From positions 69,453,635 through 69,517,634 of the forward strand of contig CM026426.1 in assembly GCA_014871385.1 (NCBI GenBank): DNA of 64,000 nt, given 5' to 3'. This document shows, piece after piece, positions 1 through 64,000 of this stretch. Both the position numbers and the translations under genes were made by a program. Position 1 is the stretch's first letter. Every line of letters begins with the position of its first letter. The stretch is from Ceratodon purpureus. Its lineage: Eukaryota > Streptophyta > Bryopsida > Pseudoditrichales > Ditrichaceae. The notes under the pieces were generated by a model. It had not been told where the DNA came from. It did no database searches and was given only the letters and a program-made list of their open reading frames with translations.

Positions 1-489
1 TTAGAAGGTCAGGGGTGTAGAGGAAGAAAGGTTTCATATGTCTATTTGCTTTGGCACTAAGTATTGTATTGATTGGCAATTTTTATTGTTGACAGTCTCT
101 TGTTGTGGGTTTAGTACCTGGCCATTCTTCAATGTGTGAGGCAAGGATTTAACTGTCTACTTAAGATATATTTTTTATTTTTTTTCCCAAAGTTTGATGA
201 TACTGAAAGGAAGTCCGACTAATTGAGGAACCTAATGTGACAGGTGGTGCAAACAAAATGATGAAGAGAACCTAGAAGAGCTTGCAACATAAAGTAAGCA
301 GAAAGAACAAACTAATCAACCTTGGATGTTTATTTTGGTGAGTGCCAAGATTGGTTTAGATAGATCGCAAGTCTCTCTACTACAATAGGGTAGCTGGCTG
401 GTTTTGTACTGACTGCTTTGGGACTGAATACAACCAAAAATTGTTGCATATTTCTAAATATCGTATGTCTCTTCCATTAAATCTCACGT
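1..489. other. Non-coding stretch, nothing recognised
   Basis: No open frame with coding character, RNA gene or repeat was recognised here. The sequence is AT-leaning and ordinary. Confidence 0.5.
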
Positions 490-1310
490 ATGTCTCTACA
501 ATTGCATGATTGTAGTACCAACGTGGAATGTGATTCTCACTCCTGGGAAATCATCACTCCTCGTAGTCATAGGGCCACACAGAAGGCACGAACATTGTCA
601 CTTCCAGAAGTCATGTATGGAGGTTACATCATACATTATTGTGATTGGAACCACTCATCAACCCGTCAAACTAATCTTGAACATTAGCAGAAGTCTGGCC
701 TCACATCACTGCTACAAGTCACATTGTTATCTAGAATATGACTCAGCATAGTTATAATCAACAACACCCAAAATATAACTGCCATTTATATTCCACGTCA
801 CCAACCTTATGACACTAAATATGACTCTACACACTTACATTTGACGTTAGCCAAATAAATGAGTGCAGTCACATTCCACGTGGAAGTGCCTCGGCAATAG
901 AAACATGACTCTACAGAGTCACATTCCATGTCATCGGAAAATTTGACCCCACAAATTCATGTGCCACGTCAAATGCCAGGTCATCAAAAAATGACTGCAG
1001 AGAGTCACATGCCACATTGGATTTTTGCCTTGGCTACCCGGGCAGGTCAATGAAAGTCTTTGTCAACAAGACCAGTCAAGCTCTACTTCCACACGCTGAC
1101 GTGGCATGCCTTTAGAGCCCAAGTATACGGTTTGAAGCGTATTTATTCATATGACAAAGTGTCCAAAGCAACTCATCGATAACAAGTCCACCCTGTTACC
1201 ATTCGCGTCATAATCCACGTCAGCAAAAAATGTGACTCGCACTAAAGAAACCCGATTTTATGACTCTCTGCAGTCATAATCGCAATCATTTGCAGAGTCA
1301 TAAAGTTTCC
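490..1310. repeat. Cluster of TGACTC/GAGTCA and ACGT-core motifs with short palindromes
   Basis: The sequence shows many copies of ATGACTC or its complement GAGTCAT, and of CCACGTCA or CCACGTGG, spaced 20-100 bp apart. At 1259-1304 two such copies face each other and form an imperfect hairpin. Some copies sit in the phrase GAGTCACATTCCA. In plants, TGACTC resembles GCN4-type sites and ACGT cores resemble bZIP G-box/C-box sites. Equally, this could be the decayed end of a transposon with short subterminal repeats. No coding ORF is credible across the stretch. Confidence 0.45.
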
Positions 1311-1700
1311 AATCTGTGGTAATGTTGATGGATGGAAATGCATTATCAATCCTGTTCTCTACTAAGGATAAGGACCAGACCGTCATCTGGAGATGGGCGA
1401 TAGCGCTGATCATTATCATTAATGCCAATCCTATAACGATGAAAGTGCACTCACTTGGCGCCTGCGCCAATTCAAATATCACCACAAACCGTTATTGTAC
1501 ATAAAGTGTCTTCAATACTTCCCTATTCAAATCCTGAACGGCAACTAGCCTCAGACTGATGAATCATTTGGCATAGTAGGCGTTGTACATATTTAAGGAA
1601 GGCAAAAGAGCATCAAGAATAACGGCCATGCCAAATGTAACGTTTTGTTTCTGGTAGCATTTCACCAAATAGATAGAGCGAGTTGGTTGCGGGGTCCATC

Positions 1701-2609
1701 ATGTCAAACAATGACGCTTATCCTGTAGGACCTCAATACTCTAGAGTCACGTACATAGTATCCCACAAGCATCGCTTAGTAACAAAGACTAGGCAGCAGT
1801 TAGATTTAGCAGAAATTTGGCTAAGAATATTAGAGGATGAATTTGCCGCTGAGCAGCTCAAATGGCCAGTAATGGTTAACTACACTGATCCAATTGTTGA
1901 GGCGGAGGGGATTCTGTGCTAGGCTCATTCATGTTGTCTATTTTGCGAGGAGTCTGTGAAGCAAGCATTGCGGCAAGGAACCAAGATCAATGCGACTGAC
2001 AACAATCCTGCTAAGGGACTGACAACAATACGCTTTGAGATACGAGCGAACCTGATTGAGCTAAGGGAGAAGATGTCACAACTCAAAGGTGAAAGAGCAA
2101 TGGCGGAAAGGGCACTTTGTAATATGGATGGTTTCGGAAACCACTGTTTGCTCATCGTGACGTTGTTGAAGGCCGAGAGCGTAACTTAAACTCTTTGGAA
2201 GGACTTGGCCAAGTTGCATGCTGATCATGACCTCACTCGCAATGCATTGCGCTAATATAGCAAACACACGCAGTTAATATTGTTGTCACGCATACCCAAC
2301 TTGAATCTTCGTAACCTATGGGATGCCAGAAAGTGCAAAATGTGCGGAAAAGACTTTCTGGATAATGAAGTTATTATCACACCATGCGGGCACTTCTATG
2401 AGATGTACTGCCTTGCAATTTGAGTCGGAATGTATCAGGATTGCTGCAAAATTGGGTGCAATTGCGCGTTTCCTCTCAATTGGATGCAGACATTTGGGTT
2501 TCCGTTTGTAATGCTTTCAAAGAACAACTCACAGTGTGCAAACGAGCAAACCTTGTTTGATGACAACACTCTGGCAGGTGCGACTCGATTCTCAACCTTC
2601 TTATTCTAA
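1701..2609 (+). pseudogene. Decayed coiled-coil/RING-like zinc-finger gene (second copy of the 7.7 kb family)
   Basis: A single frame from the ATG at 1701 runs about 300 codons and is broken only by stops: TAG 1920, TAA 2187, TAA 2253, TGA 2421 and TAA 2607. No frameshift is needed. The middle is helical and charged (REKMSQLKGERAMAE, near 2070-2110). The C-terminal part, from 2334, has the pattern C-x2-C, then CGH, then Cys pairs, ending in a W...FG motif. The spacing matches the zinc module at 9.18-9.33 kb: C-x2-C, D-x-II, C-x-H-x-Y, CC/C-x4-C, W-x3-FG. It is therefore a relic paralogue of that gene. The function of the family is unknown to me; the module suggests a RING-like E3 or protein-binding domain. 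The start is the first ATG in the frame. Confidence 0.6.
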
Positions 2610-4263
2610 TTCGTAACCGGCCACTCATTGTGATTTCTGATGGTGCTCATGTGATGTAATAAGTGATTGCGATGCGTCCTACCTCAATATCAACGTGGAT
2701 GAGCAACAAGAGTTACGCCATTCTAGGGTCTCCCCACCCACTCTTGATCACAAGCGCTCTAGATTACAATAGATTTAAAGGTCCATCATATAAACCATAT
2801 TGAATTGTTTAACTTTGTGTCATTTTGATTTTCTCAAATATGAACATTTGTATATGCTATAAAATTATATGAATCTGTCGACACATTTATGTATGCTGAT
2901 CTCAAATGCTTGTATGCATGACTTTGTCCTAAATATGTGCTTGATTAACCAAACTCTGATAGTTGTCCATGAATTCTGCATATCGACTCTAATAAAAGGA
3001 AAACAGTTTGGATCCCCGGAATCAAAATTGAATCTCGAGGCAAAGGATAAACTCGGCTATTTGTACTACAACAAAATCACCCTTCATCTGATTGGCACAA
3101 CTATGTGACAACAAATGCCATGTTAAGGGTTTTCATCTTGTAAAACTTCATCTAATTTGGCGTACCTCAATCCGATATAGACACTGCATAGACTTGAAGG
3201 TTATTTTACAATCCTATGAGTGTAAAATCCGCAAGAATGAACAATCTAATTAATCTCAAAGTACAATATTTTTAAACAAGGACTGTTTTGCTTCACTGAT
3301 CAGCATATCTTTTGAAAAAAAAAAACATATTGGAACCAACATTCCATTTTAGCATCATCACATGGCGCTGGTGCCATTCAAAATCTGGCTTATAGAAAAT
3401 TGTTGGATCGGAAGTAACGCAAATCCCTCTGAGTTGCAGAGGTAATCGTTGATTCAAACTCATGATTACAATACATGACATGGCAATTGCAACACATGGC
3501 AATCTAAACCGAGGAAGGCATGATGTATTTGCTTCATTCATAATTCAATGCGATCATAAAGGATGTGTTTAATACCAAGCGCCAATAGTCTGCTCAATTT
3601 GCCGCCACCAGGATTTGCAATTTATGTCATTTATTTGGAATCCTGTCGCTGATTTGCAGTTTATTACACTTACACCAAACGGCCCAGGCTTCAAGAACTT
3701 CTCCTGCTCTATCAAATGGCGCCGGCGCCATTAGGGAATTTGGCAAAGACGGTTGCCTAGCCACTTATCAATCAAGTTGTTATCATATAACAAGCCGAGC
3801 CGTTTACGGTGTTGTCACTTTTGTTTCCCAGCCATATTTGGTAGCACTCATATTCCACTGCAATTACATTAGTGTTTATCTTATATACTCATATTCAATA
3901 GTCTATTTTGAACACGGCAACTTTCAAGATGCTGACTAGTCAATCTAGCCCCCGACCTTATAGAGTAATGGCCATAATTAATGATACGATGTGATTAGTC
4001 AATGATGCACACACAAGGCAAGCCCTGGTAGAGGATCAAGGCAGAATGCTAAGCGAGGAGTATTCGAGCGAGAGACTTGTGCTGCGTGAACAGGATGAAT
4101 TCCACAATGACGGAGAGGGCAAATGTGTCAAAGTATCAAGTTTCAACACTTCTCAAGCCGATACTAAATTCTAGGATGGACAACCCCACTAACTCCACTA
4201 TTCAAGTGTCCACATGCATTGTAGACATGTCACTAGTAGATATCCGGTCTTTTGGGACTTGAT
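2610..4263. other. Non-coding stretch
   Basis: Only short chance ORFs. GGCGC motifs occur near 3363, 3570 and 3718. No gene or named repeat was recognised. Confidence 0.45.
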
Positions 4264-4344
4264 AAATGACTTAGTTTCAAGTCATTTTGACCTAGGTGGA
4301 AGAAAAATGACTCGTCCAGATCAAATCACATTGGACGAGTCATT
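4264..4344. repeat. Two adjacent hairpins built on TGACTC/GAGTCA
   Basis: Hairpin 1: AAATGACTT at 4264-4272 pairs with AAGTCATTT at 4279-4287. Hairpin 2: AATGACTCGTCCA at 4306-4318 pairs perfectly with its complement at 4332-4344 (13 bp, 13-nt loop). The arms carry the same TGACTC core as the cluster at 490-1310, which suggests a shared origin such as a decayed miniature inverted-repeat element. Confidence 0.6.
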
Positions 4345-4463
4345 CACGACATTGAGTCATTTGTGACCGGTTTTCACCCTGCGGTAAACTGCAATTTTGG
4401 GGGGACTAACAGTCCTGAGATCCTGATCCTTTCAAATTTCTGGTATCCACGCGGCTCCGTCTG

Positions 4464-4525
4464 AAATCCTCGGAATGTAAATGTACATTTACAGTCTAAA
4501 ATCCTCGGAATGTTAATGTACATTT
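4464..4525. repeat. Direct repeat, 27 bp, two copies
   Basis: A 27-bp sequence beginning AAATCCTCGGAATGT and ending ATGTACATTT occurs at 4464-4490 and again at 4499-4525 with one mismatch. The end of each copy is close to a palindrome around TGTACA. Confidence 0.7.
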
Positions 4526-5190
4526 CGCTGACTAAACTGTCTTCGATAGAGTCATTTTGGTAATCAACCCAATCCGTTCAAATTGAGATATATTGTTGAA
4601 TCCTGAATATGCATCGACTGTGGATTCTTCTCAACCACTCCTTGATTTACACGTGTCATTGTAAGAACGCTATGATTATGGTTTCCAGGTCATATTTTTT
4701 AATTAAAAAAAAGGTACCAGTAATTGCCACGTGGACGGTTTGTAATGAAATGTAATTTCATATTCCAAAAATAGATGATGACACTGACGGCTAAAGTGTC
4801 CCGGAATTTATAGACTGCCTAGAAATTAGCTATCTTCACAACCTGCTGCTGACTATTGAAGTCTATTGTATGTATTTCTCTCAAAATCCAATACATACAT
4901 TGAATTCACAGATGCTCTGTCGTGAGCGGGGTATCCATTACCGTAAACAAACGAGTTCCCCACTATCATTCTAGCTTCAGTCTCCTACGTCCAAGTCACC
5001 TGATGTATATGCCTGAAAACATTACTCCTCCTGGAACGTGAGCCCTTTAAACCATAGTATATTTGAGCCAATCGCGTCACCTAGTGTAGTTTGATCTGCC
5101 TCCGTCACCGGCACCACAAGAGGTAGATCCTCTAACACGGACTCCGAGTCTATTCGCATGAAATGTGATGGAATAGGCCGATTGTGGAAT

Positions 5191-5192
<2 letters not shown>

Positions 5193-5225
<33 letters not shown>
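5193..5225. repeat. Poly(C) tract, 33 bases
   Basis: An uninterrupted run of 33 C (G on the other strand). The length may be inaccurate because such runs are hard to sequence and assemble. Confidence 0.9.
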
Positions 5226-5228
<3 letters not shown>

Positions 5229-6440
5229 AGCGCATGTAGAGTCCCCGTTGCAATTTGTTGCTTTGGATTAAGAGAGTCCGTTATCCAGACACGACTCCCT
5301 GTCTGCGTCTACCAATTTAGAAGCATGAAACAAACACTATTAGAAACTTGAATTATATAAATGACTTTTCACCCCGCTTTCATTCGTTTTCATTTATTAA
5401 CGTTAACTATTATTCCTCTACTGCATCTAATAATCTCAATGGATTATATACAAGATGTAAAACAATGGATTCACGCCACGTCTTAGGCAACACACCTTCA
5501 AGGTCGCATCATAGATAACATCTTCCTTTTGTGTTTCTGTGTAATTGGGTGTAAGTATGCTAGACCCCGTACACTTTGGGCAAAATGTGGTTGTAGTAAA
5601 TGTATAAATTAGTACAATATTGTACACACGGCATGAGCGCACACCGCATCTCAGCCGTTGAGTGTAGATCGTGAGGGCTAGGGGCGTAGATCTGGATCCT
5701 CCAATCATGTTGGAGTCGTCACTGACTTTCCACGTGGTTGTCAGGGAATATGGCTCGGCGGTGTGCCACTGCTGGCAAGTGATTAGGTGGGGCAGGGTGA
5801 GCTGGCAGCAAGGTCCCTCGAGGATCCGAGGTGGAATCCAATGTCAATGTAGACGACAACTGACATATTGAACTTTTCATCCTATATTGCATTCGTCAGA
5901 GCAAATAATTTTCGGTAGTTTGTTTTAATAATGCTCTAAGCTATGGTTTTGTTAAATCTTAGTACATTATTTTGGACGACGCCTGGATGAAATTTCATTA
6001 GGACCATGTCTTAAGATTCCAACTTACTAGTATACATGTATAATGGTAAACAGGATAATATTACATTTTATGGTGCGACTTTTTAGACACGCATCATTGT
6101 TATATTATAATATAAAGGTATTTCGCCACCTAACATTGTTTAGGATTGGATAATTAAAATTATTTTTTTGTGAATTGCACCTAATTTCTGAACACAATTT
6201 TTTGAAACATTCGTATATGTAGATTATATATAATAATACAAAGTGTTGTATTCATATCCACTGCAATATTATTAGAATTCTATTTACTATAATTCTAAGA
6301 TATTAGTTAATTAATAACAAAGTATATAGACTATTAGAGATGCGTAGGATATAAAATTAATAATAGGTTTAGGTTTAATTAAGAAATATCACCAAATATT
6401 TATTGTTATAATAATAAATATGATGAACACGAAGAAATTT
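5226..6440. other. Non-coding, turning strongly AT-rich after about 5900
   Basis: No gene recognised. The base composition changes sharply near 5900 to AT-rich sequence that continues to about 7340. Confidence 0.45.
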
Positions 6441-7245
6441 AATTATGATATAAGAATATATTCATTATTTTGAAGGCCAAGACTTGTAACTATATTTAAA
6501 TAAAATTGGATCCATATAAATTTCGTGTGATAGGGTGAATAATTAAAATACAGGTGTTTATAAACTGGGTATATTTCTATATGATATTCGAAATGTTCTA
6601 TTGGTTTAGATTTGGCAACCACGGATAATGTAATATTTCTGTGCAACGTAATTAAAAAATAAAAAAATCGTAGTTCTATTTCTAGTTGAAGCATGTTCCA
6701 TTTATACAACTAAAATTAAAAAATAAATTTAAAAGAATTTCTTCTGTTTATTGATCCATATATCATATTATATAGAATTTACTTCAATTAAATAAAACCA
6801 AAGCTAGCAAGTCTATCCAAATTGAAATAAAATCCAATTATGATATAAGAATATATCAATTATATATGAATGCAAGTCTAATATATTTAAAATAAATTAG
6901 ATCCATATGAATTTCATATTGTTGTAATATTCAATACGACTAATGCCATTTCTAAACCCATATAAATTTCATGTGGTAGAGTGAATAATTGAATTATAGC
7001 TGTTATAGACTGGGTATATTTGTATATAATATTCAAAAGGTTCTATTGGTTTAAATTTGGCAACTAAGGATGACTTAATATATTTGTACAACGTAAATAA
7101 AAATAATTAAAATTGTAGTTCCTATTAATCTAGAGGCATGTTCTATTTATACAACTAAAATGATTAAAATATTGGAAAGTTTTTTTTTATTTATTAATCC
7201 ATTTATCATATTATATAGAATTTTCTTCAATTAATTAAAGCCTAG
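6441..7245. repeat. AT-rich tandem duplication, about 395-bp unit, two diverged copies
   Basis: Both units begin AATTATGATATAAGAATATAT (6441 and 6836). They then share, in the same order, a block near GGATCCATAT/AGATCCATAT, the phrase TAGACTGGGTATATTT or close variants, TTCTATTGGTTTA, TTTGGCAAC, GCATGTTC.ATTTATACAAC and CATATTATATAGAATTT. The copies differ by many substitutions and small indels. No coding potential is visible. This could be a decayed satellite pair or an internally duplicated transposon. Confidence 0.75.
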
Positions 7246-7404
7246 GCATGGATTTCTAGAAATCTATTCAATTAATTTAATTTCCAATTAGATACATTCC
7301 ATGTACTTATATTTTCAGCCGTTTCTAGATTTTATTAAGAAGGAGCAATTACACTTATGGAAGGGTTGGGCCGGTAAGTGCGGGATAAGGTGTCACTTCG
7401 GTAG

Positions 7405-7545
7405 TGTAACTAACCGGTGATTGCAGGTTAAGGAAACATGGAAACCGGTGACCGCCGGTACACAGGTTTAGGCTTTCGACTTTGTTTTGGTATGACCGGT
7501 GACGCCAAGTCACCATGATCATTGACCGGTGACCGCCGGTACTCA
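7405..7545. promoter_or_regulatory. Four ACCGGTGA repeats upstream of the coiled-coil/RING gene
   Basis: ACCGGTGA occurs at 7413, 7444, 7495 and 7525. Two copies extend to the 18-bp sequence ACCGGTGACCGCCGGTAC, itself partly palindromic around CCGG. The cluster lies 190-330 bp before the ATG at 7737. It may be a promoter-proximal binding-site array or a transposon subterminal repeat set. I saw no matching array at the far side of the block. Confidence 0.45.
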
Positions 7546-7736
7546 CCGTCTTCCTCCCTTCACGCGTGGGAAGCAGTGGAGTTCGGATTTTCGTCTTCTT
7601 GCTTCTCCTCTCTCCAGCGATGGCGGAAGCTCCGCTCTTGATTCTGTAGGGTTTTGGGTAGAGGTGAGGAGAGGCTTCTAGAGTTGAAGGTGTGGAGTAG
7701 AGGGTACGGGTTTCTTTAGGGATTGGTAGGGTTTCC

Positions 7737-9459
7737 ATGGCGGGGCGCATTGGAAGCCACCGGTCCGGAAGCACACAGAGCGGGCGTAAGACTGGGAGGA
7801 GGGATTCGGCGCCGGCATCCACCATGGAGGACGACGGTGTGGAGACGAGTAGGGAGGTCGATGCGCCGCACTCCGACAGCGACCGTGAAGATGGTGAGAA
7901 GAAGGGGACACCGGGAGGAAGGGGTACAAGGAAAGTGCGCCGGGCAAAGCCTAAGGGAGAGGCGAAGTCGAAGCCGGCCTTTTCTAGGATTCAAGATGTC
8001 GATGTCGAGATTTCCAGGTTGAGAGTTCCACCGCAAGAGCTTAGTCGCGAGGACTTCATGGCGAAGTATCCGAAGTTGCCGAGCGTGGGGGATAATCCGC
8101 ACCGTTTTCGCAAGGATACGGTTTCACCGGCTTTGATGAAGGAGCTCTTCGGGGCGGCGTATGGTGACAACGGGCGCCAGGGATACGCGTGGGCAGCTTG
8201 CAAAGAAGCTCAGGTGGTGAGGCGCATCGAGTATCTTCACCCGATTTTGTATCAACATCCGCCTGAGGCCATTCCCCAATACTTGAAGATCAGATTCGCT
8301 GAAGGCGTGGCGATGGAGTTCGACTAGGGAGCAGGGTTCGTCGACTGGTGTGCATTCGGAGCAGAGACTAACAAGCGCCAACGAAACAGGTTCAAGCAAG
8401 ACCACGGGAAGCTGATGACGCTGCGGAAGACATTCGAGGAGGAGAAACCCTTGGAGGTTCGGGGCAGGGAGTGGCGTGCGATAAAGTTGGAGCCCGGATT
8501 GAGCTCCACACCAACACCGAGGGGAGGTGGGGCAGGTTTAGGGGGTGATCAGAGGTGGGAGAGGAGGACAAAGTCGAGGTTGGAGGAATCAGGGGACTTC
8601 GAAGACTCTGGTGGAGGTTCGGGGTTGTGTGTTGAAGGGGAGGGATCTGACCCGTGCCGAGGTGGACGTTGGAGTCTGGCCTCAGTTTCGGAGCGGAGTC
8701 AAGAGATTCAAGAGGTCATGGCGCTGATGTCGGTGGAGATGTCCGCAAGCAAAATGGAGGAGAAGACCGCGGCGGAGAAGAAAGAGAAATGTCGGATGGA
8801 TATGACCCGATCCGAATGTTTGGTCCAGAGTTACCAGCGGCAGTTGGAGGATAAGGGGAGAAGAATTGAAGTGCTAAGGGGCGAGGGGGTGGCTGTGGAC
8901 AGAGAAGTGATTAAAATGGAGGGCATTCAGGAGCAACTTGCGGAGGAGGAGGAGAGGCTCCAGAAATTTAAATCAAATTTTCAGTTTGCAGAGTCTGCGT
9001 TGTTGAGCATAGTTGCTGGGGTGGAGGGGCGTGGACTACAGTTGGAGAATCTGAAGCAGGAGTTGTTGCAACTGAGGAGGGGGAAGAATATAGGCACCTT
9101 TTGGCCACGTCTAGTGGTGTATCTAGAAGACAATGGCTCAACTGAAAATGAAGGGGACCTCTTGAGGATTACGGTTTGCTCATTGTGTCTCTTTCCATTT
9201 CCATTGTGTGATATTATTGTTTCCTCGTGTAGGCACTTGTACCATCCATTTTGTGCATCAGTCTTATATATGAATGGTAACAAGTGTTTGGCACGAGGAT
9301 GCCAACAACTCTCACACCCTGAGTGGCATCGGAGCTTCGGTTGGGGAGAACCAAGTGCAGCAATGTTGCAGACGGCTCGGATGATGGGTTGTGCTGAGGA
9401 GAGGAGGAAGGTGTTGCAAGTGAGAATGGACGCCGCAAAGGCAACGTCTCCTACAGTAG
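7737..9459 (+). pseudogene. Coiled-coil protein with C-terminal RING-like zinc module, exon 1 (one in-frame TAG)
   Basis: The frame opens at the ATG at 7737 and continues through a TAG at 8325-8327 (codon 197) to a GTGAGT splice donor after 9459. Sequence on both sides of the TAG looks equally coding. Residues 1-90 are basic and low in complexity. Residues about 95-250 form an unrecognised folded region. Residues about 318-450 are strongly helical and charged, a likely coiled coil. At about 481-522 lies a zinc module: C-x2-C, C-x-H-x2-Y-x2-F-C, then C-x4-C. The protein is probably nuclear, judging by its basic N-terminus. It sits at the left of the GTAC-rich block, pointing at the SET gene. 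The family has a second relic at 1.7-2.6 kb. I do not recognise it by name. Confidence 0.55.
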
Positions 9460-10279
9460 GTGAGTACTCCTACTCCTTTGCTGAGTCTTCATTCCCTTGA
9501 TGACTATTCCATGTACAGCTGATCCATCGAATACTACTCTGAACTGACAATGTATGCAGAGAACAAGTACTTTTAATGCTAGAGTTCTCTTATGCTACAT
9601 TTATAATTTGTGACATGTACATTTGCGTACGTTAAGAATTGTTATTCGGAGTTAGAGTACTCCAGTAACAATTGGGTGGTGTTAGACTTGTATTCCTTGT
9701 GAAGAGGATACTAATCAAAGGTACTATGATTCATGTACCGCATGTGCATCTTGTTATCAGATTACATAACATTTTTCTATTGGTACGCCTTGTACACTTG
9801 AGGTAAGTCATACGTCTCTTAAACTGTACTTATCATACGCATGTAGTTTACATTCGCTGATTTTGGCTAATATTTGTAGTAGATCTTTTTTTCATAGTTG
9901 TACATTACCTTATAACATTTGTAGAATATGTACAAGGTTAGAGTTACATTTGTTAGGTATGTACTGAACAAGCTGTATCGTGTATCTAATGTGGGTGAAT
10001 TGTAGAAATCAGAAGTACATTGTATATTGTACAAGAGTTTGAAGTGTGGTTTACGTACTTTTGGATGTATTCCTTATACAGTTAGGATGTACTAGAAGTA
10101 ATACTTGCACGACCCATGTTGTGCGCAGTTCAGTTACTTGTACACTATTTCTGGTTCGTAGTATATGTATGTATTGGATTACTCTTTGTACAAAAGGATT
10201 GTACCTTGGTCCTAATTGTACTTTATTGTAGATTAGATATTCACTGTGTGTCTTACATATTCTTTTATGTTTGTTTCAG
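9460..10279 (+). other. Intron, 820 bp, saturated with GTAC
   Basis: The donor is GTAG|GTGAGTAC and the acceptor TTTCAG|AGATAGC. Joining them keeps the frame. By eye about 20 GTAC tetramers lie here, against about three expected at random. The same enrichment marks the other introns and spacers of the block. Confidence 0.65.
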
Positions 10280-11371
10280 AGATAGCATCCCAATTGTTTG
10301 CTCCGCCCACATCAGAGGTCTCTCTGGCAAACTTTACCAAGGGAGATGCGAGTCAAGCAGTTTGTATCTCGGCCAAGGGAAGTGAAGACCAGAGCCTTGG
10401 CTGTTGAAGGCAAAGAACCACAGATAAAGTTGCCGGTGGAGTCTCGGAAAAGAAATGCGGCAGACAAGAATAGCCAGGGGAAGCGTCAGAAGCTTGAGGA
10501 GATTTCGTTTGAGTGTATGGAGGGACAAGTGGTGCGAGGAAAAATTAGGGAGCCTGAGATTCATTCAGATGAGGAGACAGACGGTGAAGACGACTATCAC
10601 GTTATGGGGAGACTGCCCTCGAGTTCAGGTCCGACGGTTTCGGGTTCCAAGGAGGATGGGAACTCTGACGGCGAGAGGTCTGTGGATTCGGGTGAGCGAA
10701 CAGGAGGGCAAGGTGATGCAGATGACGAGATAGAAGAAATCAGCGAAGGTGCGAAGTTACCAATTTTCAAATTGTATCATCCCAACTTCGTGAGTCCTCA
10801 GGAGGTCCCAAAGTCCAAGGCTGGTTCTGAGAAGGCCGTTAACTCCCCAGTCGAAGCTGCAACTGTCCGAGGAGTGGAGACTCAGGTGGTGGAAGAGGAC
10901 CCCTTGTGGAATACACCAACCCCGACACCGAGCATTTTCAGGAGTTTAAATTCTATGGGGTTGGAAGTGGCGGTTGAAGAGACAGACTCTGAGTGTTTGC
11001 CGGGTCGGAGCAAGGTAGAGAAGACAAGTGGAAAGAAGAAGGGGAAGATGAGCTCAAGGTCGCCACAAACAGAGAAGCTTGTCGTAGCAGACGAGGAGGA
11101 AGATCAGGAGGAGCACCTGGAGGGAGATGATGTAGAGGAAATTGAGAAGGAGCCACAGCGGAAGAAGGGGAAGGATAAATCGAAGGAGAAGCCGGTGGAG
11201 GATGGCAATAGGGATGAAGATGAAGGCGAGAAGGAGATTGAACGGAGTGCAAAGTCTAAGAAGAAGCGGCAGAGTAAGGAGGTAGATGATGTGGCGGAGG
11301 CAGTCAATGAGGTGGAGAAGGGAAGTGGAGTGGACCAAGCGAAGGCTAAAGAACCGGCAATTCAAGGGTAA
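10280..11371 (+). pseudogene. Acidic/basic low-complexity protein part, exon 2 of the coiled-coil/RING gene, frameshifted
   Basis: Spliced from the donor at 9459, the frame reads about 42 codons and meets a TGA near 10407. Coding character then continues in the next frame to the TAA at 11369-11371, implying one frameshift or a missed small intron near 10380-10410. The long frame is very rich in Glu, Asp, Lys and Ser, with alternating acidic and KKK/KRK stretches, typical of disordered nuclear or chromatin proteins. A short non-disordered island is centred on KLPIFKLYHPNF. After the TAA the sequence still looks coding for about 15 codons. It may be a separate gene instead of exon 2. Confidence 0.5.
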
Positions 11372-11863
11372 AAACAAGGGGACACCTCCAAGCAGAAGCC
11401 TGTAGTCAGGAGGGACACGTAGAGAAAAAGAAGAAGCATAGGCGCAAAAAAGATTAGCCCTTCCCACCACTTGAAACTGCTGGAGATTTTCGTATTTTTC
11501 TTTTAGTGTTGTTCATAGAAGATGTATGTAGTCTTTCTGATGTGTATCTTCTCCACCATTGGGGTTTCTAGAACAGAAACGTGGGGCTTCTGCCCTGCTT
11601 CACTATCAGTATTGTGCTGTTCTTCGAGACTGTGACACTGTTCTTTTTGTATGGTTCAATTATTTTGTAAGTCTCGTTGTGTGTGTACATTCTGTTTTGA
11701 CAAGTGTTTGTACCGTTATTGTGTGTGTAGAGTATTGTTCTGCACTTGCATCTCTTTGAATGCACCGAATTCAATAGGTCTTTGACAGTGGGGGTGTGTC
11801 TTGTTGGGCTGGGGACCATACCAGGCTGAGTCTTGGTTTGACTTCAAAGATTTGTCCCGGAGC

Positions 11864-12879
11864 ATGGAGCCTATTCCTGTTCCTGTCGCTTGTTCTAATG
11901 TTACTTTGACTCCATTTCTTTACATGTCCTCAAGCATGGTTCACGAAAAAGCCCGTGTAGACCAGAGTCTGCATCCCATTCGCCCGGGAGATAGCTGCAA
12001 GTGTGCGACGAGGGATTGCTTGACTGCTCCTGTGCCTTGCGACTGTGCAAAAGAATCAGGAGGGGAATTTGCATATGGAGAAGATGGCCTCCTCAGGGAT
12101 TGCTACCTCCAACATGGAATTAGTGACTGCAGCAGTTGTAAGAAGGGGGCAGGCTGTTATTGTCTTGATGTGTCACATGTAGATGCTAGAGGGAGGGTTG
12201 GAACACGTCAAATTCCGCGCACTTTTATTAGAGAGTGTAGTGTGAAGTGTGGCTGCGACCGTAAATGTGGTAATCGCATTGTACAACACGGAATGAGGTA
12301 CCCAGTAGAGGTTTTCCACACGGGCGAGAAGGGATGGGGGATTAGGGCGAAGAAGGCTATCCCAGGAGGTGCGTTTGTATTTGAGTTGAGTGGGGAGATT
12401 ATGACAAATGCAGAGATGAACGTTAGAAACTTTGCAGTGTGGAAAGGACCCTCTTATGGACTACAACTGGATGCTGATTGGGCTACCGAAAAAACACTTG
12501 ATGACAACAGCGCCCTCTGCTTGGATTCCACCTTCTTTGGAAATGTTGCAAGATTTCTAAATCACAGGTTTGTAATATTTGTGTGCATTCACTAAGTGCT
12601 ATTATATTAATGCAAAACATCAACTAATACTTGTATACAATTCCGTGTAGGTATGAAGATGCGAATTTGATAGACATGCCAGTATTGATTGATGAACGGG
12701 ACAAGAGCTTTTATCACGTAGCCTTCTTCACGAAACGTCCAATTCTAGAATTAGAGGAGCTTACATGGGACTATGGCATAGATTTCGACCTTGAAGACCC
12801 AGAGTTGCCATCCTTTGCATGCAAATGTCAAAGCAGCATGTGTAGAGACAAAATTTCCCTTGTAGTCGACATTGCTTAG
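11864..12879 (+). CDS. SUVR-like histone H3K9 methyltransferase (pre-SET, SET, post-SET), two exons
   Basis: Exon 1 is 11864-12567 and exon 2 is 12651-12879, with intron donor CACAG|GTTTGT and acceptor GTGTAG|GTATG. The product is 310 aa and intact. Residues about 45-135 form a cysteine-rich pre-SET zinc cluster (CKC, CDC, C-x-C, CGCDRKCGN). GEFAYGEDGLL is typical of plant SUVR proteins. The SET domain runs about 155-285, with GWGIRA, NHRYEDANL (the usual NHRC-type cofactor/catalytic motif) and ELTWDYG. The post-SET CKC...C is at about 292-299. The family transfers methyl groups from SAM to H3K9 in the nucleus and promotes silencing. The plant N-terminal region is absent; an upstream exon may be missed. 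The start chosen is the first ATG in the exon. The gene lies between the RING-like gene and the transposase, inside GTAC-rich DNA, so it may be transposon cargo. Confidence 0.85.
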
Positions 12880-13286
12880 TCGTGTTTAGGTCCAACTTTG
12901 TAATGAAATCAAGATGAACGATTCAGTTGTAATAACTTGGATTCACTACAGAGTCATACAACATTTTGGAGAGAATCTTATATACAAATGATACTTAACT
13001 AGTACTAAAAGGTATATTATATGTACCTTAAGTACACATACTACAAGTGATACTTTAACAGTACCGAAAGTACATCATCTGTTCATGCATTAAGTACTTG
13101 TATACAGATAAAATTGGGTAACTTAGAATTCTAGTGCTGGCCGAAAGTTGGGACTACCACGCTGGCCTAACTCTACTTGCACAATCCGGAATAGTTAAGA
13201 ACAAATGGAACTACACCGGCAAAAGTTTCCACTTTTATAAATAAACGAAGACACACCTTGTACAGTCCAAGTACGGAAGAGTTATT
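12880..13286. other. GTAC-rich intergenic spacer between convergent genes
   Basis: It separates the ends of the SET gene (plus) and the membrane-protein gene (minus). GTAC tetramers recur every 30-60 bp. No promoter is expected in this tail-to-tail spacer. Confidence 0.5.
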
Positions 13287-13673
13287 TTACGACTCTAGAT
13301 AATTCTGCAAATTCTCTAGTCCCTCTTCACTCATTCTATTGTAAAATTCATCCCACAGAGCGTGTGTTTCCTCCCTTGTCCATTGGGGACTCGTACTCTG
13401 AGAACACCCTGATGAAGAGGTCCTGTCCAACCCTCCTGTCCATGTAGCTTTCTTGAGCCTAGGTAGAACTGTAGTCAGAATCCATAGAAGGGAAAAGAAC
13501 CTTTCTTTAATCCCATGTTGGATGGTCCACTTTCGCACATGTGAGATTCCAGCCAAAACGCCACGCACTATCCTCCTACATAACACAATTGTAACAACGA
13601 GCATTCCTAGGTACACCATTAGAAAGCACCCTAAAGCAGCAACAAATTCATCTATGGCTAACTCAGGGTCCAT
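13287..13673 (-). CDS. Small single-pass membrane protein, unknown
   Basis: The frame is 128 aa from the ATG at 13673. Residues about 10-34 are a long hydrophobic segment (AALGCFLMVYLGMLVVTIVLC) ending in CRR, a likely transmembrane helix with the positive side following. A second weaker hydrophobic stretch (FFSLLWILTTVL) follows at about residues 58-70. The tail is polar and acidic. It lies downstream of the transposase gene on the same strand, with a 250-bp GTAC-containing gap. I do not recognise the family. It is intact but short, so it could be a chance ORF; its position inside the block and its regular composition argue mildly for a real gene. Confidence 0.4.
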   Translation of the reverse strand: MDPELAIDEFVAALGCFLMVYLGMLVVTIVLCRRIVRGVLAGISHVRKWTIQHGIKERFFSLLWILTTVLPRLKKATWTGGLDRTSSSGCSQSTSPQWTREETHALWDEFYNRMSEEGLENLQNYLES

Positions 13674-13939
13674 AGCACATGAAGAGAGGAGCAAACAACA
13701 CTATCCCTCTTACGAGAAGCAAATGATCACACACAAAGCAGGTAGCACGTAATAGTCGTGCATTTGTACAGAGACGTGGACTGAGAATCTTCCTGAAATC
13801 TATAAAAAGAATAACGGTCACATAACTTGAGCAACGCGCTCCCTGCCCGTTTCAAAACGTACAAAGAGTATTCACAAATACCTTGTACAATGCACAAAAA
13901 GCACAATTAGTACATCTAAGTTTTCAACTTGCAACATGA

Positions 13940-16900
13940 CTATTCCTCATTGAATGCCCACCACTCCCGTAAAGCATCCTCACAGACCCTCAAGCTCTCT
14001 TTGGACATCTTGTATACAGGAGAGCCCTTCACCCTGTGTGCAGCAAGAATCATTGGAAATTTGCAAGCCCTCACCAAATGCGAATCTACGTGAGCGTCCA
14101 CTGCTTTGTCACAGAACACAAAGGTCTTGTCGCCACGGCCAAACTTCTTGAAATACTTTGCCTTGATTACCTCGTCGCCCGCACTAAACACGCCCCCCCA
14201 TGGACAGTATAGATGCTCCTGCAACTCAAACTTCCGCTTTGTACATTGAAGAATATAAAAATCGACTCCATCTTCATTATCCTCCTCTGCAGATATCATG
14301 AAGTTATCCCCTACATCTACCAAGTCGCCTAGAGACATGGAGACACCGTCATGCATCGAGTTCGCCTCATCGTCCAACTCTTGTATCACCTCTGCTACTA
14401 GACCAGCGCTGTCCGGAACCAACCTATTCACGTCCCAGCCCTGCACATGAGATAAGTGCTCACAGTTAGCCCAATCGCAATCAACACAAGGTATACAAAA
14501 ACATGATAAAGATCGAGTCCTCAGCAAAGTAGGGTCGGTATCAGAGAAGCCCATAATCGAATAAAGTGACTTTGAGCCCGGCAAAGTCTTGCAGCGTATG
14601 CTCATGTCACCATGGTCGACCTCATCTTCCCCAATGTGCCAAAACACACGAGAAAGGGATGGGGTATTTGGATGCTTGTACGAGCTTGTAACCCGCTCGG
14701 TGTATCTTTCCTCCAGGAACTGTACAACTTGTTGGGCATTCTGCAATGGCCTCGATGGGTTTTGGATCTGCAATGGCCTCGATGGGTTTTGGATCTGCTC
14801 GGAAGTTAAGGCTCTCTTCACAACCGCACCGGCTCCATCCCATTCGCCTTTCCCGTGAGCACTTTCGAAGTAGCTCCATCGCATCTTGCAACCCTTGGTA
14901 AGAATGGGGTATCGTGCCACAAAATACATGGCCGTGGCACATTTGAATTGGGCGCTTCACCCGTCACTATACACCCAGTGTTCTTCTGGACTGAAGCCAG
15001 AATCTTGCAACCAGTCCCAATGCAAGAGCAAACAATGCTAGACATATGCCGAATCATGGTCCTTGTCGTCAGACACATAGAAGTGTGTTTGCTTGATGAT
15101 GTTCTCTCCTTCTCTCCACATGGTAATGTGAACTAGGATAGTGACAGAGGTGCTGAAGTAATACATACTTTGCACCTCGTGTTGAATTGCGAAACTATAA
15201 TTTTCTGCATAATCGATATGGGAGATGATAACTCCCTCAGGGACATTCTTCATCATCTTCTGGCACTGCTCATCTTGCCATCTCGCCCTGAAATTGTGAG
15301 TGATAAACGTTGTCACTGTCTTTTCTATGTAGGACAAGAATTCGTCAACGGGTGTCTCTTTAAAAGCCTCTCTCAGTCGTTTCTTCGGTCTTCCTGTCTT
15401 TTTGTCCACGCCCACCTCGTAATACTCAAAGCACTTCCACTTCAACGAGAATGAGTCAATACTAGCCAACTCTTTTGGACACAAAGGAAATAACTCAAAG
15501 CCACAATCAGGACAATCCCCCATGAGGCAATGTAGCTTGTGCCAAACATCAAGCTCCCCTTTGGGACAAACACAAGCTTCCCACATCAAGGTTATGCGCT
15601 TATAAATCTGACAATGAGCATGACAACCCCCCTCCGTATCACTAGCACACACCAAGCACCCACAGTCACAGTTAGACTGTGCATAAAGGCCCCGCACTTT
15701 GTCCCTTAAATTGCTCAGACCAACCTTCATCAGATCCATTTCCACATGGTAGATACAACAACAAGTATTCCTCTCTTTCAGCTTTCGCACCCACCAAGGC
15801 TTCAACCTCTCGAAAGCTCTCTGGCGAACACTACACTCTGGATGCGCTTCTGTAAACCGCAAGAAGAACGTTGTCTGTATTCCATCACAGAGTACAAATC
15901 AGTATCATAGTACATTAGTACCACTAATGTACATGAGAAGTACCCTAAATCAGAGTATGAAGTACTCACAAAGAACTTGAACAGTACTAAAACAGTACTA
16001 TGGTTGTGTACAAATGACGTTTCATGGAGTACAAATGATATAGAAGTAAACTTTGAGTACGCATATACTCTTGGACTTCACATTTGCTACAACATCAAAG
16101 TACAACCTGCATATATTGGTACACGACAAGTACGTTGTTTTCAACTTCTACCACATGAAGTACTAACTATACAGAACTCTTGAACTCCAGAAGTATACAG
16201 TTTGTACTGTATGTTCGTGGACTCCACATTTTCTACCACAGACACGTACAAGAGTACACACTCGTCCAGTATCTCAATGTATCCAAAGTATAAAGTGTCA
16301 ACGCGAATTTGTCTTTGTACATCAATGGCCACCACTAATTCACATCTAGTATGGTATAGTACATATAGCCACAGGAAGGGTACAAGAGAAATACAAAACA
16401 CAGGCTTTCGAAGTATTAAGAATACAATACCCAAAAACCCTTCGAGCAACAATTATAACTCCGTGTACAATAAGGCAGCTATCACTGATTTTACAAAGGC
16501 AACAGATACAAGTGGTAGGGAAGAACGTACTTGTGCCTCACACAAGTAGTGAGTGGGGTGAGGCTCGGCCCAAAGATTCCTTCCAACCCTGTGCTTCACA
16601 ATATCCTTCTTATTAGGTGACACCTTAGTCTGACTCCTCCACCATGTCTCGATCTGGTCCTTGATGTAGTCGGATAAGCCTCCTCTCTTCTTGCGTTGGA
16701 GACGAAGTCTTGGCTCAGCTTCTTCGGGGCCGAGAGCATAGACCCTACGATTCTTTGCTATCGTGATGCTCTCAATACTTGTGTGCAGAACTCGTGATAA
16801 CGCCCTCACACCACCAATCCCCATGCTCACTGCAGCATCTAAAGCGGCACTCTTACGTGCTAACAACTCGTTTGAATTCGCCACCTTCACCATGGAAAGC

Positions 16901-17861
16901 TCATGCCTGAAGTTCAAAAGAAAACCGTGCACGACCTTTGCTTCTTGCGGTCGAGGGTAATAATCAGGTGATAGTGGCCAAACAGTGTCACGACGCAACA
17001 GACTCTCCATGACATCTTTCCGACTCAAAGGACCAAGACAACTTCTCAACTCCTCAACTATGTACTGAGCTATGCGTAATGAAATCCGATTGGACTCTCT
17101 CACGCTCAGATGGTCCTCAACATCCTCATCTGGAAGCTCAGTCGCCAACACTCGTGTTTCCTCGACCATCTGTCTCTCACGTGCTCTCTGGCGAGCTTTC
17201 CTCTCTCTCGCCCCTTCAACTGTAGCCGACCTCTGTTCATTCCGCAACCTACTTTTAGCGGCTCTAGCAGATGGTCCGGGCCGACTAACACCATGTCTCA
17301 CACGCTGTCTCTTGGCGGTGTTTCCCATGAGACCTAGGAGTTGTGCACGACACCCACTGCTTTGTCAGTAATCTATAGACAAACTCAGTACATAGTTGTG
17401 GAGTTGAGAGATTAACACGGTCCTGTACATAATGAAGAGTTCCACGAAGAATGCACAATCTATTCCACAAAACTCACCGAAATTGCTGACAAGCATCACC
17501 TTCTGAATGCAACTGACTCCACGCTTCTAGTAGGAGAAGATATTTGATACCTCACATCAGAAAGAGAAGGCAAAACCTCATAGCTACTAGAGGGGTAACT
17601 ACAAGAATCAGTAGATACTGCGGCAAGAAACAATGCACGCCTAGGAGAGTCTTCTGATACTGATACAGCGTTGCACTTTCCTAAGTAGAAATCTCGCACC
17701 CCTTGCTTTGAAACAGGGGTCTCAGATACGTAACAGGAGTCACTAGTTTCGCTATTTTCTGTATAATAAATCGATTCAACCTCTGAAGTTTGTGGGATAC
17801 AGGTGAAGTACGAAGTAATCAACTTCTGCACCAGATTCGACCTCTGAGCAGACCTAGACAT
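13940..17861 (-). pseudogene. DDE-type transposase (DYAENY / SDG..QFK / HGKG family), three exons, two nonsense codons
   Basis: Exons are 17861-17500, 17356-16531 and 15874-13940, with donors AG|GTGATG and CAA|GTACGT and acceptors GCAG and ACAG. The phases join perfectly and give 1040 codons. Residues about 460-530 hold Cys/His pairs (CDCGC, CPDC) typical of zinc modules in this group. The core shows HIDYAENYS (D617), SDDKDHD (664), YSDG-stop-SAQFK (699-707) and FESAHGKGEWDGAG (733-745). This matches a widespread but poorly named family of eukaryotic transposase-like proteins, known to me from invertebrates and fungi-like contexts. The acidic residues of DYAENY and SDG are the likely catalytic pair. 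TAG at 15040-15038 (codon 675) and TGA at 14959-14957 (codon 702, inside SDG..QFK) break the frame. There is no frameshift, so inactivation looks recent. Confidence 0.7.
15875..16530 (-). other. Intron 2 of the transposase, saturated with GTAC
   Basis: This 656-bp intron contains about 20 GTAC tetramers by eye, mostly as AGTAC or TGTAC. The density matches that of the RING-gene intron at 9460-10279, on the opposite gene strand. Confidence 0.6.
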
Positions 17862-20120
17862 TTTGCATGAACACAGCAAACACAGAGAATCTACAAGCAA
17901 CTATGGAAAAAACACTACGCAACCAGCCCATCATTGAGCGCCCTAATTGTTTAGACGTTGAAAACACAGCTGAACATGAGCACAGAGCGCACCCCGCCAC
18001 GAAAGGTGGGAAAAAAGGCATGGGGGAGACGAAGAGAATGTCAAAGCTGGGGTTGATTGCAGGTGGCGGCGGCATATTCAAGGGGCGTTGAAGGGATCTG
18101 CTCTATGGGTCATGCATGGGCACCCTCCCAAGCTCGGCGCCCTTGAATTTCGGATCTTGATCGCGAAAACGAACGGCTCAAGTGATAGGGTGGCCCACGT
18201 GGACGGTCAGGATGCGACATCGAATGTACATTGAGTACTATAAGTACTGTATGTACACTGTGAACGCAGTGTGATCGGCTACTAAATGAATAACGAAAAA
18301 ATTCTCTTTTTCCAAATTGAACAGTGAGCCAACCTAGGACTATCCTAAGGCGTCCAGAATCCACCGCTGGATCTAAAAAACGTAGAATATTTCCCCCCTT
18401 TTTTCCTTGCTAAGCATTCAGTACTACTTTTTTAAATCTTCTACAAATAAGCCACAAAACCGTCAATTCGCTGATAGAATCTAAAAAACGGCATGCTTTC
18501 CTTTCCTCTGCATGAAAGAGATCAGATTCAAAGTTTTGGATAAACAAGAAATTTGTACTTTTTTGCTAAACTAGTACTTGTGACTTTTTTTTGCACTGTA
18601 AACAAGTACAATTAAACTTAGGCAATCGCATATCTAAACTATTTTGACACTGCAAATACGATCTAAACAAGCATACTTATTATGCAAACCTATTACAAAA
18701 CGTAGAAACATTTAGCTCGGATGGTATTTTTTGATGTGAACAGACCGCACCCTGGAAAAATACGACTGTGACTAGAAAAGTACATGGGTCTAGCGTACTT
18801 ACACCCAATTTTCTTGTATCTTAACCCACAACACAACATCGAGTAAGTGAAAGTTGGAGAATTTAAAGTATAATCTAACTATGGTTTCACGACTTCCAAT
18901 GTTGAATTAGCAATTGCATGTTTTTGTTGTTTCATTCGAAGCAGATTTGATGACTGATCTGTCTCCATTGCCTGTTTACAAACACATTCGCAAGTTAATG
19001 CATTAGACTTGGGAATCAAACACATATTACTGTAGTGCAAATGGTGGAAAAGTCAAAAAAAAAATAAACATAAGTCGCACTCTCAATCAAATGCAGTACG
19101 ACATTGGTTATGAAGCAAACATAGGAATCAACTTCACAGCCCATAATATGTGAGAGTGCAATCCACCTAAATGAATCAAACATATGAATCAACTTCAGAG
19201 TCCATAATATGTGCCACGCTAGGTATCTAATGAGGGTATAGTCGAAAAAGTCTTAGCTCACAAGCTATGCACTATATATGATAAAATATTGCCATTGTAC
19301 TAAAATTACAGTAATAAAATTATAAGTGACACAGCCTCATTGTCTATGTTTGCCGTTCAGGTATTCTCAAACATTTAATCGTTGATAATTTTTTATTGGT
19401 TCCGGTATGTTATGGGTACAGGGTGACAAATTTTACCTTTCCGCTACATCCAGCAGTTGAAATACGTGACGACACGCTCAACACCTGTTAGTTTTGAATT
19501 TTAGTTGATAAGTTCAGAAAACAAGCACGATCTCTAACACTGAGCAATATCATACCTATCAATGTAACACTAATATCAGAAATTACAAAAGAAACTTAAA
19601 AACGAAATTTGTACCCAATGAAAGATATTACTTAGCTATACAACTGCATTATCAACGATTTCCAATGTAGAGAATCTGAACTACATGTTCAAAAATTGAT
19701 AATTCATCTCTACATGCTTCCGTCCAAACACTACTCCTAAATCAATGAAAGTGTACTTGCAACATGTATTTTTTCCTAATAAATTCAACTTACTGCGTCC
19801 ACATATTGAAATTAACTTTTTGAAGTCATTTTCTTTGTCATTTTTGTAGAATTAAATGACAAAGAAAATGACGATGTACATCGCACCACCATGAGTATTG
19901 TAACTTAGAAGACATGGTGACATGTTTGGGGGGCTGTCTAATACTCAATCTAATAACTTATCCACAAAGACATGAAGAGAATTCAGTCCCAACACTTCAA
20001 TTGGCGAGCATAGATATAACAAAACGTCAAAACGAGGTAGAACAACCGTGACTGTAGCAAGCATGATAAACCCAATTTTACATACAACAACATCAACAAC
20101 GTGCAACGATAAAATGTGTT
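17862..20120. other. Non-coding spacer with scattered GTAC
   Basis: No credible ORF. GTAC clusters occur near 18225-18255 and 18550-18610, then thin out. A 29-bp near-identical phrase, GAATCAACTTCA(C/G)AG(C/T)CC, occurs near 19128 and 19187. A strong hairpin lies at 19825-19872. The upstream start of the transposase gene at 17861 implies that a promoter lies within the first few hundred bases, but no TATA box stands out. Confidence 0.45.
19825..19872. repeat. Perfect 19-bp hairpin
   Basis: GTCATTTTCTTTGTCATTT at 19825-19843 is the exact reverse complement of 19854-19872, with a 10-nt loop. It may be a terminal or regulatory palindrome; its function is unknown. Confidence 0.85.
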
Positions 20121-20828
20121 TTAACTACTAGTACTTTCTGAATCCAACATGTCCATGCTCTCCTCCACAATACCGTAATCAAGTGATGCATGATGCTTAC
20201 CGTTGGGCACGTACTCTCCCGATTCGTCTTCATCCGCATCTGTGTTTGTCGGCGAACGTGTTCGTGCCTTAGGGTTATTTGCAGTCCGCGCGTGAGCAAT
20301 CCTCGTCTCCTCCAGTCTTCGACTCGTACGTTTGGGTAGGTGCTCAGCATCCTTACGGTCTCTCTTCAAACTTCGTCTACTCTCACCTATGGACGAGTTG
20401 CTATGTAGTTTCACATGCAAACAGAACCCAACAAATAACAGCGTGAAATAGGAAACGCTGACACAAACTCTTCTATATTTGCAGTAATGACAAATAAAGT
20501 CTCACCTGCGCTCGTAAGAAGATCCCCCAGCACTTGAGGGTTCTGACAAACACGACTCTGTAACAATTCAATCGCGACCGTTCAAAATGACACGTGTACA
20601 TCATCCATACAAGCTATGTCTAATAAAGTAGGGTTTTGTCTGGTTTTGAGTAACTTACAAAGCATTTGCCAAGTCCACAACCGGCTGGAGGCACACACTG
20701 AGTTCCTTCATGTTAGCCCTCCTGAATTGTTCGTATTTCTTCTCCTCTGGCTCTGACTCTTCTTCCACAGTCCGCAAGTCTCCTCCTTCACCTTCGCTAA
20801 GTCCCGAAGAGTCGCTCTCCCGAGGCAT
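20121..20828 (-). CDS. Small acidic/basic nuclear-type protein, three exons, unknown
   Basis: Exons are 20828-20659, 20555-20506 and 20386-20121. Donors are TT|GTAAGT and GCAG|GTGAGA; acceptors are CAGAG|TCGTG and CATAG|GTGAG. The join gives 161 aa with no stop, ending in TAA. Residues 1-35 are acidic (SGLSEGEGGDL, EEESEPEEKK). The middle is helical. Residues 75-110 are basic (RRSLKRDRKD, PKRTSRRLEE), suggesting a nuclear localisation signal. The tail is acidic (DADEDESGEY). It resembles a DNA- or chromatin-bound accessory protein, but no named domain is visible. It lies about 2.3 kb upstream of the transposase on the same strand, at the right side of the GTAC-rich block, and may be part of the same element. 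Confidence 0.55.
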
Positions 20829-22710
20829 CTTTGATGCACATCAACTTGGAACCTCTCTACTACTCTCCTCAAACGCTACAACTTACTCAAACGGTGCGTG
20901 AATTGATTGTATGCTCAGAGGGGAAATGCACAGCCCTATACGATTACGGCGATAGAGAATTCAAAAGTAAACACATTGGGAATGACGGTTTGAGTAGGAA
21001 AACATAGAACGCATCCTTGCTCCACTCAAAGACCGTCGTCTAAAGTGATTATGGACTGGGACTTCCAGAATAGAAAGTTTTTCTTGCATCAACCAAAGTA
21101 AACATATCTCGAAGTCTGACTTCAACTTGGGTCATCTCTCAGGTTTGCGTTGGATCAATCTCGTTCTCATCTACTGTTTGCTTGACTGTATGATCAGAAC
21201 CACAACATTTTCTTACACAGTGTTGTCGTGAAATAATTCCTCAACACTGTATGTAGTATAGTGATTCTAATCATGGTGTTTTGAATTCAGTTTATTTTTT
21301 TCCACTTATTATACATAACAATGTCAATCGCCACTCATTTAGTTCTTTCTCTATTGCCGTAAAGCAAATTATGACAGTACTTCAGGTGTTCGCGAAGGCT
21401 GAGACTTTCAACTGACGGTGCTCTTGAGGATCTGAAGGGCGGGGCAATTAATCGTCGGCATTGCAGGTTAAATTCTTCTCTTACGCCTTTACGATTCCAA
21501 AGCAGATTAACAGGCACGCTCAGGTGACAAACTTCTGCTCAGCCAATTCGTTTTAAACCGGGATTTTTGGTTATCGCAGTACATAACGAGGCATGTTGCT
21601 TGCTGCTGGGCAGATTTAGAGTCTCAAATGAGAGGATGATTCATAATTGTAAAATCTCACGTTTGGTATGCTTAGCTAAAACACTAATTTTCTGGATTTT
21701 TTTCAGAGGAGTCATATTGTATAATATAATACGACATTCGCATATTGATCAACGCATGTGATGTCAATGTTATTCCTCACTTGCCATTCAGATAAACACG
21801 ACAACGGTTATCGAATGGATATAATTCTCTGTACCCTGCATAGTTGAAATATATGAAAAGTTTTTCTACGCACTTGAGAAAGTACGCAACATCTGGCACA
21901 CCCGGGTGAGCTACACATTAACCTCTAAATGTTAGTGATTGTTTATTTTAATCATCGAATGTCGCTCATTCCATCGAGAATAACTACAGTCTTTTTTGTA
22001 TTCGTTTAGCATTCCATGTCGTTTCTCATTCGATAGGAGTCCAACAGTCATCACGAGCTCAGAGTATGTTATTAATCCGTGTATCCGTGTATCCGTGTAT
22101 CCGTGTATCCGTGCATTTGCAATATCTGTGTATAAATCCGTGTACAGCAGATGCCATTCCAGTTGTGATTTTCGTCTATACCTGATTCCTTGAACTTCTA
22201 GTCAACTTTTAGATAAGTCCCGGTCACAAAGTCCTAATTAGTTTCGATACATCGTCCTAGGTCTCTATTTGTACCTGCTCTGAGTGAGGAATCTTTATGT
22301 TATATGTCCCTTTATGTGTTAATCAACCTTTTCATTTTTCAGTCTTTTTTACGTGTTCGCACATGATCTGTGGAAATCCTGGGTTATATTGTCCTATGAT
22401 TCTAAAATAGCTGTTCTAAGCCGATTGAATAATCAATTTAACTGTGTATAGTCCAATAAGTGTGCATCTAGTGTTAAGTTTGAGTTGAACATGTGGGGCA
22501 AATACCTATACTTTTCCTTTGCCGAGTCAATGCAATATGTGTTGACGGCTATATAGAACTGAAGCTTTTCTAATTGCATTTACGTGTGTAAATTGTTAGG
22601 CAAACATGTCTGCCAGGTACCCACTTAATGACGTACGCAGAGTGAAGTCCCGAGATGACAAGCTCTGAATCCGCAAACAAGAACGGGCTACGCTATACAA
22701 TTTTTCAAGA
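20829..22710. other. Non-coding stretch before the Tnp2 transposase
   Basis: No gene is supported. Near 21212-21252 an imperfect inverted pair ACACAGTGTTGT / AACACTGTAT flanks an AT-rich loop. GTAC density drops to background here, placing the right limit of the GTAC-rich block near 20.8 kb. Confidence 0.4.
22077..22116. repeat. 8-bp tandem repeat CCGTGTAT, about five copies
   Basis: The unit CCGTGTAT repeats head to tail about five times, the last copy changed to CCGTGCAT. It is a simple microsatellite-like tract in non-coding DNA. Confidence 0.8.
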
Positions 22711-24771
22711 ATGTCTTGTCCTTGTAATGTTCACAAGGGCATTAGACGGGCATTCAAGATGGAGGAAGTTGAAAGACACCTCCTAAAGTATGGGCGATCT
22801 CCTGAATGCAGCACATGGAGGAGACCCGGAGAAGCCACATCATCTGATGAGGAGTTGGAAGTGGATTACATGGAGAATATCTGTACATCGAAGGACCGGT
22901 CTACAGCGAAAGACAATGGGATTGAGGTGAGGGATATGATGCAGCATATATACCAAGAAGTGGACAAATTCATTGAAAGAGAAAATACCTTGAACAACAT
23001 TACCTTAGCCGCGATGGAGACCGTAGATAACATAACAGGTGTAAATGCCAATGACTCTACTGAAGCACCTGTTCCAAACAACGATCATGGTCATATGGAG
23101 CGCGAAGAAGAGGGTACCAAACAGCGGCAGCCAACAGGACAAGCACACCAAAATGCAGTCCCGATTGGTAACATCCCTGAAGGAAGAGTGGACTTAGACA
23201 TGAATATGTTCAATCTCAATCCCGATTTTCAAGATGGAGAATACGAACGGCTTGAAGATGAGAGAAGAAAGGATGCAGAAGCTTTGGAGGACTCAATGCA
23301 ACTACTCTACAAGGATTCGAATCACACGAAGCTCGGAGCAACAATAATGGTCATGAACTTAGTTGCAACACATACTGGGATAACGAATAAGGCCGCAGAT
23401 GATATATTGGCCACGGTAAAGTGTTTGCTGCTAGACATCAATTGCTTACCTAGATCCCTGTACCAAGCAAAGTTTTTCACAAATAGACTCGGATTGGGCT
23501 TCATTAACATCCATGGCTGCCCTAACGGATGTGTCCTCTTTGATAAAGAGTCTGGCACAAAGGATCTTGACAGATGTCCCTTGTGTGAGTCTCCTCAGTA
23601 TGGTGATATGCTGCATTGTACTAGACCGTTGAAGGTATTAAGGCAGTTCTCAATAACACCTAGGCTGCTCAGGTTCTACAGGATCCCAATGTTATCCAAG
23701 CTGATGCGGTAGCACTTTGAGAATGCAAGCAATGATGGAAAAGTACGTTTTCCAGCTGATTCCAGAGCGTGGAAGAGACTTGACACGATGGACCCCAGTG
23801 TGTGTGATACCCGGGGTTTTCGGAAGGATCCACGTGATGTACGTCTACAAGTTGCATGCGACAGAATCTGCCCGTTTAAGTTGCACAAACCCACCTAGGC
23901 AGCGTGGCCGGTGCTTGTGAGTTTATTAAACCTCGCTGCATGGTTAATTACAAAATAGTTTTTCACCATGCTTACTTTGTTAATTCCAGGGAGAAATCAG
24001 GTTCTGTTGCAGCACTTTGATGTCTGGCTACGTCCACTCATCAACGAGCTGAAGAATCTTTGGAAAGGTGTACATGCGTACGACATACTAGCTCCGGAAG
24101 GCAGTCGGGGTTTTAACTTGAGAGCAGCAGTGTTATATACTACTCATGACTTCCCCGGATATGGAATTATATCCCGTGCGTCCCATCAGGGATACTGTGC
24201 TTGTCCGCCTTGTGGGAATCAAATGATGGCAAAATATGCGTTTGAAAGTAAAAAGCTTACCTACCGAGATGCGAGAAGGTGGGTGCGTCCAGACCATTTC
24301 ATACGGTCGTCGAGATATGATTCTCTTTTCGATGGTCACCCAGAGACCCGTCTTGCTCCTGTTCAAAAAACGCCTCAAGAGCAATTAGCGGCACTGAAGG
24401 AGTATCATGCGTATCTAAGAAGGAAGGGCAAAGTGAATGCTGGTGAATAGAGGCTCAATACAGGTGAACAGAGGGCGAACAATCAAGATGTCGGTGGTGT
24501 TGATAACATCGGTTCATCTTCTGTCCACAGTGCTCCTCCACCAAATCGTGCGGACAATCGTGGTAACGCACAAAGTTCTGAACTCGGTGAATCTTCAAGA
24601 CCGTCAACAGCACTACACGAACGTCGCGAGAGTATTCGGCGCGGAAAGAGCAAAACCTCTCAAAAGAGAAAACAAGGTTAGCGCAAGTTCAGGACATTCA
24701 AAACCAAGGACCCCTCTCAAGTTCACGGAATGAAGCGATGGAGCGTGTTCTTCGAATTGTCTTATTGGGAG

Positions 24772-26203
24772 GTAATACCATCGTCAGTCCTACTTTTGAT
24801 TCCTTAAGCTTCGTGTCCAGTGCTGGGTGCTAACACTTTTACTATAGCCCTGTCGGTCGGCTTTGGATGGCGTTCTCATGATAGTTGTTATCGTATGGCC
24901 ATGCATTTACGGATAATCCAAGGTGTGGCTGTTGCCTACGTTTGAGTAATTCAACTACATGTAATAATTCAGAATTATGTAATAATTCAGAATTATGTAA
25001 TAATTCAGAATTATGTAATAATTCAGAATTATGTAATAATTCAGAATTTAATTCGATGGATTCAATACAGTTTTTGGAGAGTTGGAATGAACTTGTTTTT
25101 ATTCCACTTATGCGCGTCATTATAGGTTAGGTCCCTGAATTATTTTAAAATAATATGACTACCTATTTTCTACAGAGTTTGGTGTTTTATTGAACCAGAA
25201 CTGATTTATTATAGAGGATATCATCCTATGAATGAATGCGTTCAACTCTAGTAGTGGATCACGATTATGCATAACAAAGAACGTGTATGGCAAGGTCTTA
25301 TAATTTCTCGCATCGTTGCAGCTCAATGTCAGAAACGTCCACCGACAAAGGTACGCGGCCAATAAACTGTGCATGGTCACCTATGTCTGACTGACTTGCC
25401 CCTGTGCCTTATCACGCTCTGAGAGACAAGTTAGTGCAAAAGTGTACGCGACATTCATTTTTCTCATTGGAAATTAGAAGTTATTGTTCCTCGAGGTGAT
25501 TTACACTTGTATTGAAACGAGGACAGATTTGAGCAAGATATAACCGTCAAAATATTATTGTAAATTAGGAGTCTCACAAAACAGTACTCTTGTTGTCGAG
25601 CATCCTGTTGTATTGAGATGGTATTCCTATCATCTACTGATTGCTTGACTTCTATCAGCTAGCGACTCATTGTAATGATTGTGTCTAGAGCTTTCGCTGA
25701 CCACTCTAGTGTCGAACATATTTGTCTCAGAACCTAGGCTTAAGATGTCAAAGTTAGGACTTGTAAAATTGTGAAAAATCTTGATTGCTTAACCTGTTTA
25801 CATTTATCTTTTAATTATAATGGATCGTCGATTTCATTCTCACGAATTTTGGTTTTGTGTAATGTGAAATTAAGGTCTCCGATAGAATTGCATCTAAATT
25901 CGTGATCATTCCAGTTGTTATTTTTATGTACGACAACTTTTTGTGCTTGTCCACTTTTGACCATGTAGGATATTATTATTTTTCATTTTCACAGCTTTGA
26001 CTATTCTAACAGGCTCCGTGGACTGGCAGAGTTGGTAGTTGTTATTTGAGTTTATATCCAGCTCCTTTCTTCTTTATTTTTCCTATTCTATGGTTCTTTC
26101 AATCCTTCATTTTTTTGTGTTTTTGTTTTTTTTTTTTTTTTTTCCCCTTCTTTTGTTCTTCTACTTCACAAGGGATTTTCATGTGGTATTGTTCCTGTTT
26201 CAG
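24772..26203 (+). other. Intron of the Tnp2 gene, 1.43 kb, with minisatellite and T18 run
   Basis: It is bounded by GTAATA and a pyrimidine-rich TTTCAG acceptor. It contains the 18-bp minisatellite at 24961-25049 and a T18 run at 26126-26143. No other gene was seen. Confidence 0.6.
24961..25049. repeat. 18-bp minisatellite GTAATAATTCAGAATTAT, about five copies
   Basis: Four exact tandem copies and most of a fifth. The 18-bp length keeps a frame open on both strands, which explains apparent repeat peptides; these are not coding because the array lies in an intron. Confidence 0.9.
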
Positions 26204-27435
26204 CATTTGGAAATTCGAAATTCATTAGACATCATGCACTGTGAGAAATTTTTTGCTGAGAATATTCTCAAGACCATCTGCGGCGATAAGGAAAAAGACA
26301 GTGTGAAGGTGGGTAGAAATATGCAGCGAGAAGGGATTCGTAAACACCTGTGGATGACTAAAGATCTCAACAATCATTCTCGTATGCTTAAACCCGTAGC
26401 TAACTATGTTTTAAAACCTGAGGAGTTCGACACTTTCTACACAAGACTTGAGAAGCTTAAGGTACCTTCGGGTTATTGCACTGAGATGGGCTCCTACATT
26501 CGGGCCAAAAAATTTGGTGCTTTAAAATTGCATGATTATCACAATTTGATGCAGACGCTTCTCCCCTTGGCCCTGAGAGGTTTAATGGAACCCACTACCC
26601 GTATGGCTATCATGCGATCCTGCAGAGTATTCCGAAGGTTGTGCTGTAAAGTCTGGGACCCTAGACAAGACCAAAATCTTCGTGAGGATGTGGCGATTAC
26701 TATGTGTTTAATGGAAATCACCTTTCCACCAACATTTTTTACCATAATGTCACATCTTTCAGAGCATTTGGTTAGTGAATTGATAATACTAGGTCCAACC
26801 CAAGTCAGGTGGATGTATCTTGCGGAGCGCACTATGATGACTCTGAAGAATCATGTCAAAAACCGAGCGCGTCTTGAAGCTTCAATCGCTAATGGATACC
26901 TTTTAGATGAAACAATGGGTTTCGCCACTTCTTATATGCATGGGTTTGATGTGGTGCGAAGGCGTGTGTGGGACGCTGACCCAGAGGACTGCGAGGAGTA
27001 CGAGGTTCTTGAAGGTGCTTCTGTCGATATTTTACTCACACGTGCTGAAAGAGATGAAGCACAAAGATATGTTTTGCAGAACAACACATTGACAGCAACT
27101 TTCTACATGTACTGGTCAGCCGCTGTACTCTCCTATTTAAATGATGTTTATCAATGAGTTTGTTCATTGTTTTCGGCTGAGCACTGTGTTCAACATAATG
27201 TATTCTTGACAACTGGATTACACATAGTTGTTAGTTTCTTTTGATTACATTTGCAATGCACTATACTGCCGATCCGTCCATGATCAATCAAAAAAGGAAG
27301 ACGTCGTTGGTGTATGCTGCTAGAGTTGGAATTTTTCATGCTTAGAATTAAACATTTTCATATCGGCAACGGTGATTGCATACATTGTATAGACCAACCA
27401 TATACCCGGAATCTGACGGTGTTCAATGATTGTAA

Positions 27436-28278
27436 ATGTTATTTTCTAACATCGAATGGGAACAAGAATTTCGTAACAGTGGAGGACAAGTTGGACCAGT
27501 GGAGACCTGGATGAAGTGGAAGATACACTCAGCGGACTTGGACATGGATGATCCGAATGAAGCTGATACAGTCTTGCTTTCTAATCCACCTTCATTAAAG
27601 TGCAAGCAATATGCACGTATGAAGGCATACGGAAACCATTGGAGAGTTGATGATGAGTATTCTAGATCATCTGGAACATTTGACTCTGGAGTAGCATGCT
27701 TTGAAGTTAATGAACACTCCAATGGTTTTGGAAAGGACTATGTGGGCATACTAGAAGACATCATCGTGATAAACTATGGGGACTTAAAAACACCTGTCAT
27801 ACTCTTCTCCTGCCAGCGGAAAAAAAGGTATGATACTCATAGAAGAAGCACATATGTCCGGGATGCGGACGGGTTTTTAGTCGTAAATTTTAAACACAAT
27901 GTTCCAAAATTAGTCGATTGCTTTGTGTTCCAAAGTCAATGCATCCAGGTCTTCTTTGCCACTGATGATAGTCGCCCACTTGGTTCCGACTGGAAAGTAA
28001 TTTTGCGAAAAGAAGCCAGATCCAGGCGCAAAATGGAAGAAGATGACAATGTTTTTATTTCAACAAATGTGGAGTTGTCAGGACTGATGCCGAGTGACAA
28101 CCTAAGACAGCATCCAGAAGAACCGGATTTGACCGGAGCAATAGTGTTCAATGATGTGGATAATGCTATTGCATTAGAGGGATTTGAGGAAAGAAATCTG
28201 CCTGCTCGACAGAATCTTGCTGAGTCTGGTTCTAGAGTTGCCCGTAAAAGAAAAAGAGGAAATGCAAGGACAACTTGA
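27436..28278 (+). CDS. DUF4216-type protein of the CACTA element
   Basis: 280 aa, ending in TGA. Residues about 35-85 resemble the segment before DUF4216 in plant Tnp2 polyproteins (PPSLKCKQYARMKAYGNHWRV, then FDSGVACFEV). The DUF4216 core runs about 97-175: DYVGILEDIIVINYG, PVILFSCQRKK, DADGFLVVNF, FVFQSQCIQVFF. The tail is acidic, then basic (ARKRKRGNART), a likely nuclear signal. DUF4216 normally lies C-terminal to DUF4218 in CACTA transposase-related proteins; its role is unknown. Here it is separated from the DUF4218 exon by 280 bp containing stops, so it is either a downstream exon (a possible acceptor is CGTAACAG near 27480) or a separate gene. The frame is intact. The ATG at 27436 is only the first in the frame. 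Confidence 0.7.
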   Translation: MLFSNIEWEQEFRNSGGQVGPVETWMKWKIHSADLDMDDPNEADTVLLSNPPSLKCKQYARMKAYGNHWRVDDEYSRSSGTFDSGVACFEVNEHSNGFGKDYVGILEDIIVINYGDLKTPVILFSCQRKKRYDTHRRSTYVRDADGFLVVNFKHNVPKLVDCFVFQSQCIQVFFATDDSRPLGSDWKVILRKEARSRRKMEEDDNVFISTNVELSGLMPSDNLRQHPEEPDLTGAIVFNDVDNAIALEGFEERNLPARQNLAESGSRVARKRKRGNARTT

Positions 28279-29808
28279 CATAGGTACTGGATTCGAGCAT
28301 CTCACTTAACTCATTTTGTATGGTCTACAGTCTGTTTTATTCGAGGGTCACTCAACTGTACCGCATGTATTGAAAAATGTTATGTGATCAAGATGGTGGA
28401 TTGGTCCAACTGTGCTTAAATGATCCCGTTGATTTCTGATGTTGAATACATTGGTGAATTTTGAATCGAATCAGCATTGTAGACGGATTGCAAAGAGATT
28501 AATCCCTACGGGACTTCTTATTAGTTCTGTCATTCAACAATTTATATCTGAAGGTGCTATTCAAAATTCATGTAGGTCTTCTTTGGTCGACTTATCTTGT
28601 GATCATCTTTGTAATATAGATTAAGCTCGGTTATGCTACTGTGGTTATACTTTACCTAACAGGTGTTGTAGGACAGCGCTGCAGTAATTTCAATTTAGTT
28701 ATCTGCTAGATCACACTCTTCTCCTATTAAATTAAAAAATAAAAATAAAAATCCAACAACGATTGCATGATTCTGTTGGTCACTGCATGTTGTCTTCTAG
28801 GTCTCATTGTATTGTTTTTTACTTTGTTAACTAATTTTTATAGAATAAGTTCGTGTGTTTTATCCCGTACAAATTCTGACTTAACTTATATTATGTGTGC
28901 GTAAGCACATAGTCGATAAGAAATCTCAGTAGGAGTGCTGACGGAAGGTGTGAAGTACAGATGACATGATCCTACAAAAATAGTTCTAGACTGCAACTAT
29001 TATTTTAGGTACAACGGTTATCAACTATGTATTAACGAGATTATGCCTCTCTATGTTTTTTCTATCACAAAATCACAAAACAAAATACTGTGACCTAATA
29101 ACACTACACTCGAATTGCAAAAAATGATAAGTCAACGGTAATTGCAACAGACATTAAAAGAGAAAGTAAATAGGTGCTTGAAAAAATTGACAGGTGTTGC
29201 TTGGTCTAGAGGACTTTGTTTTCAGACAGGAATATAACTGGTGTTCTATCATGGACATGACTATTAGTTTGCACGTTTCCATGTAATATAAAAAACTGTC
29301 TCGAGATACTTCCAAATATTTAACAGAGGGACTTTAAAAACTAACAAGTATTCCACTTAACCCAACCATGGTGCCCAAAGACTCCACTGAATACTCTGTA
29401 CTTCAGTTCATCTGTTACATTGGTTTGAGAGGACTCTAATTTCCATAAAGCGCTATGATCCTTATGCATATTTATACATATACTACCGTAAAAATAGACC
29501 CGCTGAAATGTAACACCAAGTTCAATAGTAATATGTAGTCTTTTTTAATAAAACCAATGGTAATTGATGACCAAGAAGAAGAGAAACTAGGGTCTCCGGA
29601 GGAGACCGGGGTGAATTAAGTGTCTGTTCGATCCACCTCCAAGCCAATGCCCACAGGACAAAGGTATAGAAGTAAATATCTACTCCCCCCTTTCGAGAGT
29701 AAACACTTTAGTCACAAAGTAACTAATAACCTGTAACTAGTAACAAGTAACAAGTAATAGTAATGATTATCTTCTCAACATTCATGTGATTGAGATTTTG
29801 GACACCAA
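28279..29808. other. Non-coding stretch
   Basis: AT-rich, with no credible ORF. The right end of the CACTA element must lie here, but I could not identify a CACTA-type terminus. Near 29720-29755 there is a simple stretch of TAACAAGTAA repeats. Confidence 0.4.
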
Positions 29809-29890
29809 GCCACGAGCTCATTTGTTGGTTGGAGGTGAGCGTTTGTCTCATTAATCTGGTCCGGGTTCGAACCCTGATGGACTTGTTCGA
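29809..29890 (+). repeat. tRNA-derived SINE-like head
   Basis: A perfect Pol III B box, GGTTCGAACCC, lies at 29864-29874. About 50 bp upstream is an A-box-like GAGCTCA...GTTGG with a 2-3 nt insertion. The segment GTTTGTCTCATTAATC between them resembles a tRNA anticodon arm but does not fold into a proper stem. This fits the head of a tRNA-derived SINE better than a working tRNA. The body would extend towards the T/A-rich tract at 30046-30079, where it meets the LINE 3' end. Confidence 0.5.
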
Positions 29891-30089
29891 GTGGATGTGG
29901 GGGATGAAGTGGCTTGGTACTGCTGAGTGAATGATCGCAGGCAGTAGATGAGTTGTGCCAACCAACAGCCCCCTTTGCGACAAGTTGACAAGAGACTTGA
30001 CACCCGTATGCTAACAATTTAAATAAAGTAGCTCTAGCTACTAAAACATTTATTTGTATTTTTATTTTTATTGTAATTTTGGGTTTTGA

Positions 30090-32687
30090 CTATGGGGGAT
30101 CTATTGTTTCGGGTAATGGTTGGTGGTTTTCTATTCTTCTTTTGAGGAGAAGAATAGACATGGCATATTGTATAGCAACAGTGTTTATGTTTTTAAAGGT
30201 GTATTTGATGGTAGACATAGGTATTTTGAAATTGTTTACAAGTAATTTCATTGATGGAATGTGTGTGGTAGCTCTAGCGCCTGCTGTGATGACAATAAGG
30301 GGGTCAACTTTCCATCCTCTAGCGGTAAAACTGGCAATTAATGGATCGTATTTGTTGGTTTTAGCTTCAAATGTTTCTGGTGAGAATCTGTCATTGCTGT
30401 ATGTGAATTCAATGAATTGTATGGTAAGATTGGGGTTTAGTTTTGTAGGGGGGTCGCTTTGGTATGGTAAACCTTTAACGCAAAGAATGTCTGTTCTAAA
30501 TCTAGAGTTACAATGACATCTTTTTGTGCCACATGTGTATGGAAGTAGCCAATTGGGAACGGTATTTTCTGAGGATTTATCATTGAAGGTGCCTGCATTC
30601 ATTAGAATAAAACAACGAGATTTTTCGGATGAGACGAGTAGTTTTCTAATTTCCCATACTGCTTTGTTGTATCTTTTGACTTGGAGGGAGTGTATATGTT
30701 GTTGTTGGCATGTGAGTAATACATGTAGCCATGTATCCGGTTCACGTGAATTGCAAATGGGACATGTGATAGATGGAAATCTTTCTCTTCCGAAAAACAT
30801 TTGTTTTCTAGCTTGGCCCATGTAAGTTCCCGTACGGAATTTTATGAGGCATGATTTTTGTTTGTCAGTGATGGCTCGATTTTCCCAAAATTTGTTAGAA
30901 AGTTCATTGTCTATGTCTGCATTTCCCGTCCATTTGCAAATGTTGGAGGTTTGTATGGCCATGTTTTCTAGATTGTTTTCTCTGTCATATTTTTTGATTT
31001 GTTTTTCTAGAGTTCTAACTGGTCCTTTGTCTGGAACATCTATTCTCGAAGGCCAGTTATCTTTTTAGAAGTAGAACGGAGTGGCATGGGCATGTTCGTA
31101 TGAGTGTAGGGCTTTTCTATGTCCTAGCTTTAGGCCTTGTTTTGCTAAGTAATCTGCTTCTTCGTTGCCGTCAATGTTGATGTGTGCTCTAACTTTGTAT
31201 AGTGAAATTGGTTATGTTCTTTGTTGGAGTAGTTCTACTATGGAGGCAAGTGTGGTTTGATCAGACTGACTATTCTGTAGTGTAGGATGTTTTATTTGTG
31301 TATTAAGTAAATATAGTACGTATAGACAGTCGGTAAGTATGTATGCTGGTTCGTTGGAGAATTGTGTGTCAATAATTTTGAGTGTTTTGTGTACTGCCAT
31401 CATTTCTGCACGTAGTATATTTTGGTGTCCGAGGAGTCTTTTGGGGATATTGAGGCCTTTGGGGCTGTAAATACCGTATCCGGCTCTTTCTCTCCGCCAT
31501 TTACCGTCGCCAATTTCTTTTGGGGGTTTAAATGATCCATCTGTGTAATAACTGAATTGGGGGTCGAATTTTAGTGGTAGATTTGTTTGGTAATTTGGTA
31601 GTTGTGGTATAGGTGTTGAGTTATTTGTGGGGGTGTTTGGATAGTATAATTTGGACCATTTTTTACTGGGATTGACATGGGTGTTTAAGGGAGTCGGAGA
31701 TGCAATTTGTGTATGAATTTGTAATATTTGGAGATTGTTAATTGTGTGAACGAGTTGATTTATTTGCTCGTGAGTACCTATGTTGTTGTTTTGGTGATGA
31801 ACACAGAATTTTTGGAGCGTAGAAAGTTCTTTTCTTTCGAGTTTAAGTTCGGGGGGAATTGTTGGCTCTTCAAATGTAATGGTGTCTGCAGCAAAATGGG
31901 CAATAATATGTGTGTCCGAGAATGGACCAGTGTAGGGGTTGGGATTTTGGTACCAGTTAGTATCGGGAGAGATGAGTATGGTGATAGTGTTTGGGTCATT
32001 TTTTGGCGCAAGGCGGGCCTAATGAATGGCTTGTTGTAAGTCCGTTTCATTGTGGGGATGAGCGTAGCCAATTCCTTTCCATTTATGATCAAATGCTTTC
32101 CCTAGGGAGCCAAATATTATATCTCGTGAAAATGGTGAGTAAAATTGGGTAAATTGTGTAGGGCATGTAACCGGTGATGAAAAGTAAGATTGGTGGATGT
32201 TGAATGTTGCTATTAGTAAGTCTAGTATTTCAGTTGGTATTGTATATTGAGCACATTTAAGTGGATCATTTTTTGGAATACGATATTTATATCTTTGATA
32301 TAGCCACACAGTTTCAGTTTCAAATGATTGGGTGGATGGCTCAAGGCCGTGTGGGGTATTTTTTGCATGTTGATATTGTTTCCATAGCCATAGTAGTCTA
32401 GTTTTTGGGATGGTGATGAGGTGCCGGCCATTATCTTCGTATATATGTGCGACGTCATGTTGTGTTTGGATAATGTTCGAGTATGTTTCGATGTCATTTT
32501 CTGGATTGCATTCATTAATAGGACATGTGCTAGTAGAATAATTGTGGCCGGAGTAACGTACCTTGTATCTTTTTGTTGTTCTATGGAAAAGTGTTTTTTT
32601 TGATGATGTTTTAAAAATGTTCATGTTGTTGTTTAGTGTAGTATTGGGTAAGTAATTCAGTATTGTGGAGACAAGTGTTAGTGTCAC
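30090..32687 (-). pseudogene. LINE RNase H and C-terminal zinc-finger part
   Basis: One frame runs from about 32687 to 30090, interrupted by TAG 32021, TAA 31214 and TAA 31067. The RNase H domain shows SYYTDGSF (Asp, near 31545), RAEMMAV (Glu, near 31410), AYILTDCLYV (Asp, near 31345) and GNEEADYLAK (Asp, near 31160). It would remove RNA from the RNA/DNA hybrid. The C-terminal part has CPICNSREPDTWLHVLLTC, the C-x2-C...H...C finger found at LINE C-termini. The A-rich tail follows the stop at once. Confidence 0.8.
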
Positions 32688-33498
32688 TCCAAGGGAAAAG
32701 TTCGCTTTGATTACGCCATTTGTTGTATGTGTTATTATTTGGCGTGGTCCATTGACATAAATATGTTATAGCTTTATAGTTTATCCCATTTGGATCTTTG
32801 ATTTTATGTTGTTTGTGGTTTAGTATTGTGTATATGGGGAATTGTCTTGGATATTTAAGCATATTGTTGGGAGGAGGAGGAAGTTCGGGAATAGGAAGGT
32901 TGAGAGGGTGTATTGGGGGGATTAATTGTTGTGGTAAGATGTTGTGGTTTAATAATATGTAATCATTTTTTAGATTTCTTGGGGGGAAGTGGAATCGACA
33001 TGGTATTTGGCATCTTTGATGGCAAGTGGGTTTACAAAATAATTGACTGGCAATATTTAGTGCACTTTTTATGAGTTTTGTGGGGTTGGAGTGGTGTATT
33101 TTAAAGTCGTCTGGATTCATTAGGGTGGTATCGTTGGGCATGGTTATTTGTTTTACGTTTATTATATTATGTAATAGTAGTTTTTGTAGTAGTTTGAGAG
33201 AAGTTTTGGGGTTTAGGCCATGTAGGTTTTGTGCTTCTTGCATCCATGCGGTTTCGAGTGGAGATGGGTTTAATAGAAAATTTTCAATTGTGCTTTTAAG
33301 GTGGACTCCGACTTCATGTTTAAGTAAAAACAATGTTCTAGTGATAGAGGATCTCACACAATCTTGATATTTGATGCGGTCTATTTCTTCGGAGCCTCCA
33401 AATTTTGCAAGTATGAACTGTGTCAAGCCAAAGTATATTTTACCCAGTCTGCCCTTGTCATTGAGAGCACTTTGTAATTGTTCTCCAATACATCGTAG

Positions 33499-35031
33499 TT
33501 AGGCATTTTTTAATGAAAAGGCTTCCATTCTGAATAGATCATGTGGGAGTTGTGTAACAATATTAGATGTACTTTTTGGTAGTCCACATATTGTTTTGTG
33601 GAGTGCTATGATCTTTTTGTCAAGTTTTCTAGTGGCTGGCATAGAGTATGGTACTGCATAGAAGCTGTATGCGATACCGGCACGTATGACTGTATCGGCC
33701 ATATTGATTTTTTGTTTCATAGTGGCTGGACAAGCCACTAAGGCTTGGCATTGTTTGATGACTTTAGCCGTGGTGGTGTTTATTTGTGTTTTCCATTTAA
33801 GTGATGGTGCAAGGTTTATTCCAAGGTATCTATAAGGATCATGTTGGTCCAAAACTGGTATTGGTTGGTTTCTGTAGTTTATATTGGTGGCTTGGATTTG
33901 TGCTTTGAATGCTATGGGGTTCATTTTTGATTTATTTGGGCATCCGGTCACTGCACATTTAGGTATACCAAGATCCATTCCAGCCCATTCGCAAAATTTG
34001 TCTAATTTATTTAGTTGTATTTGTAGTGAAGCTAATTTGTTAGCAATAGCTGCTAAATCATCAGCATATGCTGCAGATGAGATTGTAACTTTGGATGTAC
34101 CAAAGGTGTATCCATTGACACCTTGTTGTAACCATCTAAGAAGTGGTTCTAAGAATATTATAAATAAATATGGACTAAGAGTATCTCCTTGTATTGTTCC
34201 TCTTTGGATGGGAATAGATAGACTTTTACCAAAGTGTTCTCCAGAAAATATAGTAGAGGATTGTGAGTATATATTTCCTATCAGGTTTATGGCATCTGTT
34301 GGATATCCGAGATCTTTCATTATGGCTAAGAGTCTCGCATGGTCAATGGAGCCAAAAGCATATTTGAAGTCAATGTAGAGAATATATATATCTTGATTTG
34401 TAAATCTTGCATCTTCTAAGGCTGCAATAAGTAGTTGAAGTTGTTTGGATGTTCCTCTTTCTGCTCGAAATCCTTCTTGGCTGTCATGCAGAATTTGATG
34501 TCTGTCACCGTAAGTGGAAAGGATAAAAGTTAATGTGCTAGTAAAGAGTTTGTATATGGTGTTCGCTAAAGCGATAGGCCTATGGTTTGTAAGTTGGGAT
34601 GGTTCACCTTTTTTATATAATAAGACAGTTAGACTGGTTTTCCATGTTGCAGGTATTTGTTTTGGTTTGTAGCAGTGTTTAAAAAATAGAAATAGTAGTT
34701 TGTGGAATCGTGGAGGCATATTTTTCAGAATAGAGTTAGGTATTTTGTGTGGACGTGGGGCTTTGTTATTTCCTAGGTTTTTGAGGCATAAGTCGTAAGT
34801 TTCTTGATCAAAATATGTGTGTAGGGGGATTTGTGGTTCTTCGCGTTGATCAATTGTGAATTCGTCTGAGTCATGCCATGGGTATTGTCTAACGCTCCAT
34901 GTGCATTGTGGAGGATGTGTAGTTTGATAGTGACATGTGGAGACTGTTGGCCGGTTACTAATGGACTGTTGGATGTAAATTTCTTCAGCAATATCTTCTG
35001 GACTAGTTAAGATGTTATTTTGTCTATCCAT
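33499..35031 (-). pseudogene. LINE reverse transcriptase part
   Basis: 510 codons open. Typical non-LTR reverse transcriptase motifs occur in order: KEPSQLTNHRPIAL-like block (KKGEPSQLTNHRPIALAN), QEGFRAERGT, LYIDFKYAFGSIDH (first catalytic Asp), RGTIQGDTLSPYLF, YADDLAAIA (catalytic YADD), then the thumb region with YLGINLAPSLKW. The frame meets a single TAA at 33501-33499 and continues in frame to 32611, so the linker 33498-32611 belongs to the same protein. Confidence 0.9.
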
Positions 35032-35271
35032 TATAGAATCAAGAAGTGAAGTTTTAGAGTTTTTGAAGACTTTTGTATTTACTTTTTGGGACTTTTTTCA
35101 TACAATTGTCGATATTTTGATACGGCTTTGCGGACGCAATCTTTAGTGTATTTTATGGTTATTTTTCTGGCTTCTTTGTTAGCGGTTTTTGCGATATTAG
35201 CTATGACATCAATCCATTCGTTCATTATAGAGTCCGTTACTAGTGGATGTGGGATTTGTACGTATTGGTGG

Positions 35272-37056
35272 CTACGTATTTCGTTCAGTATGGGGTGTGT
35301 TTGCCATTGTGGGTTGTTTTTTCCATTTTTTGGCTAGTTTTCGAGGTAAAAAGCCGCCTTGTTGCCTTGTTCTATTTGTGAGTTGTGGTAGTGGAGGTGC
35401 GGTACATGTTTTTTCAATGGTTTCTGAGATTTTTTCTACGATTTTGTATGGGGATGCGCAAGCTTCTTGCCATAAAGCAGGGATAAGATGGTCATTATTT
35501 TCTAATAGACTGGTTAATTCATTTATTTGTACAAAAAAATTTTCAAAAAATTCAATATTAAATTTTTCTAAGTTTTCTGGAGGTATTGGATTTAAGATTC
35601 TAATTGTTGGGGTAGTGATGGGGGCCGATGGTCTGGCTATCAACAGGTTTTGTGGAATGTGGAAGGTGACTGAATAATGATCTGAGTTTAGATTCAAATT
35701 TGTGTTTGTCGTGGAGGTGAGTCTAGTATTGTCTAGGAATTTTATATAGAAACCATATATGAGGCTAGTTGATGTGTAGTTGTAGCCACCTTGTCTAGAG
35801 AATGTTGTGTTTGTTGGGATGTATTCTAGATTTAGTGAGTTTGTAAAGTTTTTCCATTGAATATCTTCTTCTTGTGGTGGAATGTTGATGTTGTGATTTT
35901 GTCTTCCGTTTAGTGCTATATCACGATTCAAGTCTCCACACAAGATGTATGTGTGATTAGGGTGTGCATTTATTTGGTTTGCGATTGTAGTTTGAATGTG
36001 GGGGATGAGGCGGATAGCTTCTAGGTGTGTGGGCTTATATAAGTGTATGATTAACCATGGGAGTAACGGATGGTTGTTTATTTTTATTATTTGTAGATAT
36101 GGAGAAATGTTTGCTGGTGTAGGGATTTTGGTAATATTTCCAGGGAAAGCATATTTATTGTGTATAAGTGTGAGTTGGCCTCCTCTTCCGGGGGTGTAGG
36201 GCATTCTTTGTTGCATGCATCTTGTGAGGGCATGTATGTTATTAAAAATGAGTTTATATTCAGGAAATAGATTTTGTATCCATTTAGTGGATTTGGTTGC
36301 AGTGAGTTTTGTTTCTTGGATGTTTATAATTGCCATAGTCCTTGAAGAGTTGTATACGAGATTTTGTAGGTTTGATAAAGCTATATTAAGCGAAGATGCA
36401 TTCCAAGTCATTATTTTTGTTTCGTCATTAGTGTTAATATTTATTCTTGGAGGAGGTGTTGGGTTGTTTGGAAGGGGTGGTGGATGTGAATATTCATTTA
36501 GACTTTCGAAACAGCGTAGAGCTTCAGTGATTAATTTATTTGGTAAGAAAGGAAATTTTCTTTGGAGTATGATAGGTGTTTCTTGGTTATGGATAAATTT
36601 GTATAGTTCATCATGAATCGATTTTTTTGGGGATATTAGGTCTTGGTTCGTTTCAATGAATTTGGTATAAGGGTGTTGAGTGAGGATGTGTCTTTCCGGA
36701 GGGTTATTCAAGTTGGCTAGTCTAATTGTTATTGAATTAGTCCAAATATCATTGAAGTGGTAAATGCGGGGATGAGCTAATATATCATTACATGTATTTA
36801 TTAATGGGTGTATGGTAACGATTAATGCACATAGTATGTGAGGTAGTGGAGATTGTATTTGTATTTGTATATATTGATGTAGGTGTGGAAATTCAATGAT
36901 TGCTTGATGGTGTAGATGGTGGTTAGTTATTAAAATTGGAGCAAATGATTTTGCAATATGTTGGTATTCCGAGCGGAATTTAATTGTGCTAGGGATAAAG
37001 TATCTTCTAGCTCTTTTCTTATGTTCGGCTGGATGAGTTCTAAGTATGTTGGGCAT
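35272..37056 (-). pseudogene. LINE endonuclease part
   Basis: 594 codons open. The N-terminal 210 residues are an unrecognised region rich in His and Ile. The apurinic/apyrimidinic endonuclease-like domain follows: TWNASSLN (Asn), INIQETKL (catalytic Glu), CGDLNRD (Asp-Leu-Asn), TSTSLIYGFYI and SDHYSV (catalytic Asp-His). The enzyme nicks target DNA to prime reverse transcription. The frame ends at a TAG at 35274-35272; coding sense continues one frame over to about 35100 and then returns, so two small indels separate it from the reverse transcriptase. Confidence 0.8.
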
Positions 37057-37960
37057 TGGCCCTGGGTTTGATTCAATGTCTCCGCATTGAAGTAGGGCTA
37101 ATTTGTTTACAAAGTAGTATCCTTGGTAAATACTAGTTTCAGGGTTTTTATAATTTAATTTATAATATTTTGTTGTTATGAATTTTGTTGTGTTGAATAA
37201 ATTAGGTAATGCAGTATTGTTTGTTCTAGACTGAAAGGTAGATAATGCGAGGTTGTAGTGGGTTCAGAGGAATGGTTTGTAATTGAGTTAGTAAACCAAT
37301 TGTATATGTGTTGTTTTGTATTCTTTTCGTATTTTATTTTCTCATGATGTTGATAGGTTTTATCTATTTTCACGTGGAGTTGGTAGACCATGGTAGTATA
37401 GTGTTTGTTAATAAGATTATGTTTTTGTATAATATCAAGTATTATGTGAAATTGATATCGTGAGATAATTCTTTGTTTGGAATGAGTTATATTTTTTAAA
37501 TATAATTTGGCTTTTTGGTGGATTTTATAGTTTGGATGACTACTATGTTTTAGATGAAATTTAAATTCTGTATGTAATATAAGTTTTGGTGTTTTTTGGA
37601 TTTTGGATGAATTTGGAATTTTGGCAGAGTTTTTAATTTTGGATGAATTTTTAATTTTGGATTAAATTTTGGATGAATTTTTGGTTTTAGATGAATGGCG
37701 AGTATTGTATTTTCTACTTGTATGGTTGAAGAATATGTGTATGTATTTGTATTTATTGGTGTATGTATTAGTATTTATTGGTGTATGATTTGTTATGGTA
37801 TTGGGTGTTATATTGTTTATGATTTGGTATTTGTATTTTGTATTTAGGCGAGGCCGGTAGGTCGAGGCCGTTTGATGGTTGGGTTTGATATAATGTGGTA
37901 GTTCGAGATGATGTTTTGTACTAAGGTTGTATCCGTGTTGTGTATGAAATCTTAGTATAA
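37057..37960. other. Spacer upstream of the LINE ORF2, partly repetitive
   Basis: No supported ORF. From about 37560 to 37690 it holds degenerate copies of the TTTTGGATGAATTT unit that forms the array at 37960-38290. Confidence 0.4.
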
Positions 37961-38290
37961 TTTTTGGATTAAAATTGATTTTTGAATAAAGTTTGAATTT
38001 TAGATGAGATTTGGATTTTGAATGGATCTAAGATTTTGAATGAAATCTGAATTTTGGGTGAAGTCTGAAATTTGGAGGAAATCTAAATTTTGGATGAAAT
38101 TTGAGATTTGGATGAACTCTAAGTTTTGGATGAAATTTGATATTTGGATGAACTCTGAGTTTTGGATTACCATTAAGTTTTGGATGAAATTTAAATTTTA
38201 GATGATATTTGAAGTTTGGATGAAATCTGAATTTTGGATGAAGTTTGAGATTTGGATGAGATTCAAGTTTTGGATGAAAGTAGGTTTTCG
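37960..38290. repeat. 18-bp minisatellite (TTTTGGATGAAATTTGAA-like)
   Basis: About 17 diverged copies of an 18-bp unit built on TTTTGGATGAAATTTGA. On the minus strand they read as hexapeptides such as HPKFRF and HPNLKF. The array is open for 159 codons (38507-38028). It lies between the ORF1-like region and the ORF2 of the LINE. It could be a variable 5' or inter-ORF region of the element. I do not regard the peptide as a real gene. Confidence 0.8.
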
Positions 38291-38503
38291 GATGGAGGTA
38301 GTACTTTGGTTGTGTATTGTATTTGTACAAGTATGGAATATAGTAATTGTATTTGTATTTCAAGAAGTATTCAAAACATTGGAAAATACTATAATATTTT
38401 GTATTTTTCCTAATATATTCTAAATGTATAATATTATTTCTAAATAAAACTACGTATATGAAGTAGTATTGCAGTAAATACTTTTTACCTTGGCAGTTGG
38501 TGG

Positions 38504-39704
38504 TCACTCTCCATTTGGCTTGTCCTTGAGTAAAAGGTTGGGACTTACCAAGCCGATATTTTGTTGCATTCCATTAAGTGCCAAAGCCAAAGTACTTTGG
38601 ATGTCAAGCATTTGCTTTTTCAATTTCTCATTGATTTCATCTGCGTAGTTGTAAGCCTTCTTGACAATATCATCCTTCAAAGTCTTCATGTCCTTTTGCA
38701 ACTCCATCTTAAGCTTCTTGTTGCCATTTTCAATGGCTTCCTTCATCAAGGTAAGAACATCACCTTTTACTTCACCATGGGTTTGGTTTTAAATTGCTTC
38801 TACAGTATTAACCAAACAAGTATTAGTATCTTCAAATCCAAACTTGACCAAAAGTTCCTTTGAAGGTTTTTCACTACCTTCTAGACTTCGACGGTGTGCG
38901 GTAATTTCCACATGATACACACCAATTTTCATCTCTTTTCCCACAAACTTACGGTAAACAAAGAGGTTTCAGGCATTCTACATTAGCACTACCATTGTGC
39001 CTAAGACCATTGTGCTTGTGAAACCATATCGAACCAACATTTTTGGTGCCTACCTCATTGTGAATGGCAAGGGTTGTGTCATCAATGCTCATCAAAATGG
39101 GAAGATTGTAGAAAGTTAAGGTAAGAGCATCTTTCCTTAGTTTTTGCTCAAATGAGAGGGAGGGCCCCTTCTTCATATGAGCCTCCAAGATTTCTTGATT
39201 TGTTGACACTTGAAGCTCTTTGAATTTCTTGGCTTGTGAAGGTGTAGGGGCTACAAAGTAAGCATGGTTGTTGAAGGTATCCTTTTGCACCTACACAATT
39301 TTAAATATGTGGCCTCTCCTAAAGCTACTTTCTAAGATATCTTTGAAAAGAGAGTGGGAGGGAACATCAACAAGATTATCACTAGTAATCTTGATAGAGA
39401 GGTTAGTATCTCTTGCAATCGAATAGTAAGACTTACATACCTTTCTAAGGGTATCATGGGGTGATTCGGGGTCAATTTGCAAGATGAATGGCCTAAGACC
39501 CTTCAACAATGTCACCCCATCAATTTCGGGATAAAGAAGATGGAGTTTGGCAATTCCAGCCCAAACTCTTTTTTCTCCACCTCTTTTAACACTCATGCAC
39601 AAGATGGAAATTGGCTCAATAATGTGAGAACCAAGTAAGATATTCATATGCTCCAATCTTTTTCTAACTACCTCTTTAACTTGGTTATGGAATAGAAATT
39701 CCAT
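38504..39704 (-). pseudogene. Probable LINE ORF1 (RRM-like and coiled-coil), broken
   Basis: The frame from 39704 is broken by a TAG at 39293-39291, a frameshift near 38955 and a TAA at 38791-38789, and ends at 38504. The N-terminal half is unrecognised. The middle contains LTFYNLPILMS and GSANVECLKPL, which look like the RNP2 and RNP1 strands of an RNA recognition motif. The C-terminal 80 residues are a strong coiled coil (KKLKMELQKDMKTLKDD...). RRM plus coiled coil is the usual make-up of L1-type ORF1 RNA-binding proteins, and it lies upstream of the ORF2 on the same strand. That ORF1 and ORF2 belong together is inference; the 1.4-kb gap is long. Confidence 0.5.
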
Positions 39705-39759
39705 TGCTTCAAATGCTATACATTTTCAAACTCCTCTTGCTAGTGCAGTCTCTGAAGCA

Positions 39760-40770
39760 TTCCTCGATCTCTTGCTTTGGCTGGATTTTGCAAGGCTCTT
39801 CACTTTAGGTTTGTCGGCTGGAAGCTTTTTAAGGCTGAGTTGGTGTGTCTAGTATCATGGTATCTTCATCATGGCCGATGCAGGCCATGTGTGCCGCGGC
39901 TCTTGTGTGCTCCGCCCTCGCTTGGTCCATTTCCTCTTCAGTCACGTACACTCGGCGGGATGAAGAGGCCATCTTGGCTGCAGTCAAAACTGCGTGGGCG
40001 GCGGCTAGGTATTCAGAAACACCGTAGTCTTAAGAAGCAGTATTCTTCGCAATGGGGTTTGTGATTCCCGCAGGTAGCAAGTTTGCATTGTAGGAGTTGA
40101 AGAAGAGTTGGTAGTCGACAATTTCCTTAAGCTGCAGTCTTCTCTTGCCGCTAATAAGTATGGTGTCGTAGGGCACGGCGTTTTGGGTCAGGGGCATCTC
40201 CCGTGATTTCTTCTTCGGCAAGGGCTTCAACCTCCTTAACGACCGATGTTCCTCCCAACAGCGTCTCAACCGTCTCTTCGGCTGTAGGTATTTCTTCAAT
40301 TGCAGCCTCCTCTGTGATTTTGACTACCGTTTTCGATTCAATCTCTTCCTTTGTTGAAGCTCCTTCAAGCAACGTAACTTCCTCTGATGAGTGCAGCTAT
40401 AATGTGGATTTGGGTTTTGACGATGTTGGTGATGAGGTGCTGATAAAGGCAGCTTCGGCAATAGAGCGACCACTGAATTTGTGAGAGGCGTCACCGAGGG
40501 GCTGCTCGTCAACTCTCTCAGCAAAGGTGTCTTCCAATCAGTGAAGTTTGGTAGAGGCTCTGTTGCTTGCTTTTCGTTGCTTCTGCTTTCCCGAGCTCTC
40601 GAAAGGAGCTGCCCCGAGTAGTTGTTCGTTAACTTCCGCAGTAGAGATGTCGTCGTTTTTGGAGCTGCTATAATTAGGGTCGACTCTCTCGATTTTGCTT
40701 TGGGTTGAGGTGCTGCATTAAGAACGTGCAAAACGATGCTAAAGAGAGTGCTCGGGATGCAGGTCACTGG
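39760..40770 (-). other. Unrecognised low-complexity coding-like region
   Basis: On the minus strand, 40372-40151 reads as a Glu/Thr/Val-rich peptide (EEIESKTVVKITEEAAIEE), and overlapping frames are open on both strands. Base composition is coding-like but no domain is visible. It may be the 3' exon of the repeated-module region that follows, or a decayed transposon ORF. Confidence 0.3.
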
Positions 40771-42310
40771 GTTGTAACTACTTAAGGTATTTTTTGGGCA
40801 AATGGATATAGATGCTTTGCTTTAAACGTACAGGGGATTGTTTTAAAAATTGGGTTATGGTTTGGAAACTTACCTATGATCGCTCTGTTTTTGGTGTTGT
40901 GCGGTTTCTGAGTTTGGACTGATGTTGTTTTGCCGCTACTTTGATGAGGGGTGCAGGGCTGTAGCCTCTTGTCCCCCGTCATTGTTTTCACGTCCTTCGT
41001 ATTAGTTTTAGAAAGGGATGCTGCTACAAAGTCCTGCGGAACAATACTAAATAGAATGCTGGAGATGCAGGTTAGTATGTTGTTTCTACTTGATAAATAC
41101 TTTGGGGAAGATAAGTGTACATTCTTTGTTTTTAACGCACAGGGGATTGACTTCGAACGTGAGTTAGGGTTTGAATACTTACCTGAAACCACCTTTTCTT
41201 TGATGTGGTGCAGTTTTTGAATTATTTTGAAACTGGTACGGTGAGGTGTGCAAAAGTGTAGCTTCTCCCTTCCCGTCATTGTGTTCACGACCTTGGTGTG
41301 GGCCTTAGGTTTAGGAGCTGCTATGCGGTCCTATATCCGGGAGAGAGCACAATAAAGTCGATCACAAAGTGCAAAATGTGACCATTAACAAGTGAATATG
41401 AAGTGTCCTGTTTTTGAAGGCTCAAAGCCGATTTTGAGCATTTTGGTGTAGTTTTTGAGCATTTTAGTCACTTTCTAAGGTGTCATGGGGTATCTTATAT
41501 AGACCTCCATAAAAAGAACATCATGAATTGAAACTAAATTTTACCAATAGTTCAAAATCATGAAAATGAACTTTTCCAAAGTCTTGATTTCTTTATTTGG
41601 GACTCTCTAATGTCTTTAGATGATGTTTTTTTCAATTTAAAAAACAATCTTCGATGGAAAAAAAGTAACAAAAGTATCGTGGAGAAGATCCTCTTGAAAA
41701 GCATCCTTGCGATACTTTTGAAACCCTAAATCAATCAATGAGTATATGAATTGACTATTTTAGAATACCTCTTAAACATACGGAGGGCCCTACAAAATTA
41801 AAAATGATTTTGGACAAAACCCTAAGCAGTTATGTTCACTTTTCCAAATGAATCAATTCACTTTGTCCAAGTTCGTAGTCTTCGTTTTCCATGGTATACT
41901 CAATGTCCTCTCTTGCAACTTTGGGAAGTTGAAGTCGGTTAATCATGCATCAACATAACGTAGATACTACTTTCACTAGTGTTTACTGAAGGGGCTGAAA
42001 TTGGTGAAAAGATAAGCACTTTCTTGGTCCACTTACTGTGCTTCCCCTCATCAAGGAGCTAAATAGAGCACTCAAACTGAAGGTCAATGTTTCATTTTTT
42101 CTCAATGTGTGTTTTAATGAAAATGTATATGCATTCTCTGTTCTAAATGCATAAGGAATTGGTTTAAAAGACAAGTTGTAGTTTGGGGACTTACCTGTGG
42201 TCGCCTTTTGCTTGTTGTGGTGCAATTTCTCAGTTAGGTCAAGATTCGGATTCTGTCTCGGGAGCACTTGTGAGGTGCAGACGAAGCTATGGGGGTGAGA
42301 CACTCTTGAA
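40735..42310 (-). repeat. Three diverged ~300-bp exon-intron modules in tandem, minus strand
   Basis: Units at about 40735-41044, 41045-41340 and 42055-42310 share order and sequence. Each has a GTAAGT splice donor at its centre (exon ends at 40874, 41184 and 42195), an upstream exon with CTGCACCTCAC and a GTTGTG/GTGGTG-flanked stretch, and a downstream phrase read as (T)FSL/CISSILFSIV. The second and third units are separated by about 700 bp of unrelated sequence (41341-42054). Further donors of the same kind end at 42414 and 43141. This looks like repeated exon duplication, or repeats of a transposon. Confidence 0.6.
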
Positions 42311-42529
42311 ATGCAGATTACTTGTTGTACGTGATTTTTAATATGCTGAATCTGAGCTACTGAGATTGATTGCAAGATTTCAAATTTAATTAGACAAAGG
42401 TTTCGAAACTTACCAGGTGTTGCACTGCAGCTGGTTCGACGAAGCGGTGGGAAGCTGATTCGATGAGGTGCTGGTGTTGAACTGTTGTAGCTGGTTTGAT
42501 GGTGCGGTGGACAGCCGGTTCGGTGAGCT

Positions 42530-43570
42530 ACTTCAAAGATCAGCTGGTACGATCTGAGGAGACTCTATGAAACTGCAGCTAGTTTGTCGATGTGGTGGGT
42601 AGCTTGTTCGGTGAGCTGGCTCCATGAGTAGCTGGTTCGGCGTGTAACGTTGGAGTTTCAAGAGCGTCGCTGTAACGTTCGCAGCAGCTGGTTGAAAACA
42701 GGTCGCAGCTGGTCGCGATTTGAAAACAGGTCGCAGCAGCTGGTTCAATGAGCAACGACGTAATTTAAGCAGCGTTGGTGCACAGGTTCGTGGTAGCTGG
42801 TATGATGAGCACCGTCTGAGTTTGAGCACCGTCGGTGTCCAGGGTCGCAGCAATTTGCACAATGAGCAGCGCCGGGGTTTAAGTAACGTCGGCGTACAGG
42901 GTCGCAGCAGCTTGCAGATTGAGCAACGTCGGAGTTTGAGCAGCTTCGGTAAGTGAGATCCCTTCCTAAGGTACAACTTGGGGGTGCAAATTAAATCGTA
43001 TGGGAGGAACACTTCCGGATTGTAGGTTGAGTTTTGAAAGTAAAGATAGATGTGTAAAATATGTGAAACTAAACAAGAATGAGTGTTCCCAGATCTAATT
43101 GGACAAAGATTTTGAATGATGGTGGAGTTAAGCAACTTACCTGTTGAGGAGTCGTGGTTGAGGTTGTGCAGCTGCAACCAGGCTCTCTTGTTGAGGTGTG
43201 GATGGTGCGCTTGAGAGGGAACTGCAGAGTCAGGGGCCGTTGGAGAATTCGACTTCCTTGCGTGAGATGTCTCGGCGAGCAGGGGCGCTTGGTGAAATAG
43301 ACTTCGCTGGTCCTCGCTGACTCTGTGGTGATTGCTATGTGAAACTAAGCTGGATGCGGTGTTGACTGTGGTGGTGGTGGTGGCTACTGCTTCGTGAGAT
43401 CCGAAAAAGTCGGATCTCGGAGGTGATTGCTTTCTGATAGTGTACTCTAAGATCTGTGTTCCTAGAGAGTTGCAGAGGTGCGTAGTGAATGGAGGAGCAG
43501 AGAGGTCAAGAACTAGGAAGATGAGGTGAGTAATGCACGTTCTAAGAGGTCGACAGGACCTCTCTAGCAA
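42530..43570 (-). other. Unrecognised Ser/Thr/His-rich ORF with 57-bp repeats
   Basis: 345 codons open from 43570. The N-terminal half is Ser/Thr/His-rich, with an alanine-threonine run (VATTTTTVNTASS). A GTAAGT donor at 43141 suggests that the true exon stops there. The C-terminal half is the 57-bp repeat array. The sequence resembles no family I know. Confidence 0.3.
42715..42960. repeat. 57-bp tandem repeat, about four copies, open on both strands
   Basis: The 19-residue unit reads LLKLRRCSICKLLRPCTPT on the minus strand, and LSNVGVQGRSSLQIEQRRS on the plus strand. The copies differ by several substitutions. A unit length divisible by three keeps both strands open, so coding cannot be inferred. 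Confidence 0.8.
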
Positions 43571-44229
43571 ATTGTAAGCAATTTTGACAGGAGTTGAGGC
43601 TCTGGTTCAGATCTGTGGTGACGAGTTCAAGAGTGCATGTTTCCTAGGTGTCAACTCTGCCAACCGGTTGCGGTTGTGCTTGGAACAGATTTGGAAGGTG
43701 AATGTGAGGCGAGTGATGAGCTAGTGGTTCCAACGCAAGCCCAGCTCTTCAGATTGCTTTAACACTTGCTCACCTTGCTTCCTGACCGTTCTTCTAGATC
43801 TAACCTTAAACACAAGCAACGGCCCCTCCAACACTTCTAGACACCATCTCAAGCACTTCTAACCTGCTGCTTCTGTGTGTGTGCGGGGCATCTGCAAGCC
43901 CAGCCACTTACAGAACACCCACCCTTCCACAGCGGCTAACTCCTCACCACTCACCTCACCAGGAAATGCGGAGGACTTAGCAGTCGCTCATAACTCCTCT
44001 CATATCTCCGTAACTTTTAGTTGATGACCATTTCTCTTACTACACCATGTTGCCTGAGATAGCCTCGTCACTAGCCAGCCTCGAAATCGAGGACTGGCTA
44101 GGGCGATCGGGGCCGTCGATCTCAAGGGAACAATCTAATCCGTCCGATCCTTCGTCAATGGTGGGGGCCCGCGAAGAGGAAGAAATCAACTGTTCACTGT
44201 GAATTTAATATTAGTCACATGTGACAGAA

Positions 44230-44590
44230 TGGCATGGGGATGCATGGGGCTGGGGGCTTGGGGCTTGGGGCTTGGGGCTTGGGGCTTGGATCTGGGGTGT
44301 GGGGGCTGGGGTCTTGGGGGTTGCGGGCTTGGGGGCTTGGGTCTTGGGTGTGGAGGCTTAGGGCTTAGGGTGTGGGGGCTTGGGTGTGGGGGCTTGGGTG
44401 TGGGGGCTTGGGTGTGGGGGCTTGGATGTGGAGGCTTGGGGCTGGGGGCTTAGGTGTGGGGGCTTGGGGCTGGGGGCTGGGGGCTAGGGGCTTGGATCTT
44501 GGGGATTGCGGGCTTGGGGGCTTGGGGCTAGGAGGTTGGGGGCTTGATGTAATGGCTTGGGTTAGGGGCTTGGAGGTAGCTGGGGCTTTG
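44230..44590 (+). repeat. G-rich TTGGGGC-type repeat in the left TIR
   Basis: About 360 bp of GGGGCTTGGGGCTT and related variants (GGGTGTGGGGGCTTG). Four or more G-runs per 30 bp would allow G-quadruplexes. It is part of the TIR; the mirror array lies at 47160-47410. Confidence 0.8.
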
Positions 44591-45221
44591 TACAGGAAAG
44601 TCTGGGGTTGGTTAATGAACAAAGACATGGGTTTCAAATTAATTCTATAATGCTTATGGTTATGTAAATTTGTTATTTATTTACATGAGTCTTTATCAAA
44701 AATTTGATGATATTTATTTTTGAATATAATCAAATATAAGACGATATATTTTTAAAAATTAATCATTTCAAGCTTTGTGCTCACTTTAATATTAAAAAGA
44801 TATCATGTAGTTTGTGTAATAATTGAAATTTTTTGAAATTAAAATAAATTTGTAACTTTTTTGTTTTCTTATTACTTCAAGTGCATGAATAAGTTAAAGA
44901 TTTTCAAAGATGATAGTTTCAATGTATCTAACGTGATTATTCTATAGTATTGGGGTTAAAGACATTGAAATTATCATTTTTGAAAGTTAATTACTTCTTC
45001 ATGGAATGTTCAGCTAGGATATATAATCATGCATTTGAATTTTCTTAAGTAAATTTTATACAATGCATAATTAGAAAACGCACAAATTTTGGAATTACAT
45101 TCTATAAATAATTTGAAAAGTTACAATAACCATAGTAGGATGGTAGCAAAACCACCACCACAGAGACATTTATTATATATCAATCTTCTGTACGAAGTTG
45201 CATTGCTTTGCCTTTATATGT

Positions 45222-46787
45222 TCAATAAATATTCAACTCTTTGAAAAACAATTCCAAATCTTCTTCACCTTCACAGTCATCTTTTTCTAGTGCACCACTA
45301 TCACTACCTTTTGCAATAACATATTGGCAATTGTGACACTCCCTAAACCCTAAACTGTCAAAGAATATGTTGAGTCCTTCACATTTGGGACATTCTACTT
45401 GGCATAACTTTGGCAATTTCACCCTTGTGCGTTTCTTTTGCACTAGTTGTCTTTGTCGTAGTACTTTGATTCCACCACCTGGTCTTAGTAATTGAATTAT
45501 TTGTTCTTCTCCGCTATACAAGTCTTTGTAATTCAATTTTCTTTTCTTCTTCTTGTGGCTTCCATGTCCAACTCTTGTATTTGTAACATGGACTTGAATA
45601 GGGGTAATACTTCCATCCCATCTTGGCAAAGAGATTCGATTTGGCTTTGGTACTAAGCCCATGTTTTCTAGGAACACCGCCAAAAACATTTCTCTTGCCC
45701 TCTTAATTGCTTCACGTTGCTCCATTCTTAACCCCTAAGTGCCCAGGAAAGCCAAAACGGCTTGTTGCTGTTTCGGTCAATCTAGATAAAGGGGTTAAAA
45801 TTGATATTTTTGCCTAAGATTTTTACTGGATGCTCCTTGTACTGCAAAGTGTATGTGGTAAAATTTGCAAAGCCAAAATCCAATTTTAAGACCTTCATCT
45901 AGAAATATTAGGTTTCAAGTCCAAAACATGCAGCTTTAAATTAGGCTTTTTTGTAAAAACAATACTTGAAATATGTTCATAACCAAACCACCACTCAAAT
46001 TCCAAAGAGACCCAAGTCAAAAAATATACCAATTTTACAAGGGCAGCCTCTAAAAATTACAAAGACAAGCTTCAATATTTTCAGTAATTTTTGAATTACT
46101 TCTTTCCAAATTCGTCAAAATTTGAGATTTTGGAATTTTTCAAAAATAATTTGGCTCAAAAATCAAAAACTTATAAATGCACCTAACAACCATTCAGATT
46201 TTTCTAAAACCAAATATACGTGACGTCATGCATGTTTTACTATATCAACGTTTTTAGACCTGCTTCTAGAAATCAATTTTTATGAGAGCCAAAAAAAGGA
46301 ATGAGTCTCTCAAATTTTCCATGGAGGTACTCAGCTTGATTACCTACATGGGAAAAAATATGGGCAAAATGTTTGGGGTAACAGTCTTCAACTCCCCCTT
46401 TGCACCATTTTGACTATGTCATTCAACCAATGCCCAAAAAAAGTTTTGCTGCAACTTTGAATATTATAATCCCTAAGATGGTAAACATCTAAAGGCTGAA
46501 AATTTTATCAATATTTCTAAAGAAGGTTTAGTACAAGATCTTACGGCTGGATGTCTAAAAAAAGAAAATTTGTTTGGTTCAAATTGTCGTTTCTACAAGG
46601 TGGTCAAAAATCATTGTTTTGGAGGTTTTGAGATCTAAAACATGCTTGGGCACTTAGGGGTTAAAACATCATATTTTTCCCTTGGACAATTTTGTGTTGC
46701 AGTCACGTTTGACATCTTCATAACCAACTCCCTTACAAAACCAACTCCATCGTAATCAAAATCGCTGTGGGTCAAAATCAACTCCAT
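45222..46787 (-). pseudogene. MULE-internal zinc-ribbon protein ORF, split by the nested TTAA element
   Basis: The downstream part, 45725-45222, is 167 codons: a KKKKRKLN basic patch (possible nuclear signal), then CPKC...CHNC at about residues 117-137, a four-Cys zinc ribbon, and an acidic tail. Upstream, the same frame resumes at 46787-46665 on the far side of the nested element. With one TTAA copy and the nested element left out, the two parts meet in frame and give 211 codons with stop. It is not a MULE transposase. It may be a gene fragment captured by the element or an unrecognised accessory protein. As it stands, the nested element interrupts it. Confidence 0.6.
45732..46660. mobile_element. 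Nested piggyBac-like non-autonomous element, 929 bp, TTAA duplication
   Basis: Perfect 14-bp terminal inverted repeats CCCCTAAGTGCCCA lie at 45732-45745 and 46647-46660. Each end is flanked by TTAA (45728-45731 and 46661-46664). TTAA duplication and CCC-starting termini are characteristic of the piggyBac superfamily. No ORF inside, so it is a miniature, non-autonomous copy. It landed within the coding frame of the MULE ORF and is therefore younger than the MULE. Confidence 0.75.
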
Positions 46788-47159
46788 TAATCAATTCCAT
46801 TAAAATCAATTCCATTAGATTATGGATAAATCACATTAGATACATTGAAACTATCATCTTTGAAAATCTTTAATTTATTCATGCACTTGAAGTAATAAGA
46901 AAACAAAAAAGTTACAAATTTATTTTAATTTCAAAAAATTTCAATTATTACACAAACTACATGATATCTTTTTAATATTAAAGTGAGACAAAGCTTGAAA
47001 TGATTAATTTTTAAAAATATACCGTCTTATATTTGATTATATTCAAAAATAAATATCATCAAATTTTTGATAAAGACTCATATAAATAAATAACAAATTT
47101 ACATGACCATAAGCATTATAAAATTAATTTGAAACCCGTGTCCTTGTTCATTAACCAAC

Positions 47160-47410
47160 CCCATACTTTCCCCCACAAAGCCCCAGCTACCCCCAAGCCC
47201 CTAACCCAAGCCATTACATCAAGCCCCCAACCCCTGAGCTCCAAGCCCCCAAGCCCGCAACCCCCGAGACCCAAGCCCCTAGCCCCAAGCCTCCACACTC
47301 AAGCCCCAAGCCCCCAAGCCCGCAACCCCCAAGACCCAAGCCCCCAGCCCCCACACCCCAGCCCCCACACCCCAGCCCCAAGCCCCAAGCCCCAAGCCCC
47401 CAGCCCCATG
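47160..47410 (-). repeat. G-rich repeat in the right TIR (C-rich on plus strand)
   Basis: The inverted counterpart of the array at 44230-44590, about 110 bp shorter, with AAGCCCC and CAGCCCC units on the plus strand. The length difference indicates expansion or contraction after insertion. Confidence 0.8.
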
Positions 47411-47615
47411 CATACCCGTCCGCATGCATCCCCATGCCATTCTGTCACATGTGACTAATATTAAATTCACAGTGAACAGTTGATTTCTTCCTCTTCGCGG
47501 GCCCCCACCATTGACAAAGGATCGGACGGATTAGATTATTCCCTTGAGATCGACGGCCCCGATCGCCGTAGCCAGTCCTCGATTTCGAGGCTGGCTGGTC
47601 GCGAGGCTGAGATAG

Positions 47616-50336
47616 TGTGATTAATGTGCAATATACGACACAGAGCATGAAACTCCATCTAATTTGACTTCCATCACAATGGATCATCCTCTCGTGAGTC
47701 GACATCATTTAATCGTCGTATATACGGCAATGTAGTTGGATAAATCGGCAGGATTTAATCGTCGTTTACACAACGATACAGTTTTGACCTTACTGGATTA
47801 TAAAGTATTCCACGTATACACAGCGATGTAGTTGGATAAATTTGAAAGTCATGCCCTGGATTGTTATTGGAAGTAGATGCCACTCATTCACCAACGCCCA
47901 TACTCGTTGTAGCATGTCTGCAAGTTAGTGTGTACAGTAACTATTTTACACTATTTTATTTGAAATATTTTGACGTTCGCGTTTGATAAGGAACATGTTC
48001 TGACGAGTATAGGAAAAAGGAAGCACTCACATCCAAGTTAAGATTTGATTATATGAAGCACAAAAAGGTATCAGCTAATTTCATATGTGTTTCTGAACAA
48101 ATGATGTTTTCATTTTAGACAATCTTATTGTTGCTTAACACTACAAATACGTCAGTTTCGAAGTCCATACGTAGACATTTAATCGAAGAAGGATTTACCA
48201 TACATGTGAAAACGATCAATTTAAAACAATCGCATTGTGGATTTGTTTCGGAACTCGCTTAGTTTTTATTGTAGTAGTTAATGACAGAACAATTTTTGTG
48301 GCTGATTGGTTTTAAAGGATGTGACGCAAGTAAAATGTCACACTGTAGAACCTTTGACCCGATGTTATTAATGTCTGAACTTGAGAAATGTTCATTCGGT
48401 GAAATCTTACAACTTCTTCAATCATGACCTGTTGGATTAGGCAGGACCCTAGCATGTAAACTTCCTAGGCTGCCTACACCTACACCAAGTACCATAATAC
48501 GTTTTTATTAAGGTTTGCAAACAATACATCTCTCATGATTAATTTGAGTTACCCTGACGTTATGAGTTTTACAGCAAAGGGAGAGTGGAGATACATGGGG
48601 ACACAATAATGGCTCAATTCAGCTACTTGTCAAATCACCTTGATGTATATCACATAAGAAATAAATATGTCCAAAAAGCGTTTGTGCTGACATGTTTGAG
48701 GGATTAGTGCTTGTAGTGTGAAACATCTTTTCTATCGACTGGAATTAACAGCGAGAGAATTCTATGATTGCATCGGGATGACCTCATTCATAAGGGAACT
48801 GATGTTCCACGATGGCTTAGGGTTTTCCCGTGAACCATGTCAGCTGATAGTTTTCCTACACGCGGAATTAGAAGGAGGCTTTCTCTCGAAAGACACGTGT
48901 TTTTCTCGACGTGAGAGAGTGACTGTTCTCAACGTGTGTATGGCTAGAATGCTAGTAGTTGTGCAAATCATCAGCCTCGTGTAGTTTGATAAGGGTGATG
49001 TCTTGAGATACCTGTAAGACTGTTTTGTTTGTAGGTCATTTGCTTGCGCATCCTATGTTGTTGCAGAAGTAATGTAGTCAAAAGCCGTTGTTTATTCTGT
49101 GCAATAATTGTGCTTTATCTGGCTAGGTTCTGTAAGTATGATATATGTTTGAGTTGGTGGATGTTGTCTGAACTCGCTCGATCACCATGCTTGTCTTGTT
49201 AACATAAAAACCTCATGGTCTCGTATCTTATTTCAGCTAGTATACAAGAAAACAATGTCGAGATGTGATGTTGAAGCTTTAATATACTAATATACCAAAG
49301 ACACACGCAGGAACTTCTCGGGAGGTGTCGATCGTCACAACATACAGCTTCAATACAGGCATCCGTGTGGATACGCAGTCCAAGTGATATTGTTAAAGTT
49401 TGGACAGGTGAATTAAAGTGAATTTTTTTGTTGCCGTGGCCCTACTCTGTTTTTGAACGACTCTGGAATGTGGTATTTAGGTTCAGCTGGATTGAGGTTG
49501 TTGTTAGTAGAGGAGTTCATTCACCCTTTCGAAGTCTAAACATGTTGCTCTTTCAAGGAAGTTAGTACTGTGCGGGAAATACCTATACAAATTTTTATTG
49601 GCATCATGCTTCACGGAGAATCGCTATTGGATTACACGATTGAAAAGGTGGCACCTGTACATAATATCTTGTGATATTAATACTAGAAAACAAGCAATGG
49701 TAACCGAGATTATTCTCGAAAACAATAACACAATTGAAGTGTCCACCACAGGATGCGGTACGGCTTGGACAACGTGAGTGATAGCTCAGAAGGTACGCGA
49801 TACAACTGACTTTTGCAGTATTGCTGATGACTACCGATGGATTTATAGGTTTGTACAGTAAGAGCTACAATTGTTCTGTAGAGAAATGTAATTTTATAGC
49901 TTCTTCAATAGCTACGTACGCACATCAGCACACTTCAGTTTGTTAAGAGCGTGACATCTCTTTAAGTTGCTGTTTCTTTTCGAATTGATTTGGGGTAAAA
50001 ACAAATAGACGTGAATATACTATGAGACACTAGCATGTTTATCGTATATTTCTCATTCTGTTTGTATTGATGTCCTCTAAAATATTCTGAGTATCTGTTG
50101 TAGAAACCAATGCCGATTGGGAGGGATATAGATCCGGAGGCACACAAACAGAACCAACGAGATATTTGGCTTCGACAGGTACTTCAGTCTGGTCTGTTGA
50201 ATTGTGGTTCATACGATGGCATTGTAGATCATATAGTGGCATTATAGATTACGGTGATTATATTGTTTTTGATGCTTGGAAAGATAGATTAGTATCAGAG
50301 TGTTGAACTAACGATGAACATTATTATTCAGGGCAA
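47616..50336. other. Long non-coding stretch
   Basis: No gene is supported. The phrase ATGTAGTTGGATAAAT occurs near 47731 and again near 47831. A few short ORFs (e.g. 48718-48984) lack coding character or recognisable motifs. Confidence 0.4.
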
Positions 50337-51281
50337 ATGAGAGTCAATGGGGTAAATGTTGTTGCCGTTGGATCAGCTTCATAGAACCCCGACTCGCCTG
50401 ATACAAATATAAGTTCGGGAGTCAGAGAAGGGCATGATTTGACAAAATTTTCTGGTGAAGATACACATGACGACAGGAAAGGAGCGGTATATGGAAAGTC
50501 GGGTGATAGTGCCGAAGGTCGATATATTCCTCTACACCCATTCGAAGACCCTGGAGAATCTGAGGAATTCACGGAGCTCATACAATTGGATTTGCACGAA
50601 GAGGACGTGTCCAACGAAGACAAGGACGACATAACCGCAAGCAATGTCAACCCTTTCAGCTACAGTGGTCCCTCGATAACGACACACTCCTTCACTGGCT
50701 CGGAAGAGATAACGAGTAAGATGACTTTGCAAGAGGAAGAGGCCAATGTTACCGGGGGCTCTTTGGAGATAGTTGCAAGGATGGAGGTGACCGAGTTAGT
50801 TGTTCATAGTGATGACGACCTTGAAGACGCAGACATATATGAGAGGCCCAAACTGGCAAAAACGATTATGACACTGCAACTGCCAAATGTTGCAAACTCC
50901 AAAGTAATGGACACAAGTGGATCGTCTAAGGCATCGCATAGCCTGAGTGAGACCTGTAAGAAAAATGATGTGCGGAAAGGCAGGGATCCTCCATCATTCA
51001 CTCCATTACAAGAATAGGAGTACGTTAATGGTTTCCCCGTTGACGAGGTAGAAGACGTCAAGAAATGGGCTGCAGAGGTAGGACTTTCAAGAGTGGAACG
51101 TGAGGTTGGGAACAACAGGAAGAAACTAAAATCCTCTGTTAATGATCTTCCTACAAAGTATGGAAGCAACTTTGTAACAGACGAGGATGCTGCAATGACC
51201 GTTGAAGATGATAGCACGGATGGCGGTGAGAATCCAACCGACAACGAGCAGCGCGAATATGGTGTCGGCATTATAATCTGA
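50337..51281 (+). pseudogene. Acidic Ser/Asp/Glu-rich protein, two in-frame TAG
   Basis: The exon begins after a TTATTCAG acceptor near 50330. The frame from the ATG at 50337 meets TAG at 50382 and at 51015 and ends in TGA after 51278. Between and beyond the TAG codons composition stays the same: acidic, Ser/Thr-rich and disordered (DLHEEDVSNEDKDD, VHSDDDLEDAD), with a basic C-terminal island (NNRKKLKSS). In character it resembles the acidic part of the 10.3-11.4 kb gene, but I see no alignable motif. It is probably a decayed gene of a mobile element. Confidence 0.45.
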
Positions 51282-52406
51282 GGATACTAGGTAGTTTTGT
51301 GGGGTTTGTACTAGACTCTATGGGAGGGAATGAGGAGCTCTACAGACGATGAAACTTGTGTCTGTTTGTTCTACAATTTGGAGTTATCAGCTGTCTACTT
51401 GAGTTGATGACTGAATGTGGACAGGGACCGAAAGTATTGTGAATGTACAAAGTTTTACGTGTTGTTTAAACTGTATTGACTTGTGTCTATTGCTTTATGG
51501 TATAAAATGAAAATTTGAGATATCATCAGTGATCGAGGGTCCTCACAGAGCAGTCAAGGTAAGTTTTATGAATTGTGAATTTGGGAGCTTGATAGTGTTA
51601 AAGTTATTGTACCAGACAAATCTTATCGATAATGTTATTGTGTTACTGACCACCCAAATGGCTGGATTTTAAAAGAAGGTAGTTCTTGATATACAGATGC
51701 ACTACTTTTAATTTGCATTTGTAAATTAGTAAAGCCTTGTCATTTAATGTAAAACTCTGGGTTCTACGTATTCTACAAGTGCAGGCTATTTTGTTTATTT
51801 GATATACTATTTTGGCATGTTGCTTCCTTAACAATAACAGGCAAGACAGTGAAAGAAACGAAATGGCTACAATTGGAGTTTAAACAGATTTATACATTTA
51901 CTAATCAATGAACAGAGAAGAATAAATGATGATGCAACAAGAAGCTGTGAAGTTAAAAGGCTTTCTCTCAAGGCATCCAGGTAATGACATTGATCATCGT
52001 CTTTTGTGTTAAAACTGTTGCTTGAGAAATGCGTGAATGAGAATGATATTTCAACTCTTGAGAATCCTTATAGAAACGCGTGATTATTTCACCAAGCCAT
52101 AGAAAGTATTCAGTAGAAGTTGATGTAATTTAGCTTAGACGAAGAGGATTGTAATGATTAGCTGACAAGTGGGCAAGACACGCGTGTAAGGTTGTAGGAC
52201 GACATGGGCTTTTACAGTGTAAACTCCCAGTCTACTTAGTGAGGAAGAGAATGCGAGTACTTTCTTTTTTGTCAAGCACACCATGCACAAATCATTGTTA
52301 TCGCCATTCTAGTAATGAACTCACTACATTATCAATAAGAAGATGATGGACTCAACCTGAATATGGTTGTAGACACAAGAGTTTGAGCGATGGAGAAACT
52401 AGTTGA

Positions 52407-52865
52407 GTGCGTGAGGAAGCTCGAAAATGCAGAGATTACGACTTATATTATGAGACTTTAATTGTCAAACCTCAAGAGCGAGCTGGAGTTATAGATGTCC
52501 GAACTTTGCGTTTCGCTTTGAGAAGTGCTCAGACTGTATACGAGTCGGAGTTGGATGTTTTGGCAAGCCTACTCCAAATGTTCACCCCCGCGCATTTCAG
52601 AATGGGAGGGGTTGATGTTGACAGGACCATGGGGCGACAACTCCATGACGTCATGAATGCAAGGGCTGAGAAAGAGGGGGCATATGACCGATGGTGGCGT
52701 GGATCAAAACGAGCAAAAGACTTAGAGAACTTGATAAAGAAAGCAGAAGAAGAGCTTGCAAACCTTGAGGCAGTTGAGTAGTTGATTAGGGAGAATTTAC
52801 ATGCGCCAGTCATGGAGATGGCTCACATATGGACTAGATCTAAGCTACAAGCCAACATCGTTTGA
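52407..52865 (+). pseudogene. Small coiled-coil protein, one in-frame TAG
   Basis: 124 codons to a TAG at 52779-52781; the helical pattern then continues in the same frame (LIRENLHAPVMEM) to a TGA pair at 52863. The middle has an unrecognised folded-looking stretch (DVLASLLQMFTPAHFRMGG). The C-terminal half is a coiled coil (AKDLENLIKKAEEELANLEAVE). No proper ATG opens the frame (GTG at 52407), so an upstream exon is likely. It may correspond to the coiled-coil segment of the 7.7 kb family, but without a following zinc module I cannot show it. Confidence 0.4.
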
Positions 52866-53707
52866 TGAGAGAACTGTTAGGCACACAATTCCTTGTGTAT
52901 TGCCTGTTTTTTATGAATGTCTGCTATTTGATCGACAGAGTACAAGTTCAAAAACTCTTTGCGGAAATCGCATAAGAGATGATAGAGTTATGGCAGATTA
53001 TATCAATGTGGATCCAAAGTGGTTATTTGGGTTAACAAATTCCATTTGCTGATTGACTAACGTTGACAGATGTGTCAAAAAAGAACGTGGATTGCGCCAG
53101 GGATTTTCCATTCTTTTTGGACGTGGCTTGATTGAGTAGTTTTCATGTGATTGTTCAAGGATTACTGAATTATCTTTTCAGGGTAGGAGGTAATTATTAC
53201 AGGATCAATCATGATGGAATCATTTTGCAGACCCAACTTGAGCGAGAAGTGACTAACATGACTTCGAAGTTGGCTAGTACGTCTCATAATCATTACCTGT
53301 GGAATATGATGGGATTGAATTAGACTTGATAATCTGCCACAGTATTGGCAAAGTGGGAATTTTTCATCATGACCCTCGAGTGCTCAAGGGGTTTTTAGCA
53401 ATGTCAGTTTCAATCTCGAAACAAACATACGAGGTATGATGACAATTTGGAAATCCGACATTGTCACAGTAGCGCCAACTTTTAGGCAGGTACATATTCT
53501 CAACACACATCTCCTATATAAATCCGAGTGCATTTCATCTCTCCCATTGTCCTTGCTCCCTCCGAATAGCAGTCGTTGCTTGCTCACAATTATTGCGTCT
53601 TGTAATGCTCCTCTTTACTCCAATACTTTTCACTGTTCTTAACATTGGTGTTCTTTCTGATTCTTGTACGCAAGTTCTAATAATTTGTCGTTCCACTTGT
53701 GTGCAGG

Positions 53708-54219
53708 ATGGCTTCATGGGAGACAGTGGTTCGAGACGGGGTCCTGAGAGAACTCCTGCGGCAACTAACAGTTGGTCCGAACTCGTGGGATGGAATGGAC
53801 CTACCAGATGGAGCACAGTATCCACTACAATTATGCACCTTTATGAACATAGAGAATGTTTGAATCGCAAACCCCATGTGGAGGGCTATAATTGATGCAA
53901 GTCCTGAATTTGCCGCGTTGAGGCTCGCACGATTCGACTATGCAAACGAGCCCGCGCCATTATAGGAGACGTACGAAGAGTTCGAGCTTCACGCGTTCTT
54001 TCGAAATTGGGCTTGTCTCGGGACTTCGTGGAGGTTGGCGACACCACTCACTTCTTGCCGCCTGCGTCTTGCGCCGATTGGATGTCCCACATGCGCGGAA
54101 TTAGATACGCTGCGGATTGCACTCGGAAATCCAATAAACACAATCATCGAAGTTGCAGATGGCGCTACTGTATTGCCTGCCGCCGACATATGGGTCACAC
54201 CATACCATCGTGCATAGTA
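53708..54219 (+). pseudogene. Unrecognised ~170-codon gene, TGA and TAG in frame
   Basis: The frame from the ATG at 53708 (MASWETVVRDGVLRELLRQL) has strong coding character and is interrupted by TGA 53861 and TAG 53963. It ends at CATCGTGCATAGTAAGTAG, which contains a good GTAAGT donor, so a further exon probably followed. C-terminal features are LRLAPIGCPTCAELDTLRI and IIEVADGATVLP..DIWVTPY. The last part loosely parallels the end of the 59.6 kb protein (DG...D..W.VYP). Function unknown. Confidence 0.45.
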
Positions 54220-56004
54220 AGTAGATTCTAACATTTTTACGATTTCAAACATCTCCTTTACAGCTGATTCAAATTGTCCATTCGATTGTATCCAAAAACC
54301 TGACAATGTGTCCTCGCATAAATCTATCCAGAGGCTCCGTCAGTGAGAGGATATCAAGTGTAGGTGTCTTCAACGAACTCGTAAGCACGATGCTGCTCGC
54401 AGCTTCGAAAGTTCTAGAGTTCCTTGGGAAGAGTAGTATTTGTTAGACATACCACACAAGACAAAGCACATGTTCATAGTGATGTCTATTTAAACAATTT
54501 CGGTAGTTGCGGAGTCAGCAGTATGAAACACGTTCCGCAGTTTGATTTGTGTTTATTTTCTTGATGTTTTTTTTTTTTTTTTTTTTTTTTTTTTTGTTTC
54601 TCTACATGCGTAATGAACAGTGTGGTTAAATTTCTTGATACTATATCTCCACTCTATGCCGCCGTTTTTTGAACTTGTGGAAGTCGATGTTTGTATGTTT
54701 TGTATGCAGAGTTATCCAGGTTCAGTGTATAAATTTTAGATTACAGATGACAGTCGACATCTGTAGAATTACATAACACAAGTTTTTTTAAATTTGTGTT
54801 CTTACACTAAATGGTCGAACAAGTGAGGAGTATGGTGGTGGAAGACTAGGTATTGAGCGACAGAATTCGCTTCTTGGTAATTGTATTTTCAAATTACAAC
54901 AAGAGGCCGTGTAAGAGTTCTTCAAGTTGTAATTGTACGCGGGTGCACAGACAGTGATACTCATCAGTTGTTGTAACTCGTAGTTCAATCTGGACAAGTT
55001 CTTCAAGTTTCTATTTGTATTGATTCGTTTACATTATATACTAAGATTCGGCAATTTGTTTGTTTACAAAGAACAATTTCAAGATTTCGTGTGCTGATTT
55101 TTTAAACATATGCTATATGTTGGAACTAACCTTATACAGATTGAAGGAGATCTAAAATTATTGTTCAGAAATTGAAATTCATGTTTTGGATTTATGTCTC
55201 CTCTCACTAATGTTTGCTGTGTTGTAGTTCTTTTTTACTGAAGGAGCGTGAAGCTGCAGAACCGTCATTTACAAAGTAGATTCCGCCAAGAAATTTGGAG
55301 TTTAAATGTATCGTTAAATATGCATTTCAAAGATCAAGTAAGCATTGACACGCATTCCTGTACAATTCGAGCATCTCACTTTGTAACCCATACTCTTAAA
55401 GTGGTCGTGAGCATAGATTTTTCTATGAATGTCTTATAGACGATCTGCAGTCTTTAATTGCAACTGTGACTACTTAGCTTTTTCATAAAAAACACTCACA
55501 GTGTGACAGTCACATAACTCTATACGCAAAAAGAAAGATGTACCTTTATAAGTCCATGGGAGTGCATGCATTTTTTTGACACTTAGGTGTCTGAGTTAAC
55601 GGTGTTCATTAGATGCGTGCAATCTTAGTCTCATTAGTTATACTTTGAGGGTACTTGTGTTGTAATATCATTAGCACTGGGATTGGGATACATTTTGCTT
55701 ACACATCTGGTTTTTCACAACTATTTTGTAGTGAAATATCAACAAAGGCGACAAACATGTTTTTAACCCAATGAGTAAATTAGCGCATAAAATCCTTGTC
55801 AAAAACGGTAAGTTCTGTCCTAGACCGCAAGTATGACCTCCATTTCATTTTTTTTTAATGCATCGTATGCAAGCAATTGCTTTCATTATGCTTGTGGTGT
55901 GTGTCTGGTGTTTTGAGTTCAGAATCATTTTTTCTCGGCACATAGGTCAAATGGAGATATGATGGACTGCGTCTGTTCATGTGATTGTCTTAGATTGAGC
56001 AGAT
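54220..56004. other. Non-coding stretch with a T29 run
   Basis: T29 lies at 54567-54595. No supported gene elsewhere in the stretch. Confidence 0.5.
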
Positions 56005-56715
56005 ATGGACAAGCTGAAGAAGTCTGTGAGGAAAATTCCCAAAAACAAAAGAGAAAGTGAGGACAGAGGGGACGAGAAGAAGCTGCAACAGGAGGAGGAA
56101 AAAGGCAGTCCCGCAGATGAAGCTGCTCATTCGGAAGGAGGTCAGCCTTCACGCATAGTCACAGAGAAGGAAGACCCTCTAGGGCCAATATGGGGTCCGA
56201 TAAGACCGGACAATATGAACCCAGGGAGAGGGCCAGCAGAGCAGGCATACTTGCGGGCTATCTTCGATGACGACCGGGAGTACAGGCTCAGACGGGACGA
56301 GGGTGAAGTGTGGTATCCAATGCTTAAAAAGTATGAAGAGTATTGTGCCATAGCCGATGCAGATCCATCTTTTTATGGCTACAAGCTGGAGTACCATGAG
56401 TTCAGGTGTCAGCGCGCAATCACCGAAGAGGTGTTTGGCCTCGATGAAAGTCTGGACTCCATTTGGGGTGAGGCAATAAATTCGCCCTGGCCTAAAAATA
56501 TTCAAATGCGTGAGTGGAGGCTTCGTGCTAACCGATTTCTAGAAGTCCAAAGAATGAAAAAGAGTAATTTGAAATCTGAGTCGCATACAGATACTCTGGA
56601 TCACGAGGAGAATGTGATTTCACTTGGAGATGGCAAGGAAGAAAAAGCAGTTTCACTCTCAAACGACATCGGTGGGGGAGATATGGAGGATCATACAATA
56701 CAGCGAACTAAGTAA
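56005..56715 (+). CDS. Unrecognised 236-aa protein
   Basis: The frame is intact from the ATG at 56005. Residues 1-65 are charged and disordered (KKSVRKIPKNKRES, KKLQQEEEKG). Residues 66-185 look folded and aromatic-rich: LGPIWGPIRPDN, EVWYPMLKKYEEYCAIADADP, EYHEFRCQRAITEEVFG, REWRLRANRFLEV. The tail is acidic. The stop TAA overlaps a GTAAGC donor (ACTAA|GTAAGC), so the exon may splice onward to an unseen exon. I do not recognise the family. Neighbours are decayed genes, so it may belong to the same mobile-element debris, though it carries no in-frame stop. Confidence 0.5.
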   Translation: MDKLKKSVRKIPKNKRESEDRGDEKKLQQEEEKGSPADEAAHSEGGQPSRIVTEKEDPLGPIWGPIRPDNMNPGRGPAEQAYLRAIFDDDREYRLRRDEGEVWYPMLKKYEEYCAIADADPSFYGYKLEYHEFRCQRAITEEVFGLDESLDSIWGEAINSPWPKNIQMREWRLRANRFLEVQRMKKSNLKSESHTDTLDHEENVISLGDGKEEKAVSLSNDIGGGDMEDHTIQRTK

Positions 56716-56959
56716 GCATGTCATTCCCATTTCAATTCTGTGTGACGAACTCATTTCTCCTCGCTGTGCACTAATTCTACCCTTCGCTGAAACTGTCTCG
56801 ATGTTGTTTTCATAATAGTTCCCAGAGCATGGTCTATCATCACTATATTCATCAATCAGAACAAGTATGTAGTATGTTGACGAGTATTAAATGTGTATGA
56901 ATTCAGCACAGAGTTCATTGTTTAAGCAGACTATTCTAATCCGAATGCAATCGTGTATT

Positions 56960-57768
56960 AACTATGTGAAACAGAGACGTTACAATCAAGAACCTTTTAA
57001 GGAGGAGATGAGTGAGCGTTGCTGTTAGCCTAGGTAGTGATGGAGTATTCTGAGACCAATACGTAGAATACCAGGGAGAGGAAAACAGCATCTTACGAGG
57101 CTGCCGGAAGGGAAAGGGTTTGGTATAGATGACAAGGGGGATAACTAACCAAGAATACCAAGGAGGCTCAAGTCCAGGGTGATGGTTACGCTTCGTTACC
57201 CTAGGAAGTCAATCGACTGCCGAGACGTATAAGCGTCTGGGTGGTGCCAAGGAGTGCTTGGGGCCCAAGACAGAAGACAGGAGGGAAAGACTAGCTAAAC
57301 ACCGTGCAGTAACGCCAAGAGAAAGAACACACAGCGAGTGAAGCAAGCATTCGATAGACAAAGCATAAGGCAAGACAAGGGATGGCCGAAACATAGAGTA
57401 TAGGTTTATTGCGTATGAGTGATGGTGTGGAGTCTTAACAAGTATAGAGTCTAGAGGGCCGAGAGAGAGAAGATGATCCCTAGTAGAAAATGCCCTGCTG
57501 TCCTTGGTAGTCTGAGCGTACTGTTCTAAGAGACTAACTTGGAGGTCATGGAAAAACTAGAGATCCTGACTGCTATGCGGCTTCTAATTCTTATACTCTC
57601 CTAACCATGCTATTCCTGGTTGTACTGTAAGTCTAACTCCCTGTTTGCTACGGTGCTGCTTGTTAACATCCTGTTTGTCATGTGGCATCTTCACTCCTGA
57701 TCTTGCTATGCTATACTGGTTGTCCTTGCTTTGTTCGCCATGGAGCCCGTGCCTTTGGACGGGTAACA
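56960..57768 (-). repeat. LTR-like sequence (minus strand), tentative
   Basis: On the minus strand a purine-rich AAGAGGCAAAA precedes TGTTACCC at about 57768, as a polypurine tract precedes a 3' LTR. An AATAAA signal (in CGCAATAAACC) follows about 365 bp on. The left edge near 56960 is a guess. No second LTR is visible upstream of the 57.8-58.8 kb ORF, so a complete retrotransposon cannot be shown. Confidence 0.3.
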
Positions 57769-57813
57769 TTTTGCCTCTTGTTGTAGAGTGCAAACTGTCC
57801 TTGGTTTGCTTGG

Positions 57814-58767
57814 CTAATTCTTGGATCTGCGCCTTGCAGGTCTACGATCGGGGCGAGTTGCTTCACGGGGTACTTGGGCATGTCGTCTTGGAGGGTCTTG
57901 ATTGCCGAAGATCATGGCTATGGCGGCCGCGACACCCCGATGCAGCAAGTTATGCCTGGTCCTGGATGTACGGGCATGTTGGTAAATGTCAAACACTATT
58001 TTTTTCAAGAGTTTATTACACGCTGGGCACTCAACATTGTCTGCTTCAGGGTTAGAATATCTATTAGCCAAATCAGGGTGAGCAGCAAAGTAATCTTTGA
58101 CTGCAGTGATGGCTACTTCCGAATTTTCCTCTGTGTCACTATCCTTGCTACCGTCTCCCTCCATCTCATATTCCTCTTCCAATTTTTGCACGGCAATTTT
58201 ATGGTCGCTGAAAGATCTGGGTTGAGCGGGTACCGGTGGAATGGATTGACTTGGAGCCTCATGGTCAATTGGAGTCGGCAGCCTGGAGGAACTTGGAGCG
58301 GGTACTGACAGGGGCGATGCTTGAGGTGTGTCTTCTGTGTTGGTGGGGACATCGGGGATGTGTACGTGGTTGGGCTCCTCGAAGCTAACTGTGGCATGGA
58401 TCGCAGGGGCTTGGTGTATGGTGATGGCCGTGGAAGCAACCACGTTGGATGTGTTGTCTGGTTGTGGCTCCACGGTTTCCATGGCTTCAAGGGACATGAC
58501 ATCCAGATCCATGTCCCAGGTCGGCTCTGACTGTTCGAGATCCAAATCCACCATGGCATTGTCAATGCAAGTATCAAGGAAATCTTGAGCGGGTTCTGCT
58601 GATGCTGGTGGAGTCTCCCACAACATGCGGTGGGCATGGGTGGCGATAAGTTTGGCAGCACTCTGCACCCAATTCAACTTGTTTACTTCGAAATTAATCC
58701 TGGCGTTTTCAGTCTCTATGCGTGCTTGCTAAAGACGGGCGAGCTCCTCGGTAGTCCTTGGTTCCAT
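57814..58767 (-). pseudogene. Gag-like or XS-zinc-finger-like protein, one in-frame TAG
   Basis: The frame from the ATG at 58767 has a TAG at codon 13 (58731-58729) and is then open for 305 codons. Residues 1-45 are helical. The middle (about 60-205) is Pro/Ser/Thr-rich and acidic, probably disordered. Residues about 240-280 hold ECPACNKLLKKIVFDIYQHA...RHNLLHRGVAAAI, a C-x2-C followed by H...H, loosely like the zf-XS finger of plant SGS3-type proteins. The tail is Arg-rich (RRPARRRSKN). The position just upstream of the LTR-like stretch on the same strand suggests a gag-type role, but a host-derived gene is equally possible. Confidence 0.4.
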
Positions 58768-59586
58768 GGATGATGTTCCTGCTCCTTGGGTGGGGGTTCT
58801 ACTCTAGGCTTTGTACGGGGAAAGTTCGTACGTGAGCGGAGAGCGTAGAGCGGAGAGCGGTGAGCACAGAATGGAGAGCACAGAATTGACAATTAGGAAA
58901 ATTTTCAAAAGCAAAGTAGACCCTATAACCGTGGAAAATTACTAAATTAAGGCTTAATTTTGACACTTTTTTTAGAAAAAGAGTATATTACCGTGGAAAT
59001 TAGGATTATCTCTGGTAAGAATTTATTACGTTTGTTCTCAAAGATACAAATTAGGGCTGATGTCATGATGACGTCATGCATACATTCCTTTAGATTTGTC
59101 ATGGATTTAGGCAAGATACAATGATCAGGCGTTGAGTTTTAGATCAAACAAATAATTCTTTCATAGGATTATGTAAATGCACAAGGGAAAAAACAAATTT
59201 GAAAGAACGTAAAGGAGGCAAGGTTTGAAAACTTCCTGGAATATTTCAAAATTCGTGTATAATATCTTAACTGCTGAAACCAAGATATACCTTGTTAGAG
59301 TCCTTGTCTTCATCGAAAATTACTCTCTCTTCCTAGGCAGCAAAGCATCTTCATTTGAGTGATACAAGTAGGAGATTTTCATCATGAAACAACACTTGGT
59401 AAGCTGGGTTCCAGAGAAGGAGGTCACTCTTGGTTTCTTGAGCTTGTCTCTAGGTGGCGTATTTGGATAGTGACACAGTCCTTGGCATGCTGTGCTGTAT
59501 GCGAAGGTAGCGTAGGAGTTCGGGGATGTCAATCTGCAAGCTTGAGTGTAACGTTTGAAGACTACAAGAATTCAGTGTGTTGCGCG
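58768..59586. other. Non-coding stretch with short GAGCGGAGAGC repeats
   Basis: Near 58835-58882 there are imperfect repeats of AGAGCGGAGAGC/GAGCACAGA. Otherwise AT-rich and without a gene. The frame of the next gene is open upstream from 59359, so part of this stretch may be coding. Confidence 0.4.
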
Positions 59587-59958
59587 ATGCCGAAGGTGTG
59601 TAATGCGAGATCCAGGAGGACGAGAGCGGCTGTAGGTTTGCCCCCAAAGGCACCGGCGAGTTATGAGGAGCTGCGGCCGTGGCTGCTGGAGGTGGAGCGC
59701 GCCAGGGAACGAGGCATGGACCTGCCACCGTTTAGGCACATTGGAAGCCTCCATGTTGGTGAAGGTGAATGGCGTTGGACAGTGCTTTGTACCAATGAGC
59801 TTCTCCGTATTATGGAGTTGTCCCTAATCCCGTATCCCTTGCTATCGAACGTCGATGAGAATCCAATTGTTCAGCTGCCCGAAGTGATCATATCGGATGG
59901 CGAAACTTGCTGGTTTGATATGGACAAGAGTTGGACTGTATATCCTCCGAAGGATTAG
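59587..59958 (+). CDS. Unrecognised 123-aa protein
   Basis: From the ATG at 59587 the product starts basic (CNARSRRTRAAVG), then ASYEELRPWLLEVERARERG and a compact C-terminal part: GEWRWTVLCTNELLRIMEL, LPEVIISDGETCWFDMDKSW, VYPPKD. The frame is also open upstream to 59359, but that part lacks coding character, so the inner ATG was chosen. It lies tail to tail with the methyltransferase gene. The end motif DG...D..W.VYP loosely resembles the 53.7 kb relic. Family and function unknown. Confidence 0.45.
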   Translation: MPKVCNARSRRTRAAVGLPPKAPASYEELRPWLLEVERARERGMDLPPFRHIGSLHVGEGEWRWTVLCTNELLRIMELSLIPYPLLSNVDENPIVQLPEVIISDGETCWFDMDKSWTVYPPKD

Positions 59959-60471
59959 TACTGTGAAGTCTAGCGGGGTGTTCGAATACAATCCTTAAGA
60001 TTTGGTCATTTATTGGATCTAGATACGAGTATTCCAGCATGATGGTTTTAGATAATATAGATGATTATAGAAATAAGAAAAGAAAAACCAACTAAAGGAA
60101 ATGGTCTTAGAAGTTCGTGGAATATTTCAGAGTTCGTGTACAATAATGGAGTAGCAGAAACCAAGATGTACACCAAGTCAAGAATAGGTAACATGGCTAT
60201 GGAAATGTGGGATTTTGAATGAGTAAAATATAAATAACAGCGCAATATTATTTTTGAGCCTTTCTTTTGTAACATTTCATTCTTCATATTATATTTTGAG
60301 CATCACAGTTGTGACATTTCATCCTTTACAAACACGGAGACAAATTGGATATGAGAATCATAAGAAGTTTAGGTTTAGGGTAGTAGAGTAGACGAAGGAT
60401 TACCCAATGAACTCCAATTAAATCAAATCAAATCAAATGAAAACAACAATAGACCGAAGCCTCCTTCAAAC
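59959..60471. other. Intergenic spacer between convergent genes
   Basis: AT-rich, no gene. A short AATCAAATCAAATC repeat lies just after the end of the methyltransferase gene. Confidence 0.45.
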
Positions 60472-63400
60472 TCACAACATGCTACAGTCGCTACTTTCAC
60501 TCTCAGAATTAGATGACTCTGAATCTCCTTCTACAGCCTCTTCATCGACGAATAGAAGGGCCCTTGGATCAAAAGTAGTTGGCTGACTAGGAACATATGT
60601 GAGGGCTCCAGATTGAAACGCCTCTGCTAAGTCCTCTGCGTAGTCCGGAAGTATAAAAGGCTGAATCGGGCTGGAATGAAGACGCCACGATGGAGTGGAC
60701 ACTGATGTTGGCCCACGTGGCGGTGTTGCCGAAACTACTCTGCAATAGAAAACCGATTGTGGTTAGATTGAATACGTAGAGGTGCAAAGAGAAGCAATGC
60801 TTGGAGAATTTGAACAAAAAATAGAAGACTTACACCACTTATCAGGTCTTCTTGATCTCTTTGCAGGTGCTTCCTCTGCTGCTGCCGGCCTAGGATGTTT
60901 TGGAGGGCCCATGGCAGATGACGTAGCCATATACGGTTTGAGAAGGGCGTTGAATATGGCTTTGTCCTCCTCACAAGCTATAATATGACGACCAATACTC
61001 TGGCAAGCCTTGAGGGAGGCACCTGAAAACACGTAGCACAGAAAAGTAGTGAGTCCCTGTGGAGAAAATCAGAGGATTGGAAATACAGAAACTGTTAATG
61101 GAGGATTACCTGTTCCTGCCGACCATTCGAAGACTATGTCACCGGGCTTGGTCATCTCCTCAATGATGCCCTGCATCATCTCAGGGGCTTTCTCCCTCGG
61201 GCCTCTCCACGGCACCTCCCCATTCATGAGCTGCGAGTCTGCATCGGTGAAGTTGAGAATGGCATCACTCTCGGTAATGTGGAGGTCGTTGTAAACGACA
61301 TCGGATTTCTTCGTTTGAAAAGAAAACTTGGATGGGGGAGAACCACCACGAATGAAGACGCGCACCCAGAATCGAAGAGACTGCGAGAAACAGAAATATG
61401 TGAGTGTAATTAAAAAGAAAACTTAGTAGAATGCAAAGACAAGCGAAGATTATGATGTACATACCAAGGAGCCGGGCATCGTTGGGTGAGCCAAGCCTAG
61501 TGCATTGAAGCCCCACCAGTCTCGGTGCTGCACGAAGCCATCAGCAGCAGCCACTTCGGAAATCTTCGTAGCCAGACGTTGGTCGTTGTTGTGGATGATG
61601 CAGAGAGCACCATCAAACTGCAAGTAATGTCTTGCGAACTCGAAGAGGTCCTCCAAATAATCCTTGCCGCGTTTGTTCCAAGACGGAGGGACGTAGGTGG
61701 GATTGGATATAGTGGGGACCGGAAGATTCTCAGGAACGTCGACAATGATCAAGTCGAATCCCAAGTGATTGTCCTCATTGCATCTATCAGGAACTCGGTT
61801 CTCGCGGCCTGCCCCAAACTTGAGTAAACAAGAAATCAGAGTTAGAAAATATAAGGTTAACAGAATATAAGAATTCAAGGGAAAGAATGAAACAACGAAT
61901 CATACCATTCGAATGATGTCTAGAGCCTTGTTCCATTCGGGATCGCCACCAACGTCTTCAAGTTCCTTGTGTCGGGATAGAACCGAGCCAACAGAGGAGT
62001 TGATGACATAAACCTGAGAGGAATTGATAGTTCCAGCGGAAGAGGTAGTCTGTGGAAATTTCTTGGTTTTCCGCTGCTCGAGGAGACCTCTGGTGACCTC
62101 GGAAGCACTGATTGAGGAAGGAGCCGGCGAAGAAGCTGGAGAAGGCTTCGTAACGACAATACCTGGAGAGGGCTCCGGTTCCTTCTGTTTTGGCTGAGAA
62201 GACGCGGCACCGGTTTGCTGTGATGCCTCTGACTGAGAACGGAGAGATTTCAGTCGCCTTCCTCTCCCTTTCTTCGGTGGAGGAGCAGAGGATTGATCTT
62301 GCTGTCCTTCAAAATCCTCTGCACCATCCTCTGTGTCTTCGACCACCACCGCACCCCCATCGTGTAGAGTCTTGACGTCGACCTCTGAGTCAATCGTGAA
62401 ACCACGAGAGCAATCAAGGTACCAGCATCCCTCAAGCAAGTGAGGAGCTTTGTACCTTTGCAGCTGCTGGGGAGAATAGATACACTGGTCCGAGGTTGTC
62501 TGCGTCCAAGCACGGAAGTAGTTGGGGAGCTGTTGGACCGCGATGGCCCCCTTCAAAACAAGCTCTCGCTTGAAGTACCTAAGAGAAGAAATTTAGAAGG
62601 TTAGTAGCATAGAAAGCTCTAGCGAATTAGAATATGCAAATGCAAAAAAGTTAGGCAATATACCGGTAAATAACCCGCTTGACAACTTCAGCAGTTCCAG
62701 GGAATTTAGCGAAGTCGGACTTCTTCTCGAAGGGCTTTTTAGCGTTCTTTCCAATGAACGTAGGGAAGGCCTTGTCCCACAACATAATACGTGAACTCTC
62801 GACATAATCGCCCGGCTGTTGGACATCAGGAAATGCCGTCCAATCGATATCGAGGTTCTCTGCCTTGAATATGTCCTCAACCTCGTTGATGACGGCTTCC
62901 TCCAACTGTAGTACAGAATTTGAATTAGTACCAATGAGAAAAGAAATCAGAAAGCATGTTGTAATTGGTAAGGGATATTGCGAAACCATACCCCAGCCCA
63001 GAATGAAGCCCTGTTCAACCAAGGGTCGAATGCAGTATCCTTGAATTCAAGTGGTGGAAATCTGTAAGATAGTCGGGAACTCGGAGATGAGTTCCACCAC
63101 CTCAGCCACCGAGCCTTGTATTTGGGCTCAACGGCCGCTGGACAGATCTTCTGGAGCTTATCGAGGGACATCTCAGGTTTAGAGTTTAGACTGTAATGTC
63201 GATTGATCTGCCAGGAGTAGAGAAGTATTAGAAAATATAATTGCATAATGTTGTAACAATTCAAAATACTAATTGAAATTAGATGAAGGTGTTACCTCAT
63301 TCAGGAAGTCGTCTCCGTTTCTGGGATTTGCGATTGCCAAGTACTTAGTGAAGTCCTTCCTCTTAATGAGGTCCACCATTTTCTCAGTCGCGTCATTCAT

Positions 63401-64000
63401 GACATCCCAAATCGCAGATGCAGTCTGTTCATCCGCCGGTGTCTTCTCCATGTAGGCTTTAGCTGCTTCATCCGAGGCCACAGCAATTTCCCGCTGTAGA
63501 AGGATAACCAATTCTTAGAGAATTCATAAATGAACAAAATAAAACTTGCAAAGAATGAAGGGAGACAAAACGAGGAAAGACAAAGAGGAGGTACAACTTA
63601 CTCGGTAGAGAAATGCGATAAAAACACGAGTTGTCAAGGGGAACCATGACGGGTTCGGTGGCCTGTTCTTCAAACAAGCCTCATATTCGTCAGGGCGCAG
63701 GAGGTCTTTAAACTCCTCCAGCTTCATCATTCCGAATGAGCGGATTCGAAACAATTTTGCTGGAAGATTACTCTTCACGTGGTCATTCTCAGTCGACCTG
63801 AATATGAAATTAGTACGTAAGTCGAATAAAATATAATCGAAATAGACTTCAATATGGATAACAAATAGTCAAAACTTTTGAACGTACCAGTTGATGTCGT
63901 GCATGGCGTGCAGGAGATTGCCCACCTGGCCGCGGGGGTCAAGTACAATGCAATGCACAGAGATGTGCCAGGATGGGTCGTCCGCATGATGCTTGTTGAT
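60472..64000 (-). CDS. Divergent N4/N6-type DNA methyltransferase (beta-class order), at least ten exons, 5' end outside the window
   Basis: Exons: 64000-63888, 63797-63602, 63493-63296, 63207-62992, 62905-62664, 62578-61906, 61818-61465, 61380-61110, 61022-60834 and 60737-60472. All have GT-AG borders and consistent phases. They give 905 residues without a stop, ending in TGA. The N-terminal 400 residues are unrecognised; residues about 410-500 are disordered (PPPKKGRGRRLKS, Ser/Pro/Gln-rich). Then comes a methyltransferase core: FDLIIVDVPENLPVP (motif IV position, fragment residues about 570-580) and, 170 residues later, DIVFEWSAGTGASLKACQS (SAM-binding motif I, FxGxG-like, about 745-765), followed by GRHIIACEEDKAIF. 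Motif IV before motif I is the beta-class order of bacterial N4-cytosine/N6-adenine enzymes. DVPE replaces the usual DPPY/SPPY, so catalysis is uncertain. A basic patch (KRSRRPDK) suggests nuclear location. It is the best-preserved gene in the window. Confidence 0.75.

Follow-up and report, generated by a model that had tools for sequence, protein, structure and literature searches.

Conserved, helically phased GTAC arrays in the noncoding DNA of a large multi-gene transposon in moss

Here we describe a large cut-and-paste DNA transposon of the moss Ceratodon purpureus that carries RING-like, SET, membrane-protein and transposase genes and whose introns and spacers are packed with the palindrome GTAC. 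The new findings are that the same transposase intron is GTAC-packed across clades of this family, that individual sites are kept amid divergence and that they repeat at about 10.3 bp; among the open papers listed by our literature search, none concerned transposon GTAC arrays, transposons with SET and RING genes or such moss elements. On balance, we favour the explanation that the phased arrays would be coated by a protein of the element and would counter its silencing. For the open question of how transposons survive silencing there is, to our knowledge, one well-studied sequence-specific case, VANC.

Within the window (the whole 64,000-nucleotide stretch analysed), the transposon occupies 5547..18806 (13,260 bp), limits fixed by comparison with copies elsewhere in the same genome, whose alignments end there. 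Its ends, GGGTG, lie in 21-bp terminal inverted repeats (left, 5547..5567, plus strand; right, 18786..18806, minus strand) flanked by a 4-bp target duplication, AATT, checked in the sequence at 5543..5546 and 18807..18810. From 43 DNA matches, we took 12 other copies for extended reading, seven with both ends in view, four with the left end only (c2, c6, c9 and d2) and one with neither (c8); among the 13 copies including the window's, all 8 with both ends in view had inverted repeats and duplication. Six other copies joined the window in a full-length alignment, and a left-end search gave 40 matches. A sequence-only reading of this DNA had proposed one large transposon at 7400-20830 and suggested looking for shared ends and target duplications. 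These were found, and the RING-like, SET, membrane and transposase genes do belong together, but the shared ends move the limits to 5547-18806 and leave the acidic gene at 20121-20830 outside.

The family occupies at least 136 transposase places in the moss genome. We assessed linkage with 108 of 116 RING places (8 fragments were dropped), 136 transposase places and 150 SET places, the best scored of 1883, 1021 and 712 first-look candidates, respectively; 90 of the 108 RING places had a SET or transposase gene within 20 kb in the expected orientation, so the genes do not always occur apart elsewhere, the outcome that would have spoken against a single element. The sex chromosome, whose contig makes up about 30% of the assembly, holds 84 of the 136 best-scored transposase places, and the family may bear on that chromosome's growth.

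On the plus strand, a gene for a RING-like coiled-coil protein comprises exon 1 (7737..9459, with one in-frame stop at 8325 in the window copy), an intron (9460..10279) and exon 2 (10280..11460, end not exact), whose frame is broken in the window copy, with the first stop in the expected frame at 10405, and open in other copies. Pfam searches of its exons gave RING matches below the cut-off and no DUF1985 or other match. The next gene (exons 11864-12567 and 12651-12880, plus strand, splicing read from the sequence) is predicted to encode a SET-domain histone methyltransferase: Pre-SET (E 1e-10) and SET (E 8e-8) both exceed curated Pfam cut-offs, the best solved relatives are EHMT2 and Clr4-type proteins, and no SRA domain was seen. 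Relatives carry NHRCxDANL, a SUVR-like form; the window copy has Y in place of the NHRC cysteine. A 128-aa protein with a membrane-type stretch (13287..13673, minus strand) is open at this length in the window and four other copies.

The transposase gene, also on the minus strand, has a predicted first exon (17499..17861, an open frame with ATG), a second exon (16531..17364, an open frame with approximate 5' limit), an intron (15875..16530) and a catalytic exon (13940..15874) in which DDE-type motifs were read by eye (HIDYAEN, YSDGCSAQFK and ESAHGKGEWDGAGA); in the window copy, two stop codons interrupt this exon, with their first bases at 15040 and 14959 (minus strand). Pfam searches of nine proteins returned no match to the transposase exons at E up to 5 and recognised no DNA-binding domain in the transposase or the RING-like protein, and single-sequence structure prediction reached mean pLDDT values of 32 for the transposase exon, a model of no confidence, and 40 for RING exon 1. 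When a relative's transposase exon was compared with PDB sequences, one match emerged, at E 1.2, which we took as chance. The RING-like, SET and transposase genes are under purifying selection, with dN/dS of 0.11-0.14 for the RING-like gene among three other copies and 0.10-0.15 for the second transposase exon without the window copy, in frames that extend a few codons into introns.

GTAC arrays occupy noncoding DNA of the element; in the window copy, coding exons are free of them. The RING-like gene intron (9460-10279) holds 22 GTACs versus 2.5 expected from base composition (P 5e-14) and 6.2 from dinucleotides (P 7e-7), and the transposase intron (15875-16530) holds 23 versus 2.2 (P 2e-16) and 6.3 (P 2e-7). 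Under the same two expectations, the spacer after the SET gene (12881-13286) has 8 versus 1.3 (P 7e-5) and 2.9 (P 0.009), the spacer at 13701-13939 has 4 versus 0.8 (P 0.009) and 1.0 (P 0.018), and the right end (17862-18806) has 10 versus 3.5 (P 0.003) and 2.2 (P 1e-4). No enrichment was found in the remaining noncoding parts (5547-5900, 5901-7299, 7300-7736, 11461-11863, 12570-12650 and 17365-17498) or at 18807-20830 (10 versus 6.9, P 0.16). The eight coding parts hold 0-3 GTACs each, none with an excess; of four relatives fetched, three have slightly more exonic GTAC than expected (10, 9 and 6 versus 4.8, 4.2 and 2.5; P 0.02-0.04). The packing that the sequence-only reading had reported for 9460-10279, 12880-13286, 13740-13930, 15875-16530 and parts of 17862-20120 is real (22, 8, 4, 23 and 16 GTACs, respectively), including its estimates of about 20 in 820 bp and about 20 in 656 bp, which we count as 22 and 23.

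This density belongs to the element, as had been proposed: window DNA outside it has 135 GTACs in 50,740 bp (2.7/kb), with at most 7 in any 650-bp stretch, and DNA flanking nine other copies has 86 in 37,864 bp (2.3/kb). Clusters of three (GTAC-N3..20-GTAC-N3..20-GTAC) number 14 inside the element and 0 in the remainder of the window. Genome-wide, forward GTAC triples number 11,946 and those of the reversed word CATG 27,433, so the genome-wide count is uninformative by itself. The sites have the core word in common and no repeat unit; tandem repeats, considered as their origin, were rejected, as none were found in the arrays.

GTAC sites outlast the sequence around them. In three comparisons between copies, GTAC was kept at 25/36, 28/43 and 25/37 sites versus 54/200, 84/213 and 73/186 for the 23 remaining permutations of its letters; in the RING intron and SET spacer together, 21/26 GTACs were kept versus 347/946 (37%) of other 4-mers, and identity returned to average one base beyond the word. 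In other clades of the family, sampled by reading 950 bp per place at ten places and about 1.9 kb per place at four, the transposase intron was GTAC-packed in 10 of 10 sampled relatives (13-23 per 950 bp), none of which aligns with the window's intron at E 1e-3. GTAC was present in all clades sampled, with A or T as the first flanking base in each; the preferred array site is WGTACW. A neutral origin, as a compositional or mutational signature or by descent from an old repeat, would draw on inheritance of sites by related copies, as for the 61 GTACs that three aligned copies have in common; many of these lie in the right half, where the copies are still 90-97% alike. It is nonetheless a most improbable account, because GTAC conservation far exceeds that of other 4-mers in the same DNA and arrays persist in introns past alignment; together with phasing, this disfavours the compositional signature that had earlier been offered as one possibility.

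The GTACs recur with a period of 10.3 bp, one helical turn (365 pairs; power 6.5, whereas none of 2000 jittered sets exceeded 4.1), in a pooled test that included five of the ten other-clade introns, one per clade. Tested by segment, 7 of 9 were phased at p<0.05 (Fisher 6e-9), values that are somewhat generous because the period used, 10.4, was picked after the pooled test; the transposase intron gave p 0.019 and the right end, at 18181-18806, p 0.045, and the RING intron and SET spacer were not significantly phased alone (p 0.11 each). The spacing of about 10.3 bp fits a protein aligned on one face of the DNA. It is not predicted if GTAC is a methylation site, as it may be and as had also been suggested. 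Action through DNA shape or nucleosome placement, without a sequence-specific protein, would suit the one-turn period and the antiphase of AA, TT and TTAA with GTAC. The AA/TT antiphase arises in part simply because GTAC fills the in-phase places, but leaves room for a nucleosome effect. TA steps outside GTAC, however, are hardly phased (power 1.95), the words GTAT and ATAC, which differ from GTAC by one letter, are in phase, and shape by itself would not maintain one exact 4-mer; we consider this account quite improbable.

Conservation, phasing and recurrence across clades instead make it very probable that the arrays are protein-binding arrays, consistent with the earlier guess of binding sites. 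A protein that binds GTAC would line up on one DNA face and coat much of the element's noncoding DNA. This binder is probably encoded by the element, with the fast-evolving RING-like coiled-coil protein as first candidate and the transposase as second. Host factors that support element expression, such as SBP-box proteins, which have a GTAC core site and are present in mosses, are an improbable alternative. The usual SBP site is TNCGTACAA, in which C precedes GTAC, but C stands there in 5% of 530 both-strand array sites versus 18% of background GTACs in the window, a point against SBP binding. In favour of such factors, GTAC is recognised by moss PpSBP2 and by AtSPL7 (PMC4606839).

The arrays could also be overgrown subterminal repeats, serving to concentrate transposase and assist pairing of the ends, with no part in silencing. 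Most copies listed have GTAC in the terminal repeat and once more a little further in (in the window, the right repeat contains GTAC and the left has GTAT, with GTAC in most relatives seen), and the right end is enriched. Yet enrichment at the left end falls short of significance (3 versus 1.5), the densest arrays lie inside introns 4 kb from the left end and 2.3 kb from the right, and in one clade, where both terminal repeats have GTAT, the transposase intron still holds 15-18 GTACs (L033 and L034). We regard this alternative as unlikely, and the same clade weakens the earlier suggestion of transposase as the binder.

By analogy with VANC in Arabidopsis VANDAL elements, an element-encoded coat on the GTAC arrays would most likely shield the element's chromatin from silencing and keep it open, and the element-made SET enzyme would be a second influence on the same chromatin; we put this anti-silencing role forward tentatively, at slightly under even chances. 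An H3K9-type SET enzyme would be expected to silence, and the GTAC core word is constant across the sampled clades, unlike VANC targets. A bolder and still less certain possibility is that sequence-specific anti-silencing evolved a second time, independently, in plant transposons: an element protein would polymerise on the helically phased GTAC arrays, along one DNA face, and, with the element's histone methyltransferase, set the chromatin state of the element itself, the target having stayed fixed as the family diverged. If true, this would be a second such case, in an unrelated element of a haploid-dominant plant and with its own histone methyltransferase. The element's code would then be legible from the letters alone: a 4-bp palindrome, maintained by selection and repeated once per helical turn.

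Among known elements, the CACTA superfamily has CACTA ends and a 2-3-bp duplication, which the GGGTG ends and 4-bp duplication do not match. In Ac/Ds and En/Spm, short words that a protein of the element binds are repeated subterminally, no more than a few hundred bases from the ends. The moss element shares a short word in many copies, with binding by its own protein probable, but its densest arrays lie kilobases inside, within introns. Like H3K9-type enzymes (EHMT/G9a, Clr4 and plant SUVR/SUVH), its SET protein has Pre-SET and SET domains, but the gene is transposon-borne and no SRA domain was seen. VANDALs are MULEs, with 9-bp duplications and weak inverted repeats. The moss element, with 4-bp duplications, 21-bp inverted repeats, transposase exons without a Pfam match, RING-like and transposase exons without DUF1985 and no MULE or VANC domain match, does not belong with them. 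Fungal DNA transposons encoding a TET/JBP dioxygenase (PMC12730594) likewise carry a gene for a chromatin or DNA-mark enzyme, but theirs is of DNA demethylation type and their hosts are fungi. VANC21 binds a short motif in its own element's noncoding parts, and methylation is lost (PMC5735166). In VANDALs the motif has accumulated in introns, spacers and ends, and the transposase is more conserved than its partner protein (PMC5735166 and PMC10398659). The VANC motif, YAGTATTAY, is tandemly repeated and varies from one related family to the next. The moss element is likewise a multi-gene plant DNA transposon with a short motif gathered in its own noncoding DNA and a transposase better conserved than its partner, but its motif is a 4-bp palindrome in helical phase, free of tandem repeats and the same word across the sampled clades.

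Alignments between the window and other copies of the element begin at about 5547 and stop at about 18806, and these positions replace the limits of 7400 and 20830 that a sequence-only reading had proposed from GTAC density. DNA matches to 7400-9400 numbered 43 across the genome; ten copies were fetched with their flanks and two more distant ones were added. The same reading had suggested looking for other copies, shared ends and target duplications, and these were found: the element terminates in inverted repeats (GGGTGTAAGTAYGCTAGACCC, slightly variable), and in all eight copies showing both ends a 4-bp duplication, read by eye, borders them; its sequence varies by copy (AATT in the window, then GCGA, GTTT, AAAT, AAGG, TACT, TGTT and CACG). 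Some copies hold large insertions or deletions, and copies are mosaics. Copy d1 (G000:C4:21745337-21765336) is about 76-79% identical to the window in its left part and 94% in its right half, as though families had swapped halves. It interrupts a LINE resembling the one in the window, with LINE sequence resuming on the far side. In the window, LINE ORFs cover about 30-38.5 kb; one LINE-type ORF (35272-37263, minus strand) carries DIESNPGP, a 2A-like ribosome-skipping motif (consensus DxExNPGP), close to its N-terminus, and His-Pro-rich tandem peptide repeats (38028-38573, minus strand) adjoin the LINE.

Four of the five genes that had been united in one transposon lie inside these limits: the RING-like gene (plus strand; exon 1 at 7737-9459, exon 2 from 10280), the pre-SET/SET gene (plus; 11864-12567 and 12651-12880), a protein of 128 aa that includes a membrane-type stretch (minus; 13287-13673) and is also complete in four other copies, and a three-exon transposase (minus; 13940-17861). 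The fifth, an acidic ORF (minus; 20121-20830), adjoins the element from outside and is not part of it; the stretch holding it, 18807-20830, has 10 GTACs against 6.9 expected. The window copy is damaged, with one stop in RING exon 1 and a broken frame in exon 2, two stops in the transposase catalytic exon, and Y replacing the cysteine of NHRC in SET; long uninterrupted frames are present in other copies. Between copies, dN/dS for the transposase was 0.09-0.12 in the catalytic exon and 0.10-0.15 in the second exon, where it rose to 0.19-0.49 if one member of the pair was the damaged window copy. RING exons 1 and 2 gave 0.11-0.14 and 0.32-0.43, and SET exon 1 gave 0.37-0.52 (0.92 in one close pair). 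These values indicate that the element's genes are maintained by selection.

Members of the family have gene order and orientation in common. The transposase exon gave 1,021 first-look candidates, of which the best 136 were scored (73-100% identity); the best 116 RING exon rows reached 41-100% and the best 150 SET rows 47-100%. Among 108 best-scored RING places, SET lay downstream on the same strand at 84 and a convergent transposase within 20 kb at 69, with either partner at 90 and both at 63, so the genes do not always occur apart elsewhere, a possibility the sequence-only reading had raised. A partner was present at 102 of 136 transposase and 102 of 150 SET best-scored places; missing partners are at least partly an artefact, because only best-scored places were counted. 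The terminal repeat, allowing up to 3 mismatches, occurs at 581 places on both strands (reversed pattern, 153). The window lies at G000:C6:69453635-69517634 in the 362-Mb assembly, and G000:C6 (about 30% of the assembly) carries 84 of the 136 scored transposase places; passages of one published account give Ceratodon purpureus two sex chromosomes, of 110.5 and 112.2 Mb (PMC9273592).

Direct counting bore out the described packing of introns and spacers with GTAC, giving 22, 8, 4, 23 and 16 copies at 9460-10279, 12880-13286, 13740-13930, 15875-16530 and parts of 17862-20120, and in the two long introns the count lies far above both base-composition and dinucleotide expectation. GTAC is not enriched in the coding parts of the window element, in its noncoding segments 5547-7736, 11461-11863, 12570-12650 and 17365-17498, or in the window outside 5547-18806; host-intron background was sampled through copy flanks (38 kb) and the rest of the window. 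An AT-rich direct duplication inside the element (6435-7282, step of about 445 bp) has no GTAC enrichment, nor, by eye in a 1-kb table, has a CACTA-like element at 22669-28278 (plus strand), with a weak match to Transpos_assoc at E 0.0017, under the curated cut-off. Exons of three of four fetched relatives show a mild GTAC excess, which argues against a purely noncoding effect. A longer repeat common to GTAC sites was looked for and none was found.

The word itself is conserved. In left noncoding DNA, where compared copies are 71-78% identical, GTAC was retained at 25 of 36 aligned sites from copy c4 to copy e1 (the 23 remaining permutations of its letters, 54/200), 28 of 43 from c4 to d1 (84/213) and 25 of 37 from d1 to e1 (73/186), omitting sites in gaps (7, 0 and 6 of 43, respectively). 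Restricted to the RING intron and SET spacer, retention was 21/26, 23/31 and 21/26 against 37%, 49% and 40% for all other 4-mers, and 66-77% against 37-50% in the reverse directions. Identity is 0.80-1.00 at the four GTAC bases and near average one base further out in both directions; the conserved unit is therefore the four-letter word. From ten members of other clades, the 950 bp upstream of the transposase catalytic exon were read. Each has 13-23 GTACs there (23 in the window), and in every one, the window included, no other palindromic 4-mer is as common. Within a clade such stretches match at 84-93%; between clades 43 to 401 of 950 bp align, partly exon, and the window intron aligned with none of the ten at E 1e-3. 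GTAC density has thus been retained or remade during sequence turnover. The reading of the arrays as binding sites for the transposase alone is weakened by their position deep in the element interior and by the repeat pair around one other-clade member (C6:28135529-28149969), which has GTAT in place of GTAC; the pair around another (C6:11685358-11696922) has GGGTGAAAGTACACTAGACC. Sites for SBP factors are likewise a weakened explanation, in view of the flank of array GTACs; A or T precedes GTAC at 85% of array sites versus 62% of window background sites.

GTACs are also helically phased. Across 365 pairs up to 105 bp apart, from 11 noncoding segments (six in the window element, five in other clades), distances cluster near 9-11, 21-22, 29-31, 41-44, 50-55 and 60-62 bp, with a best period of 10.3 bp (power 6.5; 2,000 jittered sets, mean 1.6, maximum 4.1). 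At 10.4 bp, seven of nine single segments reached P < 0.05, the RING intron and SET spacer alone giving 0.11 each; Fisher combination gave 6e-9 overall, 1e-7 for five other-clade introns, 0.003 for four window segments, and 2e-7 without stretch L038, which shares patches with stretch L037. GTACs outside the element showed no phase (34 pairs, power 0.44). Such phasing is predicted by neither an RNA signal nor composition bias, and together with the conservation of GTAC it weakens a neutral origin. GTAT and ATAC run in phase with GTAC. Action through DNA shape would suit AA and TT, which with TTAA and CTAG run in antiphase, but is weakened by the little phase of TA steps outside GTAC. The pattern looks like sites of a protein aligned on one face of B-DNA.

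The best-fitting explanation, judged from sequence, is a putative protein that would coat the element's noncoding DNA through the GTAC arrays. The RING-like protein may be this binder and is the first candidate: its divergence outpaces that of the transposase (41-51% versus 73-82% between-clade identity, best-scored rows), and it has a conserved N-terminal region and a coiled-coil-like middle. The SET enzyme may deposit a mark that the element needs, or counter a host pathway. In two published reports (PMC5735166; PMC10398659), Arabidopsis VANC21 coats VANDAL21 in introns, spacers and ends through YAGTATTAY, and VANDAL21 then loses methylation. The moss element differs from VANDAL21 in the protein families tested and in the form of its ends, is without tandem repeats, and has a single core word across all clades sampled, which makes a rapid arms race over the DNA target less likely.
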